Assembly (NCBI RefSeq): GCF_024713945.1
Contig: NC_134682.1
Coordinates: forward strand, 1 to 64,000
Direction: 5' to 3'
DNA from: Dermatophagoides farinae
Taxonomy: Eukaryota; Arthropoda; Arachnida; Sarcoptiformes; Pyroglyphidae
DNA length: 64,000 bases
The position numbers and the translations under genes are program-made. Below the pieces are notes generated by a model, which was given only the letters and a program-made list of their open reading frames with translations, was not told where the DNA came from and did no database searches. Numbering within the stretch: position 1 is the stretch's first letter; every line of letters begins with the position of its first letter. Of the stretch, positions 1 through 64,000 are shown one piece after another.

Positions 1-389
1 AACCTAACCAGATCAAAAGTGTAACCAACCTAACCTAACCTAACCTAACCTAACCTAACCTAACCTAACCTAACCTAACCTAACCTAACCAACCTAACCT
101 AACCTAACCTAACCTAACCTAACCTAACCTAACCTAACCTAACCTAACCCAACCTAACCTAACCTAACCTAACCTAACCTAACCTAACCTAACCTAACCT
201 AACCTAACCTAACCTAACCTAACCTAACCTAACCTAACCAACCTAACCAACCTAACCTAACCTAACCAACCTAACCTAACCTAACCTAACCTAACCTAAC
301 CAACCTAACCTAACCTAACCTAACCTAACCTAACCTAACCTAACCTAACCTAACCTAACCTAACCTAACCTAACCTAACCTAACCTAAC
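1..389. repeat. Terminal telomere array (AACCT)n
   Basis: Nearly pure AACCT repeats, the C-rich strand of the TTAGG telomere repeat typical of arthropods. Occasional AACCAACCT variants and one AACCCAACCT variant interrupt it, and a short unrelated bit (about positions 11-27) lies near the tip. The C-rich strand runs 5' to 3' inwards, as expected for a left chromosome end. Only about 390 bp remain before the first retroelement, so the outer telomere is probably clipped by the assembly. Confidence 0.97.
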
Positions 390-1139
390 AACCTTGGTGC
401 ACTGGTCCATCTAATGAAAAAAGATGCCAACAAAATTGAAAATTTGGCGAAGAAAATTCTTAGCTCGTGTACAAACAAAGTGGCAATCGTATGGAGAAAA
501 GCTGACCGTGCCGATGATATTTACCGGAAAAGTAAAAAGATTGCCAAACGAATAGCCAACTCTAATCACTCGTTCGTTTATAAACTGATTCCAATGGCCA
601 ATGTCAAGAGAATGACACATACAAACATCCTCTCAGAATGGGACGAAATGTATCGGACGAATAAGTTTGGCTCCACTGTGAAATCAATCTGCCCTACTGT
701 TGGTAATGCTAGGCAGTTTGCCCCATTTTCGAACTTTTGGTTATCACAAACGTTGACAGGCCATGGGCAATTTGGTGAACATTTAAAACGTTTTGGCTTT
801 ATTGATGATGCAAAATGTCCTTGTGGATATCCAAATCAAAGTGTGCTCCATATGATTAATGATTGTTCCCTGGCCAATCGATTACGAAGTGATTTTATTG
901 CGGCAAAAAGAAGGGCAATCAGTGATAATGAACGACTAAAAATTACCGCCACTTTTTATGAACAACTGGCCATGATGGTTGACATGTATCGATCCAATCT
1001 TCACCGGCAAATGATCTACGATACACATGATTGATCCACTGGCAAATGTAAACAATGTATGGTAACATAGTTACCTTTTGAAACAACAGATGGCAGCACT
1101 ATCGACAAAAACAAACAAAAAAAAAATAATAATAATAAC
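390..1139 (+). mobile_element. 5'-truncated non-LTR retrotransposon in telomere repeat
   Basis: A fragment abutting (AACCT)n on its left that contains the last 206 codons of a LINE ORF2 (414-1034), a short 3' UTR and an A-rich/AAT-rich tail at about 1107-1138. The 3' UTR contains a perfect hairpin, GGTAAC-ATA-GTTACC, at 1061-1075. Position inside the telomere and orientation (3' end toward the centromere) resemble telomere-targeted LINEs (TRAS/SART of moths) and fly HeT-A. The right border is inferred from the tail; no AACCT separates it from the next element. Confidence 0.65.
414..1034 (+). CDS. LINE ORF2 C-terminal remnant (CCHC end)
   Basis: 206 residues, intact to a natural stop but with no reverse transcriptase upstream, so it is the tail of a 5'-truncated ORF2. 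Diagnostic features are the stretch LSQTLTGHGQFGEHLKRFGF followed by a C-x-C-x8-H-x4-C finger (CPCGYPNQSVLHMINDC). This arrangement is typical of the region after RT/RNase H in R1/TRAS/jockey/I-type LINEs. The first Met is only the first one in the surviving frame. It is probably not expressed as a protein. Family level is sound; the clade is an inference. Confidence 0.75.
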   Translation: MKKDANKIENLAKKILSSCTNKVAIVWRKADRADDIYRKSKKIAKRIANSNHSFVYKLIPMANVKRMTHTNILSEWDEMYRTNKFGSTVKSICPTVGNARQFAPFSNFWLSQTLTGHGQFGEHLKRFGFIDDAKCPCGYPNQSVLHMINDCSLANRLRSDFIAAKRRAISDNERLKITATFYEQLAMMVDMYRSNLHRQMIYDTHD

Positions 1140-2972
1140 ATGTACAGCTGGCCTCTGTTTTCATCAATTTGCCCACATATCATCATCAATATCAATGAAT
1201 CAAACGTATCGTCGAATATGAAGTGGAGATACAAACGATGGTCTATCAGCTTGATGTATGATTTAAATTATTGCTTCATCATTTCCATCATCACCATCAT
1301 TTATGGCATCGAATTCCCGGAACGTCCAACTGGCCTCCCGATATGCACATGTGACACAGGATACTTGATTTTACGATTTTACTATTTATTTATTTTATTT
1401 ACTTATTTATTTATTTATTCATCTTGATACCACATGCAACACACTACACAGATCGGGAGGTCGGGGTACAACGAGTAGGGCAGGCACCCGTAAAAAAGCC
1501 ATCGATTGTTACCCGTTCCGGTTGGAACCACGTGAAAATTTCAAAAATATGGACAGTAAATTGCATCACCATCATCATTTGGTCTATTCATATTATCAGT
1601 TAAGTGCTACGGCCGTTCATCATCATTTTCCATCAAATTGCCTATTCGTGTTATCAGTTAAGCGCCATGGCAAATTCTCATCATCATCATCACGGTACTG
1701 CCAATTCGTGTTATCAGTTAAGCGCTACGGCATACACAGTACCATTCAAATCGATTGTAAACTGCAGTCACCCCCTTGGCAACGAAACAACGTGGTATCG
1801 TCCTGATGCATTGCTCAAGATAATGTTGTTGTCAAGGCTTTTAAAATAGTGCTCGACTCATGTTGTGATAAACAACACGCATGATCATCATCAGTACAAT
1901 AAATGATTGAACATTAATTTCGACCACACATCATGATAAATCGAGCATGGCATTTTCATCTCAACAACGTGTATAAAAACCACGCTGAAATTGTTCATCA
2001 TTATCAATCAGCCTTTTTTGTGTGTGGCATGCTGTCGAAATTTTCACTGATCATCATCATATACTTTTCGTCTATGTGCGTCGTGAATTTTGACCTGCAA
2101 ATTTTAAATTGTGCTGAAATTTTTAATCTGTGATCGTGTTCGTCGAATTGTGTGGCTGTGACCTACGTTTTTCGTGTCCCGTCACCTTCCCATTTACTGT
2201 GTGATTTTTTGAACATTGACATTGTGATTTTGTCGATCTTTCACCTGTGTTTTGTGCTTCGAGTCGGCTGGTGCAAATGGCCCAGACCAAAAGAAAAGGC
2301 AGATCACCTAACGACGATATGGAGCGAGGAATGAAGCAACCACGTGATCATGCAAATGTGAAAACAACGACTTCCTTCGGGAAAGTTTCGACACAGGGAA
2401 CCAGCAAGCAGCCGAATGAACCACTCATCACCATCGATGACACTTCTGATTCCGGCGACGATGCTGCCACATTCTCATCCATTCCTGAATCCAATGCCGA
2501 TAAAAAAATCCTCTCCACCACCATAACGAATGTCGAATCGGCTCAATTGGCCCTTAAAGAATTCATGGACGTAAATGGCACGATTAAGGATTCCACCAAA
2601 CTACGTGTGATTGCCGTCTTACAAATGGTTTCGGATCTTCAACAAGAAATCTTCACCTGTATTGTTAAAATGATGGCCGCCCAAAGATATTTAAACCTGG
2701 GTAATGTCGAATCAATTGTTGGTAATGGAAATTCTGAAAACATCCGTCGACAACACCAAAATTCATTCTCTTTTTGCCAGATAAAAATTTCTTTTATTTT
2801 TCTTTTCTTTTATTCTATTCTGTTAAATTTTTTCATTTTTCATTCTGGCTTCACGATGTCAACCCGAATTCTTGATTTCATTTTTGTATCATGTTTTTAA
2901 TGATTGGCCATCGCCGATCAAATTCAATTTGGTTAATAAATAAATTCAATTTAAAAAAAAAAAAAAAAAAAA
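1140..2972 (+). mobile_element. Internally deleted telomeric non-LTR element, poly(A) joined to AACCT
   Basis: About 1.8 kb ending in a 20-nt poly(A) (2953-2972) that continues directly into AACCT repeats. The 5' part has a roughly 59-bp motif present three times (about 1581-1731, core TTATCAGTTAAG), like tandem 5'-UTR promoter monomers of LINEs. An ORF1-like head starts at 2277. The 3' UTR carries hairpin GATTGGC-CATC-GCCGATC at 2902-2919, then AATAAATAAA, then the tail. No RT is present, so it looks like a non-autonomous derivative keeping only the 5' leader, ORF1 start and 3' end. The left border is uncertain. Confidence 0.65.
2277..2900 (+). CDS. ORF1-like protein head of telomeric element
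   Basis: Starts at the ATG of MAQTKRKGRSPNDD; an in-frame ATG lies 30 nt upstream (2247). A basic start is followed by an acidic Ser/Thr stretch (about residues 45-75) and a helical segment around LALKEFMDVNGTIKDSTK, possibly coiled coil as in LINE ORF1 proteins. The last ~60 residues (Phe/Ile/Leu-rich) look like translated 3' UTR rather than protein. It shares the pattern K-R-K-x-x-SPN near its start with the ORF at 3411, supporting one family. No zinc knuckle or RRM is seen. Function is inferred from position only. Confidence 0.45.
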   Translation: MAQTKRKGRSPNDDMERGMKQPRDHANVKTTTSFGKVSTQGTSKQPNEPLITIDDTSDSGDDAATFSSIPESNADKKILSTTITNVESAQLALKEFMDVNGTIKDSTKLRVIAVLQMVSDLQQEIFTCIVKMMAAQRYLNLGNVESIVGNGNSENIRRQHQNSFSFCQIKISFIFLFFYSILLNFFIFHSGFTMSTRILDFIFVSCF

Positions 2973-3203
2973 CCTAACCTAACCTAACCTAACCTAACCA
3001 ACCTAACCAACCTAAGGTTGAATTGGTATAAGTTTGATTGTGCGGGACCTAAACCTACTGAAATAAAACCTCTACCACCAACACAACTAACCTAACCAAC
3101 CTAACCTAACCTAACCTAACCTAACCAACCAACCTAACCTAACCTAACCCAACCTAACCCAACCTAACCTAACCTAACCTAACCTAACCTAACCAACCTA
3201 ACC
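2971..3203. repeat. Interstitial telomere repeats with 75-bp insert
   Basis: AACCT repeats begin at the poly(A) of the preceding element and run to the next one. They are split by about 75 bp of non-telomeric sequence (about 3016-3090) beginning GGTTGAATTGGTATAAG, which has no poly(A) and no visible duplication. Variants AACCAACCT and AACCCAACCT are frequent. Confidence 0.9.
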
Positions 3204-3865
3204 ATATTTTTATGTTGTGTTGAAAATTTTGTTGCATACTTATATTTTGTTCGTACAAATTACATTGTGATCGTGTGTGCTGTGACATTTCACCGTGTGT
3301 CCCATCACCATCCAATCCATTTGTGTGATTCGTGCAACCATCATCACCATCGTCATCATCGTCATTCGGCCCATACACCTGTGTCCGTGGTCTGGCCAGG
3401 GTTCGTAATCATGGTCATTGGCAAGCGAAAGGATGTGTCGCCGAATGTGGAATTGCAACCGGATTCCAAGCAATTTGTTGTTAATCCCTCAACCCAGTTT
3501 TGGCATGCGACGTTTGGATTTGCATTGATCAAACCACCCGCACCACTACGTACCGGACATATTCAACATATCTTGGAATTGGAAAAGACTGGCCGACCAA
3601 CCACCATGAACATTTTGAGCAAGCTGTCCCATCTGGGCCTGGCCTCGAATCATTATCATCATCATCACGAGAAAAAAACCTCGTTTATTTTTTTTTTATA
3701 TTTATTTTACTTTTTATTGTTATTTTCTTTTTCTTTTTCTTTTTCATTTTTTTTTTTTTTTAATTCAAGATAATAGTCCTGTTCCAGGATAATAATTGTA
3801 TTTTATTGAAAATAATGACCGGCCATTGCCGGTCTTTTTCTGGATATAATAAAATTTCATTTCAA

Positions 3866-3902
<37 letters not shown>
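3204..3902 (+). mobile_element. Short telomeric non-LTR element with strong 3' hairpin
   Basis: It is flanked by AACCT on both sides and ends in about 32 A. It contains a leader, an ORF1-like head (ATG at 3411, MVIGKRKDVSPN), a CAT-rich and T-rich stretch, and the hairpin GACCGGC-CATT-GCCGGTC at 3817-3834, followed by AATAAA-like sequence and the tail. It has the same architecture as the element before it: 5' leader, ORF1 start and 3' end, no RT. Unit 1 of the tandem duplication begins inside it (3519), and its 3' half recurs at 12343-12724. Confidence 0.7.
3411..3773 (+). CDS. ORF1-like head of short telomeric element
   Basis: An open frame of 120 residues from the ATG MVIGKRKDVSPNVELQ. The first ~80 residues look like protein (ALIKPPAPLRTGHIQHILEL, then MNILSKLSHLGLASN). 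After a His run the frame runs into T-rich 3' UTR translated as Phe, so the real product is probably truncated by the internal deletion. Unit 2 repeats the part from ALIKPP onward (12347-12616). No known domain is recognised. Confidence 0.35.
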   Translation: MVIGKRKDVSPNVELQPDSKQFVVNPSTQFWHATFGFALIKPPAPLRTGHIQHILELEKTGRPTTMNILSKLSHLGLASNHYHHHHEKKTSFIFFLYLFYFLLLFSFSFSFSFFFFFNSR

Positions 3903-3906
<4 letters not shown>

Positions 3907-3912
3907 AACCTA

Positions 3913-4066
3913 TTTCAAATTTTTATTTATTAGTTTATATTTTTTTTTCTTTTATTTTATTCTTTGTTTTCTTTTTCCTTATCATTGTATCGAATCCTTT
4001 ATATGGGCCATTGCCGACCTTTTTAAATGAATAATAAAATTATTTTTCTTTTTAAAAAAAAAAAAA
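3913..4066 (+). mobile_element. Heavily 5'-truncated telomeric element tail
   Basis: About 150 bp of T-rich 3' UTR with a degenerate version of the shared hairpin (GGC-CATT-GCC core at about 4006-4015), an AATAAAA signal and a poly(A) of about 14 that enters AACCT repeats. Only two AACCT units separate it from the preceding tail. It shows repeated insertion into very short telomere stretches. Confidence 0.7.
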
Positions 4067-4093
4067 ACCTAAACCTAACCCCCAACCTAACCT

Positions 4094-4200
4094 CACTCGC
4101 TTCGCTCGTGAGGTTTTGCTCGAAAGGCTAACCTCCGGGACATCGCAAAACCGTCACTCGCTTCGCTCGTGAGGTTTTGCTCGATTGTCCTCTCGGGAAT
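4094..4200. repeat. Palindromic GCGAAGCG repeat block, unit 1
   Basis: Two copies about 60 bp apart of a hairpin-prone segment, CTCACTCGCTTCGCTCGTGAG (stem CTCAC/GTGAG around a CG-rich loop), each followed by GTTTTGCTCG. It lies just inside the last AACCT repeats. CG-rich against an AT-rich background. The corresponding block in unit 2 is at 13126-13225. Confidence 0.7.
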
Positions 4201-4384
4201 TTGGCCACCGATAATCATTGTGTAAATATCCAAGCAGTTCATTGCATTAATATCAAAAAACAACCAATAAATATTCACAAAACAATCGATTCCGGAAATA
4301 ACTGATAGTTATACCGCAAAACTATGAATATTATGGTGAGGTTTAAATAAACCTTTGATTTAGGAGGAAAATTGGTGAGGTTTA

Positions 4385-4905
4385 AATAAACCTTAAATGT
4401 AGCAAAAAAAAAATTTGAAACACTAGCAAAAAAATGATACAGTAGCAAAAAAAAAAATTTAATACAGTATCAATTTGAAATTGATACAGTGGCAAAAAAA
4501 TTGATACAAAAACGATACTGTAGCAATTTGAAATTGATACAGTAGCAAAAAAAATTGATACAAAAACGATACTGTAGCAATTTAAAATGTAGCAAAAAAA
4601 AATTTGATACAGTAGCAATTTGAAATGGATCAAAATTTTGATACTGTAGCAAAAAAAATTGATACAGTAATACAGTACAGAATAAAATTGATACAAAAAT
4701 GATACTGTAGCAATTAAAAATGCTACAAAAACGCTACAATTGATTTAAAAAGATACTGTAGCAAAAAAGATACTGTAGCAAATATAAAGATACATTACAA
4801 CTGATACTTTTTAGCTACAATTTAAATTGATACAAAGTATCAAAATACCAAAAATTAAAAAATGGCTACAAATATTTTCAACAGATACTGTACCCATATA
4901 ACAAA
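4385..4905. repeat. Degenerate GATACTGTAGC repeat field, unit 1
   Basis: Around 500 bp built from variants of GATACTGTAGCAAAAAAA and its near-inverse GATACAGTAGC, separated by A runs and AATTTAAA/AATTTGAAA spacers. Because GATACTGTAGC and GCTACAGTATC are reverse complements, both orientations occur and local hairpins are possible. A second, sparser patch lies at about 5400-5560. No ORF of interest; frames through it are low-complexity Phe/Tyr/Ile. Confidence 0.8.
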
Positions 4906-6083
4906 TAAATATCATAGATTAAACGTTCTCACTCAAATTCACCAACAATAATTGTAATTTATTATTCTTTTTAGATTCGTTTATATAGTAATTTCAGAAT
5001 TACAATTTGTTTTGTTTTACATCGGATGTTCAAATGCCACATTACCATTTTGGTAATTTGTGTCATTTGTTACAGTCATGACAGGATGTTTTACATTTAT
5101 TAATGCCAAGTAACGTCTTATATGAATGGCGACCGAGGTGGTGTGGTTTCGAGTTTTATATATGTGTGTGGTGATTGGTGTTTATGTTTGGTGATTCTGA
5201 TGATTGTTTTTTATGATGTGATTATAATTCAATTTTGATTTAATAAAAAATAAAATTATATTTTAAAAATATTCATATAATTTCTACAATTAAAATTCAA
5301 TTTTGATGTGTTCACCACATCCTTTGATGATCGGATGTTTAATCGATCATTTCGATTTCCATTTTCGGTATTGTTATGATTTTACGAAATCATAACAATT
5401 CCCTGGCACCCATTTCTCAAATTAATAAAACACTGTATCAAGTAAAAGTATCCAAATAAAAATGTATCAAAAAATGTTACAAAACAATTGATACTGTAAC
5501 GAATGAAAAAGATACATAAAAAACGATACAATGTATCAAAAAAAGGTACAGAAACGTTCGCACAACGGTTGAAAAGGTGAACTTTATTAGTCAACTAATA
5601 AAAGGTTAAACAACAAGTGTGTCCTGTGTTTCGTGTCATGATTTATATACATGTCGTGTCCTTTGTGTGTGTGACATTAGTAGTAGTGGTGGTGTTGTGT
5701 AATGTGTGGTTTTTTTTAAATTTTAAAGGAGCATGACTCCTGATTTTATTTAAAATTATTAAAAAAATAATGAAAATATAAATACAAGAAAAAAAACAGA
5801 AACAAAAAATCTTACAATATTGATAAACATGTAAATAAAAGATAAAAGACTGAGAAAAGAGCTTTAAACGATAAATTTTAAGCATTTATTCATGTTACAA
5901 AAATGTAACTGCACTTTTGAACAAAATGAAAATTGTAAAAAAACACGTGAGTGTTGTTTTTTCTGTTTTTTTTCTTCTTTTTGTGTGACTTTTTCATTAA
6001 TATTCAATTTACTGTGATGATCAAATGTTCTAAAAAAAACATTAATAAAAAATAAAAAATAAAAGTTATCTTTAATTCGTTCT

Positions 6084-6443
6084 TCATTTTAATCTGTTGT
6101 GAATAAATTTTTTACAACATTCATTTCCCTTAAACGTTGGTGGATGAGGTAATAGAAATAATTTATTTTTATTTATTAATTTTTCAATTGCGGAAATCAA
6201 GTGATCATTACTATTAATTTCGAAATTGTTCATAATATCTTCGAACATGGGACATGTGATGATATGGTTGTAATTTTGTTGAGAATCGCATTCTGGGCAA
6301 TTCGGTGATATTCCAATTTTTCTTCTGTTATACAGGTACGCCCTTGAATTCTCTTGCACTCTTTCGAATTCTTCCATAAACGTTTCAATAGACTCCGACT
6401 CATCGTATCTATTCAGTCGTTCCACGTACTGTTGAGGATGCAC
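6084..6443 (-). pseudogene. LINE ORF2 C-terminal remnant, unit 1
   Basis: A minus-strand frame of 119 residues with a C-x2-C-x7-H-x3-C finger (CPECDSQQNYNHIITC) after a helical Arg/Glu-rich stretch. This is the C-terminal ORF2 signature of a second LINE lineage, different from that at 414-1034 (C-x-C-x8-H-x4-C). Relative to unit 2 a short indel near 6150 alters the last ~25 residues; unit 2 has the ending KNKFSDFYYLIHQRLREMN. No RT domain is left. Opposite in orientation to the telomeric elements. Confidence 0.65.
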
Positions 6444-7302
6444 AGTAAATTTTGATTGGAATGAACTCGATGTTGAAAAAGAAAATGAATTTTAATAAAC
6501 AAAAGAAATTACGAAAAAATCAATTGTGTCTTGTGTGTATGTGACTCGAACGGCGTGAACATCGAATGTGTCACCATGTGTCTCGAATGTCTTTGTGTCT
6601 TTTTGAAAAAACCGTTGAGCGAGCGCTTATGTGTATCTTTGTACGAAAGGATTCAACGAGCCAATAGTGTGAGAAGCTTGCGCGCGACTTTTGAATTTCG
6701 TTGTGGAATCATTCATATATGACGATTCTTATCCGAATTATGCTGCAGAGGATGAACGATAACAAAATTACGTTTAGAAAAAATGGTTTTTATTAATAAA
6801 TCATAAGGCTGCAGGCCTACATCCAAACTGAGGTTTTGCGAAGGACATGTCAGAGTGTCCTGATTGATTTCAGGGCCAATAGGGAATTCCCTGTTGACCT
6901 GGAGGAGATCATGGACGATCTCTGAGTTTTTCATTGTTTATTTATTTGTTGTTAACATTTCCGATTATTATTGTTATGTTTCGACATTGTTAGAAGTGAA
7001 TAAATAAAATTTCTGTTAATTAATAAATCATGAAAATTAATTATAAATTTTAACACCAAATCAAAGTTTGAAACACGTGTATTTTAAGCAAGGCAAAATC
7101 ATACAATGCCAATATAATAATTCATAGATATCGTTATTTAACAATATTTTTAACACGTACTATGTTGATTGGACGTTGAAACAGTATTAGTGCCCGTAGA
7201 AGTCATACTTTTTGTTTCCATAAAAATCGATGATTAGAATATTGAAACATTGAAACAATAAAATTATTTTTTGAAGAATTTTTTCCCCCTACCACCATGT
7301 GT

Positions 7303-7610
7303 TGTAGCCTAGAGGATGAAGGACACGAGTTAAAGATAGCAATGGTTCAGAATCGAGAAAATAACAATCCAACCTAACACGATTTCAGAATAGGACACGA
7401 GTTAAAGATAGCAATGGTTCAAAACACATAAAAAAACAAAGTTTATTTTCAATTGTCGTGAAGACAATTGTAAGAAATCGAATTTATTGATATCAAACTC
7501 GGTGATGATGTTCACGTGCTCGTGTCAATTGATTGTCGACTCGGAACATTCGGTCTAAATGGGAGAGGGTGGAAATAGGTAGGAGCATGCGCAGCCAGTT
7601 GACTGCTACA
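7303..7610 (-). mobile_element. LTR of a BEL/Pao-like element, unit 1
   Basis: A minus-oriented fossil LTR of about 0.3 kb with TGTAG...CTACA ends and an internal AATAAA. Its 5' ~45 nt (TGTAGCAGTCAACTGGCTGC and on) match the solo LTRs at 8240 and 10743, so they belong to related subfamilies. Family assignment rests on the BEL/Pao coding relics next to it. Broken and old. Confidence 0.55.
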
Positions 7611-7618
7611 CAATATTA

Positions 7619-7865
7619 ATATTTTTTTTAATTATCTTTATTGAAAGGCGGCAATGGCCACCAAAAATCAAAAGTTAATATAATTCACACGAATAAAAAC
7701 ATACACGAGATATGACAAAAATCACAGGCTTAGTATGATTAGAAAAACCCAGCCTTAAATATGTTCTGAGCCAGGAAATGGCTGACTCAAGGACACAACG
7801 TGACGAGCGTTCATAGATAACGCTACAGAATGAAAAAACTGTTGTTTAATTCAAGTTAGTATTAT
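7619..7865 (-). mobile_element. Non-LTR 3' end with shared hairpin, minus strand, unit 1
   Basis: Read on the minus strand, this ends in hairpin GGTGGC-CATT-GCCGCC (plus positions 7647-7662), then TTTCAATAAAG and an A-rich tail near 7622-7630. It is the same 3'-end design as the telomeric elements but outside AACCT repeats and in the other orientation. The unit 2 copy is at about 16692-16935, where one stem base differs (CCACC side, GACC instead of GGCC). The element could be a SINE using the same 3' end; no ORF is seen. Confidence 0.5.
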
Positions 7866-7872
7866 CAACAAA

Positions 7873-8199
7873 TCAAAAAATACAAAAACTTTTGCCTTCT
7901 TTTGTGCCGGCGTTTCTTTTTCCAACTGATTGGAAAAAGACGTTGTTCAAAGCGACCAATGCTGCATTCGCGTTTAAAGAATTGACTACTTCGATTTTGA
8001 TCATACGCGAAACAAGACAAGTGACCAATAAACCATAAAACTTTTTCCCGTTTCTGTATCGTAAGGGACTAAAGAAATCATTACTGACAGCTTCGAATGG
8101 ACGAGTAAATGGTTCAAATGGAAATATGGATTCATCTGACCAAAGAATGTTGTCGAATAGATTTTGATTTTCTTCCTTCCAACCTAGCATAATAATCAA
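7873..8199 (-). pseudogene. Chimeric frame: mariner-like transposase joined to BEL/Pao integrase relic, unit 1
   Basis: A 108-codon open frame. The first ~27 residues (LGWKEENQNLFDNILWSDES) match the middle of a Tc1/mariner-type transposase around its second catalytic Asp. The rest (YRNGKKFYGLLVTCLVSRMI, then VVNSLNANAALVALNN) resembles the integrase core of BEL/Pao retroelements. It is therefore a fossil junction of two element types, not a working enzyme. Unit 2 (16946-17272) encodes the same residues. Confidence 0.55.
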
Positions 8200-8239
8200 A
8201 TTTAACTCAATTCAACCAATTCAATGCAATCTAACCTAG

Positions 8240-8444
8240 TGTAGCAGTCAACTGGCTGCGCACGCTCCTGCCTATTGCCACCTCTTCCTATTTCGACCGA
8301 GAATGTCGGTGAGAGAAACGAGCATGTTTCCAACCGAAAAATTCCGAGTCAGCATACAATTGAACACACACACACGAACACACACAGTGATTTCGTTTCC
8401 AATAAAATTCAAAATTCGATTCAAAACTTGTCGACATCACGACA
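8240..8444 (+). mobile_element. Solo LTR with 4-bp TSD (CTAG), unit 1 only
   Basis: 205 bp starting TGTAGCAG and ending CGACA, flanked by CTAG at 8236-8239 and 8445-8448. Unit 2 has the uninterrupted site (AACCTAG-CATAATTTC near 17310), so this insertion followed the duplication or was lost cleanly from unit 2. It contains AATAAAA and an ACAC-rich middle. It lies inside the mariner-like transposase relic. Confidence 0.85.
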
Positions 8445-8544
8445 CTAGCATAATTTCAGAAAATTCCATTCGGCGATCACAATCTTCCGGAAACAATTGC
8501 TGAACAAAATGTGGCTTCCATGGCCGATAATTTAGTTCACGGAC

Positions 8545-9290
8545 TTACTTGGTTGGATGTTGATTGAAAAAATCCCGAACTATTTTAACGTTGCTTTCCG
8601 ATGATGACAATGATGTACGGCCACTGTTTTCCGTTCCGAATCTACAACCACTCCTGTTCGTATCGTATTTAACGCTTCTTATGGCCGAGAAGCTTCGCTC
8701 AATAGTGTGCTCTGGAAAGGTTCCGTTATTGGTTTGGATGTTTTTCCTCATTTAATTAGAATAAGATTATTCAAATATCTTTGCACCGCTGATCTGAGAA
8801 AAGCTTTTTTACAAATTTCGATTCATCCCGAACATCGTAAATATCTTCGTTTGTTGTGGAAAGAGAAGGATAATCAGATCAAGAAATACGAGATGACAGT
8901 TCTTCCTTTTGGTGTCATCTCTTCGCCAGCAATTCTTCCTCAAGTTGTGGATAAAATGGTTCAGACTATTGGTAATAATTCTTCTCGAAAAATGCTCACT
9001 GGTGTCACTTATATGGATGACCTGCTCATTGGTTCCAACGATATTGATGACGCGTCAATGTATTGTTGATGCTGAACGAACATTTAATTCTTCTGGTTTC
9101 GAGATCCACAAAATCTATTCTAATGCGTCGATTTCTGATGAAGCGTCTCCTGATAGTTCTGGACTATTGGGCCTGTCTTAGCTAAGCGTATTCTATTATC
9201 GATAATTGGCCGTATTTTCGATCCTTTAGGATTGATTGATCCCCTGAAGCTCCAATTACGTTTAGTTGTATTTTAATGCAGTAATAATAA
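8545..9290 (+). mobile_element. BEL/Pao reverse transcriptase relic, unit 1
   Basis: Fossil coding piece of a BEL/Pao LTR retroelement: RT segments (TADLRKAFLQISIHPEHRKY, VLPFGVISSPAIL, YMDDLLIGSND) and the RT/RNase H joining region with FDPLGLIDP. It is broken in several places and lacks gag, protease and most of the RNase H and integrase. The unit 2 copy lies at 17466-18215. A third copy of its tail follows at 10441-10715. Confidence 0.75.
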
Positions 9291-9757
9291 ACGGGCGAGA
9301 TTAAAGCAATTCAAAACTGAACTGAGAAAGGCGTAAACGCCAATTGTTTAAGTAGCAGTAGAAATCAAATCTAATTATCGAACACCAATCTACTGTTTGT
9401 TTTTGTTTTTTTTTTTAAATTTTAATAAAACCCCTATACCTTTAATAATAGGGGTCATACAATGAAATTTATACGTTGAAAATAAATTTTATTGTATCAG
9501 CTTGTTAAATTGATTTTTGATTAATCATTGTATTTTTCATTTTGCATTTTTATTAATCAATTCATCCAATTCATCAAATTAATTAATTTAAATTTCAATA
9601 TTATTATTAATAAATAATTTGAAACATAATTGTAAGTTGTAATTCTTTTGCTATTGACATGTTCAATGTTTTATTCCTTTCGTATTGAATTTTTTTTAAG
9701 TTTTTGGAAAAATGGACAAACTGGCAAATAATGACAAGCGATACATTGGTTGGATGT

Positions 9758-10440
9758 TGATTGAAAAAATCCCGCAGACTATTTTAACGTTGCCAAGAGC
9801 GCAAATGATCGACAATGATGTACGGCCACTGTTTTCCGTTCGGGGAATCTACAACCACTCCTGAAACGTATCGTATTTAACGCTTCTTGCATGGCCGAGA
9901 AGCTTCGCTCAATAGTGTGCACTGGAAAGGTTCCGTTATTGAATTATAGGATGTTCTTGATCATTTATTTTAGAATAAGATTATACAAATATCACATGCA
10001 CCGCTGATCTGAGAAAGCGCTTTTCTACAAATTTCGATTCATCCCGAACATCGTACAATATCTGGAACGGGTTTGTTGTGGAAAGACAAATTCATAATCA
10101 GATCAAGTTAATACGAGATGACGTAGTTCTTCCTTTTGGTGTAAATCTCTTCGCCAGCAATTCTTCCTCAAGTTGTGGACAAAAATGGTTCAGTCTATTG
10201 GTAATAATGTCTTCTCGAATGAAATGCTCACTGGTGTCACTTATATGGATATATCCTGCTCATTATTTTAGCAACGATATTGGTGACTTGCAGTCACCGA
10301 TCATCCATTGTTGATGCATGAACGAATTGTCAGAGAAATTCTGAATGAAATTCGAAGATCCACAAAATCTATTCTAATGCGTACGATTTTATCGATGAAG
10401 CGTAAACCAAAATCTATTCTGGACTATTGGGCCTGTCTTA
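9758..10440. other. Interleaved mosaic of two unrelated sequences (probable consensus artefact)
   Basis: The stretch alternates short blocks, mostly 5-30 bp, from two sequences that are separate in unit 2: the BEL/Pao relic (17474-18110) and the UBXN7-like pseudogene (19140-19790). Block order follows both sources at once. For example CGATATTGGTGACTTGC (relic) is followed by AGTCACCGATCATCC (pseudogene). The left flank (9452-9757) matches 18849-19139 and the right flank (10441-10715) matches 18111-18375. No recombination process makes such zippering; an assembler averaging two misaligned haplotypes or repeat copies does. Confidence 0.85.
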
Positions 10441-10742
10441 GCTAAGCGTATTCTATTATCGATAATTGGCCGTATTTTCGATCCTTTAGGATTGATTGAT
10501 CCCCTGAAGCTCCAATTACGTTTAGTTGTATTTTAATGCAGTAATAATAAACGGGCGAGATTAAAGCAATTCAAAACTAAACTGAGAAAGGCGTAAACGC
10601 CAATTGTTTAAGTAGCAGTAGAAATCAAATCTAATTATCGAACACCAATCTACTGTTTGTTTTTGTTTTTTTTTTAATTTTAATAAAACCCCTATACCTT
10701 TAATAATAGGGGTAAGAAAATAATAATAAAAAAATAAAATAT
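10441..10742 (+). mobile_element. Third copy of BEL/Pao relic tail
   Basis: Matches 9181-9453 and 18111-18370: the FDPLG-encoding stretch, the A-rich region and the CCCCTAT...ATAGGGG inverted repeat, then AT-rich sequence up to the solo LTR. A fossil fragment, possibly present here only because of the assembly problem just upstream. Confidence 0.6.
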
Positions 10743-10946
10743 TGTCGCAATGTCGACAAGTTAATGAATCGAATTTTGATTTTATTGAAAACGAAATCAC
10801 TGTATGTGTTCGAGTGTCTGTGTTCAATTGTATGAGGACTCGGAATTTTCGGTTGGAAACATGCTCGTTTCTCTCACCGACATTCTCGGTCGAAATAGGA
10901 AGAGGTGGCAATAGGCAGGAGCGTGCGCAGCCAGTTGACTGCTACA
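10743..10946 (-). mobile_element. Solo LTR with 4-bp TSD (ATAT), unit 1
   Basis: 204 bp, reverse complement of the solo LTR at 8240-8444 with roughly 90% or better identity by eye, flanked by ATAT at 10739-10742 and 10947-10950. Together the two form a 2.7-kb inverted pair, but their different target duplications show independent insertions rather than the terminal inverted repeats of one transposon. Confidence 0.82.
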
Positions 10947-10950
10947 ATAT

Positions 10951-11010
10951 ATACAATTTACAGTGCATAAACAAGACAAACATCGCTAATGTTAGATCAA
11001 TTATAAACAG
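10951..11010. other. Second, short interleaved patch
   Basis: Blocks alternate between sequence matching 20281-20340 (CAGTGCATAAA, ATCGCTAATGTTAGAT) and sequence matching 20812-20870 (ACAATTTACA, CAATTATAAACA), again in collinear order. This matches the zippering of 9758-10440 and supports a consensus problem across unit 1. Confidence 0.7.
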
Positions 11011-11425
11011 TCCAGCCCGGTACAGGCGCTTCGCGCCTGCCCCAGACTGGCCCTGCGGGGCTGACTCCTGACATTACAATATAGCTGGATACCCGCAGGT
11101 GTGGCGGCTGCGCCGCCCCCCTGCTTGGTACCCAGCCAAAGGTATTGATTTCTTGAGGTCAATAGAGCTGGAATACCCGCAAGGGGTGGCGGCTGCGCCG
11201 CCCCCCTGCTTGGTATCCAGATCAAAGATATAAATCCTTGACGGTCAATATAACTGCAATACCCGCATGGTGGGGTCGAAAAGCGCCGCCCCCCTGCTTG
11301 GCATGAAAGCCAAAGGTGTCAATTTTAACGCTTCGTGCCAGACGGTGGATTTCTATGCACGGCGTTTTTGCTTCCGGCTTTCGGTTTGGTACCGCAGGGT
11401 CAGCCATGACTTATTGTATTGTACC
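11009..11425. repeat. GC-rich tandem repeat, three ~84-bp units
   Basis: Units begin at 11078, 11161 and about 11247. Each has a TACCCGCA start, a GGCGGCTGCGCCGCC-type palindromic core, CCCCCTGCTTGG, and an AGCCAAAGGT-like spacer ending TTGAGGTC/TTGACGGTC. A perfect hairpin, CAGGCGC-TTC-GCGCCTG, lies at 11023-11039. The base composition is strikingly unlike the AT-rich surroundings. It is absent from unit 2, but a truncated inverted unit lies at 22041-22132. Open frames here are by-products of high GC; no protein signature is seen. Confidence 0.8.
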
Positions 11426-11924
11426 TGACACCTTTGAAAATGAATACGTAAATCCAACATCAACTTATTGATCAAACAGCATACTTATTATTGTTCATCG
11501 ATATCGATAAGAAAAAAGCCATACAGCTCAGCTTCAAGTTTTACTCACACAGGCACACAAAATGAAAATCACGTTTGTCACATGTATTATCACAATAATC
11601 AATTCGAAAAATTCGAATTCGAACTCTTTCTATGTTTTGCGTGATTGAATGACTAAGACCATAATATTGGATGCATAAAATATTGCAGCAACGTGTGCTG
11701 AGCTAGAACAATCGAATTTTGAGCTTTGTCAAAGCTACATACCACAGAATGCGTTTCTTTGAAAGCGACTTCTACTTCTGAGCTGGACGAACTGTTCAGC
11801 GGCATTCAAAAGTTTTCCCGCATGCTCAGACACACACACACACAACACACACTGAGTAGCTCATACAAATAGTTATGTTTGTACTGAAAATAAGCAAGGA
11901 ATGGCCGGCTCAGCTTCAATTTAC
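11426..11924. other. Unit 1-specific spacer, no gene seen
   Basis: About 500 bp of AT-rich sequence with an (AC)n run near 11831-11850 and, at 11871-11918, a ~45-bp segment (GTTTGTACTGAAAATAAG, then GGCCGGCTCAGCTTC) that is found inverted at 21987-22034. Nothing coding is recognised. Confidence 0.6.
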
Positions 11925-12091
11925 ATGTTTACACACATCCTTAGCAATTCATCAAGTATAGTAGATGATAGATCAACAGTAACAATTTACTGTTTGTTGT
12001 TTTCTCGTATTGTTTCTAATGAATGGGATGCTCCCATCGATAGTGATTCTTCTCATGAATGGAATGATTCGATTTCTGAATGGTCAAATCT

Positions 12092-12322
12092 TCAACGAAT
12101 AAAAATAGATCGCTTCATTTCTGATACTTCAACTTTACATTGCTCCAAAATTGAGCCAGTTGTCATCAATTTTTTATGGCAATTTTTGATTGTAATTGGG
12201 CTAATTGTCTGGTTACGATTGTATTTTTGTCGCCACCAACGTTGAACTTTTATCACAGAGTTCCAGACTTTATATCTGGCAGCCACTTCCGCTCTTTGTT
12301 GATTGCTTAAAGCGAATGCCAT
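12092..12322 (-). pseudogene. Mariner-like transposase N-terminal helix-turn-helix relic, unit 1
   Basis: A 76-residue minus frame starting MAFALSNQQRAEVAARYK and containing VQRWWRQKYNRNQTISPITI and MTTGSI. This resembles the N-terminal HTH (DUF4817-like) of Tc1/mariner-type transposases: a start of the form 'LSNxxRAEVAxRY', then the spacer and TGS motif. No catalytic domain is attached here; related middle pieces lie at 7.9-8.5 and 17.2-17.5 kb. The unit 2 copy (20995-21225) is identical in protein sequence. Confidence 0.6.
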
Positions 12323-12342
12323 TGAATTTGAGAGTTTAAATT

Positions 12343-12688
12343 TGCATTGATCAAACCACCCGCACCACTACGTACCGGACATATTCAACATATCTTGGAA
12401 TTGGAAAAGACTGGCCGACCAACCACCATGAACATTTTGAGCAAGCTGTCCCATCTGGGCCTGGCCTCGAATCATTATCATCATCATCACGAGAAAAAAA
12501 ACCTCGTTTATTTTTTTTTATATATTTATTTTACTTTTTATTGTTATTTTCTTTTTCTTTTTCTTTTTCATTTTTTTTTTTTTTTAATTCAAGATAATAG
12601 TCCTGTTCCAGGATAATAATTGTATTTTATTGAAAATAATGACCGGCCATTGCCGGTCTTTTTCTGGATATAATAAAATTTCATTTCA

Positions 12689-12724
<36 letters not shown>
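12343..12724 (+). mobile_element. Duplicated 3' half of telomeric non-LTR element
   Basis: Copy of 3521-3902 in unit 2, with hairpin GACCGGC-CATT-GCCGGTC at 12641-12658 and a long poly(A) entering AACCT. Small length differences in homopolymers separate it from unit 1. Confidence 0.8.
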
Positions 12725-12727
<3 letters not shown>

Positions 12728-12733
12728 AACCTA

Positions 12734-13090
12734 TTTCAAATTTTTATTTATTAGTTTATATTTTTTTTCTTTTATTTTATTCTTTGTTTTCTTTTTCATT
12801 TCTTATCATTGTATCGAATCCTTTATATGTTGAACCATTGTATTCGATTTTTTTTTTCATGATTGGCCAATGCCGATCTAGATCTTGAAAGAACAATAAA
12901 TTAGTTTTTTTTTAAAAAAAAAAAAAAAAAAAAAACCTAACCTAACCTAACCTAACCTAACCTGGTTGGCCATTGCCGACCTACTTTTAAAGAAAGAAAA
13001 ATAAAATTTATTTTTTAACCTAAAAAAAAAAAAAAACCTAACCTAACCTAACCTAACCTAAATTAATTTTAACCTAAAAAAAAAAAAAAC
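12734..13090 (+). mobile_element. Nest of three truncated telomeric element tails
   Basis: Three successive 3' ends, each poly(A)-terminated and followed by AACCT repeats: about 12734-12934 with hairpin GATTGGC-CAAT-GCCGATC (12861-12878); about 12963-13036 with GGTTGGC-CATT-GCCGACC (12964-12981), only some 73 bp long; and about 13064-13090, little more than a tail. Unit 1 has only one tail here, so extra tails were gained or lost after duplication. They extend the covariation series of the hairpin. Confidence 0.75.
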
Positions 13091-13104
13091 CTAAACCTAA
13101 CCTC

Positions 13105-13225
13105 CGGGACATCGCAAAACCATCACTCGCTTCGCTCGTGAGGTTTTGCTCGAAAGGCACTCCTCCAGGACATCGCAAAACCGTCACGAGCTTCGCTCGT
13201 GAGGTTTTGCTCGATTGTCCTCCCG
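13105..13225. repeat. Palindromic GCGAAGCG repeat block, unit 2
   Basis: Counterpart of the block at 4094-4200, with small substitutions (for example GTCACGAGCTTCGCTCGTGAG in the second hairpin, which lengthens the palindrome). No coding potential. Confidence 0.65.
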
Positions 13226-13424
13226 GGAATTTGGCCACCGATAATCATTGTGTAAATATCCGAGCAGTTCTTTGCATTAATATCAAAAAACCAATGAATA
13301 TTCACAAAACAATCGATTCCGGTAATAACTGATAAATATACCGCAAAACTATAGACATTATAGTGAGGTTTAAATAAACCTTAGATTTGGGAAGACAATT
13401 GGTGAGGTTTAAATAAACCTCAAA

Positions 13425-13865
13425 TGTAGCAAAAAAAATGATACTGTAGCAAAAAAAAATTGATACTGTAGCAATTTAAAATGTAGCAAAAAAAATTGAT
13501 ACTGTAGCAATTTAAAATGTAGCAAAAAAATTGATACTGTAGCAATTTGAAATGTAGCAAAAAAAAAAATTTGATACAGTAGCAATTTGAAATGGATCAA
13601 AATTTTGATACTGTAGCAAAAAAAATTGATACAGTAATACAGTACAGAATAAAATTGATACAAAAATGATACTGTAGCAATTAAAAATGCTACAAAAACG
13701 CTACAATTGATTTAAAAAAATACTGTAGCAAAAAAAAAGATACTTTAGCAAATATAAAGATACATTACAACTGATACTTTTTAGCTACAATTTAAATTGA
13801 TACAAAGTATCAAAATACCAAAAATTAAAAAATGGCTACAAATATTTTCAACAGATACTGTACCC
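13425..13865. repeat. Degenerate GATACTGTAGC repeat field, unit 2
   Basis: Same field as at 4385-4905 but about 80 bp shorter, with a different number of units in the first half and near-identity in the second half. Repeat-number change since the duplication fits slippage. A sparse patch follows at about 14380-14540. Confidence 0.8.
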
Positions 13866-15062
13866 ATATAACAAATAAATATCATAGATTAAACGTTCTC
13901 ACTCAAATTCACCAACAATAATTGTAATTTATTATTCTTTTTAGATTCGTTTATATAGTAATTTCAGAATTACAATTTGTTTTGTTTTACATCGGATGTT
14001 CAAATGCCACATTACCATTTTGGTAATTTGTGTCATTTGTTACAGTCATGACAGGATGTTTTACATTTATTAATGCCAAGTAACGTCTTATATGAATGGC
14101 GACCGAGGTGGTGTGGTTTCGAGTTTTATATATGTGTGTGGTGATTGGTGTTTATGTTTGGTGATTCTGATGATTGTTTTTTATGATGTGATTATAATTC
14201 AATTTTGATTTAATAAAAAATAAAATTATATTTTAAAAATATTCATATAATTTCTACAATTAAAATTCGATTTTGATGTGTTCACCACATCCTTTGATGA
14301 TCGGATGTTTAATCGATCATTTCGATTTCCATTTTCGGTATTGTTATGATTTTACGAAATCATAACAATTCCCTGGCACCCATTTCTCAAATTAATAAAA
14401 CACTGTATCAAGTAAAAGTATCCAAATAAAAATGTATCAAAAAATGTTACAAAACAATTGATACTGTAACGAATGAAAAAGATACATAAAAAACGATACA
14501 ATGTATCAAAAAAAAGGTACAGAAACGTTGGCACAACGGTTGAGAAGGTGAACTTTATTAGTCAACTAATAAAAGGTTAAACAACAAGTGTGTCCTGTGT
14601 TTCGTGTCATGATTTATATACATGTCGTGTCCTTTGTGTGTGTGACATTAGTAGTAGTGGTGGTGTTGTGTAATGTGTGGTTTTTTTTAAATTTTAAAGG
14701 AGCATGACTCCTGATTTTATTTAAAATTATTAAAAAAATAATGAAAATATAAATACAAGAAAAAAAACAAAAATAAAAAATCTTACAATATTGATAAACA
14801 TGTAAATAAAAGATGAAAGACTGAGAAAAGAGCTTTAAACGATAAATTTTAAGCATTTATTCATGTTACAAAAATGTAACTGCACTTTTGAACAAAATGA
14901 AAATTGTAAAAAAACACGTGAGTGTTGTTTTTTCTGTTTTTTTTCTTCTTTTTGTGTGACTTTTTCATTAATATTCAATTTACTGTGATGATCAAATGTT
15001 CTAAAAAAAAAAACATTAATAAAAAATAAAAAATAAAAGTTATCTTTAATTCGTTCTTCATT

Positions 15063-15422
15063 TTAATCTGTTGTGAATAAATTTTTTACAACATTCATTT
15101 CCCTTAAACGTTGGTGGATGAGGTAATAGAAATCGGAAAATTTATTTTTATTTATTAATTTTTCAATTGCGGAAATCAAGTGATCATTACTATTAATTTC
15201 GAAATTGTTCATAATATCTTCGAACATGGGACATGTGATGATATGGTTGTAATTTTGTTTAGAATCGCATTCTGGGCAATTCGGTGATATTCTAATTTTT
15301 TTTCTGTTATACAGGTACGCCCTTGAATTCTCTTGCACTCTTTCGAATTCTTCCATAAACGTTTCAATAGACTCCGACTCATCGTATCTATTCGGTCGTT
15401 CCACGTACTGTTGAGGATGCAC
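15063..15422 (-). pseudogene. LINE ORF2 C-terminal remnant, unit 2
   Basis: Duplicate of 6084-6443 with a few substitutions (for example QQNY to KQNY in the finger) and the probably ancestral C-terminus ending FTTD. It starts at an internal Met (MHPQQYVE); upstream RT sequence is missing, so this is a 5'-truncated copy rather than a gene. Confidence 0.65.
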
Positions 15423-16281
15423 AGTAAATTTTGATTGGAATGAACTCGATGTTGAAAAAGAAAATGAATTTTAATAAACAAAAGAAATTATGAAAAAATC
15501 AATTGTGTCTTGTGTGTATGTGACTCGAACGGCGTGAACATCGAATGTGTCACCATGTGTCTCGAATGTCTTTGTGTCTTTTTGAAAAAACCGTTGAGCG
15601 AGTGCTTATGTGTATCTTTGTACGAAAGGATTCAACGAGCCAATAGTGTGAGAAGCTTGCGCGCGACTTTTGAATTTCGTTGTGGAATCATTCATATATG
15701 ACGATTCTTATCCGAATTATGCTGCAGAGGATGAACGATAACAAAATTACGTTTAGAAAAAATGGTTTTTATTAATAAATCATAAGGCTGCAGGCCTACA
15801 TCCAAACTGAGGTTTTGCGAAGGACATGTCAGAGTGTCCTGATTGATTTCAGGGCCAATAGGGAGTTCCCTGTTGACCTGGAGGAGATCATGGACGATCT
15901 CTGAGTTTTTCATTGTTTATTTATTTGTTGTTAACATTTCCGATTATTATTGTTATGTTTCGACTTTGTTAGAAGTGAATAAATAAAATTTCTGTTAATT
16001 AATAAATCATTAAAATTAATTATAAATTTTAACACCAAATCAAAGTTTGAAACACGTGTATTTTAAGCAAGGCAAAATCATACAATGCCAATATAATAAT
16101 TCATAGATATCGTTATTTAACAATATTTTTAACACGTACTATGTTGATTGGACGTTGAAACAGTATTAGTGCCCGTAGAAGTCATACTTCTTGTTTCCAT
16201 AAAAATCGATGATTAGAATATTGAAACATTGAAACAATAAAATTATTTTTTGAAGAATTTTTTCCCCCTACCACCATGTGT

Positions 16282-16683
16282 TGTAGCCTAGAGCAGTGTT
16301 TCCCAACCTTTTTTTCTTCGCGTACCCCCGGGGGTTTTTTCTTTACAAAATTCTAGTACATACAAAGTTACCTTTTGCATATCCCACGAACCCCCAGGGG
16401 TTCGCGAACCACCGGTTGGGAATCACTGGCCTAGAGGATGAAGGACACGAGTTAAAGATAGCAATGGTTCAAAACACACAAAAAAACAAAGTTTATTTTC
16501 AATTGTCGTGAAGACAATTGTAAGAAATCAAATTTATTGATATCAAACTCGGTGATGATGTTCACGTGCTCTTGTCCTTTTGATTGTCGGTGTATGTGTG
16601 TGTGTGTGTCGACTCGGAACATTCGGTCTAAATGGGAGAGGGTGGAAATAGGCAGGAGCATGCGCAGCCAGTTGACTGCTACA
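16282..16683 (-). mobile_element. LTR of a BEL/Pao-like element, unit 2 (interrupted by MITE)
   Basis: Duplicate of the LTR at 7303-7610, carrying the hAT MITE at 16294-16428 near its 3' terminus. A fossil; no matching internal region adjoins it in the expected orientation. Confidence 0.55.
16294..16428. mobile_element. hAT-type MITE with 8-bp TSD, unit 2 only
   Basis: 135 bp with 15-bp terminal inverted repeats, CAGTGTTTCCCAACC and CAGTGATTCCCAACC (one mismatch). It is flanked by perfect GCCTAGAG duplications (16286-16293 and 16429-16436). Unit 1 has the single uninterrupted GCCTAGAG (about 7307-7314), the empty site. An inner GC-rich inverted repeat (CCCCCGGGGG / CCCCCAGGGG) adds hairpin potential. 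8-bp TSDs and CAGTG-type ends are hallmarks of hAT elements. It has no coding capacity and needs a transposase from elsewhere. Confidence 0.93.
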
Positions 16684-16945
16684 CAATATTAATATTTTTT
16701 TTAATTATCTTTATTGAAAGGCGGCAATGACCACCAAAAATCAAAAGTTAATATAATTCACACGAATAAAAACATACACGAGATATGACAAAAATCACAG
16801 GCTTAGTGTGATTAGAAAAACCCAGCCTTAAATATGTTCTGAGCCAGGAAATGGCTGACTCAAGGACACAACGTGACGAGCGTTCATAGATAACGCTACA
16901 GAATGAAAAAACTGTTGTTTAATTCAAGGTAGTATTATCAACAAA

Positions 16946-17272
16946 TCAAAAAATACAAAAACTTTTGCCTTCTTTTGTGCCGGCGTTTCTTTTTCCAACT
17001 GATTGGAAAAAGACGTTGTTCAAAGCGACCAATGCTGCATTCGCGTTTAAAGAATTGACTACTTCGATTTTGATCATACGCGAAACAAGACAAGTGACCA
17101 ATAAACCATAAAACTTTTTCCCGTTTCTGTATCGTAAGGGACTAAAGAAATCATTACTGACAGCTTCGAATGGACGAGTAAATGGTTCAAATGGAAATAT
17201 GGATTCATCTGACCAAAGAATGTTGTCGAATAGATTTTGATTTTCTTCCTTCCAACCTAGCATAATAATCAA
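16946..17272 (-). pseudogene. Chimeric mariner/BEL-integrase frame, unit 2
   Basis: Same 108 residues as the frame at 7873-8199. Upstream on the minus strand (to about 17465), more mariner-like transposase is recognisable in pieces, including the stretches LSRHIIHKVLKNTLNYRPW and FPEDCDRRMEFSEI. These are separated from the chimeric frame by a roughly 53-bp segment that repeats ATTATGCTAGGTT at both ends, probably a local duplication. Confidence 0.55.
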
Positions 17273-17465
17273 ATTTAACTCAATTCAACCAATTCAATGC
17301 AATCTAACCTAGCATAATTTCAGAAAATTCCATTCGGCGATCACAATCTTCCGGAAAAAATTGCTGAACAAAATGTGGCTTCCATGGCCGATAATTCAGT
17401 GTATTTTTCAACACTTTATGAATGATGTGACGGGATAACCTGGTTTCTCTGGCTGCTTCACGGAC

Positions 17466-18370
17466 TTACTTGGTTGGATGTTGATTGAAAAAATCCCGAA
17501 CTATTTTAACGTTGCTTTCCGATGATGACAATGATGTACGGCCACTGTTTTCCGTTCCGAATCTACAACCACTCCTGTTCGTATCGTATTTAACGCTTCT
17601 TATGGCCGAGAAGCTTCGCTCAATAGTGTGCACTGGAAAGGTTCCGTTATTGGTTTGGATGTTCTTCCTCATTTAATTAGAATAAGATTATACAAATATC
17701 TTTGCACCGCTGATCTGAGAAAGGCTTTTCTACAAATTTCGATTCATCCCGAACATCGTAAATATCTTCGTTTGTTGTGGAAAGAAAAGGATAATCAGAT
17801 CAAGAAATACGAGATGACAGTTCTTCCTTTTGGTGTCATCTCTTCGCCAGCAATTCTTCCTCAAGTTGTGGATAAAATGGTTCAGTCTATTGGTAATAAT
17901 TCTTTTCGAAAAATGCTCACTGGTGTCACTTATATGGATGACCTGCTCATTGGTTCCAACGATATTGGTGACTTGCGTCAATGTATTGTTGATGCTGAAC
18001 GAACAGCAATTAATTCTTCTGGTTTCGAGATCCACAAAATCTATTCTAATGCGTCGATTTATGATGAAGCGTCTCCTGATAGTTCTGGACTATTGGGCCT
18101 GTCTTAGCTAAGCGTATTCTATTATCGATAATTGGCCGTATTTTCGATCCTTTAGGATTGATTGATCCCCTGAAGCTCCAATTACGTTTAGTTGTATTTT
18201 AATGCAGTAATAATAAACGGGCGAGATTAAAGCAATTCAAAACTAAACTGAGAAAGGCGTAAACGCCAATTGTTTAAGTAGCAGTAGAAATCAAATCTAA
18301 TTATCGAACACCAATCTACTGTTTGTTTTTGTTTTTTTTTTAATTTTAATAAAACCCCTATACCTTTAAT
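17466..18370 (+). mobile_element. BEL/Pao reverse transcriptase relic, unit 2
   Basis: Counterpart of 8545-9450, the better preserved of the copies, with the YMDD motif region and FDPLG region. Still an internal fragment with no adjacent LTR pair and several breaks; a fossil. Its 3' flank contains a GGCG-TAAA-CGCC hairpin (about 18257-18268) and a CCCCTAT stretch which in unit 1 pairs with a downstream ATAGGGG. Confidence 0.75.
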
Positions 18371-18610
18371 AATACACTCACGCAAATCATACCACAGAAA
18401 ATTTAAAGCAGTGGTACAGCGCTAAAGTAAAGAAGAAATGCCAGCGGCGCTCAGCATCCACGCACGTAATGAATTATACTTATAAAGTTACAATTATGAA
18501 CTTGGAATGTGTAAACCAAATTTCGACTGTATCACTTTATGAATAGTCATTGATTTTATGAACAGGACAAAAATCAACTTTTTGAATTTAAATAAAGACA
18601 TCGGTTGAAA
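18371..18610. other. Unit 2-specific spacer, no gene seen
   Basis: AT-rich sequence absent from unit 1, which jumps from the ATAGGGGT end to CATACAATGAAATTT. It contains GCAGTGGTACAGCGC and a GCCAGCGGCGCTCAGC island. No ORF or RNA gene is recognised. Confidence 0.5.
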
Positions 18611-18832
18611 AATTAAAAAAATTTTCTAAGTCAAAATCATTTTCAAAAAATTTTCTAAGTCCAAATCATTTTCAAAAAATTTTCTAAGTCAAAATCATTT
18701 TCAATAAAATTTTCTAAGTCAAAATCATTTTCAATAAAATTTTCTAAGTCAAAATCATTTTCAAAAAATTTTCTAAGTCAAAATCATTTTCAATAAAATT
18801 TTCTAAGTCAAAATCATTGTTAAAAAATTCGA
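18611..18832. repeat. Minisatellite, seven ~27-29-bp units
   Basis: Seven tandem copies of ATTTTCTAAGTCAAAATC followed by ATTTTCAA(TA)AA. Units vary mainly between TCAAAAAATT and TCAATAAAATT joins, and one carries GTCCAAATC. There are no variable spacers. It occurs only in unit 2 and sits 270 bp upstream of the UBXN7-like pseudogene. Confidence 0.85.
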
Positions 18833-19103
18833 TTTTTTTCATTTTTTCATACAATGAAATTTATACGTTGAAAATAAATTTTATTGTATCAGCTTGTTAA
18901 ATTGATTTTTGATTAATCATTGTATTTTTCATTTTGCATTTTTATTAATCAATTCATCCAATTCATCAAATTAATTAATTTAAATTTCAATATTATTATT
19001 AATAAATAATTTGAAACATAATTGTAAGTTGTAATTCTTTTGCTATTGACATGTTCAATGTTTTATTCCTTTCGTATTGAATTTTTTTTAAGTTTTTGGA
19101 AAA

Positions 19104-20690
19104 ATGGACAAACTGGCAAATAATGACAAGCGATACATTCGCGAAAAGTTGACCAAAATAAGCGAGCAGATTATTTGCAAGAAGCCAAGAGCGCAAATAA
19201 TCGCCGCTTATTCTCGGCTAATTAAAAGAATGCGGGGAATTGCCGAGAAAAATGAAACAATTTGTTTTGAGGTGTGTTGCAATATTGAAAAAAAAAATTA
19301 ATTGTTGTATTGAAATATTGTATTTTGAATTATAGTATTGTCTTGATATTGATTTTTGGGAACGAATCAATAATCACATGATATTAATTTCCCAAAGCGA
19401 TTTGCCCGAGTTTCATTTAATGAAACTGAAACAAGATCTGGAACGGGCTAATCGTTTAAAAACAAATTCAAAATCAGTAAGTTACTACTAAAATACGTAA
19501 TTCAAACTAATTGTGTAAATTTTTTCGATAATTGTATTGTAGACAAAAAAAGTCGATTCGATCCAAATAATGTTTTGTTAAATGAAATGTATAAGTTTGA
19601 TATATTCAATATATCTTTCTTTTTATTTTAGCAAAGGATGGATCAATTCCAGTCACCGATCATCCATTTCCCACACATAAAAAAATTGTCAGAGAAATTC
19701 TGAATGAAATTGGAACGTTTTTAGAAGTAATTGAATTGATTACAATTTTATCGATAAATATTAAACCAAAATCTATTATAAATATAGGCGAAAAACTTTG
19801 AAACGAATGATGGGTTGATATTTGCTATTGGTGATACTTGGAAAAATGATCATAAAAGTAATTTGGCTTTATAAATGATGTGGTAAATAATAATTTTTAA
19901 TTTAATTATCTTCATAGTTGATCAACATAATCTGTGGCAATATGCCGAATCAACAAATAAAAATATCAAAAAAGAACTTAAGGAATTATCTCATAATAAT
20001 TCTTTTATTTTTCAATTCAAAAATAATTGGATGATCAATTCGCCAATTCAAAAATAGGTGATTATCATGCAGGTAATTATATTCAAAAACCAAAAAACTT
20101 TCAATCTCTTTAACTTCGTGTTTATTTCATAATCATAGTTGAAAAAATCATCTTTTGGCATGAAATAGATTCTGATAAATTCTTAAATAAAAATCCATCA
20201 CCAACAGAAATATCACAAACATCATCGTTGTCGGTTGTGGTAAATAATCTCAGTATTTCGTATAAAAATTATCAAAAAGTAATTTACAGTGCATAAAGAA
20301 GATTCTCATCGCTAATGTTAGATTTTTTTTAAACAGTCAAGTCCTTATGAAGAAAATGAACAAATTGAAGTGGCAATTAAAGCCTCATTACAAGATCACA
20401 ATAATCACGATGACAATGATGACAATGATGATGATTGCCAAATTATTGAGAATGAATCAATGATGGAACAACAGCAACCGAAAAACGATAATTGGTGAAA
20501 TTATTTAGGATCAGATGAAAGCAATAAAATGAAAATAGACATGCAATATCCGAATGGTAATAAAGAATAGATTATTTTCCATCGGATTTAAAACTAAAGA
20601 AAATCATTATAAATTATAATTTTATTTCTAACTTTGTTTTTTTATATCGAATAAAAATCAAATTATTATTGAATTATTGAATTTATGAAT
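19104..20690 (+). pseudogene. UBXN7-like (UAS-UIM-UBX) pseudogene
   Basis: Spliced gene remains with small introns: clear exons at 19104-19271 and 19336-19476 with GT/AG borders, then pieces with GT/AG edges. Later exons read EKIIFWHEIDSDKF (like the UAS-domain FIFWQVYHDSE of UBXN7), then ENEQIEVAIKASLQD (a ubiquitin-interacting motif) with an acidic tail, then MKIDMQYPNGNKE and IIFPSDLKLKKI, a UBX domain start. That order is UBXN7's. In-frame stops fall in the third exon (19579-19581), at NSPIQK, after NDNW and after NGNKE, so it cannot make the full p97 adaptor. Shredded traces occur in unit 1. The first exons are not recognised. Confidence 0.6.
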
Positions 20691-20994
20691 GGCAAATGAA
20701 TAGTGGGCGGGATTATGTAGCGGTTAAAGCGCGGTTTTTTTCGTCGATTCAAACAGATAGTTCAAATAATTGCTACAAGATGGGTTTAAAAATTAACAAC
20801 AACGAAAATCGTACAATTTACAATTTACATGATTACAAACAAACAAGCAATTAATCAATTATAAACAATGATAGATCAACAGTAACAATTTACTGTTTGT
20901 TGTTTTCTCGTATTGTTTCTAATGAATGGGATGCTCCCATCGATAGTGATTCTTCTCATGAATGGAATGATTCGATTTCTGAATGGTCAAATCT

Positions 20995-21225
20995 TCAACG
21001 AATAAAAATAGATCGCTTCATTTCTGATACTTCAACTTTACATTGCTCCAAAATTGAGCCAGTTGTCATCAATTTTTTATGGCAATTTTTGATTGTAATT
21101 GGGCTAATTGTCTGGTTACGATTGTATTTTTGTCGCCACCAACGTTGAACTTTTATCACAGAGTTCCAGACTTTATATCTGGCAGCCACTTCCGCTCTTT
21201 GTTGATTGCTTAAAGCGAATGCCAT
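20995..21225 (-). pseudogene. Mariner-like transposase N-terminal relic, unit 2
   Basis: Same 76 residues as at 12092-12322, ending 20 bp before the inner border of unit 2. Identity between copies fits a recent duplication, not selection. The plus-strand frame over the same bases has a hydrophobic stretch but is judged a shadow. Confidence 0.6.
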
Positions 21226-21244
21226 TGAATTTGAGAGTTTAAAT

Positions 21245-23097
21245 TTTTGACCGGATTTAAAATTTTTACGTTCAAATGATTATAGAAGAGTTTTAAAAAA
21301 AGTTACTAACATCATCATCACACATTACATCAGCCAATGTTTGTGTAATTATTGATATTAGTCGTGTTAGGGGTTTTATTTTACTTTTTTATCATCATTA
21401 TTATTATATATTGTTGCTGTTGTTGTTGTATTCGAATCTTATAGGAATTTTTTTATCATTGTTGTTGTTGTTGTTTTTATTTTATTAATTATTGTGCACT
21501 GTTAATCATCATCATCATATGTTCATCACAGTGATTTTTAATTGTATTTTTTTTAATAATATCATAATTTAATAATGTCGTAATAATATTGATAAATAAG
21601 TATATAAAATATAATACGGACACTTCCGTATTAATAAATAAGTAAGTAATTGAAAATGTAAAATTAAGATAATAACATGGACATATTGTGTCGCGATACA
21701 ATTGATATTACAAATTGAAAAACGAAAGACGAATAAACGAAAACATAAATTCATAAATTCACAAATTCACAATGTCAAAAGTAACAAAAGGTTTATTTAC
21801 GAGTTGATTTCACTCGCTGAACGATAATATTAAATTTTAGAATTTTAGAAATTACAACGTGGTTTTCTTAACATTAGTAATCTACTATTCTATGTCGCTT
21901 AACGATTTGTCGGTAACTGCGAGTTTTACACTCGCCAAGTGCTTGCACTGTGTACTTGCACTGTGTATTAACTTGGCATTTAATGCGGCGAAGCTGAGCC
22001 GGCCATCGTACTTATTTTCAGTACAAACCTAACTATTCGATACTTTTGGCTGGATACCAAGCAATAGAGCCGCCACACCTGCGGGTATCCAGCTCTATTG
22101 ACCTCAAGGATTCATACCTTTGGCTCAATTTTTAATTTAACAATTGTGGAGAATCTTATACATTGTTTGTATTTGTATTGTAAATGACTTAGCACTTTTA
22201 TGTTTCTTTTGTTTCTTTAATCTCGTTGTTCAGACAATGATAAGATGATGATATGTTATGAGATGAACAAAACAAAAATTAAAAAATTTCATTATCACAG
22301 GAAATAATATCACACACAATATATATTATATATCAAAATGAATTCGGCAAATAGACAAAAAAACACGTGCTTTTCACTGTGGATCAAACCATCACACACG
22401 AATGAGTCATAATTTACTCACATTCAATGTGAGCACATCCTTTTCTCATCATCGAGAAACAACTCAGAAGAGGTTCATTCATAAAATACGCACCATTCTT
22501 GCCACTAATGCCATCTATCGATCTTTCATAAAGTTTTGTAAAAATTGTTTTGTTTACATCCATTTGCTCAATTTTTGGCATGTTGAATCATGTTGAATCA
22601 TCTTGATTCAACAAGATATTTGTATTTGTATCATCTTTTTTTTCTCACAAAACCAAGTAAGAAAACAAACCAAACTTTCATTTTTATTTAAATGTTCATT
22701 CATTTCACACAGCCATGCTTTTCTGATCAACAAAGCATCCTATCCAAATTGAACCATGAAACAATCATGATGATAATCTCCATATTGGATTCGAAAGAAT
22801 GAAAAAACTCATGAATTTCAACGACAATGGGGGTTAGGCTGTTATGATGATATATCCCTACACAATTTAATAATGCAATTTCAAGTGTTGTCGTAAATTT
22901 GTTGGTTAATTTTGATTTCAAAACCAATCATCATCATTATCATTTGATCCGATTTCTCGATGTACCAGGAATCTGATCCAAGTTGTTGAGATGGCTGACC
23001 TTGAGCGGTTACCAATTTCACTTAAGTGGCAATCATCAATCATCAATAACCAATTTAAGCTAAGCACCAGTAAACAGACCACTTGATGGATTCTCAA
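21245..23097. other. Subtelomere/unique border, no gene seen
   Basis: AT-rich sequence with TTG/ATT-rich runs (21395-21560). A GC-rich island at about 21880-22135 includes a direct repeat of TTGCACTGTGTA at about 21945-21966. From about 22135 inward the sequence is ordinary AT-rich intergenic DNA leading to the NPC2-like gene. Short open frames show no protein signature. Confidence 0.6.
21987..22132 (-). repeat. Inverted relic of the unit 1 GC-rich block
   Basis: Two adjoining minus-strand matches: 21987-22034 to 11871-11918, and 22041-22132 to one GC-rich tandem unit (11.1-11.2 kb) lacking the CG core. Their relative order and orientation show a segment of subtelomere inverted at the inner edge. 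Identity by eye is about 85-90%. Confidence 0.7.
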
Positions 23098-23105
23098 TAT
23101 ATAAA
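23098..23105 (+). promoter_or_regulatory. TATA box of NPC2-like gene
   Basis: TATATAAA 67 bp upstream of the start codon, at the right distance for a short 5' UTR starting near 23130. A strong core promoter fits the abundant expression usual for this secreted protein family. Confidence 0.7.
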
Positions 23106-23171
23106 CGATGCAATGTTGGCTGCTCCATAATCACTTTGGTTATACACAACAAACGCAAAACGCATACAACC

Positions 23172-23716
23172 ATGAACCGATTCCTCATTGTTTGCATGGC
23201 ATTGTTCTGCTTGGCGGCGGCAGTGCAGGCCGACGAAACCAACGTCCAGTACAAAGACTGTGGTCATAATGAAATCAAATCCTTCTTTGTGACCGGCGGC
23301 AACCCGAACCAGAAATCGTGTGTTATCCACAAACATAGCAAAAACCAACTGCGAATCAGCTTTGTGGCCAACGAAAACACCGGCAACAAGATCAACACCC
23401 GGTTCATCTGCAACCTGGGCGGCATTGAACTTGGTTGGCCAGGCATCGACGGAACTGACGCTTGCCAAGGCCACGGTCTTTCCTGTCCACTGACCAAAGG
23501 CCAGACCTACAATTACCACCTTGACTTTAATCTCGGCGACGATGTACCAACGGTGAGTTTATCCAGACAGTCAATTATGATGATAAATAAATGATTTATT
23601 TATCTTTATTATTATTACACTTCCCACAGGCTAACGTAACGGCCACAGTGCGATTGGAAAACGGACATGGTGGCGACTTGCTTTGCGGCAGAATGCACAT
23701 TAGTCTTCAAAACTAA
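23172..23716 (+). CDS. NPC2/ML-domain secreted protein (mite group 2/22 allergen type)
   Basis: Two exons (23172-23552, 23630-23716) joined in phase 0 give 155 residues. A signal peptide (residues 1-20, cut after VQA) precedes an ML lipid-binding fold: KDCGHNEIKSFFVTG, CVIHKHSKNQLRISF, VPGID-like WPGIDGTDAC, CPLTKGQTYNY, and the C-terminal LLCGRMHIS. These are the marks of NPC2-type proteins that bind sterols or other lipids in a beta-sandwich; mite allergens of groups 2 and 22 belong here, and this one most resembles group 22. The odd point is that the first cysteine of the expected short loop disulfide reads Gly (VTGGNPNQKSC, GGC codon), leaving its partner unpaired. AATAAA is at 23734-23739. 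Confidence 0.93.
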
Positions 23717-23739
23717 TATATCCATGTTGATTGAATAAA

Positions 23740-24682
23740 ATTTTATCCATTCTTTGTTCATTCATTAAACTATATAGAAAAGAAAATTGATTCAAAATAG
23801 CTGCAACAGGTAGTTGTCGTTTGAACGCTTCACTTTTTTGTTAGTGGTGGCAAATTTGAATTTACCTTGATGAGTTGTTGTTGGAAAAAGCAATGTTGCT
23901 TGAAGCTATTCATCATTTGTTTATATTCCACACACTTGTGTCTTGTATCTTGTTCTCCATCATTGATCAATGGCTCATCAATTGCCGGATAGAATGATTT
24001 AATCATTTTGATTTCATTTCAAATTTCAAACACAAAGCACAAGCCAAGGCCACAATCTACGACACATTGGTGACCATGACGAATGGATCGCCTGGATATA
24101 TGTCAGTCGCCTACAGGAATGTGTGTGTGATAGCATTTCAATATATCCAATATAATAACGACGTAGCACACTGTGTGTGATGACGTAAATCTCTTAAATA
24201 GTAGTGGTTCGTAGTGGTACATCACACACACACAACATCACCAATGAGTTTGATACAGTGTTGTGTTGTGTTGTGTTGTGATGTGTTTATATGCAGTGCT
24301 CACCACAACACAAGCATTGACGACAAAAGACCTCTGTTTGACTTTTGATCGCTGTCTCCCAGTTTGTTTGTTTGTTTATCTGTATTCATTCATCAATCCC
24401 CATATATCCACATACATCTTTTTACCACTGTATCACTCCATCTTTTCATCAAATTCTGGTTTATCTATGTGCGTGTGTGTGTGTGTGCTGGTCATGGAAC
24501 TTTAAATGTGTTGGCCACTTTTAATCGCTACACTGTTAATCACAATCGACACTCGACTTGAACGTGAATCTCGGTGAATCTTGGTGCATGTTTCCAGAAG
24601 AATTTTTGTGAAACTAAATTCCATTGGTGGGTGTGTCTGTGCGAGTGTGTGTGTGTAAGTGTGTTGGACACTTTGAGACGCG
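23740..24682. other. Intergenic, NPC2-like to PKA-R1
   Basis: No gene seen. It contains a TG/GT-rich block (24262-24290), (GT)n runs at 24470-24488 and 24640-24665, and probably the 5' UTR of the PKA regulatory subunit. The AAATAGTAGTGG region near 24195-24215 could be promoter sequence, but this is not supported further. Confidence 0.5.
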
Positions 24683-26329
24683 ATGGCCACGAGCAACAAC
24701 AACGGCGGTGAGGCTGACGAACAACAATCGTTGCGTGAATGCGAAGCCTACGTGCAGCGACACAACATCCAGCAAATACTCAAGGATTGCATCGTCCAGC
24801 TTTGCGTTAGTCGGCCCGAGAATCCGATCACATTCTTGAAGGAGTATTTTGCCTCCCTCGAACGAGTGAGTTTTATTGATATTGTCAGTTGGTATTTGTT
24901 ATACACACATACAATTAGGACTTGTTTATGACCCATATCAAGTTGCACATGATAATGATATGATGTGATATGACACACATATTGTAGTTTTATGGCCAAC
25001 CATTGACCATCAACAACAACAATCTAATTGTATTGCATTAGAAAAACACGCGTATGGTATGGTAGCATTCAAGTTGGCTCTCGTTCAACGCTAATTGCTC
25101 ATTTTGATTTTCCATTCTATTTTGGCCCTAATTAATTTTCCTCTCTAATCATTCATTCATTCATTCATTCATCATCGAATATACAGGAAAATCAAATCAA
25201 CTTGCAACATCAAAGAGCGCCAATGTCGCCCGACACTGAACGAGATGAGGATCTATCTCCGTTGCCAACGATAACTACGCGAACTCGTCGTGGCGGCGTT
25301 TCCGCCGAAACCTACAGCGAAGAGGATGCGACCAATTATGTGAAAAAGGTGAGCCAATTCTCTCAGCAATTGTCTCATTAATCAGCAAATGTCTCAATAA
25401 TGGATAGGTCGTGCCAAAAGACGATAAAACAATGGCTTCCTTGTCAAAGACGGTGGAAAAAAACGTGCTCTTCCAGCACTTGGACGGCAACCAGCGAACC
25501 GATGTGTTCAATGCAATGTTCCCGGTGCATCATAAAGCGGGCGAATACATCATGCGACAAGGTGATGAAGGCGACAACTTTTACATCATTGACGAAGGCA
25601 CCGTCGAGGTAATCATTTTTGCATAACAGCTCTTTCAATTCAATTCACAATCTATTTAATACCAGGTGTACGTCAACGATCAGTTGGTGACCACCGTATC
25701 GGAAGGCGGCAGTTTTGGCGAACTAGCCCTTATCTATGGAACACCCCGTGCTGCCACAATCCAGGCCAAAACCGACGTGAAACTGTGGGCCATTGATCGC
25801 GACACGTACAGACGCATTCTGATGGGTCAATTTATCAAAAAACGCAAAATGTATGAAGAATTCCTTTCCAAGGTCAAAATTCTGGGTAAGTTCATCATTA
25901 TATCTGTATGTGTATATGTTTCAATCAACAACAATCACTCACACACACACAGAGAGCCTCGATTACTACGAAAGGTTGACCGTGGCCGACGCTTTGACAC
26001 CAGTGGAATTTGCCGACGGCGACATTATCACCAAACAAGGCGAAACCGGTGATGAATTCTACATCATTGAAGAGGGAACGGCCGTCGTGTTGCAACGGCG
26101 ATCGCCTGACGCTCCAGAGGAGGAAGTGGGAAGACTGGGCCGATCAGATTACTTTGGCGAAATCGCTCTCATCTTTAACCGACCTCGTGCGGCAACGGTC
26201 AAAGCACAGGGCCCGTTGAAATGTTTGAAACTGGACCGCGATTGCTTCGAGCGACTACTTGGCCCCTGTGTCGACATCCTGAAACGCAACCTGGAAAACT
26301 ACAATTCGCTCATCTCGTTGTCTGTATAA
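24683..26329 (+). CDS. Pka-R1: cAMP-dependent protein kinase type I regulatory subunit
   Basis: Five exons (24683-24865, 25187-25348, 25408-25608, 25666-25885, 25953-26329) give 380 residues, the normal RI length. The N-terminal dimerisation/docking domain ([31 protein letters not shown]) binds AKAPs. The inhibitor site RRGGVSAE (about residues 89-96) is a type I pseudosubstrate with Gly instead of a phosphorylatable Ser. Two cyclic-nucleotide-binding domains follow with phosphate-binding cassettes [17 protein letters not shown] and [16 protein letters not shown], both with the key Glu and Arg. The protein holds the PKA catalytic subunit inactive until cAMP binds. Start chosen as the ATG beginning the conserved N-terminus. 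Confidence 0.96.
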
Positions 26330-27255
26330 CGTACATTGGCAATTCTTGTATCATATTTCAACACACGGAATATTCTTATACCAATGTCACACACTATCTG
26401 TAGTCCCAACAACACTGCTATTTCGCACACAGACACACTTACACACACACACAACCAACACTCACATACAACTCGGTGACATTGGAGTGTAAACTAACCA
26501 ATGACTAATTGAATAATTGAATTATTGAATTAAATCGAATTAAATTAAATTAAATGATTAAATGATGGTGATGATGAATAGATCAACATAGTTCAACAAC
26601 ATTTATGAATGGACCAAAAAAACTGCTACATTTTGTGTGTATGACACTGACTGGATTCAAACAAAGGATCCACTTGTGAGCAGCCACAGTTGTCCGAATG
26701 CAATCGCCACGACTTGTTTTCATGCAGCTAGTACAACAGAAAACCAACACATCATACCAAGTGTGCACGCTTTTTGGCATACCAAAAGCCGATAACGTTG
26801 CACCCAGCCCTCCTTTACTTCTGCTACAGCTTTTTCTGTTTCTGTTGTTGTTTCTGCAACAACAATCCAACAATCACATTCATCACATTCAGTCGTTGTA
26901 TATTTATTATATATTTATTTCATTTCATTTCTGTGTTGTTATCGCGTAATTACAAACGTTGCCATTCTCTCTCTCCATGATCAATAATTGATCCATCTTT
27001 GCGTGCTTGTCATCATCATCATCATCATCATCAAACACCAATTTCCATATTTCACCCAATCCGCTACTAGACAATCCCAAATCACATCCTTTATAATCCA
27101 TCGATTGCTCTCTTTCAGTATTTCATCCCATCACACCAAACCAAATAAAATCAAATCAAGTCAAGTCAAATCAATTTGAATCAAACTCGAATCGAATTGA
27201 CAATCTGCTGTCATTCGATTCACTTTCGATACTTACTACTGTGGTCAACAGCACC
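26330..27255. other. Intergenic, PKA-R1 to myosin II
   Basis: No gene seen. It probably holds the PKA-R1 3' UTR (AC-rich 26425-26470) and the myosin promoter and 5' UTR. (CAT)n occurs at 27012-27032. No clear TATA box. Confidence 0.5.
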
Positions 27256-30200
27256 ATGTCACCAGCTCGTACTGAAACGTACAACAACAACAACAACAAC
27301 AATAACCAACCTCCCATGGAATCCGATTTCAAGTACCTGGCAGTCGATCGCACGGTCGTTTCCGATCCAACCAAGACTGCAGAATGGGCGGCCAAACGAT
27401 TAGTGTGGGTGCCGCACGAAACTCTTGGTTTTGTCGCCGCAAGCATCAAACTGGAACGAGGCGACGAATACGAGGTCGAAATGGTCGAGTCAAACAAGAA
27501 ATGCGTCGTCAACAAGGATGACGTCCAAAAGATGAATCCACCGCGTTTCAACAAGGTGGAGGACATGGCCGAATTGACCTGTCTGAACGAAGCATCAGTT
27601 TTGCACAACCTCAAAGACCGTTACTATTCCAGTCTCATTTACGTAAGTCTAATTGTCATTCACTGCATAGCTCGAATATCTTGCATACATACATGCATGC
27701 ATTGTTTTGTCGTTTTTTCGTTTTTTCGTTATCGTTGTTGTTGAATTGTTGCCAACGTTGAATATATCAACAACAGCAACAACAACAACAACAACGGTTG
27801 CAATCTCTCATTGATGGGCGCTGGTTTTGGTTTTTACTGAATATTATAACTGGTGTGTTTTTGTTTTGTCATTTGTCATTTTCGCAATCACACAGACATA
27901 TTCGGGCTTATTCTGCGTGGTGGTCAATCCGTACAAGAAGCTGCCAATCTACACGGATAAAATCATTGAACACTACAAAGGCAAAAAACGCCATGAAGTT
28001 CCACCGCACATATTTGCCGTCACCGATGGTGCATATCGTAGCATGTTACAAGGTATTTCCCATTTTCATTCCATCATGGTTGTGTCTAAAATTTTCGTTC
28101 ACAGATCGCGAGGACCAATCTATTCTGTGCACCGGTGAAAGTGGCGCTGGAAAAACGGAAAACACAAAAAAGGTGATTCAATATCTGGCCTATGTGGCCT
28201 CGTCAAAACCGCGTAGTGGATCTTTATCACTGCATACTGGCGAACTGGAACAACAACTACTGCAAGCCAACCCGATTCTAGAAGCGTTCGGCAATGCCAA
28301 AACAGTCAAAAACGACAATTCATCTCGATTCGTAAGTGTTGTCGAGCAACAATCCACACTTGATTCATTCTCATTCACTCACTCTATTTTATATTATTAT
28401 ATATAGGGTAAATTCATTCGCATCAACTTTGATGCATCAGGATTCATAGCCGGTGCCAACATTGAAACCTGTACGTATACAATGAATTCAAAAACAAATC
28501 ATCATTCAATTCATAACCAACACACTCACTCACACAGATTTGCTGGAAAAGTCACGAACCATCCGCCAAGCGGTGGACGAACGCAGTTTTCACATCTTTT
28601 ACCAATTGCTTAATGGAACGTTACCAGAACAAAGACGTAAGTAGTTTGTTTTTCGCAACCATTTCAAACTAATCATTCTGATGATGATCGACAGAGGAAT
28701 TCCTGCTTGAAGACGTCAAAAACTATGCATTCCTAACGCATGGAGCTGTACCGGTGCCCGGTGTCGACGAAGCAATCGAATTCAAAAACACCGTACAGGC
28801 CATGCAGATCATGGGCCTCAATGCCGAAGAACTAAGTGCCATTTTTCGCGTCGTTTCGGCTGTCATGCTGTTTGGCAACATGAAGTTCAAACAAGAACGC
28901 AACTCTGACCAGGCCACTCTTCCGGACAACACGGTCGCCCAAAAGGTGAGCCATCTGCTTGGCCTCAACGTTTCCGAAATGATCAAGGCATTCTTGCGAC
29001 CACGGCTCAAAGTGGGCCGCGATTACGTGACCAAAGCTCAGACTAAAGAACAAGTAGAATCGTCGGTCGAAGCCATAGCCAAAGCTTGCTACGAACGAAT
29101 GTTCAAGTGGCTTGTCCACCGAATCAATCGCTCTCTGGACCGCACGAAACGACAAGGTGCCTCGTTTATCGGCATTCTCGACATTGCCGGCTTTGAAATT
29201 TTCGAGCTCAACTCTTTCGAACAATTGTGCATCAACTACACGAACGAAAAACTGCAACAGCTTTTCAACCACACCATGTTTGTGCTCGAACAAGAAGAAT
29301 ACCAACGGGAAGGCATTGAGTGGAAATTTATCGACTTTGGCCTCGACCTCCAACCCACCATCGATTTGATCGAAAAGGTAAACAAATCATTCATTTCATT
29401 TTGCTCACTAACCAAATTCATTTATAGCCCATGGGCATACTGGCATTGTTGGACGAGGAATGTTGGTTCCCGAAAGCCACCGACAAAACGTTTGTCGACA
29501 AACTCATTACCTCACACAACAGCCATCCCAAGTTTGTTCAGACGGATTTTCGCGCCAACGCTGATTTCAGCATCAAACATTACGCCGGAAAGGTATGTGT
29601 GTCTCTCTATATCTATCTATATCTATATGATTTCGATTTTCTGACTGTCAACATTTCTCACAGGTCGACTATCTAGCATCACAATGGCTCATGAAAAACA
29701 TGGACCCGTTGAACGAAAACGTCGTCCAATTGCTGCAACAATCATCCGATCCGTTTGTCATCCAAATCTGGAAAGACGGTAAGTGTTTTTGCTTCCCTTG
29801 TGTAATGATTGATAAAACTACTTTTTCAATTCATCGATTCATTGATTAACGTAGCCGAAATCGTTGGCATTGGCGTGGCCACCTTGAGCGGCGACACTCA
29901 ATTTGGAGCACGTACTCGTAAAGGCATGTTCAGAACAGTGTCCCAGTTGTACAAAGACCAACTGGCCAAACTGATGACCACGTTGCGTAACACAAACCCC
30001 AACTTTGTCCGATGCATTATTCCGAACCACGAGAAAAAGGCAGGCAAAATCGATGCTCCACTTGTGCTCGATCAACTTCGTTGCAACGGCGTGCTGGAAG
30101 GCATCCGAATCTGTCGACAAGGCTTTCCGAACCGGATCCAGTTCCAGGAATTCAAACAACGGTCAGTGTAATGATGTGATGCACAATAATGAAATCAAAT

Positions 30201-33200
30201 TAAATTAATCAAATCAAATTCACACTGAACACAACAGATACGAACTGCTCACGCCGAACGCCATTCCAAAAGGCTTCATGGACGGCAAGCTTGCCTGCGA
30301 AAAAATGATTGTCGCTTTGGACTTGGATCCAAATCTCTATCGAATCGGCCAGTCCAAGATATTCTTCCGTGCCGGTGTGCTCGCTCAACTCGAAGAAGAA
30401 CGTGACATGAAAATATCCGACTTGGTCGTCAATTTCCAGGCCTGGTGTCGTGGCCTTATCGCTCGTCGTAACTACCACAAACGACTACAACAGTTGAATG
30501 CGATTCGCGTCATCCAACGTAATTGTGCTGCATATCTTAAACTTCGTAACTGGGCATGGTGGCGTCTCTACACCAAAGTGAAACCGCTGCTCGAAGTGAC
30601 CAAACACGAGGACAAGTTGCTCGAAAAGGAAGACGAGATTCGCCAGGTGAAAGACAAATTGAACAAATCACAACAGGAACTGGTCGAATTGGACAAAAAG
30701 TATCAACAATTGGTCACCGAAAAGAACGATTTGTCTGCCGCTTTGCAAGCAGAAACCGAACTGTGCAACGAAGCCGAAGAAGCTCGAGTACGATTGACGG
30801 TCAGAAAACAGGAACTGGAAGAAATCATCATCGAACTGGAAACCAGAATCGACGAGGAAGAAGAACAGTTCCAGGCGCTGAGCAACGACAAAAAGAAACT
30901 GCAATCGCTCATCCAGGACCTGGAAGAACAACTGGAAGAGGAAGAATCGTCGCGACAAAAACTGCAGATTGAAAAACTGGCCCTAGAAACAAAGGTGAAA
31001 AAACTGCAAGAAGAAGCAGCCATATCGGAGGATTCGCACGGTAAACTGGCCAAAGAAAAGAAACTGCTCGATGATCGACTGGCAGAATTGATGAAAACGG
31101 TGGGCGAAGAAGAAGAAAAGTCGAAACATCTTGCCAAGCTCAAGCTGAAATACGAAAGCTCAATCACCGAACTAGAGGACAAGCTCAAAAAAGAACAAGA
31201 GGTGAGTGTGTCGTCTGGCGTGTTGCCATGTGGTTAAAATCTTTATTTTATCTTTATTCTTTATTATTATTATTATTAACCAATTTATCATCATTCTATC
31301 TATTCTGTTAAACTAATTAAAGCATAAATACGAATTGGAACGTGTCCGACGCCGTCTGGAAGCCGAACTCGGCGACACAAAGGAACAGTTGAGCGAGAAA
31401 AACAGCCAACTTGAAGATGTGCAGACACAGATTGGCAAAAAAGAGGCCGACCTCAGTCAGGCATTGTCTCGGTGTGATCAAGAATCAGCATCTCGTAGCC
31501 AAATACAAAAACAACTTCGAGAACTGGAATCGACGTTGGCCGAAATCCAAGAAGATCTCGAAACAGAACGACAGGCACGAGCAAAGGCGGAAAAACAAAA
31601 ACGTGACTTGAATGAGGAGCTCGAAGCACTTAAAAACGAACTGATGGATTCGTTGGACGTGACGGCCGCTCAACAGGATCTGACGCAGAAGCGTGAACAC
31701 GAACTTGAACGGCTCAGACGTAGTCTGGAAGAAGAATCGCAACAACACGAAAGCCAGATTCAGGATCTTCGCCAAAAGTACATCAAAACGATCGAAGAAC
31801 TGAACGAAAGCATCGACAATCTGCGTAAAACAAAAACGACGCTCGAAAAAACAAAAACCAACCTCGAAGCCGAAAACGCCGAGATGACTCAGGAAATTGC
31901 CAACATCAATCAGGCCAAACAGGAAAGCGAACGACGACGCAAACAGGTCGAATCGCAGGTTTCCGAACTGACAACACGTCTCAACGAGATTGAATCGCAG
32001 AAAGGCGAACTGGCCGAAAAGTTTACCAAATTGCAACAGGAACTGGAAGTGGCGCTGTCCCAGCTCGAGGAAGCCGACCGTCGTGCCAGCCAAGCCATCA
32101 AAAACAGCAACACGTTGAACGTGCAATTGGCCGAGCTTCAGGAACTGCTGCAGGAGGAAACGAAACAGAAATTGTCGTTGAATTCAAAACTGCGCCAAGT
32201 CGAAGGCGAACGAGACGCCGTCATCGAACAGCTCGAGGAAGAGGAAAAGGGCAAAAAATCGCTGGAAGCCAAATTGACACAGCTTACGGCCACGTTTGCC
32301 GACGCCAAGAAAAAGAGTGAAGAGGACGCCGAGTTGCTCGTTCTGTCCGAGGAGAATCGCAAAAAAGCCGTCAAAGAGTTTGAAATTGTTGGCCATCATC
32401 TCAAAGAAGCAGTGGCCACCATCGACAAATTGGAACGATCCAAGAAGAAGCTACAATCCGAAGTGGACGATCTGAATATCGAACTGGAGAACCAACGGTC
32501 CAAGGTGTGTGAATTGGAAAAGAAACAGAAAAAATTCGATGCCATGATCCAGGAAGAGAAAGAGTTGTCGGCCAAAATCGCCAACGAACGTGACCAGGCT
32601 GAACGCGAGTCCCGCGAAAAGGAGACCAAGATCTTGTCGTTGCAACGGCAACTCGAAGACCGCGACAATCTGTACGTGGAAAATGAACGAGCCAAAAAAC
32701 TGCTTCAAACCGAACTGGACGAGTTGATCAACAACCAATCGTCGGCCTACAAGAATTTTCACGAGCTAGAAAAAGCCAAACGTAGTCTCGAGAATGTGGT
32801 TGCCGAACAGAAAGCCCACATTGAAGAGCTTGAAGACGAACTGATGGTTCTTGAAGACGCAAAGCTTCGTGGTGAGGTGAACGCCCAGGCAATGAAATCG
32901 CAATTTGAACGTGAGCTTAAAGACAAAGAGGAACAGGCGGAAGAAAAACGCCGTGGTCTCAACAAAAAGATACGCGACCTCGAAGCCGAGCTCGAAGAAG
33001 AACGCAAACAAAAGTCGACGGCCACTATGGCTCGTAAAAAGCTCGAAAACGAATTACATGACCTCGAACAACAACTGGAGATTGGCAACAAGATGAAAGA
33101 GGACGCCATCAAACAGTACAAACGTTTGCAGGCTCAGTCCAAAGATAATCAACGCGAGAGCGAAGAATACAAAGCGGTGGCCGACGAGCTAAGCACACAA

Positions 33201-34234
33201 AACAAAGAATACGAGAAACGGCTCAAAATGTCCGAAGCCGAACTGATTCAGGCACAAGAAGATTTGGCCGTTTCGGAACGATTACGTCGTGCTTTCGAAA
33301 GTGAACGTGATGAGTATCTCGATGAAATCAACAACCTGACGCCGCTTCGAAGCCAGATCCAGGATGAACGCAAACGATTCGAAGCACAAATCAACCAGCT
33401 GCAAGATCGGCTCGAAGAAGAACAAAGCAATGCCGAAGTGCTCGTCGACCGCATCAAAAAGATGCAAACGCAACTCGATCAGATGGCCATCGAACTGAAC
33501 AACGAACGTTCGCTCAGCCAAAAGAACGAAACGGCTCGTACAGCCGCCGAACGACTCAGCAAAGAGCTACGAAACAAGCTCCAGGAGCTGGAATCCACCC
33601 AACGCACCAAGAACAAACAGCTGATTAGCCAGATGGAAAGCAAAATCATCCAGCTCGAAGAACAGCTGGACAACGAAACCAAGGAGAAACAAGCTGCCAA
33701 CAAGATGATTCGCAAGATGGAAAAACGTATCAAGGACATTCAAGCGCAGATGGAAGATGAAAAGCGACTGGCCGAACAGACCAACCTCAAATTGGAAAAG
33801 AGCAACGCGCGCACCAAATCGCTCAAGAATCAACTGGACGAATTGGAGGAGGAATGTTCGCGTGAAAAGACCAGCCGTCGCAAAGCACAACGAGAACTAG
33901 AGGACACGGTCGAGGCCAACGAATCGTTGTCGAAAGAGATTGAACTTCTCAAAAACAAACTCAGGTAAGTCATTGCTATTCAATCGCAATGATATATATT
34001 TGATATAATGACCATCATTTATTTTCACCTGTAAGGCGGTCGACTGCCAGCTCGCGTAATTACATTTCAAACAAACGTGGTTCCATGAGTGGTGGTACAG
34101 GCGACGACAATTCCATGGGCTCCCAGCACGACGACGACGACAGCCCGACCAACGACGAGATAAGCCCGTCATCAACACCGGCGCCTTCCTCTCGCATCCA
34201 ACAACACCAGCAACCAGGGCAGTCCATGTCATAG
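27256..34234 (+). CDS. zip: Non-muscle myosin II heavy chain
   Basis: Twelve exons (27256-27642, 27896-28052, 28105-28331, 28407-28470, 28538-28636, 28695-29377, 29428-29592, 29664-29778, 29855-30161, 30238-31201, 31323-33964, 34036-34234) give 2002 residues with all phases consistent. The motor has P-loop GESGAGKT (192-199), switch I NSSRFGK, switch [17 protein letters not shown], and SH region [15 protein letters not shown]. An IQ motif follows ([15 protein letters not shown]). The rod is ~1000 residues of coiled coil, mostly in one 2.6-kb exon, and ends in a Ser-rich non-helical tail ([16 protein letters not shown]). MSPARTE-start, DREDQSILC and this tail point to zipper/MYH9-10, not muscle myosin. 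It drives actomyosin contraction in cytokinesis and morphogenesis. AATAAA at 34485. Confidence 0.95.
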
Positions 34235-34557
34235 GCCCCAGTATTCAACACATTCCTTGTCTTATTGTGGATTCCCGCCCCGTCCCCGCACACCATTCTA
34301 TTCTATTTTATTCCGTTTAATCGTCTCTCTATCTCACCACCACCACTAACTACTGTCTTCCTTAAAAATTATCATTATTATGCTGCAGTGTTGTACTTGG
34401 CCATTCGATCTGAATGATTTATTACATTGATGATTGTTTGATGACGTTTTATTTATTGTGATTCACATTCATGGAATGAAATGAAATAAATTTTAATCAA
34501 ATTTTTAATTAATTTAATTCGTTTTTCAATCATTTTCAAAAGATCCTTTGCTCAATT
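34235..34557. other. 3' intergenic between convergent myosin and SLC13 genes
   Basis: It holds the myosin 3' UTR with AATAAA at 34485-34490. No other feature is seen; the SLC13 gene ends on the other strand at 34558. Confidence 0.6.
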
Positions 34558-36763
34558 TCACACTGCTGCTGTCTGGTTGCTGCTGCTGCTGCTGAACATG
34601 ATCGGGTTGTCACCACCACCACCATCACCCAGCTGGAAAATGACCGGTGCCCAGACGCTATTGATGGCCAGCAGTATCAACACGCAGATTATCTTCAGAA
34701 AGAATCCTGGTATCAACTGAACCCAATCACAACAGCAATGACATCAAATCAATCAATCAAACAAACAAACAAACGGCAAACAAACTCACCATGTCCTTGG
34801 TCTTCATTTTGCCTGCCTCGAATATGATGGCGTTCGTTCCAGAAGCAAACGGCAACATGAACGCGTACGAACAACTAACCGTTACCGGTAACATCACCGA
34901 CAATGGATTCAGGTCCGTTTTCATTGAATGTGACTAAGCTAAATCACATTAGATTCATCCAAAACAATTACAACAACAATCGTCGCTCACCATTTGATGG
35001 ATGACAGGAAGCATGATGTTGATTGCGGCAGTATTTGACACTAGCTCAGTGAGCGTCATACTCACTGAACACATGATCAATGTGATTGCAAACGGAGATA
35101 GTTGATGCAACATGTACAAACTGTCGCCCAATACGGCCGACAGACCAGATTGCTCGCATCCTTTGGCCATGGCGAAACCGCCACCCAGCAACAGCATGAC
35201 TGACCACGATACCTGTTCGCGTGTCGTTTTCCAATCAAGCAACATTGGGGACTGGGCCAAATTTCTCGGGTCGGCAGGTATCACGAAGAAGAGCAACACG
35301 ACAAATATGGTGGGCACTGCATCCTTGATGTAGCTACTATAATGAATGAATGAAACATGAATAAATTGACACACACATCAATCAATCAATCAATCATTAT
35401 TTACTTGTTTCGGTCGCTGAACATTGTCGACCAGCCGTGCATAAAGTCGGGGGCACGAAAAAACCAGAGCGAAAGCAACATACCAAACAGAATCAACACG
35501 GCCATCTCGTTGAATCGGATGCAGCCCAGATGATCGTATTGCTGACGCAATGCTTCCAACACTTGTTTCTCGTTGCGTTTGGCTTCCATTTTCGACCCTC
35601 TTTTGCCGATAATAATAAACCACATGAATAAAACATTCACTCATGGAACAACTTACAATTTAGAACTGCTGCTGCTGCTGTTGTGGACAAAGAAGCAGGT
35701 GAGAAATAACCATGTGGCCAGCACCAACAAAACCAGTGTCGGGAAGTTGAAAAAGAACCAATCGGAAAAGGAGATCGGGTCACTGTGGAGGATCATCATC
35801 ATTATCACATTGGCACAATTAAATTTCACCCACTCTTTCAGGAATCCATTGAGAACCAGATTGGTTGATGTGCCAGTCAAGGTTCCGGTACCACCAATGT
35901 TGGCCGAATAACAGATGGCCAACAGAATGCCTTTGTGCAACGGTTTCGATTCGTTCTTTCGTGATTCTGCAACACTGGACAACAACTAATCAATGGTAAC
36001 CTTAGTGAATATAGACAAGAGATACCTACGTGCTTGTTTTTGTGATCGAATTGGATCGAACATGGTCACCAGCACCGATCGTGACGAATACTGTTGTTGT
36101 GGCCATCATCAAATGAATCATTTACCTTTATATACTGTATATGATGATGAAAATAACTGTAAAACCACATACCTGTATCGTTGGTCGCCACCGAGACCGA
36201 TTGACGGCGTTCAAGTTGGTCGAGTGCAGCGTTTGCGATCGGCAACATCATGGCCACCGTGGCCAGATTGCTTATCCACATGGACAAGAATGCCGTGGTC
36301 ACGATGAATCCCAGCATTAACCTCCTGGGCGATGTTCCAGTCAACATGATCACTTTGAGCGCAATTCTCTCGTGCAGATTCGACTTGGAAACGGCCGTCG
36401 CAGCAATCAAACTGCCCAAAAAGACCATTATTGTGCCCTAATAACGATCAAACATTCCATTAATTCAACACAGACACAGACACACACACACAACATCATT
36501 ACGTTGAAATACGACTTGGCCACTTTGTCGGTCGACATGATCTGCAACACGGGAAACAGGACCACCGGTATTAATGACGTGATGGCCATCGGAATGACCT
36601 CGGTAAACCAGTAGGTGATCATCACGGCCACCACGTAGCCGCACCGGGCTTCTTTTTGCCGCCCAGCGACAGCCAACAACGGCGACCAGACGAACGGCGT
36701 GAGCCAACAAACGAGCAAGTGTCTGATTGACCACAGTTTCGTCCATATGGGTTTCGGTTCCAT
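34558..36763 (-). CDS. SLC13 family sodium-coupled carboxylate transporter
   Basis: Seven exons on the minus strand (36763-36503, 36437-36173, 35966-35657, 35599-35405, 35336-34991, 34933-34790, 34716-34558) give 559 residues. It is a polytopic membrane protein (roughly 11-12 hydrophobic segments) of the divalent-anion:Na+ symporter family (NaDC/NaCT/Indy). Family marks are WFTEVIPMAITSLIPVVLFP, the first hairpin motif SNLATVAMMLPIA, SANIGGTGTLTGTSTNLVL (Na+ and carboxylate site), TELVSNTAAINIMLPV (second SNT motif) and a C-terminal MLPFASGTNAIIF. It likely imports citrate or dicarboxylates at the plasma membrane; the substrate cannot be told. The last exon begins at LIPGFF, using an acceptor that keeps the frame. 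Confidence 0.92.
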
Positions 36764-37118
36764 TTTCGTTTGTTAATCAATAAACAGTCGACCATTGAAT
36801 TCATATGGATTGCTTGTTGATGATGCACGAGCACTACTACTGGTCGATTGGAAAGCTCATCTCCAACTAATTGATGATATTGACCAACCTGTATAACACA
36901 TGACATCATTATTCGATTACATCGGATTGCTTCTCCGTATCGAAGCGTTTGAATAAACAACAAAACACGCACACACTCCCTCTCTCTCTCTCTCGCTTTT
37001 AATTTATGATTAGATATCATAACCATTTAGCATCAATGCATTTACTCAACACTTGGCTATGCAGCCATTTTACCAGCGTGACAAGAAATTGGTTGCTAGG
37101 TTCCAACATCCCTTGTAT

Positions 37119-37155
<37 letters not shown>

Positions 37156-37232
37156 ATACACCAATGGTTGACCCAATCAAATGACCCAAATTACTTTTTA
37201 GTAACAAAAGGAAGCAAACGAATTTATTATTA

Positions 37233-37277
<45 letters not shown>

Positions 37278-37404
37278 ATAATAATCACTCCAACAATCAA
37301 TCAATCAATCAACCAATCAAATTGATAATGCAAGGTCCAAAGTGTGCGCTCATTTCAAAGTCGAATTTTTTTCGCGTGACTTTCAATTCGTACATTGGTC
37401 GTGG
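36764..37404. other. Intergenic with two (AC)n microsatellites
   Basis: Upstream of the SLC13 gene and downstream of MTHFR, both on minus. (AC)n runs at 37121-37151 and 37235-37272 and a (CT)n run at 36978-36995. Open frames over the AC runs are spurious. No gene seen. Confidence 0.7.
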
Positions 37405-39331
37405 CTACAGTTTATCCAGAATCGACCACAGGCAGGTATCGTTCGGATAGTCGTTGTCGACCAGATTGACCAGATAATACGTGTCACAGATCAAAGTGAG
37501 AACCGAACGTGACACAACATCGTCGTCAGGATAGATGCAAGCCCACTTGTTCATCCACAGACTGAACGCTTCCTCTTTCCACACTTTGAAACTGTCGACA
37601 TCCACAATGGTCGGCTGAATTATCTCTTTGCCAGGAAACACACCCCATGTGACAGCTATCGGCTCCTCTTCATCGAGGTTCGTGTAAAACAAGTCGCCCT
37701 GTTTGTGAAAAAAAATGTCATTCTCATTGTTGTTCAATGAAAGAAATAAAGAAACTCACCTGGTTGTTGGTGATCTGGTAGTTGACCAGCGGATACTGGG
37801 ACAAAACCTCTAGCAGAGAACCGATTCTGTGGCCAGAAACAAAAAACTCAACGTATGCTTTCTGGTAAACGTAGCCGTTGGGAGAACCCCAGCCATGAAC
37901 TGGATCGCTCGAAATGATTCCATTGACGTTTGGCTGTGAGTTGATGGTGAGAATGCCGTTTCTGTTTACACAAGACAACTGCTGCCTAAGTGCATCAGTT
38001 TCTGGCGCCAGTTGCTCGTCATTCCAGGGCAATGACTCGACTTTATGGCCAAATCGATTGTTGATGCCTGCCACATATGATTCGAATATGTGCCACACAT
38101 CACGTTCATGGTGCAACTTTTCTCCCCACATGGCTCTGTACCGTTTCCGGTTCTTGGCAGTAATCGAGTCCAATGCTGCAAACAAATGGTATTCGTTCAA
38201 TGAGCCAAATGCCGGCGAATGAACTCGACCCCAACGGCCATTAGGAAATTCGTCCCAGGTGTTGGTTCGTTGCATGTAGCTTTTCGGTCGCGATGACCAA
38301 AAGATTGGCCGCACAGTTTCGCTACAACGGCGATGATTGGCCGCATGTCGCCAGGGAAGTGGCTTATGTGGGCAGGAAGTGTAGCCGATTTCCAATGCTT
38401 TCACGATGGTGGTTGTTGCGTACTGTCGATTCAGTGTGTAAAAGTGAAGTCCTGGCGTCAAGCCGGATTTCATCAATTGCCGACAAAGGTGAATGGTCCA
38501 TTCGATACCATAGCTTCGGATAGCTTCGTCATTCATGCGAATTGGTTCCAAATCTTGGATGAGCTGGGCTGGTATGTCCAACTGAGATAAACGTGTAATC
38601 TTGGACAAAGAATCGTAGCTCTGTATAGGCATGATACCAGGCAGAATGGGTACGTTGATTCCGATAGCACGACACTCGTCGACAAAGGCAAAGTAAACAT
38701 CCGCTTCGAAAAAGAGTTGCGTGATAATAAAATCGGCACCAGCATTCACCTTGTTCTTCAGATACTCTCGGTCCTGCTGCTTGTTTATCGATTCCGGGTG
38801 TTTGATCGGATATCCAGAAACAGCGATGGTAAAGTAATCACCATAGTGATGGCGAATGAAACGAACCAAGTCGGATGCATACTGGAAATCTTCGGTGTTG
38901 CTGGTGGCCGATTCTAGATCGCCACGAAGAGCCAATATGTTTCGTATGCCAATCTGCTTCAGTCGTTCCAATATGGCCAGCATTTTGTTGGCTGTCATAC
39001 CCACACAGGTCAGATGGATCATAGTGTCAAGCGAACAATAATTGAGCGCAATGTCGACCACTTGTATGCTGAGTATGTCGTCAATGTTTTCCATGTGGTT
39101 CACATTCGAATGCCAAGTGATGGAAGAGAATAGTGCACCCAATTGGCGGAAACTGTCCACCAAGGGAACCAGATTATCCAGAGCTTTCCATGTTTTCGGT
39201 GGGAAAAATTCGGTGGAAAAGAAGCTCACCTCTGGCGATTGGCTACGCTCAATCAGCTTCTGATTGAGCGACACGTATTCGTTGGTCATGTGGGATTTTT
39301 TCACTTGTTGCTGCGTCATTCTTCTCTTCAT
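37405..39331 (-). CDS. MTHFR: Methylenetetrahydrofolate reductase
   Basis: Two exons (39331-37760 and 37698-37405) give 621 residues. The catalytic TIM barrel reduces 5,10-methylene-THF to 5-methyl-THF with FAD and NAD(P)H, supplying methyl groups for methionine. Visible marks are FFSTEFFPPKTW near the start (catalytic Glu region), HLTCVGMTANKM, NILALRGD, GADFIITQLFFEADVYFAF, LPGIMPIQSY and LHFYTLNR. The C-terminal half, from about residue 345 (WSSRPKSYMQRTNTWDEFPN), is the SAM-binding regulatory domain found in animal MTHFR. Start: ATG of MKRRMTQQ; the open frame extends 16 codons upstream but only from a GTG. Human MTHFR is 656 residues, so the N-terminal tail is short. Confidence 0.95.
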
Positions 39332-39541
39332 GGCAGGGTTCGTTCGTTCATTACCATTGGATAAGCTGCATAAATGCACTTTTCCAAATCAGAGTCGGCC
39401 TTTATAGAAAAAAAATGTAATCACTCATGTTTATCAATATGTTGTGCATAATTACAACTTGTTGCTGCTTATCAATCGAACCATTTTCCATGTTCATTCA
39501 ACCTATCGTCATCAAACAAAGACACTTGTTGTTGTTGTCGT

Positions 39542-40540
39542 TCATTTCATTCCGAGATGATTTTCTCCGATGAGTTGGCCACAACCGTCTTTGAACAATA
39601 AACGGCCGTCATTGTAGAGGATTTCTTGCACACCGTTCGAATACACAGTCTTTACTTTTCCGGAGGCAAACTTTCGTTTCTGTCAACAATTAGCGGCAAA
39701 CATGTAAGACAAGATACAAAACATAAGCAACAATCGATTATTGATTCATTCATTCATTCATCATACACATACCACATAAGTGCTAGTCTTGATTTCGATA
39801 TCGCCGTTTGGATAGCATCGTTTTTGCACACCATTCGCGTAACAGCTGTATGTTGAACCATCGACCAATTGGATCTGTTCGCTGTGATCACTGCGTTTGA
39901 TCCAGGCTTGTATTCCATCCGGATAGGTCACCTGTTTGTCGCCATTTGGCAACAAGCGCTCCATTTGGCCACTGTCGATATACAAAAATGTTCCAATAAA
40001 TATTAGATTGCCAAAAGTAAATGGCAAAACTTACTTGGCAAACTTGACTACCGTCGTTCCATCCGGCCAAACTGAATCATCCACAATTTCGACGATAGCA
40101 TCCTTCAAACGACACAATTGCTCGATTCGATGTTCCAACATTCGAATCTGTTCGTTTGCATCTTCGATAAAAGAATCTTCAGAATCAATGTTTGTCGTGC
40201 AGTCGTCGTTGTTGTCCATCACCGAAATAGGATCAGTTCCCTGGTCAACAGTTGACTTGATGATCTTTTCCAGATTGTTGTTGCTGCTGTTGTTGTTGTT
40301 GTTGTTTGTTTTGTGGACAATACCAAACCGCCGCTTCAATCCGTCACCCTTGCGAAGAAAGGGTCGTTTTTCGTTTGTTCGGCTGGGCTTTGGATCATCT
40401 CGTACAATCTTGACCACATTCTGATGTCTGGTCACTTTATCATCCAACAATCGGAATCGGACCTTGGCCTTTGTTGATTCCGATTCGGGAAAATCCATGT
40501 CAAGAAGTTTGCGCAGTTCATTTACAGTTTCCATAATCAT
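39542..40540 (-). CDS. Short TCP10/SAS-4-type G-box protein
   Basis: Three exons (40540-40035, 39971-39773, 39679-39542) give 280 residues. The C-terminal ~120 residues are a TCP10_C (G-box) domain: repeats of the form xxPNGxxxxxY, such as VWPDGTTVVKFANGQ, LLPNGDKQVTYPDG, RCYPNGDIEIKT and VYSNGVQEILYNDG. They form the single long beta-sheet that in SAS-4/CENPJ binds STIL/Ana2 in centriole assembly. The N-terminal part is charged, with an Asn run (about 80-90) and a likely coiled coil (ANEQIRMLEHRIEQLCRL). It lacks the long tubulin-binding and coiled-coil parts of full CENPJ, so it may be a TCP10L-like paralogue or a reduced SAS-4. Confidence 0.85.
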
Positions 40541-40922
40541 TTATCATTTAGCATTTAGATGGTTGATGGTTGAAATTTTTGCAAATGAAACTCAAAATTC
40601 AAACTGAATATATTCAACCGTTGAATGCTCAAATGGCTTTGTTCATAGAGTACGTATCCAACGATCCAGATTTGAAATTCTGTCTGGTTTTATTCTCTCA
40701 AAAATTGATTTATTTTTATTATTATTACATGCATATAAAAACAACCAACCACTACGCATTACAACATTATCAAAATTGAATAAAATGCTCAACTTGTATT
40801 GTATCATTGTATCATCTTATCCACATGTGTTACATTTCGGTGATTCGATCATTAGTTGGAACAATATACACGATTAAAGAAAAAGAAGAAAAAAGAAAAC
40901 ATGAACATCTTGGGGACACACA
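40541..40922. other. Intergenic, G-box gene to CAPZB
   Basis: AT-rich, no gene seen. It must hold the G-box gene promoter (minus) and the CAPZB 3' UTR. TTTATT (reverse AATAAA) occurs at 40709-40714. Confidence 0.5.
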
Positions 40923-41983
40923 CTATTCCTTCTGCCGTTTCTGTAGCGCTTGTGCCAGTTCCGTTTTGACCGCTTCCTGTGCTTTGAGCTCAATCAACGA
41001 ATTCACCGACCGTAGACCATTGAGGATGTTGTTCGTCTTGCCAAAATAAATCTCATTGAGCGTCGAACGGATCTTGTTTTCCATGTCCTGTGACCAATCG
41101 GCAAAAGTTAAACACTCTTTTTTCATCACCTTTTTTTGTAACTTACCTCGACCATCTTGCCAATATTGGCTATGTGCGAAAAGGCATCGGTAACAGCACT
41201 GTCGCCTTCGATTTGTCGTGTCAGACTGCCGCCCAGGTTCATCGTACCGGAGCTCTGTTTGTTGGTCTGGAGCCAGAGCATGACCGTCGTAGTGAGTTTG
41301 TAATGGGCGTTACGGCCACCCGATTTCTCTTGCACTTCGACCACGTGAATCGAATCCCAACAACCTTTGATCTTCTTGGAGCCATCGCCCACTTTCTTGA
41401 TGAGAATGACGCCGGCGAAACCGTGATCCAGATCCCAGAAATAGACGGAAGAAACGCCTCCTTCGAAATACATCTCCCGATACAAATGAAACGCATGGTT
41501 GGCATCAATCTCCAACTGACGTAGTTTTTCCGATGGCACGTTGCCATCGTCGAGCGGTGGATCGTATTGATTGCTCCATGGAGACCTATCAATAATCAAT
41601 AATAAAGCATAAATCATCTACCACCAACTACTCACCTGTAAGAATCGCCATCTCGGTTGTAATCACAGAGAAGATATTCCTTGCCCGATTGTTTATCTCG
41701 AGCCACCTTTAATGGCTGGTCCACCGACGATAGTAAATCTTCACATAGGTCGGGTACCTAATTTTTTTATAATGATAATATTAGTCAAATGGAACCGTTC
41801 AAATCTACACTATTTACCAGATCGAGCAAATGACCGAGGTTACGTTCGATCTGTTGAGGCGGCAAACGACGCATCAAATCCAGTGCATGATCCAATTGTT
41901 TGTCCGTCTGTGTGTGTGTGTGTGTGTGAGTGCGAAACCAAGTAAAATCAACATCATATTAAACTTTAAATCAAACTTACCAT
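40923..41983 (-). CDS. CAPZB: F-actin capping protein subunit beta
   Basis: Five coding exons (41983-41981, 41907-41818, 41757-41636, 41585-41147, 41087-40923) give 272 residues, the usual CapZ beta length. Conserved stretches include [74 protein letters not shown] and [18 protein letters not shown]. With the alpha subunit it caps actin barbed ends (and sits at the Z-disc in muscle). The first coding exon is only the ATG, followed directly by GTAAGT, an arrangement that gene finders easily miss. It is head to head with CDK11, the start codons 255 bp apart. Confidence 0.96.
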
Positions 41984-42238
41984 GACGTTTGGCGATGATG
42001 AGCAAAGGAAATCGATACAATTAATGGATCAACATCAACAATCACGAACAACAATTGTCAATAAGCAAAAAAAAAAAACAACCAACTCTGTCTGTCTGTC
42101 CAAATAGTTCATCTTTTGCAGAGTGCAATTGTCGAACCGCGCCTGCAAAGATAGCACTGCTGCCATCTGATGACGGCCATTATCAGTGAATGTTGTTGTT
42201 ATTGTTGTTGATGAACACATGGTGTGTTGTGAACCAAT
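41984..42238. promoter_or_regulatory. Shared intergenic region of CAPZB and CDK11 (bidirectional promoter)
   Basis: 255 bp between divergent start codons must hold both core promoters and 5' UTRs. No TATA box is obvious on either strand. A CTGCTGCCATCTGATG stretch sits near 42158-42173. The assignment is by position only. Confidence 0.55.
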
Positions 42239-43503
42239 ATGATCATGATCGACAACATTGACCAATTACCGCCATATTACCCGGGCATCCACGGATGTCG
42301 AAGCGTAGAAGAATTCCATTGTATTAACCGCGTTGAAGAAGGTACCTATGGCGTTGTGTATCGTGCCAAAGATAAACGAACAGGTGAAACGGTCGCTTTG
42401 AAACGGCTCAAGATGGAAAAGGAAAAAGAAGGATTTCCCATCACATCGTTGCGGGAAATCAGCAGTCTGTTAAAGGTGAAACACGAAAACATTGTCACCG
42501 TTCGTGAGATTGTCGTCGGCAGCAACATGGACAAAATCTATCTGGTCATGGACTTTGTGGAACACGATCTCAAAAGTCTGATGGAGACGATGAAAAAGCC
42601 TTTTCTGTTGGGCGAAGTTAAAACGCTCATGTTGCAATTGTTGCGAGCTGTGGCACATCTTCACGACAATTGGATTCTTCACCGTGATCTCAAGACTTCG
42701 AATCTGTTGCTCAGTCACAAAGGTGTTCTCAAGGTAAGTAATGATTATCTGATTTATATTATTATTAATTAATCTGACTAATTCACAACACACACGATTT
42801 ACAGATTGGCGATTTCGGCTTGGCTCGCGAATATGGCTCGCCTTTGAAAGAATACACTTCGATTGTAGTCACTTTGTGGTATCGAGCTCCAGAATTGCTG
42901 CTGCAAGCACCACAGTATTCCTTTCCGATTGACAACTGGTCAGTTGGCTGCATATTTGGCGAATTTGTCACCATGCGACCGTTATTCCAGGGCAAGTCTG
43001 AAATCGATCAACTCAACATCATTTTCAAAGAGTTGGGCACTCCCAACGAAAAGATATGGCCCGGTTATTCTGAATTAGCATTGGTGAAAAAAATGACGTT
43101 CATCGAATTTCCATACAATAGCCTGCATAACCGAATCGGTCATAAATTGGGCAAATCTGGCTTCGATCTCATTAACCGTTTCCTCACCTATTGTCCGGAA
43201 CGTCGTATCACCGCCGACGAAGCTTTACGACATGAGTTCTTCATAGAATCACCATTGCCTGTTGATCCGGCAATGTTTCCCACTTGGCCAGCTAAATCGG
43301 AAGGCTGTCAACATCATCGTAAAGCACAAAGTCCAAAAGCACCCAGTGGTGGAAAACAATTCCAACGCAACCAACTAGACGCAGATGAAGATCGACTGAT
43401 ACCCAATAGCAAGTCATCGAACAAGGTGGTGGATCAGCCCCAATCATCAGGATTCCATATGAACGTTCCAAGTTCGAAAAAAGGATTCAACATTCGATTC
43501 TGA
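42239..43503 (+). CDS. CDK11: Cyclin-dependent kinase 11 (PITSLRE), short form
   Basis: Two exons (42239-42733, 42805-43503) give 397 residues. Name motif [10 protein letters not shown], glycine loop [17 protein letters not shown] lysine, [10 protein letters not shown] catalytic loop, [10 protein letters not shown], activation-loop Thr in [12 protein letters not shown], and the CDK11 tail [10 protein letters not shown] are all present. CDK11 acts with cyclin L in transcription and splicing. Human CDK11 p110 carries some 350 N-terminal RE/charged residues; here the protein starts 20 residues before GCRSVEEF, close to the p58 isoform, and the adjacent divergent CAPZB gene leaves no room for upstream exons. 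The tail past the kinase is ~70 residues, ending FNIRF. Confidence 0.93.
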
Positions 43504-43734
43504 ATAAAGCGCCATCTCTTGAATTCCAAAAATAACATTGCTGCTATTGTTCGATGAGCTCAATATGTCATTAACTTTTTTTTTTCATTACAACACAAGA
43601 GCAAGTTGTCGTTATCGTTGTTGTTGTTGTTGGTTCACTTGTTGTTCGTGTTTCGTGTGTATATTGTCTAATTGATTTGATTGATTATTTAATACTTAAT
43701 ACTTGACCAAAATTAATCCACCAAACGGACATAA

Positions 43735-44582
43735 ATGGATTCAAGTCTGTTTGGCAAAAAATCAAATTCCGAGTTGGCCTCACTGTTTGAATGTCCCGTT
43801 TGTTTCGAATACATTTTACCTCCAATTTTGCAATGTCAGAATGGCCATCTCGTTTGCCAGACCTGTCGCAAAATGATAACCACATGTCCGACGTGTCGAG
43901 TCCAGATCACGTCGAATATCCGAAATCTGCAGATGGAAAAAGTGGCTTCGAGCGTCTATTTTCCTTGTAAATACTCGATTCTTGGCTGCAAAACTCAGCT
44001 CCTTTACCAAGATAAACCAGGCCACGAGGAAGCCTGTACTCATAAACCGTACATATGTCCATGTCCAGGTAGGTGATCCTATGCACTCCTCATTGATTCA
44101 TTCACTCATCGATTGTTTGCCATATTCCAGGAACCAGTTGCAAGTGGCAAGGCCCAATAGATCAGGTGATGCCGCATCTCATGTCACAACACAAAAGCAT
44201 CACGACGTTGGAAGGTGAAGACATTGTCTTTTTGGCCACGGACATCAATCTTAGCGGTGCAGTCGATTGGGTGATGATTCAGTCATGTTTCTCACACCAT
44301 TTCATGTTGGTGCTCGAAAAACAGGAAAAGAATGGCCGGCAGCAGTTTTACGCTGTCGTCCAAATCATCGGATCTGAAAAGCAGGCCGAGAATTTCATTT
44401 ACCGGTTAGAGTTGTCTGGTCATAAGCGGCGATTGGTCTGGGAAGCAACACCCAAATCTATCCACGACGGTGTCCAAACGGCCATCAACACAAACGACTG
44501 TCTAGTGTTTGATACGACATTGGCCCAGAGATTCTCGGAAAACGGTAATCTCGGCATCAATGTCACCATCTGCCCAGTCTAA
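43735..44582 (+). CDS. Siah-type RING E3 ubiquitin ligase (seven in absentia)
   Basis: Two exons (43735-44068, 44131-44582) give 261 residues. [34 protein letters not shown] (residues ~19-55). It is followed by the SIAH double zinc finger ([40 protein letters not shown]) and the substrate-binding TRAF-like domain ([41 protein letters not shown]). It ubiquitinates targets such as Ttk in fly eye development. The N-terminal leader before the RING is shorter than in human SIAH1. It lies 231 bp after CDK11 on the same strand. AATAAA at 44669. Confidence 0.95.
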
Positions 44583-45073
44583 ACATTCTATTCTCACAAT
44601 GTCCATGTATCATCTCTCTCTTTCTCTGTGTATGTGTATCTTTTGACTTTTCATTCCGTATTTTCTTGAATAAATAAACGACCGTATAGTTGGAAATTCC
44701 CACTAGGCGGTATGATAAATGATTGGCCTAGTTTGCTCATGACGCCCAAGCATTTCCTTCGTGAATATGTAAACAAACCAATTTTATCCTCACACACACT
44801 CACATTCATACATGATGTTGGTTTGTTTAGATTATCTGACTTTATTGCCAACTAAGCAGATAATTTTCGCCATCACTGCTTTCTGTAAATGATGTTCACA
44901 TGTTTATCATACAACAACACTGTATGTTCGTGTTGTGATTATATTTATAGACATGGATGGGTGTGTCTCCATGCTGCACCAGTGTTCGGCTTGTCTGCCC
45001 AGTCATTTATTTCCGAAAACTGGTATCGATCGAATCGAATCTTTGTTAAAAGCCAATTTCTTTTCAGCCAAAA
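44583..45073. other. Intergenic, Siah to SPARC
   Basis: The Siah 3' UTR with its polyadenylation signal AATAAA at 44669-44674, then the SPARC promoter and 5' UTR. TTATATTTATAG near 44939-44950 is a possible TATA element, about 125 bp upstream of the SPARC ATG. No gene. Confidence 0.5.
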
Positions 45074-46006
45074 ATGTATTGCAACAATGAATGGATCAAA
45101 TGCGGGGCCTTGTTGCTCTTGGTAGTAGTGGCCAGCATCGAATGTGGTGGTGCAATCACTGGTCAAGAATCGGACAAACCAAATGCAGGTGAGTTGACTA
45201 TCTCTATATATATGATTATGAAACTTTTCTTACGCACACACACACACACACACACACATTCGATTCGATTCGATTGGCCACAGTGACTACCGAAGATCCA
45301 TGCTTATCAATCAAATGCGGCTTCGGACAGGAATGCTTTGTCGATTACGAGAACAACGAGGCCAATTGCATCTGTATCAGAGAGTGTCCACAAAACGATG
45401 ACCTTCGACGTCGTGTCTGTTCCAACTACAACGAAACATGGCAATCAGATTGCCATCTCATGAAACATCGTTGCGATTGTCTTGAACAAGTGAACGCAGT
45501 CGATTCAAAGTACTGCACGTATGAACACAAACACATGCATATCGACTATTATGGAGAATGCAAGGACATCGAACCATGTAGAGACGAAGTTCTCGAAGAC
45601 TTTCCTCGTCGAATGCGGGATTGGCTCGACAGCATCATCAGTTTATCTAGGGTAGAGGTGACCAATTCTAAACAGGATATGGAACACAAATGGATCGACG
45701 CGATCATCTGGAAATTCTGCGATCTGGACAAAGAACCACACGATCGGTACGTATCACGACATGAATTGTTTCCATTACGTGCACCATTGCTATCGATGGA
45801 AAGTTGCATATCTGACTTTTTGGATGGCTGCGATGCCAACGACGATCACAAAATCACTCTTGTCGAATGGGGAAAGTGTTTGGGCGCCAGTCCAGGTGAG
45901 CTTGTTGTTGTCGTTGATGAGTATTCTTTTTTCACTTTATCATTTTCCATTTTCATACGTAGATGAGATGCAAGACAAATGCAACCAATTCATCAGCAAA
46001 GCTTGA
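45074..46006 (+). CDS. SPARC: SPARC/osteonectin-like matricellular protein
   Basis: Three exons (45074-45188, 45284-45895, 45963-46006) give 256 residues. A signal peptide (ALLLLVVVASIECGGA) leads to a very short acidic N-terminal stretch, a follistatin/Kazal-like domain rich in Cys (DPCLSIKCGFGQEC, CICIRECP, VCSNYNETWQSDCHLMKHRC) and an extracellular Ca2+-binding domain with FPRRMRDWLDSI, ELFPLRAPLLSMESC and an EF-hand loop DANDDHKITLVEW. SPARC binds collagen IV and is needed for basement membrane assembly in fly and worm. The acidic, low-affinity Ca2+ domain I of vertebrate SPARC is almost absent, as in other short invertebrate forms. AATAAA at 46109. Confidence 0.93.
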
Positions 46007-46378
46007 ATCACCCACTAGATGATGAGGATGATGTGTTATAAATAATAATTCTTCATATCCACTGTCCAGGATCCAATCTTTAGTTTGTCCATTCATACGT
46101 TCGTTCATAATAAATAAATCAATGAATGATTGTTATGATTAAATTAATAATTAAATAAATGATGATGATGATGAAAACGCAACTTGACTCAATCAACAGT
46201 TGTGAATAAAATAAAAATAGGATACATTCAAATTGATACATTTTTTTCGTTTGTTTCTTTGTCATTGCCCCTAGATGGCAATCTAGTCAGTCTTTGCACG
46301 CTTGTTTTGTTTTTCTTGTTGGATTGTTGATAACTTTTCAATGAAATTTCATAAAATCCAACTTACAACAACATAACA

Positions 46379-48081
46379 ATGGTTAAAAGTCAGGCCAACC
46401 TTTCGTTGGGACGATCGTTGATCAAAAGTCAACGTAATCAATCGACATCTGGCCCTCTGAGTGAGGTAAGACGATCAACCTGTAACTTAAACAAATCATA
46501 TTGTTGTTGTAAAAAAATTATTCACAGCGTCACAGCCATGATGAACTGATCGTCGAAAAAAGCGTCACCGAAAACACTTCTTTGGACGACTTTCTGGCTC
46601 AAACCCGATTGGCCAACAAGCAATTCACTGCCGAACAGGAAACAAACATCCGAATCGTGGACACTAATGACGGTAGAACGGCTGCATCATCTGATGAAGA
46701 TTTCCGTGACCAGTTGCTCATTCCGAGACGCCCGCAACTAGACCAAGTCGATTCACCGCAACGATTAAAAGAGTTGGAGAATGAGAATTACCTGAAATGG
46801 CGTCGTCATCTGGCTCACATTCAGGAGACAACCGATGTTGTGCTCACACCGTTTGAAAAGAATCTGGAATTCTGGCGTCAACTGTGGCGTGTGATCGAAC
46901 GAAGTGACGTACTTGTTCAGATACTGGATGCTCGCAACCCACTGCTGTTCTATTCTGCTGACCTAGACAAGTACATTGGCGAGGTGGATCCTGACAAACG
47001 CAGTCTGATCCTGCTGAACAAGGCCGATTATCTGAACCGTGAACAGCGTCAGCACTGGTTAGATCATTTCGATTCAATGGACATCCAGTGTCTGTTTTTC
47101 TCGGCTCTCGAACAACAACAACAACAGGAACAACCCGATTCGAATGAAAAACAAGATATCTCCTCTGTCCAAATGGACCAATTGCAATTGAAAGATCGTG
47201 ATCGAACATTGTCGTTGGACTATCGACAGCTCATTTCGTTGTTGAAATCGTATCGAACGGATAAACGCCCCTTGACCGTCGGCCTGGTTGGCTTTCCAAA
47301 CGTCGGCAAATCGAGCACCATAAATGCGCTGATTATGAAAGCGAAAAAAGTATCCGTATCGGCAACTCCCGGCAAGACAAAACACTTTCAAACAATCATT
47401 ATCGACGACCAACTCACAATCTGTGATTGTCCAGGACTTGTTTTGCCGAATCTTGTGTCGAACAAAGCCGAACTGATCATCAACGGCATTCTGCCAATCG
47501 ATCAGATCAAAAACGTGTTTTTGGCCATCGAAGCCATCACCAGCAAAGTTCCAGCAGCTGTCTTTGAGTCCATTTATGCGATGATTCTGTTGAAAAAAAC
47601 CAACACCACTGAAAACAGTGAGGATTCTGTTGACGAGCACGTTTCATCATTGGAGCTACTCACGGTGTATGGTTATAGCCGTGGTTTCATGACACAACGT
47701 GGTCTACCCGACACATCGAAAGCGGCCAAATACATTCTCAAAGATTTCGTCCAAGGACGAATCCTGTATTGCTATGCACCACCCAACGTGGACCAAAAGC
47801 AATATCATCGGTTTGCAGTACCAGATCGAATCGTGAATCGTGGACGACAACAGATTGCAGACCGAAAATTGCAACGAGTTTACGAAGGCAATAATCTACT
47901 CACTAGACAAGATTTCGATCAGGAGTTCTTTAGCCACACTAGTACGTCGGGAGTTCACGTCAAAGACAGTAAGCACAGCAATGCACCGGATAACCAACCA
48001 GCCAAACCATGGAAAAATCATCAACACAAACGCAATCGGAAGCAAAAGCTACGACGTGTGTATGGCCATCTGGATAACTGA
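46379..48081 (+). CDS. LSG1: LSG1 cytoplasmic 60S-maturation GTPase
   Basis: Two exons (46379-46465, 46528-48081) give 546 residues. It is a circularly permuted GTPase of the YlqF/YawG family: G4 motif LLNKADYL comes before G1 GFPNVGKSS (about residues 315-323), then G2-like TPGKTKHFQT and G3 DCPG. The N-terminal part FEKNLEFWRQLWRVIERSD and LVQILDARNPLLFYSADLD is LSG1-specific. A basic tail (KNHQHKRNRKQKLRR) may contact rRNA. It releases the export adaptor NMD3 from cytoplasmic 60S subunits. The start ATG follows CAACATAACA and precedes MVKSQANLSLGRSLIK, the conserved N-terminus. AATAAA at 48158; it converges with SSU72. Confidence 0.95.
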
Positions 48082-48186
48082 TGAATGTAAAAAGTGCTTT
48101 TTGTCTTTGTCTGTTCTTTCTTTATTTTATCACACCATGTCTCAGTGTACAATGTACAATAAAAAATATACCCCATATATACGGCA

Positions 48187-48876
48187 TCATTGGAATGCTA
48201 TCGTGTGAAGCAACGGCCGATTGATGGTCGTTTCGAATTCCTGTAGCAATTCGTCAATGTCATTGTCGAGATCTTTGGATTGGGCCAGCGACTGAGCCAT
48301 CTTGAGCATCAACAGAGCCCCTATGGTTGCCTCTTCGTGATTGTCCTGAACGTCAATGTTGATGATGTGAACCGTGCTGTAATCAAGCGGCGATCGTGAG
48401 TTCATCTCTAAAATAAATATGATGAATAATTAAAGGATCAAAATTTCAACACTTACCTTCGACCACTTGGTCGTAAACTCGTTCCTCACAGGTAAAGATG
48501 ACATCGAATTTATCACGACAAGTTTGAAACTTTTCCGGGTGCAATTTGATGCGCCGATTCCGGTCGAGCATGTGTAGGATTCCATTTTGCGTGTAAAGAT
48601 TCTTGTCTTTGTTCAGCAGATCATTGTACATGTGTTCGTACGGTGTACCAAAGTCATAGACGTTCGGTTTGTCCTGTGCTGGACCAGGCAGTTTTACCTG
48701 GTTTCCCGACCCAAATGAACGGACATTGAAACCCTTTTTGCTTTATAAATTAATCAATGATCGTTAAAATGGTCGCAATCTACTAAATCATTGTCATACC
48801 TGAGCACGGCATGTGCTTCCATCGATCGATTCTGATTCGAGGAACAAACGACTGCAAACCGAAGTCCATCCACCAT
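48187..48876 (-). CDS. SSU72: SSU72 RNA polymerase II CTD phosphatase
   Basis: Three exons (48876-48800, 48740-48457, 48407-48187) give 193 residues, matching the family's ~195. The catalytic loop is VVCSSNQNRSMEAH (C-x5-R-S of low-molecular-weight-phosphatase type), with GTPYEHMYNDL, FDVIFTCEERVYDQVVE and the general-acid region NIDVQDNHEEATIGALL. It dephosphorylates Ser5 of the Pol II C-terminal domain and works in 3'-end formation. It ends 105 bp from the LSG1 stop on the other strand, so their 3' UTRs probably overlap. Confidence 0.96.
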
Positions 48877-49059
48877 GGTCACACAACAACATCCAACAAC
48901 AATCGTCTAAAACCAGCTGTAAACAGCGCTGAGAACAGAATCATGTGTTTATAGCACCGTTCATAGACTACGTAAAACAATTAGTAAAATATAAATGAAA
49001 GAATGATGATGAATTTCAATTTATTGAAAAAAAAGATGAAAAAAACCATTAATCATAAA

Positions 49060-51831
49060 TCATAAATCAACATCCATCTGATTATCGTCATCAGCAATCA
49101 TTGGTTGCTGATGAGCATGTTTAGCCATGATGGCCATGAATTTACAGTTATATTTGGTGAATTCAACGATTCTGGAGAGGTCTTGATGTTTGCTTTTCAA
49201 TGTTTGATGCAGTCGTCGCAATGCCGTTGTTTGTTCGGTGGATAGACAACTTTTCATGGCACATGCATTCTGGGTAAGTAGTGATTCCACCCACCGAAGA
49301 TAGAATTCAAAATGACCCGTCTTTTCAAATCCTTTGTCCAGATGGCCGAGCAGTTTGTCGACCATTGCTAACGATAATGTGGATGTGATCAGTCCTATCT
49401 GATCAGCTGGAATGTTTTCCAGTGACTCTTGAATGAGATTCCAATCGTTGAATTTGAGTGCCTGGATCAATGATTGAGCGTATTGTTTGTTGTTCAGATT
49501 CTCTCGATACGATTCAATCGTAACAGACGTATCCAATTCATATGGATTGAACGATGTGGTATTGTCCACAGAATAATGGAGAACACCTTCAGTGGAAGCC
49601 AAAGCAAACGAACGCATCGTTGGTGAGAATCGAATCTGCATAACGGCAATGATTGGCATCAGCTGTCGGTCAGCATAATCACTTTTGATCACTCCGGGCA
49701 AAGCAACCGGAGCAAAGCTTGACTCATCATCCCGATGTTTGATCCGATCAATATCGAATCCGAATTCCTGCATTTTTCGTTTGCTGATGAATTCGGCGAA
49801 TCCATCGAGCGATAGATTGTTCGAAATTTCGAATCGTTTTACGAGCAGTTTCTGCTTGACATTGTAGATGCAAACATATTTCGAACGACCGGCGGCAATC
49901 ACATATTGGCCATCGACAGAATATGCAAACGTTGAAAAGTATTTATATTTGTCATCCACTTGTTCACCCCTGTACCGTGATCGGCCAAGATCTTGTTTGC
50001 CTTGTTCGATACCGATGCCCAATTGATCGCCAGATTGAGCGTCATAAAACGATATGGTTCCATTCAATGTGGCCACAGCAAATTCGTGGCCATCTTCGCG
50101 GATATCCAGCCAAAGGGCATCACTACCAAGTTTGATTACTTCTCTCGTATGTTTGGCACCTTCAAACAGGTTCCATATTCGCACCGTACAATCCCATGAA
50201 CAAGAATACAATGTGTTTGAATTGGGCGAAAATTTTACAGATGAAACAGGTGCCTCATGACCTACGTTTTTGGAAAGAAAGTAGGGTTCAAATATATGAA
50301 TCAACATTTGCAGAACATGTATGTATATACCTGATAGCATTTCTAATAGTCTGCCCGTTTTGAGTGACCAGAGAAATATTTCGAAAAAATTGTGTGAACC
50401 AGCCGCTATGAAATCACCGCCAATTTTGTCGACGGCCAACGATATGAATTGAGCTGGTTTCGAATCGCTCGGTGCAGCTAATGTTCGAAAACAACGATAT
50501 CGGTTCAGATCGAATGCCTTGACGGTTCCATCCAACGAACAGGTGACGAAAACTTTGCCATCCTTGCCCGGAACAAATTCGACCCCGGTAATCGGTCCTT
50601 TGTGCTCGCTAGTAAACATTGACACACAGAATCCAGTGAAAAGATTCCAAACTTTGAGACGACCATCAGTACCGCCCGTGATGAGTAACGAAGCATCAGG
50701 TGAGTATGCCACACATTCATACGAATTGGTCACACTATTCGAATAGCCACTTTGTTTCAGAATGAACGATTCAGATTGCCATTCCCAAACAATCAATTGT
50801 GTTTGAGTTGAAACCTCGTTATCCAAGTCATATTTATTACCGGAACCAGGACAAGTGCCCAAAGCGATCCAAGCTCCATTGCCATTGAACGATACGGTCG
50901 AAATGGGCGTTTTGTTCGACAACTGCAGCGAGTGTATGAGAATCATATCGGCCAGATCGTACAACATGAATCGGCCATCATTGTATCCGACAACCATGAG
51001 ACGTGCTTTCGGTTCATAGCCATAAGCTGTGATTCGAGTGCCGGAGTTTTTCTCCTTTAAATCTTCAAACAAATACTTCTTTTGGACTATTCTATAATTC
51101 AATTTATCGGCCGCTGTATCATTATCGATTTCTGTCCAACTACAATCCCACACGAATAACTGACCATTTCGACTAATGCTGTATATGTTCAATGGATTTG
51201 GCTTGCTTTTAGAGAAGAATGCACCAATTATCAGATCATTATGAGCAGTGAGTGTGATGTGATCACCGAATGCACTGATTTTTCGATCAATCGGATAGAT
51301 TCGCATTGAATAATCTTTGCTTGTGATCAACAATAATTGTGATGTATGGTTCCAAGCGACCGATACCGATTCTTCGTGCCCTGGCTGAATCATTTTGTGA
51401 ATTTTAAATCCAGACAATTGGCGTCCTTTGCCTTGGCCAATGTATCCGGGTGTCAGGTAGACGAGCACTTTGCTCGAACCACAGATGGCAAAATATTTAC
51501 CATCCGGAGAGAATTGCACATCATTGATTCGGTCACCGATGTGTTTGAAATCTTTTCGATGTAGTATGACATTGCCTAGCAATGATGCAATCATCACCTG
51601 ATTCTTTTCCGTCACTATCAACAGAATCGAAGCGTCTGGACTGAGAGCTATGTTGCAAATGTTGAATTGGATTTCGAATGGCAACGCTTGACATTTACCA
51701 TTTTTCAGATCGTAAACGATAAGTTTATTGCCACAAGGACTGAGTAAACAGTTGCCATCAGGAAAAAACTGTAGATTGCCGTGATCGTAGACTGAACCGA
51801 GAACATTGTTGAACTTGTAAGAAAATCTCAT
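49060..51831 (-). CDS. PWP2: PWP2 (periodic tryptophan protein 2), SSU processome WD40 protein
   Basis: Two exons (51831-50331, 50261-49060) give 900 residues. It begins MRFSYKFNNVLGSVY, as in the family, with about 14 WD40 repeats forming two beta-propellers (for example WNHTSQLLLITSKDYSMRIY, LLITGGTDGRLKVWN, FVTCSLDGTVKAFDL, LYSCSWDCTVRIWN) and a C-terminal helical PWP2/Utp12 domain from about residue 770 (LIQALKFNDWNLIQESL). It acts in the UTP-B complex of the nucleolar 90S pre-ribosome. The intron of 69 nt (50262-50330) is a multiple of three without stops, so an unspliced mRNA would add 23 residues. The frame is open 9 nt upstream, but only from a TTG. Confidence 0.95.
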   Translation of the reverse strand: MRFSYKFNNVLGSVYDHGNLQFFPDGNCLLSPCGNKLIVYDLKNGKCQALPFEIQFNICNIALSPDASILLIVTEKNQVMIASLLGNVILHRKDFKHIGDRINDVQFSPDGKYFAICGSSKVLVYLTPGYIGQGKGRQLSGFKIHKMIQPGHEESVSVAWNHTSQLLLITSKDYSMRIYPIDRKISAFGDHITLTAHNDLIIGAFFSKSKPNPLNIYSISRNGQLFVWDCSWTEIDNDTAADKLNYRIVQKKYLFEDLKEKNSGTRITAYGYEPKARLMVVGYNDGRFMLYDLADMILIHSLQLSNKTPISTVSFNGNGAWIALGTCPGSGNKYDLDNEVSTQTQLIVWEWQSESFILKQSGYSNSVTNSYECVAYSPDASLLITGGTDGRLKVWNLFTGFCVSMFTSEHKGPITGVEFVPGKDGKVFVTCSLDGTVKAFDLNRYRCFRTLAAPSDSKPAQFISLAVDKIGGDFIAAGSHNFFEIFLWSLKTGRLLEMLSGIYIHVLQMLIHIFEPYFLSKNVGHEAPVSSVKFSPNSNTLYSCSWDCTVRIWNLFEGAKHTREVIKLGSDALWLDIREDGHEFAVATLNGTISFYDAQSGDQLGIGIEQGKQDLGRSRYRGEQVDDKYKYFSTFAYSVDGQYVIAAGRSKYVCIYNVKQKLLVKRFEISNNLSLDGFAEFISKRKMQEFGFDIDRIKHRDDESSFAPVALPGVIKSDYADRQLMPIIAVMQIRFSPTMRSFALASTEGVLHYSVDNTTSFNPYELDTSVTIESYRENLNNKQYAQSLIQALKFNDWNLIQESLENIPADQIGLITSTLSLAMVDKLLGHLDKGFEKTGHFEFYLRWVESLLTQNACAMKSCLSTEQTTALRRLHQTLKSKHQDLSRIVEFTKYNCKFMAIMAKHAHQQPMIADDDNQMDVDL

Positions 51832-51992
51832 TTTGATCAATCAATGTTGATGATGTTGATGATGATTGAAAACATATTTGTATTTCAAACGTAAAACACG
51901 TGTGCGAGAACCGACTATTTCTACTGCACCGGTTCATCCGAGTGTCATTGGGTTTAATTCATCAACATCAAAAATTGAGCAGATACGAAAGA

Positions 51993-52748
51993 ATGGATTC
52001 GGTAATGAAATTCAACATCTACAATGATGATCGTGAGAGGATTTTCCGGTAAGTTTACATTTCCAATATATCATATCAGAACCCATTGGCAATTGTGTTC
52101 ATTTTTGTTAGGATCGTGCAATATGTCTCGCATTTATTGTGGGCCGTCCAGGATAAAATGGCCAATAATCCCGAAACAGTATTGCGATTGAAACAAATCG
52201 AAACAATGATGGCTTTATCAAGACAAGGTAAGATTTTGAATCAAAATGAAAACTGTGACTAAATGATGATGAACAACTTAGCTTTACGATTCGGCAAATT
52301 CAGCGAAGCATTCAATCTGTCCATTCATTCGATGCGTTTGCAGAACAACATGGTGTGTACAACACTGTCTTTGTCGCGAATATCGTACGGTCTTTATCTG
52401 CTGTGTGACAACATTGATTGGCTATCCAGAATCGGAGCTATTCGTTGCAATGAAGAGCGATTCGTTCAACTTGCTCAATCATATCTGCTCTATTCATCGG
52501 CACTGGCTGCTGTCAAGAATGTTTACCAATTGAAATTGATACACAATAATCGTGAACGATATGGCCAACAGCAACAAGACCTAATGAATTTGATTATGAT
52601 GAACAAAGTATTATCGTTGCAAGTGGCCAAAAATCTCTGTGATATCTGTTTATGTTTACATTCATTACGAAAGATACAACTCTCTCCAATCAACGTGGGC
52701 CTGTTGGGCCTAATTTCATCGTTGATATTCCTGTTTAAACGACATTGA
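51993..52748 (+). CDS. PEX11: Peroxisomal membrane protein PEX11
   Basis: Three exons (51993-52048, 52112-52227, 52282-52748) give 212 residues. An N-terminal amphipathic helix region (MDSVMKFNIYNDDRERIFRI) precedes ALRFGKFSEAFNLSIHSMRL, ISYGLYLLCDNIDWLSRIG and a C-terminal membrane segment VGLLGLISSLIFLFKRH. PEX11 elongates and divides peroxisomes; the order matches animal PEX11A/B but the family is weakly conserved and the isoform cannot be named. It is head to head with PWP2, start codons 161 bp apart. Confidence 0.87.
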
Positions 52749-55039
52749 TGAGCATTGATTATTGGTAATTCAATATTGGCAACCTTTAATCCTTTCGTCA
52801 TGTTTACTAATTGCTAATTATCCGTTGGTTCATCCATTCAATTCAATTTTGCTATTCTTTACTATCTGGTTGCATCCAATCGAATCGAATCGGTGAATAA
52901 ATGACCAATTTGGACCGTTTTCCATGATAATAAGCATGTACGGTAAATAATATGCTCGCTAATACTTTCCCACAGCAGTGACAAATTGAATTCGTTTCGT
53001 TTCGAATTGTGATTTGTAAGCTGATCCCATTCATTCACTCATTCATTGATTCAATTGTGAACACTATGGCTATAATGGAAATGCAATTCTCTCTCTCTCT
53101 CTCTGCCTCACTATCCAATTGTTATTTTTACGGTTAACTAAACATACACACAATGCAATCTCAATCTAATGCACTCGTCACACATACTTGGTCCAATCGT
53201 CATCGATGATCCTAATAATTGGCCAAAATGTAAATCTAGTGATTGAAACATATGACTGATTTGGTTCTATTTGGCTCTCTTTATCCCTGTAAAAAAATTA
53301 CAAGCGATCAATCCACTCAAGTCGAAAAGTTTTAATCCCTAAACATTGTTTGAATGACAAATGCAATGCAACAATGCAATAAACTGGCTGCTGATTGGCT
53401 TTAATCTAGCGTGAATCAATCAACGAATCAATGAATGAATGGAACAGTCGATCACCAATCAATAATTCTCCCCGTTCCAAAATAATGGCTGTGGCGCCTC
53501 TTCTCAAATTGGTCTTTAATATATTTTGAAATCTTGAACTAAAAAGTGATTTATATACATACTCAGTCAGTCAGTCAGTCGGTTGGTTGGTTGGTTGGTT
53601 GGTTGATTGAAAACAGAGTTCATTTCGAGTGGCTCATAGACTTTCTGGCTTGTTCCCAAAATGCACAATTTTGTTGCCAACATTGATAATGGATCCATCA
53701 CCATCGAATAGATTGCAAATTTGTTCTGATTCATTGAATCTCCATCTCGATCATCGGCGAATTGTATGCACGTGTAATTCAATGTTTTCATTCATTATTT
53801 TTTCAAATTGAAATGATTTACATTCGTGATTGAATGTTGTTTTGCCCACCATTCATTCACAATTGAGCTGTTTGATTGATTTTGACCATTGGGTCGTATG
53901 AAAAATTCGTGTGCAGCATTCGTACAGTTACACACCTGGTCAGTTTTGTAATGAACAAGTTTTCCGATGGCCATCATGATAAAAACAATAACAATCATTG
54001 TAATAATCCAGTTTGAGTGAAAACATAAATTGATTTGCCAGACTCAGACTGTCCAACAGATATTTACTGGGATAATCTCCACTGTCTGAGTGATGGAGAC
54101 AAAATCTGACAGCCACGAATATTGCTACAATGATTGAATAATTGCTTATTAATTATCATTACAATTACAACATCTACATCTACATAGACATGGACACAGA
54201 TTAACCCCATGTGGAGAGCAAGAGATTAGAGTGTAGAGAATGGCTGGTCACAAATTCATTCTATTAGCATGATAATGACCTGTCTCTCTCTCTCATTCTC
54301 GCTCCATTATTATTCACTGATAATCCTCCTAGATAGAGAGAAAATTACCCGATATTTTAGTCACAAGTTAAGTGCAATTTGTCGCGTCGTGAATTTCGCT
54401 CACACATACAGATCATTCAGATGGATTGATTGAAATTGAATTGCAATGAGAAAGATTATAACAAGGCCTGGCCTATTAGTCGGTGTGTTGAATTGATTTT
54501 ATTAACCAACTTGGACGGTATGCAGAGCTCCACCTTAATCAATCGTCAAAATTAGCTAGAATGGGCGAGTATATTTGGCCATTGTGAATCAATTTTTGTT
54601 TAGAGTTTGTTGCTGCTGTTGTCAATATAACACCTTTCCAACGATTCGGGACAATCATTCATCAACAATAAACAATAATTGAATCAATGACAAGTTTATT
54701 ATCCCACAACACACCAACCGAAATAGTTATGTCGGTCGGTAATGTGTAACATACTCACTACACATTTTCCATACGTGTGTCCCATGTGTCTAGGTGCGCA
54801 TACTGCTATCAAAAAACATTCCCGTCGACGATTCTGTTTGCAGAATTGAAACACGTTCCTCAAACACAAACATTACAGTCTCCTTACGACAGCAATAAAA
54901 ACAACAACAACGTTCATGTGCATTTTACTGTGATGATGATGATTGATTTGAATCGGTTGAATTAAAATTTAAAAATTTCGACTCTTGAAACGGAAATTAA
55001 TTTTTTTTCATCTGTGAGAAACGGCAAGCTCTTAATGAA
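52749..55039. other. Gene-free region upstream of homeobrain-like gene
   Basis: 2.3 kb with no recognisable gene. Simple repeats include (TC)n at 53088-53104, (TCAG)n running into (GGTT)n at 53565-53605, and (TC)n at 54282-54296. A long non-coding flank is typical of a developmental transcription factor and may hold enhancers and the 5' UTR, but no specific site can be supported. Confidence 0.5.
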
Positions 55040-56894
55040 ATGATGTCACCTAATGTGAAGGAATTGCAATCCTCATCAACAGCAGTGAGCGATATAATGG
55101 CCACCATGATATCACCCTATGGTTATGATTCAGCCACCAAGATTGACAATCATCAATCGACAATCAATTATCACATGAACAATGAATCAAAGCCTGTGAC
55201 AAACAAAACCAACAGAAAAACAACACCATCATCGTCGTCGTCGTTATTTTTGATTGATCAGATTCTCAAAACGAATGATCAAATGTCCGACAGTGAAACC
55301 GGATCCGACACAGTTGATGATCGAGAAGCCATATCATTGGCTCTGATGGACGATGATGCAGATGATATTTTATCGCTTGAATCGATGCGTTCAAGTCGAC
55401 GCAAAGTTCGTCGTAGCCGTACCACATTCACCACATATCAATTGCATCAATTGGAACGAGCTTTCGAAAAGACTCAATACCCGGACGTCTTTACACGCGA
55501 AGAATTGGCCATGAGATTGGATCTAAGCGAAGCCAGAATTCAGGTAAGCATCACACGGACACATAGACGAGAGAGTGAGAAATGAACAAATTGAATCTGA
55601 ATTTATGAGGAGGATGAGGATGAGGATTACGTGACTATATTGATTGTGTGAATAAAAAACAAATTGATTCATTACTTGGCTAATCCGATTCCTCTTTTGA
55701 ATCGAATCAAATGTTTTTGATCAACAAATTAATTCGATTCAAGAATTTGCCATAATTAGTTTGTTTGTTGACTGTATGGTGGTATACAGAGTAGAGAATC
55801 TTAATTCACTTTTAGTTGGCTCCCATGAGAGAGAACCATGATCATTTCTAATAGTGTGGCTTAGTATTCATTCCTCCAGAGAGTCGTACAATCGCACAAT
55901 TCTCATTAAAGTTTGTCATTGTTTTTTTCATTGTTTTTATTTTCGTTGTTGTTGTTGTTGTTGTTGTTGTTTACAAAATTGATTGATTGAACTTGTTTTG
56001 TCAATCGTCTTATTCATGATCAATTTTGTATTAAATTAGCTTGTCAATTTTCCATCGTTTGATTTTTTTTCATTATTTTTCTCTGTTTTTTCAAAAAAAA
56101 ACAAATTCAAATCTCCCGAATGAATGTTTGTGCAGGTCTGGTTCCAGAACCGAAGGTAGGTGTTCTTTTCCCCGATTGCCAATTTCCAAAAATTTCATTC
56201 TGTAATTTTTTTCTCCAATTTATTTATTTTCACAATTCACAATAAACAATAAACAATAAACACTAGAGCTAAATGGCGAAAGCGTGAGAAATCGGGTCGT
56301 AATGAATCGACAAGCCCGATGCCAATGCCAATGCCGATGATGATGATGATGATGACAAACAATGATGGCGGCAACAAACTAATCAGTGACAATGATCAAC
56401 ACGGAAAACAACAACCACCGACTGTATCACATGACATCGGACAATCATCAATGGCCAAATCACCCAAACCATTTGGACATTTGGCTTTTTCATCCTCCTC
56501 GTCATCATCATCATCATCATCGTCCACCTCGTCTACAAACGCGTCATCGTCCATGGACAGGTCAAAGATGCCGCCACCACCATTGAGCAACCCGAAAATG
56601 GCAACACCTATGCCCATGATGGCCATCTCAAATTACATCAGTCCACTACATTGGTCATTGGCTGGTTCACCACCTTCACACTTTCCTGTTGCAGCAACCC
56701 CCCCACCATCATCCTCATCATCACTATTGTCCAATTATCTACAACAACACCTATTCCGTTGGCCAACGGCTGCCGCCTACTTATTGGCCAATGGTGATGA
56801 AGGTAATCATAGTATTCATAGTCATAGTGATCGGCTACAACAATGGGAAACTTATCTCAAAGAAATTCAATTGCTACACGATGATCAGCGATAA
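55040..56894 (+). CDS. hbn: Homeobrain-like paired-class homeodomain protein
   Basis: Three exons (55040-55543, 56136-56155, 56267-56894) give 383 residues. An octapeptide-like motif FLIDQILK (about residue 71) and an acidic stretch precede the homeodomain [59 protein letters not shown] (about 132-190), with Gln at position 50. [21 protein letters not shown] matches Drosophila homeobrain most closely among paired-like families (ARX, ALX, RAX differ). The middle exon is just 20 nt, encoding VWFQNRR with its neighbours; introns in the third helix are typical. The C-terminal half is Ser/Pro/Met-rich without a clear OAR motif. A brain-patterning transcription factor. AATAAA at 56949. Confidence 0.88.
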
Positions 56895-59800
56895 CCTTTA
56901 AACGATTCATTCATTCATTCATTGACTGTACAAAACTATGAACTGAATAATAAATCATATTATTATGCACATAAACAACACACAATGCGTCACTTTTATT
57001 TCTTTCTGCAATTTGCCTTTGGCCATAATAATCGAAGGGTCAAACACGCTTTACCTCGATGATTGATCAAATTGAATAAACAGACAATCAATCAATCATC
57101 ATGAGCATGTTTACTGTGATTTTCATTTCATCCTTTAGGCATCCAAAAATTCAATTTGTATATGTGCTTTGAATCATCAGAGAAAATTAAATTCATTGCC
57201 AACACACTGGATAAATGGATGGGCAAACAACAACAAACCGAGCAAAACAATGGCAAAGATCTTAACGTGTCGTGCAAATTAAATTGAAAAAATAAAATGG
57301 TGAGTTGTGAAATCAAATCAAATTTAGATTTGCTTTTGCAAAATGATTATTAAATGCTCAACAACAAATCATACACTCGACTCGACTAGACTCGCAGATT
57401 CATTGTCATTCAATTCCATTTTTCTGGCTGAGTGAATAATTGTTTATTTGCTGCAGAGAAGCAACCTTTGTTCATCGTCATCGCAATGATTAAATGATTC
57501 GATGATGCTGCTTGACAACAACATGGACAGGAAACGTTGTCGTTATTTAAAATGGCGAAATGGTTAACATGATAAAAAATAATAAAAAGTGTCAGCTGAT
57601 TTTCGCTTCATCGTTGTTTACATTCCGGATCATGGAGCTTTTCTCGATTGAATTCAATATAAGAGATATTTATATTTATTAGATAAGATAAGATGTTTCG
57701 CGACAATTCATTTAAACAATTGCCACACACACTCACTCACACACATTCATGAAATGACGAGTGTCGAGTTTGTTCACTGAATCATCATCATTTGAATTTC
57801 CTTAATTCAAGTTTAATTGAAATTCAAAATTGTTTCATTCATTCCATTCATTCAACCTAGCCATACACACAAATTATATAGCTGTTTGTTTCGATCCAAC
57901 CATTCGTGTGTGAATGAATTAGTATCCGGCAATATCGAGTCTGATCCAAGATTTCCATCCAACAACACACAGAATGCCCATTATTAGCTTGCAATCGACC
58001 ATTGGCAATGGCGACAAATATTAGTCAAATATTTACTCAACTTGATGCAGCCACTCACATTCATACATCCACATCCACATCCACACACATCCACACACAC
58101 ACACACACAATGGTCTTATTGGCAAGCTTGAAAATCAAATCAAATATCAACGAAACAACGAAACAACGACACACACACACACAAAGAATACAGGAGAGCA
58201 ATGTGCCATTATCGTTGAATGGAATGGAATGGAATCGAGAGAACCAAGCACTTGGCAGAAAACTTTATTCAATTTGATGATTGGCAAATCATTTTATTAT
58301 TAGCTTGTTAATTAAATTTAAATTGCATCATCATCGTCAATGGAATGGGAATTGGTTGCGCCGAATCATGGCCCTGAAGCTGTTTCCCACCACCACCACC
58401 ACCAAATTGATGGTTTATGCAGACCCGTGGGCGACATTCATACAGCCAAATATTTGTAGCTGTCAACGGTCCAAATTGAATTATTCACTTACCGATCGAT
58501 TCAGCATAATTTTCTCATTACTTGTGATAATTTGGCTACATTCTTGGTCATTGGTGATTCAGAAAAACAACAATCCCCTTTTCCGTCGCTGATTGATCTG
58601 AAATCGATTAGACTCATTCATTCATTGTGATTGGCCCTATTCTATTGTGATTGTGATTGTAAACTATCGACACAGTCTATTATAGACACAATTAATCGCC
58701 CGAATAGCCATGTATTTGAAAAAGGAGAACGGAAAATGTGCGCGCGCTCGATCCACCATGATTATGATTGAATAACAACAACGGACAACAACCAAACAAC
58801 AACAACAACAATCGAGTCAACAACTTGGAACATATAGTTGTTTCTTTCTTTTTTGACACTTTTTTCCATTTGACAAAAGCGAATATTATCTAGTGTGATA
58901 TATCTCCATGGGCCCATTCATTTTGATCATTTTCTCGTTTTCGGGTTCAAATATTTACCCAAACTTTTCTTTCTTTATGCTCGAAAGAAAAACGCTTTCC
59001 CATTGCCGAAATTGAGAAAGAAAACTTGCTTTTCAAATCGACAAACAACAACACAAACAGCCTTTGTTGTTGTCGTCGTCTTTATTGTTCGATGTGTGCT
59101 ATAGGTGCAATGTTTGATTCACAACATTTGATTCACAATATCTGATTCACAATGTTTGATCAATATCGGTAATCGATTATATGATATATTGGTTCCGATC
59201 GATCGATCATGACTCTGGTTGAATTGAATCGAATGCCCAAAGACAATTCTGTAAATCTGCTGTAAATATAGACAAATACAAAATGGCAACATCATACATC
59301 ATAGGTCTCTAATTAATTTGTGCTCGCTATTGCTGCAAGTAAAGACAAATTAATTAAATGGCAAATCAAATTTGCAGCATCGAGCAATCAACATGAAACA
59401 TTAAGCAGCGAGCAAAAGAGATTATTAGATTTAGCAGTAAAAACATCAAATTACCCAATGGACTAAATTGGAAAATAAAGTTAACTTGTTCCATCTTCTC
59501 TATCTATCTACGTATACGTTATCTAATTTGGCATTCGATTTACTGGTGAGTTGTTTTTCGTTATTTTTTCCATTTCCATTTCCATTTTCACTTTAACTTG
59601 AACTGTAGAACCAAACAACGATCGAACGAAACGGGCACCCTATTAAATCGTATTAGTGTGGCACTTGGCATCGATTTTGTCTTTTTTCATTTTTGTTTAG
59701 TTTTGTTTTCTTGTTTTGTTTTGTTTTGTTTTGTTCCTCCTGCTGTAATCCACTCGGTGGCTAAATAATAAAAAAAAGTTGACTAATTTGCAATAATCAA

Positions 59801-60546
59801 ACACTTGAATGCCATGTTCCATTTTTAGGAAATCATCCCAAGTAAATCCGATGTCAAGATTTAACGATAGAGAGCAATAATAATCATGAATGGCAGTGCA
59901 GATTATTAATCTGATTCTCATCCTCTCTCCCTCTCTCTCTCACTGAGTCTCGTTTCCATTTAATATTCATTCGTCATGATGGCAATGATTTCATTTGTCA
60001 ATTATGATTATGCAGCTTGCCATGTTTAGTAATTGCATCATTCTACTTGAATCTAACCTAATCTCTCTCTTTCTCTTTTGTATGATGACCCATGATGCAC
60101 AGCACAAAAAACATTTCATTCATTCGTTGGTTCATCGATTGGTAATATTGTAATAATCAAATTTCCAAGTTCAAGTTGGAAAATCTTTTCGACCGGAGAA
60201 ATATTCTTCTTGCCATGCAACAACACAAGAGGATCGGATGCAGAGACTTTATCCAAGTAGTACCCGAGTGGTGAGTGTCGGGCATGGGTTTTTTCATCCA
60301 TCCAATCCATCCAATTCATTCTTCTCTTTATTTGATTCGGCAAAATCAAATCAAATCTCGGGCAATTTCCTGCACCGGCAAATTGTGACAAAAAAGCTTC
60401 GTTCAACACACACACACACACACAGCATGGGTTCTGGTGAGTGAAAGGAAAAAACGTTTAAGTTTCATTACAATCATCGTTCATCGTTTATCGTTTATTA
60501 TTATTGAATTCAATTTATTCCAGTGTTTATCATATGTATAAAATTG
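56895..60546. other. Gene-free region between the two homeobox genes
   Basis: 3.6 kb between convergent genes with no convincing ORF. It contains (AC)n patches (58063-58108, 58163-58182), (TTTTG)n at 59702-59733 and a (TC)n run at 59925-59940. It probably includes both 3' UTRs and cis-regulatory DNA; nothing specific can be named. Confidence 0.5.
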
Positions 60547-63500
60547 TCACTTTTGATTGACGTCAGCAGTGATGCTGTTGTGATTGAGACACACTGGTTT
60601 ATCGCCATCATGATGATCATTATCAATCGATTCTGATGGCTGATTGTTTATCGATTCAATCGATATAGAAAGATTCAATGGACTAGTGGAAGGGCTGATT
60701 GATGTTGATGTGCATTTTTTACTTCGTAATTCTTCCCTGATTGCCATGTTATCGTCGATTGGCCAGGTCACTTTAGATTTCTGTTCCATTTCTTGATCAT
60801 TGGATTGATCAATGGATGTATTGGCCAATAGTGGTATTTTGGTCGATGATTGTTGCTGGTCAAATCCGTGTGGATGCGGTAGATAATTGGAATAACTGGC
60901 ATAAAAGGATGGACTAAACATGCTACAAAATGGACCATGAGATGAGGTGGTGGGTGGTGCAGGCATTTGTTGTTGACCCGTCGTTGAATTGGTTGCAAAT
61001 CCGATGGCCGCAGCCGTTGCAAGCCAAGAATCCAAACTTGATACAAACGATGTGCCACTGGCCATCAATGGAGATGTCACACCTATGCTGGGCATCAGGA
61101 AATTCGAATTGAATGCATGAGATTTGATCGGATTGACAACCGATGAATTTATTGCTGTTGAGCTGGCCAAAGTAATCGGACGACCGGATGACGACGATGA
61201 TGAAGACCGAGCTGGTGGTAATGGTGATGGTGGCGGCGATGATGACAATTGCATCGCAGTTGCATTGGTTGGACTTGGATCATAATCTTTGCCACCAAGA
61301 CTTCGGTAGGAACTTTGATCGTCCAGTTTTTCCTGTCGTCTCCATTTGGCCCTTTTGGGTAGGAATTTAATTTATTTGAAAATTTAAAAACTGCCTCACT
61401 TGCCCATTTGGTTGAACAAACAAACAATATTTACCTTCGGTTTTGAAACCAAACCTGTTCCGGAAATGAAATTTTTTTGATAAAAATAAAATTTTCATGC
61501 ACAACATAAATATTTATGATTCATGATTCACTGGAGTGATAATATTTGCTTAGTCATATTACCTGGACTCGTACTTCGGGCAGATTCACTTTCATTGCCA
61601 ATTCTTCTCGGCTATACACATCGGGGTAGTGTGATTTCTCGAACGCTCGTTCCAATTCATGTAATTGATATGTTGTGAATGTGGTCCGATTACGGCGATG
61701 TTTCTTCTTATTACCATTTCCGCTGTTTCCACTGTCGCTGGCATCCGGGTTGCTAAGCATCGATTCACCATCATCATTGCCATCGAATAAGTCGGGCGAC
61801 ACATTCTTATTGCGTCCTACGCCAAATTCAACGTCCACATCGTCATCAACATCGTCGCCATGATCGGAATCATTGTTGTCATCACCATTGTGTTCCTCAT
61901 TGCTAGCCGTGCAATGACCAATTTCACCATCATCCTCGCCATTATGGCCTAAAATCAATTGGTTCAATTAGTTTTCTTTCTGCAGTGAACATTGCTATAA
62001 ACATTTTTCTTGTGACAAAAACAACCAACAATGACAAACTCAATCTCTCTATGATAATGAACTTTGATAGTTGGCGCCGATTCATCTAGATGCCTCTTTC
62101 TTTACCTGCCGCCAAACTATTGTGTGCGTGTGTGTGTGTGTTGATCTGATTAGAATGTTGAGCATGTTGGTATTTTGTTTGATTCAACGCGCTTCGCAAA
62201 CTGTCTGTCTGAATTTGGTTCTTTTTGTCGTTGTGAAAAAGTGTCCATTGTGGATTAATAAAGGTAATAATCACCAGCCAGCCAGCCAGCCAGCTAGTCA
62301 GTCAGCGACATAATTGTCCCGTGCAATAATAGTTTCATAATTTTCTTGTTTCTTTTACAAATAGCCGCAGGTTGGTTGTGTTGTTTTGCATGAAAAGAAA
62401 GGTCCAAGAAAAGATTGACTAGTGTTGCCAATGTTCTAATGTTTCATTTTGATCATTACAATGACCATGTCTGTCTCTGTAGTTGAATTGAAACACTTTT
62501 CTCATCTATCAACAACCACAACCACAACAATAACAATAACAACAACAACAACAACAGCAATCTTGGAACAATTGGGCCAACAATAACATTGCCTCACTCT
62601 CCATATTGTGGTTTTGGTTCTGTTTTGGACAAACAAACACAATCGAAACCTGGTACTTTTCTTCTGCAATTGTTTTGTTTCCTACAGTTCGGCATTCTCC
62701 CTTTATATTCATCATGAATAAGGATTTATCCAGATTCAAACTAATCAAACAATTATCAACGAAAACAAATTTCATTTCAATTCAAAATTGAAACCCACCA
62801 ATGTCTCTGGATGTCATTTGAGACAATTTGCAAACTAACTGAATGACTGATTCGATTAAAATATTGCATAATCATTTGCCAGCAGCAGCAACAGAATGGT
62901 TACAAAATCAAAAGTTTTGCTGTCACAATGTAACCCCGTGCTGGTCGTTGAAATTGGTTGCCATAATTTGCAAAAACATTTTCCATTCATTATCGAGGAT
63001 GATGAATCAAATGGAATGACAGTAACAGAAATCGAATTGAATGCATTCACTAATTGGTTAGATGACCTGCTGTGTGTGTGTGTGTTTATGTTTACTAGGC
63101 TATCATTATCATTCTATCACTAATCTTGTCTTTGCACTTATGATCCATATTCAACCTCAAGTCATTCACGCTACTTACCGTGATCGTGGTTATTGTGATG
63201 CTGGTGATGGTGCACACAGGACAACAGACAATTGAATGTGGATGTTTGGTTGTGGTGTCGTTGTTTGGACGATATGGTTGCAGCAGCATTAAACTTGTTG
63301 GATGATGATTTCAAGCCGAGTATCTCGTCGATACTGTATCGATTCGATCGATGGTCAACGATGGCTGTATTGATATCTTTGCGTATCTTTAGATTGTGCA
63401 ATTGGCTATTATTGTTATTGCAATTGAATTGAGCAAACATTTGGCCACAGTGATCCAGTTTGCCTTGGTTATCATTATTGCTACATTTATCCATCGATTC

Positions 63501-63617
63501 ATGTAGATTGGGGATAAAAACCAGTTTTCGCATCTCGTTTTTCAACGTCGATTCCACATCATGTTGATGATGATGGTGATGATGATCCAAGTAAAATGAA
63601 TTATTCTCCATAATCAT
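60547..63617 (-). CDS. Rx: Rx/retinal homeobox paired-class protein
   Basis: Four exons on minus (63617-63179, 61948-61563, 61454-61435, 61351-60547) give 549 residues. Octapeptide YSIDEILGL (about residue 90) is the Groucho-binding motif of Rx. A long acidic region leads into the homeodomain [59 protein letters not shown], with the Rx-specific VNLPEVRVQ. The 20-nt third exon has the same boundaries as in the homeobrain-like gene. The C-terminal region is Ser/Pro-rich; a clear OAR motif is not seen ([12 protein letters not shown] is a weak candidate). It acts in anterior brain and, in vertebrates, eye formation. ATGs at 63617 and 63611 are both possible starts. Intron 1 is 1.2 kb, unusually long here. 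Confidence 0.9.
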
Positions 63618-64000
63618 TCGATTGTCCAATTAATCAAAACAATCACCAAAGGATTATAACCATCACCATTGGAAACAAATCAAGCGAACACCTCGACCAA
63701 GATTGTCTGAATGAAACTGGAATGATCAATGCACAGACACTTTATATTACACAATCCAAACCAACAGACAGACATGTACTGATGAACAACAAAGTTGACA
63801 AACTCAAATTACCTATATATAGAGAGAGAGAGAGAGAGCGTAGAGTGACTAGAATTGAATGGCTTCATGATGATCAAATCATCATCATTATTATGACGAG
63901 CAAAGGCACATTCGACATTCACATGATCTGAATTGTCGATGACAGAAAATTGCACAATGGAATAAGCATTCTATGATTCGATTATATGGACGCCTCACAT
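63618..64000. other. Upstream flank of Rx-like gene
   Basis: Probable promoter/5' UTR on the minus strand with an (AG)n run at 63821-63838 just downstream of TATATATAG (63813-63821). No gene is seen up to the window edge. Confidence 0.45.

Follow-up and report, generated by a model that had tools for sequence, protein, structure and literature searches.

The non-LTR retrotransposons inserted in the telomere repeats of the mite Dermatophagoides farinae carry, shortly ahead of their poly(A) tail, an RNA hairpin whose stem covaries between element types. This hairpin is probably the handle by which the copying enzyme grips the element RNA. In the reading that we favor, and consider a good deal better supported than any other, the elements are TRAS-like "stringent" LINEs whose ORF2 protein would recognize the 3' hairpin and then begin target-primed reverse transcription at the poly(A) tail.

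Hairpins at poly(A)-telomere junctions

The window, a stretch of 64,000 nucleotides, is a chromosome end in a genome of 62.4 Mb. Close to the contig tip, a telomeric (AACCT)n tract (22..389, plus strand) is followed by the C-terminal 216 amino acids of an ORF2 (384..1034, plus strand; 37% to the C4 element, query residues 501-710), the final residues of which resemble those of type G (L068). A 226-amino-acid open frame (2220..2900, plus strand; stop to stop), for the first 181 residues of which no Pfam match was found, forms the body of a short non-autonomous element. Five plus-strand hairpins had been reported by a first-pass annotation of the window; all of them are present, each with a poly(A) downstream that meets CCTAACCT. 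They are GATTGGC-CATC-GCCGATC at 2902..2919 (poly(A) at 2953..2972), GACCGGC-CATT-GCCGGTC at 3817..3834 (3871..3903; tail as at C7:16867 and C8:4427351), its duplicate at 12641..12658 (12695..12724), GATTGGC-CAAT-GCCGATC at 12861..12878 (12914..12935), and GGTTGGC-CATT-GCCGACC at 12964..12981 (13022..13036), which belongs to a copy lying within (AACCT)n whose 5' truncation falls exactly at the hairpin. The pair changes listed between them by that annotation are likewise correct. Since the 3817 and 12641 hairpins lie within one duplicated block, the window holds four independent hairpin types. In a sixth plus-strand copy (4002..4019) the outer stem is broken, and AATAAA and poly(A) follow. The minus-strand copy GGTGGC-CATT-GCCGCC (7647..7662), said to obey the same rule, does keep its stem, but what comes after it is A8, with no AACCT; it is an inverted relic that departs from the poly(A)-AACCT rule, duplicated at 16735-16720 with GGTC where GGCC is expected.

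The observation made in the window holds across the whole genome. A hairpin is found 45-124 nt upstream in 36 of the 39 poly(A)-CCTAACCTA junctions; 35 of the 39 have the 5' end of the element toward the chromosome tip, and 37 lie less than 60 kb from a contig end. Among the three junctions without a hairpin, one is an unrelated A-run, one has only a recognizable remnant of the 3' arm (CCGCT), and for one the upstream letters lie outside the sequence covered. A strict stem-loop pattern matched 35 places genome-wide (reversed control: 0), and all of these are 3' ends of the telomeric elements, including seven interstitial relics, in six of which the hairpin still stands ahead of AATAAA. A looser pattern ending in AATAAA gave 95 rows representing 87 distinct places (reversed control: 9). 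When 86 of these were inspected with one bulged base permitted in the stem, a complete stem was present in 58 of the 60 places that belong to contig ends or the C5 cluster. Of the 26 interior places 10 had one, six of these ten being relics of the same elements. Because the genome searches were made by pattern and both patterns demand GGCCA, the CA loop can be called constant without bias only in the junction-selected set; a first, poly(A)-anchored pattern (at least 345 matches) was left out of all counts. Types D and E were missed by the first patterns. Their variant, GCTGG-CCATGT-CCGGC, was recognized at the C1 3' end and lies 1.7-2.0 kb past ORF2 in all five D/E copies. An Rfam scan of window positions 1-20000 assigned the hairpin to no described family; its two weak matches lie away from the hairpins and far below the gathering scores.

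Measured from the GGCC core in 23 representative 3' ends from across the genome, the poly(A) begins 41-54 nt downstream in 21 and at 28 and 36 nt in the remaining two, and AATAAA lies 26-34 nt downstream in 20. Of the 60 contig-end places, 56 have a TGTA no more than about 45 nt upstream, compared with 12 of the 26 interior ones. Since UGUA and AAUAAA thus flank the hairpin in the RNA, it might serve 3'-end formation, stability or export and be read by host factors rather than by the ORF2 protein, and both the position of AATAAA and the frequency of TGTA at contig ends agree with such a role. A general host signal should, however, also mark host genes and the interstitial RT relatives, and the strict pattern matched no host gene, every one of its 35 places being an element 3' end. 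Moreover, the stem is complete in only four of the 20 non-element places found with the looser pattern. We therefore regard this explanation, the strongest of the competitors, as unlikely.

Carrier elements and their insertion

The carriers of the hairpin comprise at least 12 ORF2 types, the reverse transcriptase (RT) cores of which are 41-86% identical. Endonuclease (EN) and RT domains were detected with Pfam in all four ORF2 types scanned, and the GDFN and SDH motifs occur in nine of nine ORF2 frames examined. In the four types the EN is closer to that of TRAS1 (58-93 bits) than to that of R1 (R1Bm, 20-37 bits in three types; no match in the fourth). A Myb-like domain between EN and RT is given as a TRAS feature in PMC5537684; the general Pfam scan of these types lists no Myb match. 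With TRAS and SART the elements share an ORF2 with APE-type EN and RT and insertion in (TTAGG)n repeats, and it is TRAS, not SART, that they follow in junction and direction. Thirty-one of 32 distinct junctions read A(n)-CCTAACC and none reads A(n)-CTAACC or A(n)-TAACC, which is the register predicted from the TRAS1 nick (PMC7265360). The search template for TRAS printed in PMC12564400, poly(A)-CCTAACCTAA, matches 39 places in the genome, and the SART junction template matches none.

With shorter copies left out, 28 telomeric ORF2 copies align over at least 535 of the 714 query residues. In 23 of them the hairpin lies 1.7-3.2 kb downstream and ahead of the next ORF2, so that the 3'UTRs are probably long. 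This distance is nearly constant within a type (3200/3203/3205, 2578/2578, 2091/2088 and 2033/2008/2031 nt; by calculation, 2011 nt in three D copies and 1666/1663 nt in two E copies). The intervening sequence was read throughout for the type A copy on C4, and elsewhere for 126-1454 nt of the 1.7-3.2 kb. For the other five copies (three of type A, one each of H and L) no hairpin was found ahead of the next element; two of these A copies, the ones whose sequence was read, show a recombination-like tandem unit without a terminal poly(A)-AACCT. The hairpin assigned to type G may be owned by a short intervening element. For interstitial RT relatives the eight longest were compared (28-37% identity), and the 20 kb downstream of each contains no listed hairpin. 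Non-autonomous elements with the same kind of 3' end are found in the window (2220-2972) and at C4:31924-33584, where a block from upstream of ORF1 is joined to the hairpin 3' end.

The first-pass annotation knew of no description in mites. We found no paper on the elements or the hairpin among open-licence papers, and mites appear only in a reference title in the accessible portion of PMC6338049; a D. farinae relative is, however, already named 'tras3' at NCBI, so that the elements are not wholly unannotated. A TERT RNA-binding domain (C1:166455, 63.6 bits) and abundant (AACCT)n in the genome led us to reject a HeT-A-like replacement of telomerase and telomere repeats.

In the mechanism that we propose, TRAS-like non-LTR retrotransposons targeting the telomere repeats, together with their short non-autonomous derivatives, would produce an RNA with the 3' order UGUA, hairpin, AAUAAA and poly(A). 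The ORF2 protein would bind the hairpin through the shape of the stem and the constant CA loop, its endonuclease would nick the TTAGG strand at TT^AGG, and the freed ...GGTT-3' end would pair with the poly(A). Reverse transcription would then start on the poly(A), pass the hairpin and continue toward the 5' end, so that the 5' end of a copy would face the chromosome tip and often be truncated. The data establish the covarying RNA hairpin with its position and its near confinement to these elements, the register of the junctions, the orientation of the copies, and EN together with RT in the scanned types. We infer binding by the ORF2 protein, the nick itself, use of the enzyme in trans by non-autonomous copies and a role of the hairpin in reverse transcription. 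The 3'UTR of SART1 is required and recognized in trans (PMC7265360), and a zebrafish L2 stem-loop is bound by ORF2 (PMC4176376). It is improbable that the ORF1 protein binds the hairpin instead, be it for packaging or for leading the RNA to telomeres. While the restriction of the hairpin to the elements and a 626-amino-acid ORF1 frame in the C4 element would permit this, that ORF1 has no Pfam match, and the 3' stem-loop binding described in PMC4176376 maps to ORF2.

Covariation of the stem

A test similar to the one suggested in the first-pass annotation was positive. From an alignment of 23 distinct 3' ends (119 columns), RNAalifold returned exactly the hairpin stem, as six pairs, and three stem pairs took ranks 1, 3 and 7 among 1275 column pairs in a blind scan. 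On a tree of the RT cores, pairs 2 and 3 each underwent four simultaneous compensatory changes, eight in total. Under a tree-based null the combined p for the two pairs is about 4e-7 (2e-5 in the worst of three variants), and the signal is robust to omitting type A, omitting type G, or keeping A unbulged. The tree contains in-genome relatives only and lacks type M; its branch lengths are approximate, with D and E set as sisters (81% identity). An earlier simulation with 10 tips had given per-pair p values of 0.03, 0.03, and 0.08; in the final one, D and E were added and the simulation was conditioned on parsimony changes. With the RT cores of the carrier types sharing as little as 41% identity, simple duplication from a single recent source, the alternative named at the outset, is excluded. 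The stem has its exceptions, since type A needs a bulged U, D and E have a 6-nt loop, and the outermost pair is missing in three types. Taken singly, the hairpins show no exceptional stability (z -0.6 to -3.6).

Near-palindromic arms and the location of most copies at chromosome ends might suggest a palindrome acting in the DNA, for instance as a telomere-protein site or a cruciform. Pair 4, however, is most often U.G with the U on the 5' arm (17 of 23 ends), which fits a sense-strand RNA and would be A.C on the opposite strand. The constant spacing of the site to AATAAA and poly(A), and its place ahead of AATAAA in six of the seven interstitial relics, also argue against a DNA palindrome, which we reject as very improbable. 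Least credible is common descent alone, with inherited similarity and chance pair changes, for although the GGCCA..GCC core is nearly constant, the types are related and two pair-count measures do not exceed shuffles, the tree-based null disfavors it and the flanks have diverged while the stem still pairs.

Comparison with known elements

HeT-A, TART, and TAHRE of Drosophila resemble the mite elements in their tandem arrays, in the 5' end directed toward the tip and in long 3' noncoding parts. Unlike that system, the mite keeps TTAGG repeats and a telomerase gene, EN is present in the scanned types, and the junctions lie within telomere repeats. UnaL2 and ZfL2, "stringent" LINEs of the L2 clade, end in short 3' repeats, whereas the mite elements have a poly(A) tail; common to both, and to their non-autonomous or SINE partners, is a short 3' stem-loop, a conserved 3'-terminal RNA structure being characteristic of stringent-type LINEs.

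Like TRAS, the mite elements combine an APE-type EN, for which TRAS1 is the nearest solved EN, with RT in ORF2, a poly(A) end, a (TTAGG)n target and a poly(A)-CCTAA junction, used to find TRAS in PMC12564400, in a genome that still has its telomerase gene. Unlike TRAS, they reside in a mite, occur as many types per genome and carry their hairpin far past ORF2, in probably long 3'UTRs; no description of a covarying terminal hairpin for TRAS was found among open-licence papers. SART1 of Bombyx mori is likewise a telomere-repeat LINE, with a required, trans-recognized 3'UTR containing stem-loops (PMC7265360, PMC5135761), but it inserts in the opposite direction. The essential SART1 stem-loop is described as lying in the middle of the 3'UTR, followed closely by GGUU motifs, in contrast to the short GGC-CA-GCC hairpin of the mite, 41-54 nt ahead of the poly(A).

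For few elements is it known in detail how a LINE enzyme recognizes its own RNA. The eight compensatory changes found among the 12 ORF2 types amount to a natural mutagenesis that names the key base pairs and the unchanging loop. With them, TRAS-like telomere elements, chelicerates and a genome that keeps a telomerase gene join the cases for which a candidate 3' recognition structure has been defined. We suggest, tentatively, that the at least 12 telomeric LINE types might share one 'tail code' consisting of a constant CA loop and a freely drifting stem. In that case the ORF2 protein of each type could copy the RNA of the others and of the short parasites, and the chromosome ends would be built by a common enzyme pool. 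If true, this would be the reverse of zebrafish L2, where loop differences separate families and confer family-specific recognition. The SART1 trans assay already in use would allow cross-mobilization between families to be tested directly. ZfL2-type stem-loops are bound by a region of ORF2 between EN and RT (PMC4176376). As a side observation, given no weight here, a cluster of basic, invariant residues is present in the EN-RT linker of the mite elements (type A residues 346-403), in a position like that of the tail-binding region of ZfL2.

Poly(A)-telomere junctions and the hairpin upstream of them

The left end of C6, the contig whose positions 1-64000 form the window, consists of (AACCT)n with interspersed element pieces, and the hairpin coordinates that the first-pass annotation had given for it were all correct on re-reading. 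A genome-wide search (62,435,336 bases, 22 contigs) for the junction A10-CCTAACCTA yielded 39 matches, 15 on the forward strand and 24 on the reverse, against 2 for the reversed pattern. Of the 39, 37 lie no farther than 60 kb from the end of a contig, and the other two belong to a cluster in the interior of contig C5. In 35 of the 39, the 5' end faces the tip and the poly(A) the centromere, the exceptions being both C5 junctions, C8:9921 and C9:3580433. The hairpin stands 45-124 nt upstream of the A/CC boundary at 36 of the 39 junctions. It is absent at C5:2823087, an unrelated A-run; C8:9921, where only TGCTGCC is readable upstream, was counted as lacking it, as was C8:34931, where the 3' arm is recognisable only as CCGCT.

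The junction register is constant, reading A(n)-CCTAACC at 31 of 32 distinct places and A(n)-TG-TAACC at the remaining one; neither A(n)-CTAACC nor A(n)-TAACC occurs among the 32. A nick at TT^AGG, the site given for the TRAS1 endonuclease (PMC7265360, excerpt), leads to this register; since nicks after GG or GGT would yield identical letters, the register rules out just two of five positions. Published search templates are poly(A)-CCTAACCTAA for TRAS and poly(A)-GGTTAGG for SART (PMC12564400, excerpt), and the latter has no match in the genome.

The strict hairpin pattern GRYYGGCCANNGCCRRYC matched 35 places (26 contig-end, two in the C5 cluster, seven interstitial) and its reversed control none. 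All 35 were read and resemble element 3' ends, followed by AATAAA, poly(A) or telomere repeats. Among the seven interstitial matches, six carry AATAAA and six have 7-10 consecutive A's, and degenerate telomere repeats come after the copies at C1:2.07M, C3:4.33M and C6:0.72M. A looser pattern, GGCCAN{2,3}GCCRNY...AATAAA, gave 95 matches at 87 distinct places (reversed control, 9). All of these except one on C12 were read, 86 in total, with one bulged base tolerated. A complete stem is present at 58 of the 60 places that lie at contig ends or in the C5 cluster, and at 10 of the 26 interior places; six of these ten are relics of the same elements, which leaves 4 of 20 elsewhere. Both patterns require GGCCA, so that fair evidence for the constant loop CA comes from the 36 junction-selected cases. 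The hairpin core precedes AAUAAA by 26-34 nt in 20 of 23 distinct 3' ends and poly(A) by 41-54 nt in 21 of 23.

A TGTA motif, in many cases TTGTATT, comes no more than about 45 nt ahead of the hairpin at 56 of the 60 contig-end places; it may enhance polyadenylation as UGUA or belong to the recognised tail. The interstitial relics at C3:1398010 and C3:4327433 lie next to telomere repeats and may mark ancient chromosome ends or insertion into interstitial TTAGG.

Covariation of the stem

Of the stem cells in the initial set of 24 sequences, 93.5% are paired and 18 carry double changes, neither value being reached in any of 500 shuffles; slid partners are paired at 20-60%. For the 23 distinct 3' ends the values are 96.9% and 12, again with 0/500 shuffles reaching either. 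Two further measures, how many pairs show a double change and how many pair types occur, were in both sets no higher than the shuffles gave. RNAalifold, one of the two programs proposed in the first-pass annotation, returned this hairpin as the sole structure in the aligned 3' ends (119 columns). Of 1275 column pairs in a blind mutual-information scan, those ranked first, third and seventh are, counted from the loop, stem pairs five, seven and six; the second-ranked column pair is no stem pair.

Shared ancestry was modelled by simulation on the RT tree of 12 types, with independent columns and an equal number of changes. On this tree stem pairs 2 and 3, numbered from the outer end, each underwent four changes per side, every one simultaneous, and pairing is retained in all types. 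Simulated columns matched the observed ones in 4/13,889 runs for pair 2, 1/12,319 for pair 3 and 436/13,126 for pair 4. The combined p of 4e-7 bears out the original claim of compensatory change, here beyond shared ancestry; it becomes 4e-6 without type A, 2e-6 with A unbulged and 2e-5 without G. An earlier 10-type simulation was weaker (p 0.03, 0.03, 0.08). The hairpin, upstream of AAUAAA and poly(A) and nearly restricted to these elements, is under selection at the RNA level.

Carrier elements and the proposed role of the hairpin

At contig ends, a PF00078 search picked up RT frames about 800-1400 codons long or longer. With the C-terminal half of the ORF2 of a C4 element as query (stop-to-stop frames: ORF1 626 aa, ORF2 1244 aa), 28 long telomeric copies were recovered (at least 535 of 714 residues, shorter telomeric pieces excluded) at 40-100% identity. 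The eight longest interstitial relatives show 28-37% identity, and none of the listed hairpins falls in the 20 kb downstream of any of them. The RT cores fall into 12 types with 41-86% between-type identity, those of types I and L being identical; EN and RT are both present in all four types scanned, and TRAS1 is the closest solved endonuclease in each. The hairpin precedes the next ORF2 in 23 of the 28 long copies. The other five are each followed by another same-strand element, and the two that were read, both at C4, are part of a 9.7-kb repeated unit. Within a type its place is nearly fixed: all three type D copies have it (GCTGG-CCATGT-CCGGC) 2011 nt after ORF2, and the two type E copies 1666 and 1663 nt after it.

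A D. farinae relative carries the NCBI name 'tras3'. Among the open-licence papers listed by searches for telomere elements in mites, no title or abstract opening describes TRAS-like elements or a 3' hairpin in mites; PMC11074847, seen in excerpt, was the sole D. farinae paper found with both 'telomere' and 'retrotransposon'.

Fifteen short insertions flanked by telomere repeats (16-315 nt) were found by script over the examined loci, 10 of them with the hairpin core. The copy at C6:12964 has the hairpin as its very first part, and the one at C10:3338296 starts within a 3' arm; such 5' truncation would be expected if copying begins at the poly(A). In two short C4 elements, a block is 96-99% like the region upstream of ORF1, and the 3' end joined to it, which has the hairpin, is 74% similar to the full element's.

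By analogy with SART1, whose 3'UTR is required and recognised in trans (PMC7265360, excerpt), and ZfL2, whose 3' stem-loop is bound by ORF2 (PMC4176376, excerpt), we infer that the ORF2 protein would recognise the hairpin and then carry out target-primed reverse transcription. The chief alternative is a function of the hairpin in RNA 3'-end formation; against this, the strict motif showed no host-gene match. In ZfL2 the loop distinguishes families, whereas the mite elements combine a constant loop with a drifting stem; for recognition by ORF2, this sequence pattern suggests, as the boldest reading, that recognition may be common to different types.

Other features of the window and genome

The 9.7-kb units stand in tandem at L069-L072 (C4:5.7-29.4 kb), are 95-97% alike with no poly(A)-AACCT between them, and were probably amplified via recombination rather than insertion. 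The C4 tip (L069:1-5000, C4:1-5000) opens with G-rich tracts that resemble the opposite telomere strand, followed by 2500 N and then the C-rich strand, and is inverted or misjoined. In the C5 cluster (C5:2823087-2856700), 2.8 Mb into the contig, telomere repeats and 3' ends of elements occur in either orientation; it represents a join made in assembly or an old fusion of chromosomes.

Beside its many telomeric LINEs the genome has a telomerase gene: an 850-aa frame on C1 contains a telomerase RNA-binding domain (L093, C1:166455-166832; PF12009, 63.6 bits), with an RT match at C1:165375. Within the window, a large duplicated block (about 3500-9500 and 12330-18400) contains RT frames (RVT_1) of a different retroelement at 8614-9069 and 17535-18107, with a related frame at 9979-10314. 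A GC-rich 85-bp tandem repeat of 2.6 copies lies at 11077-11301 in the otherwise AT-rich end.
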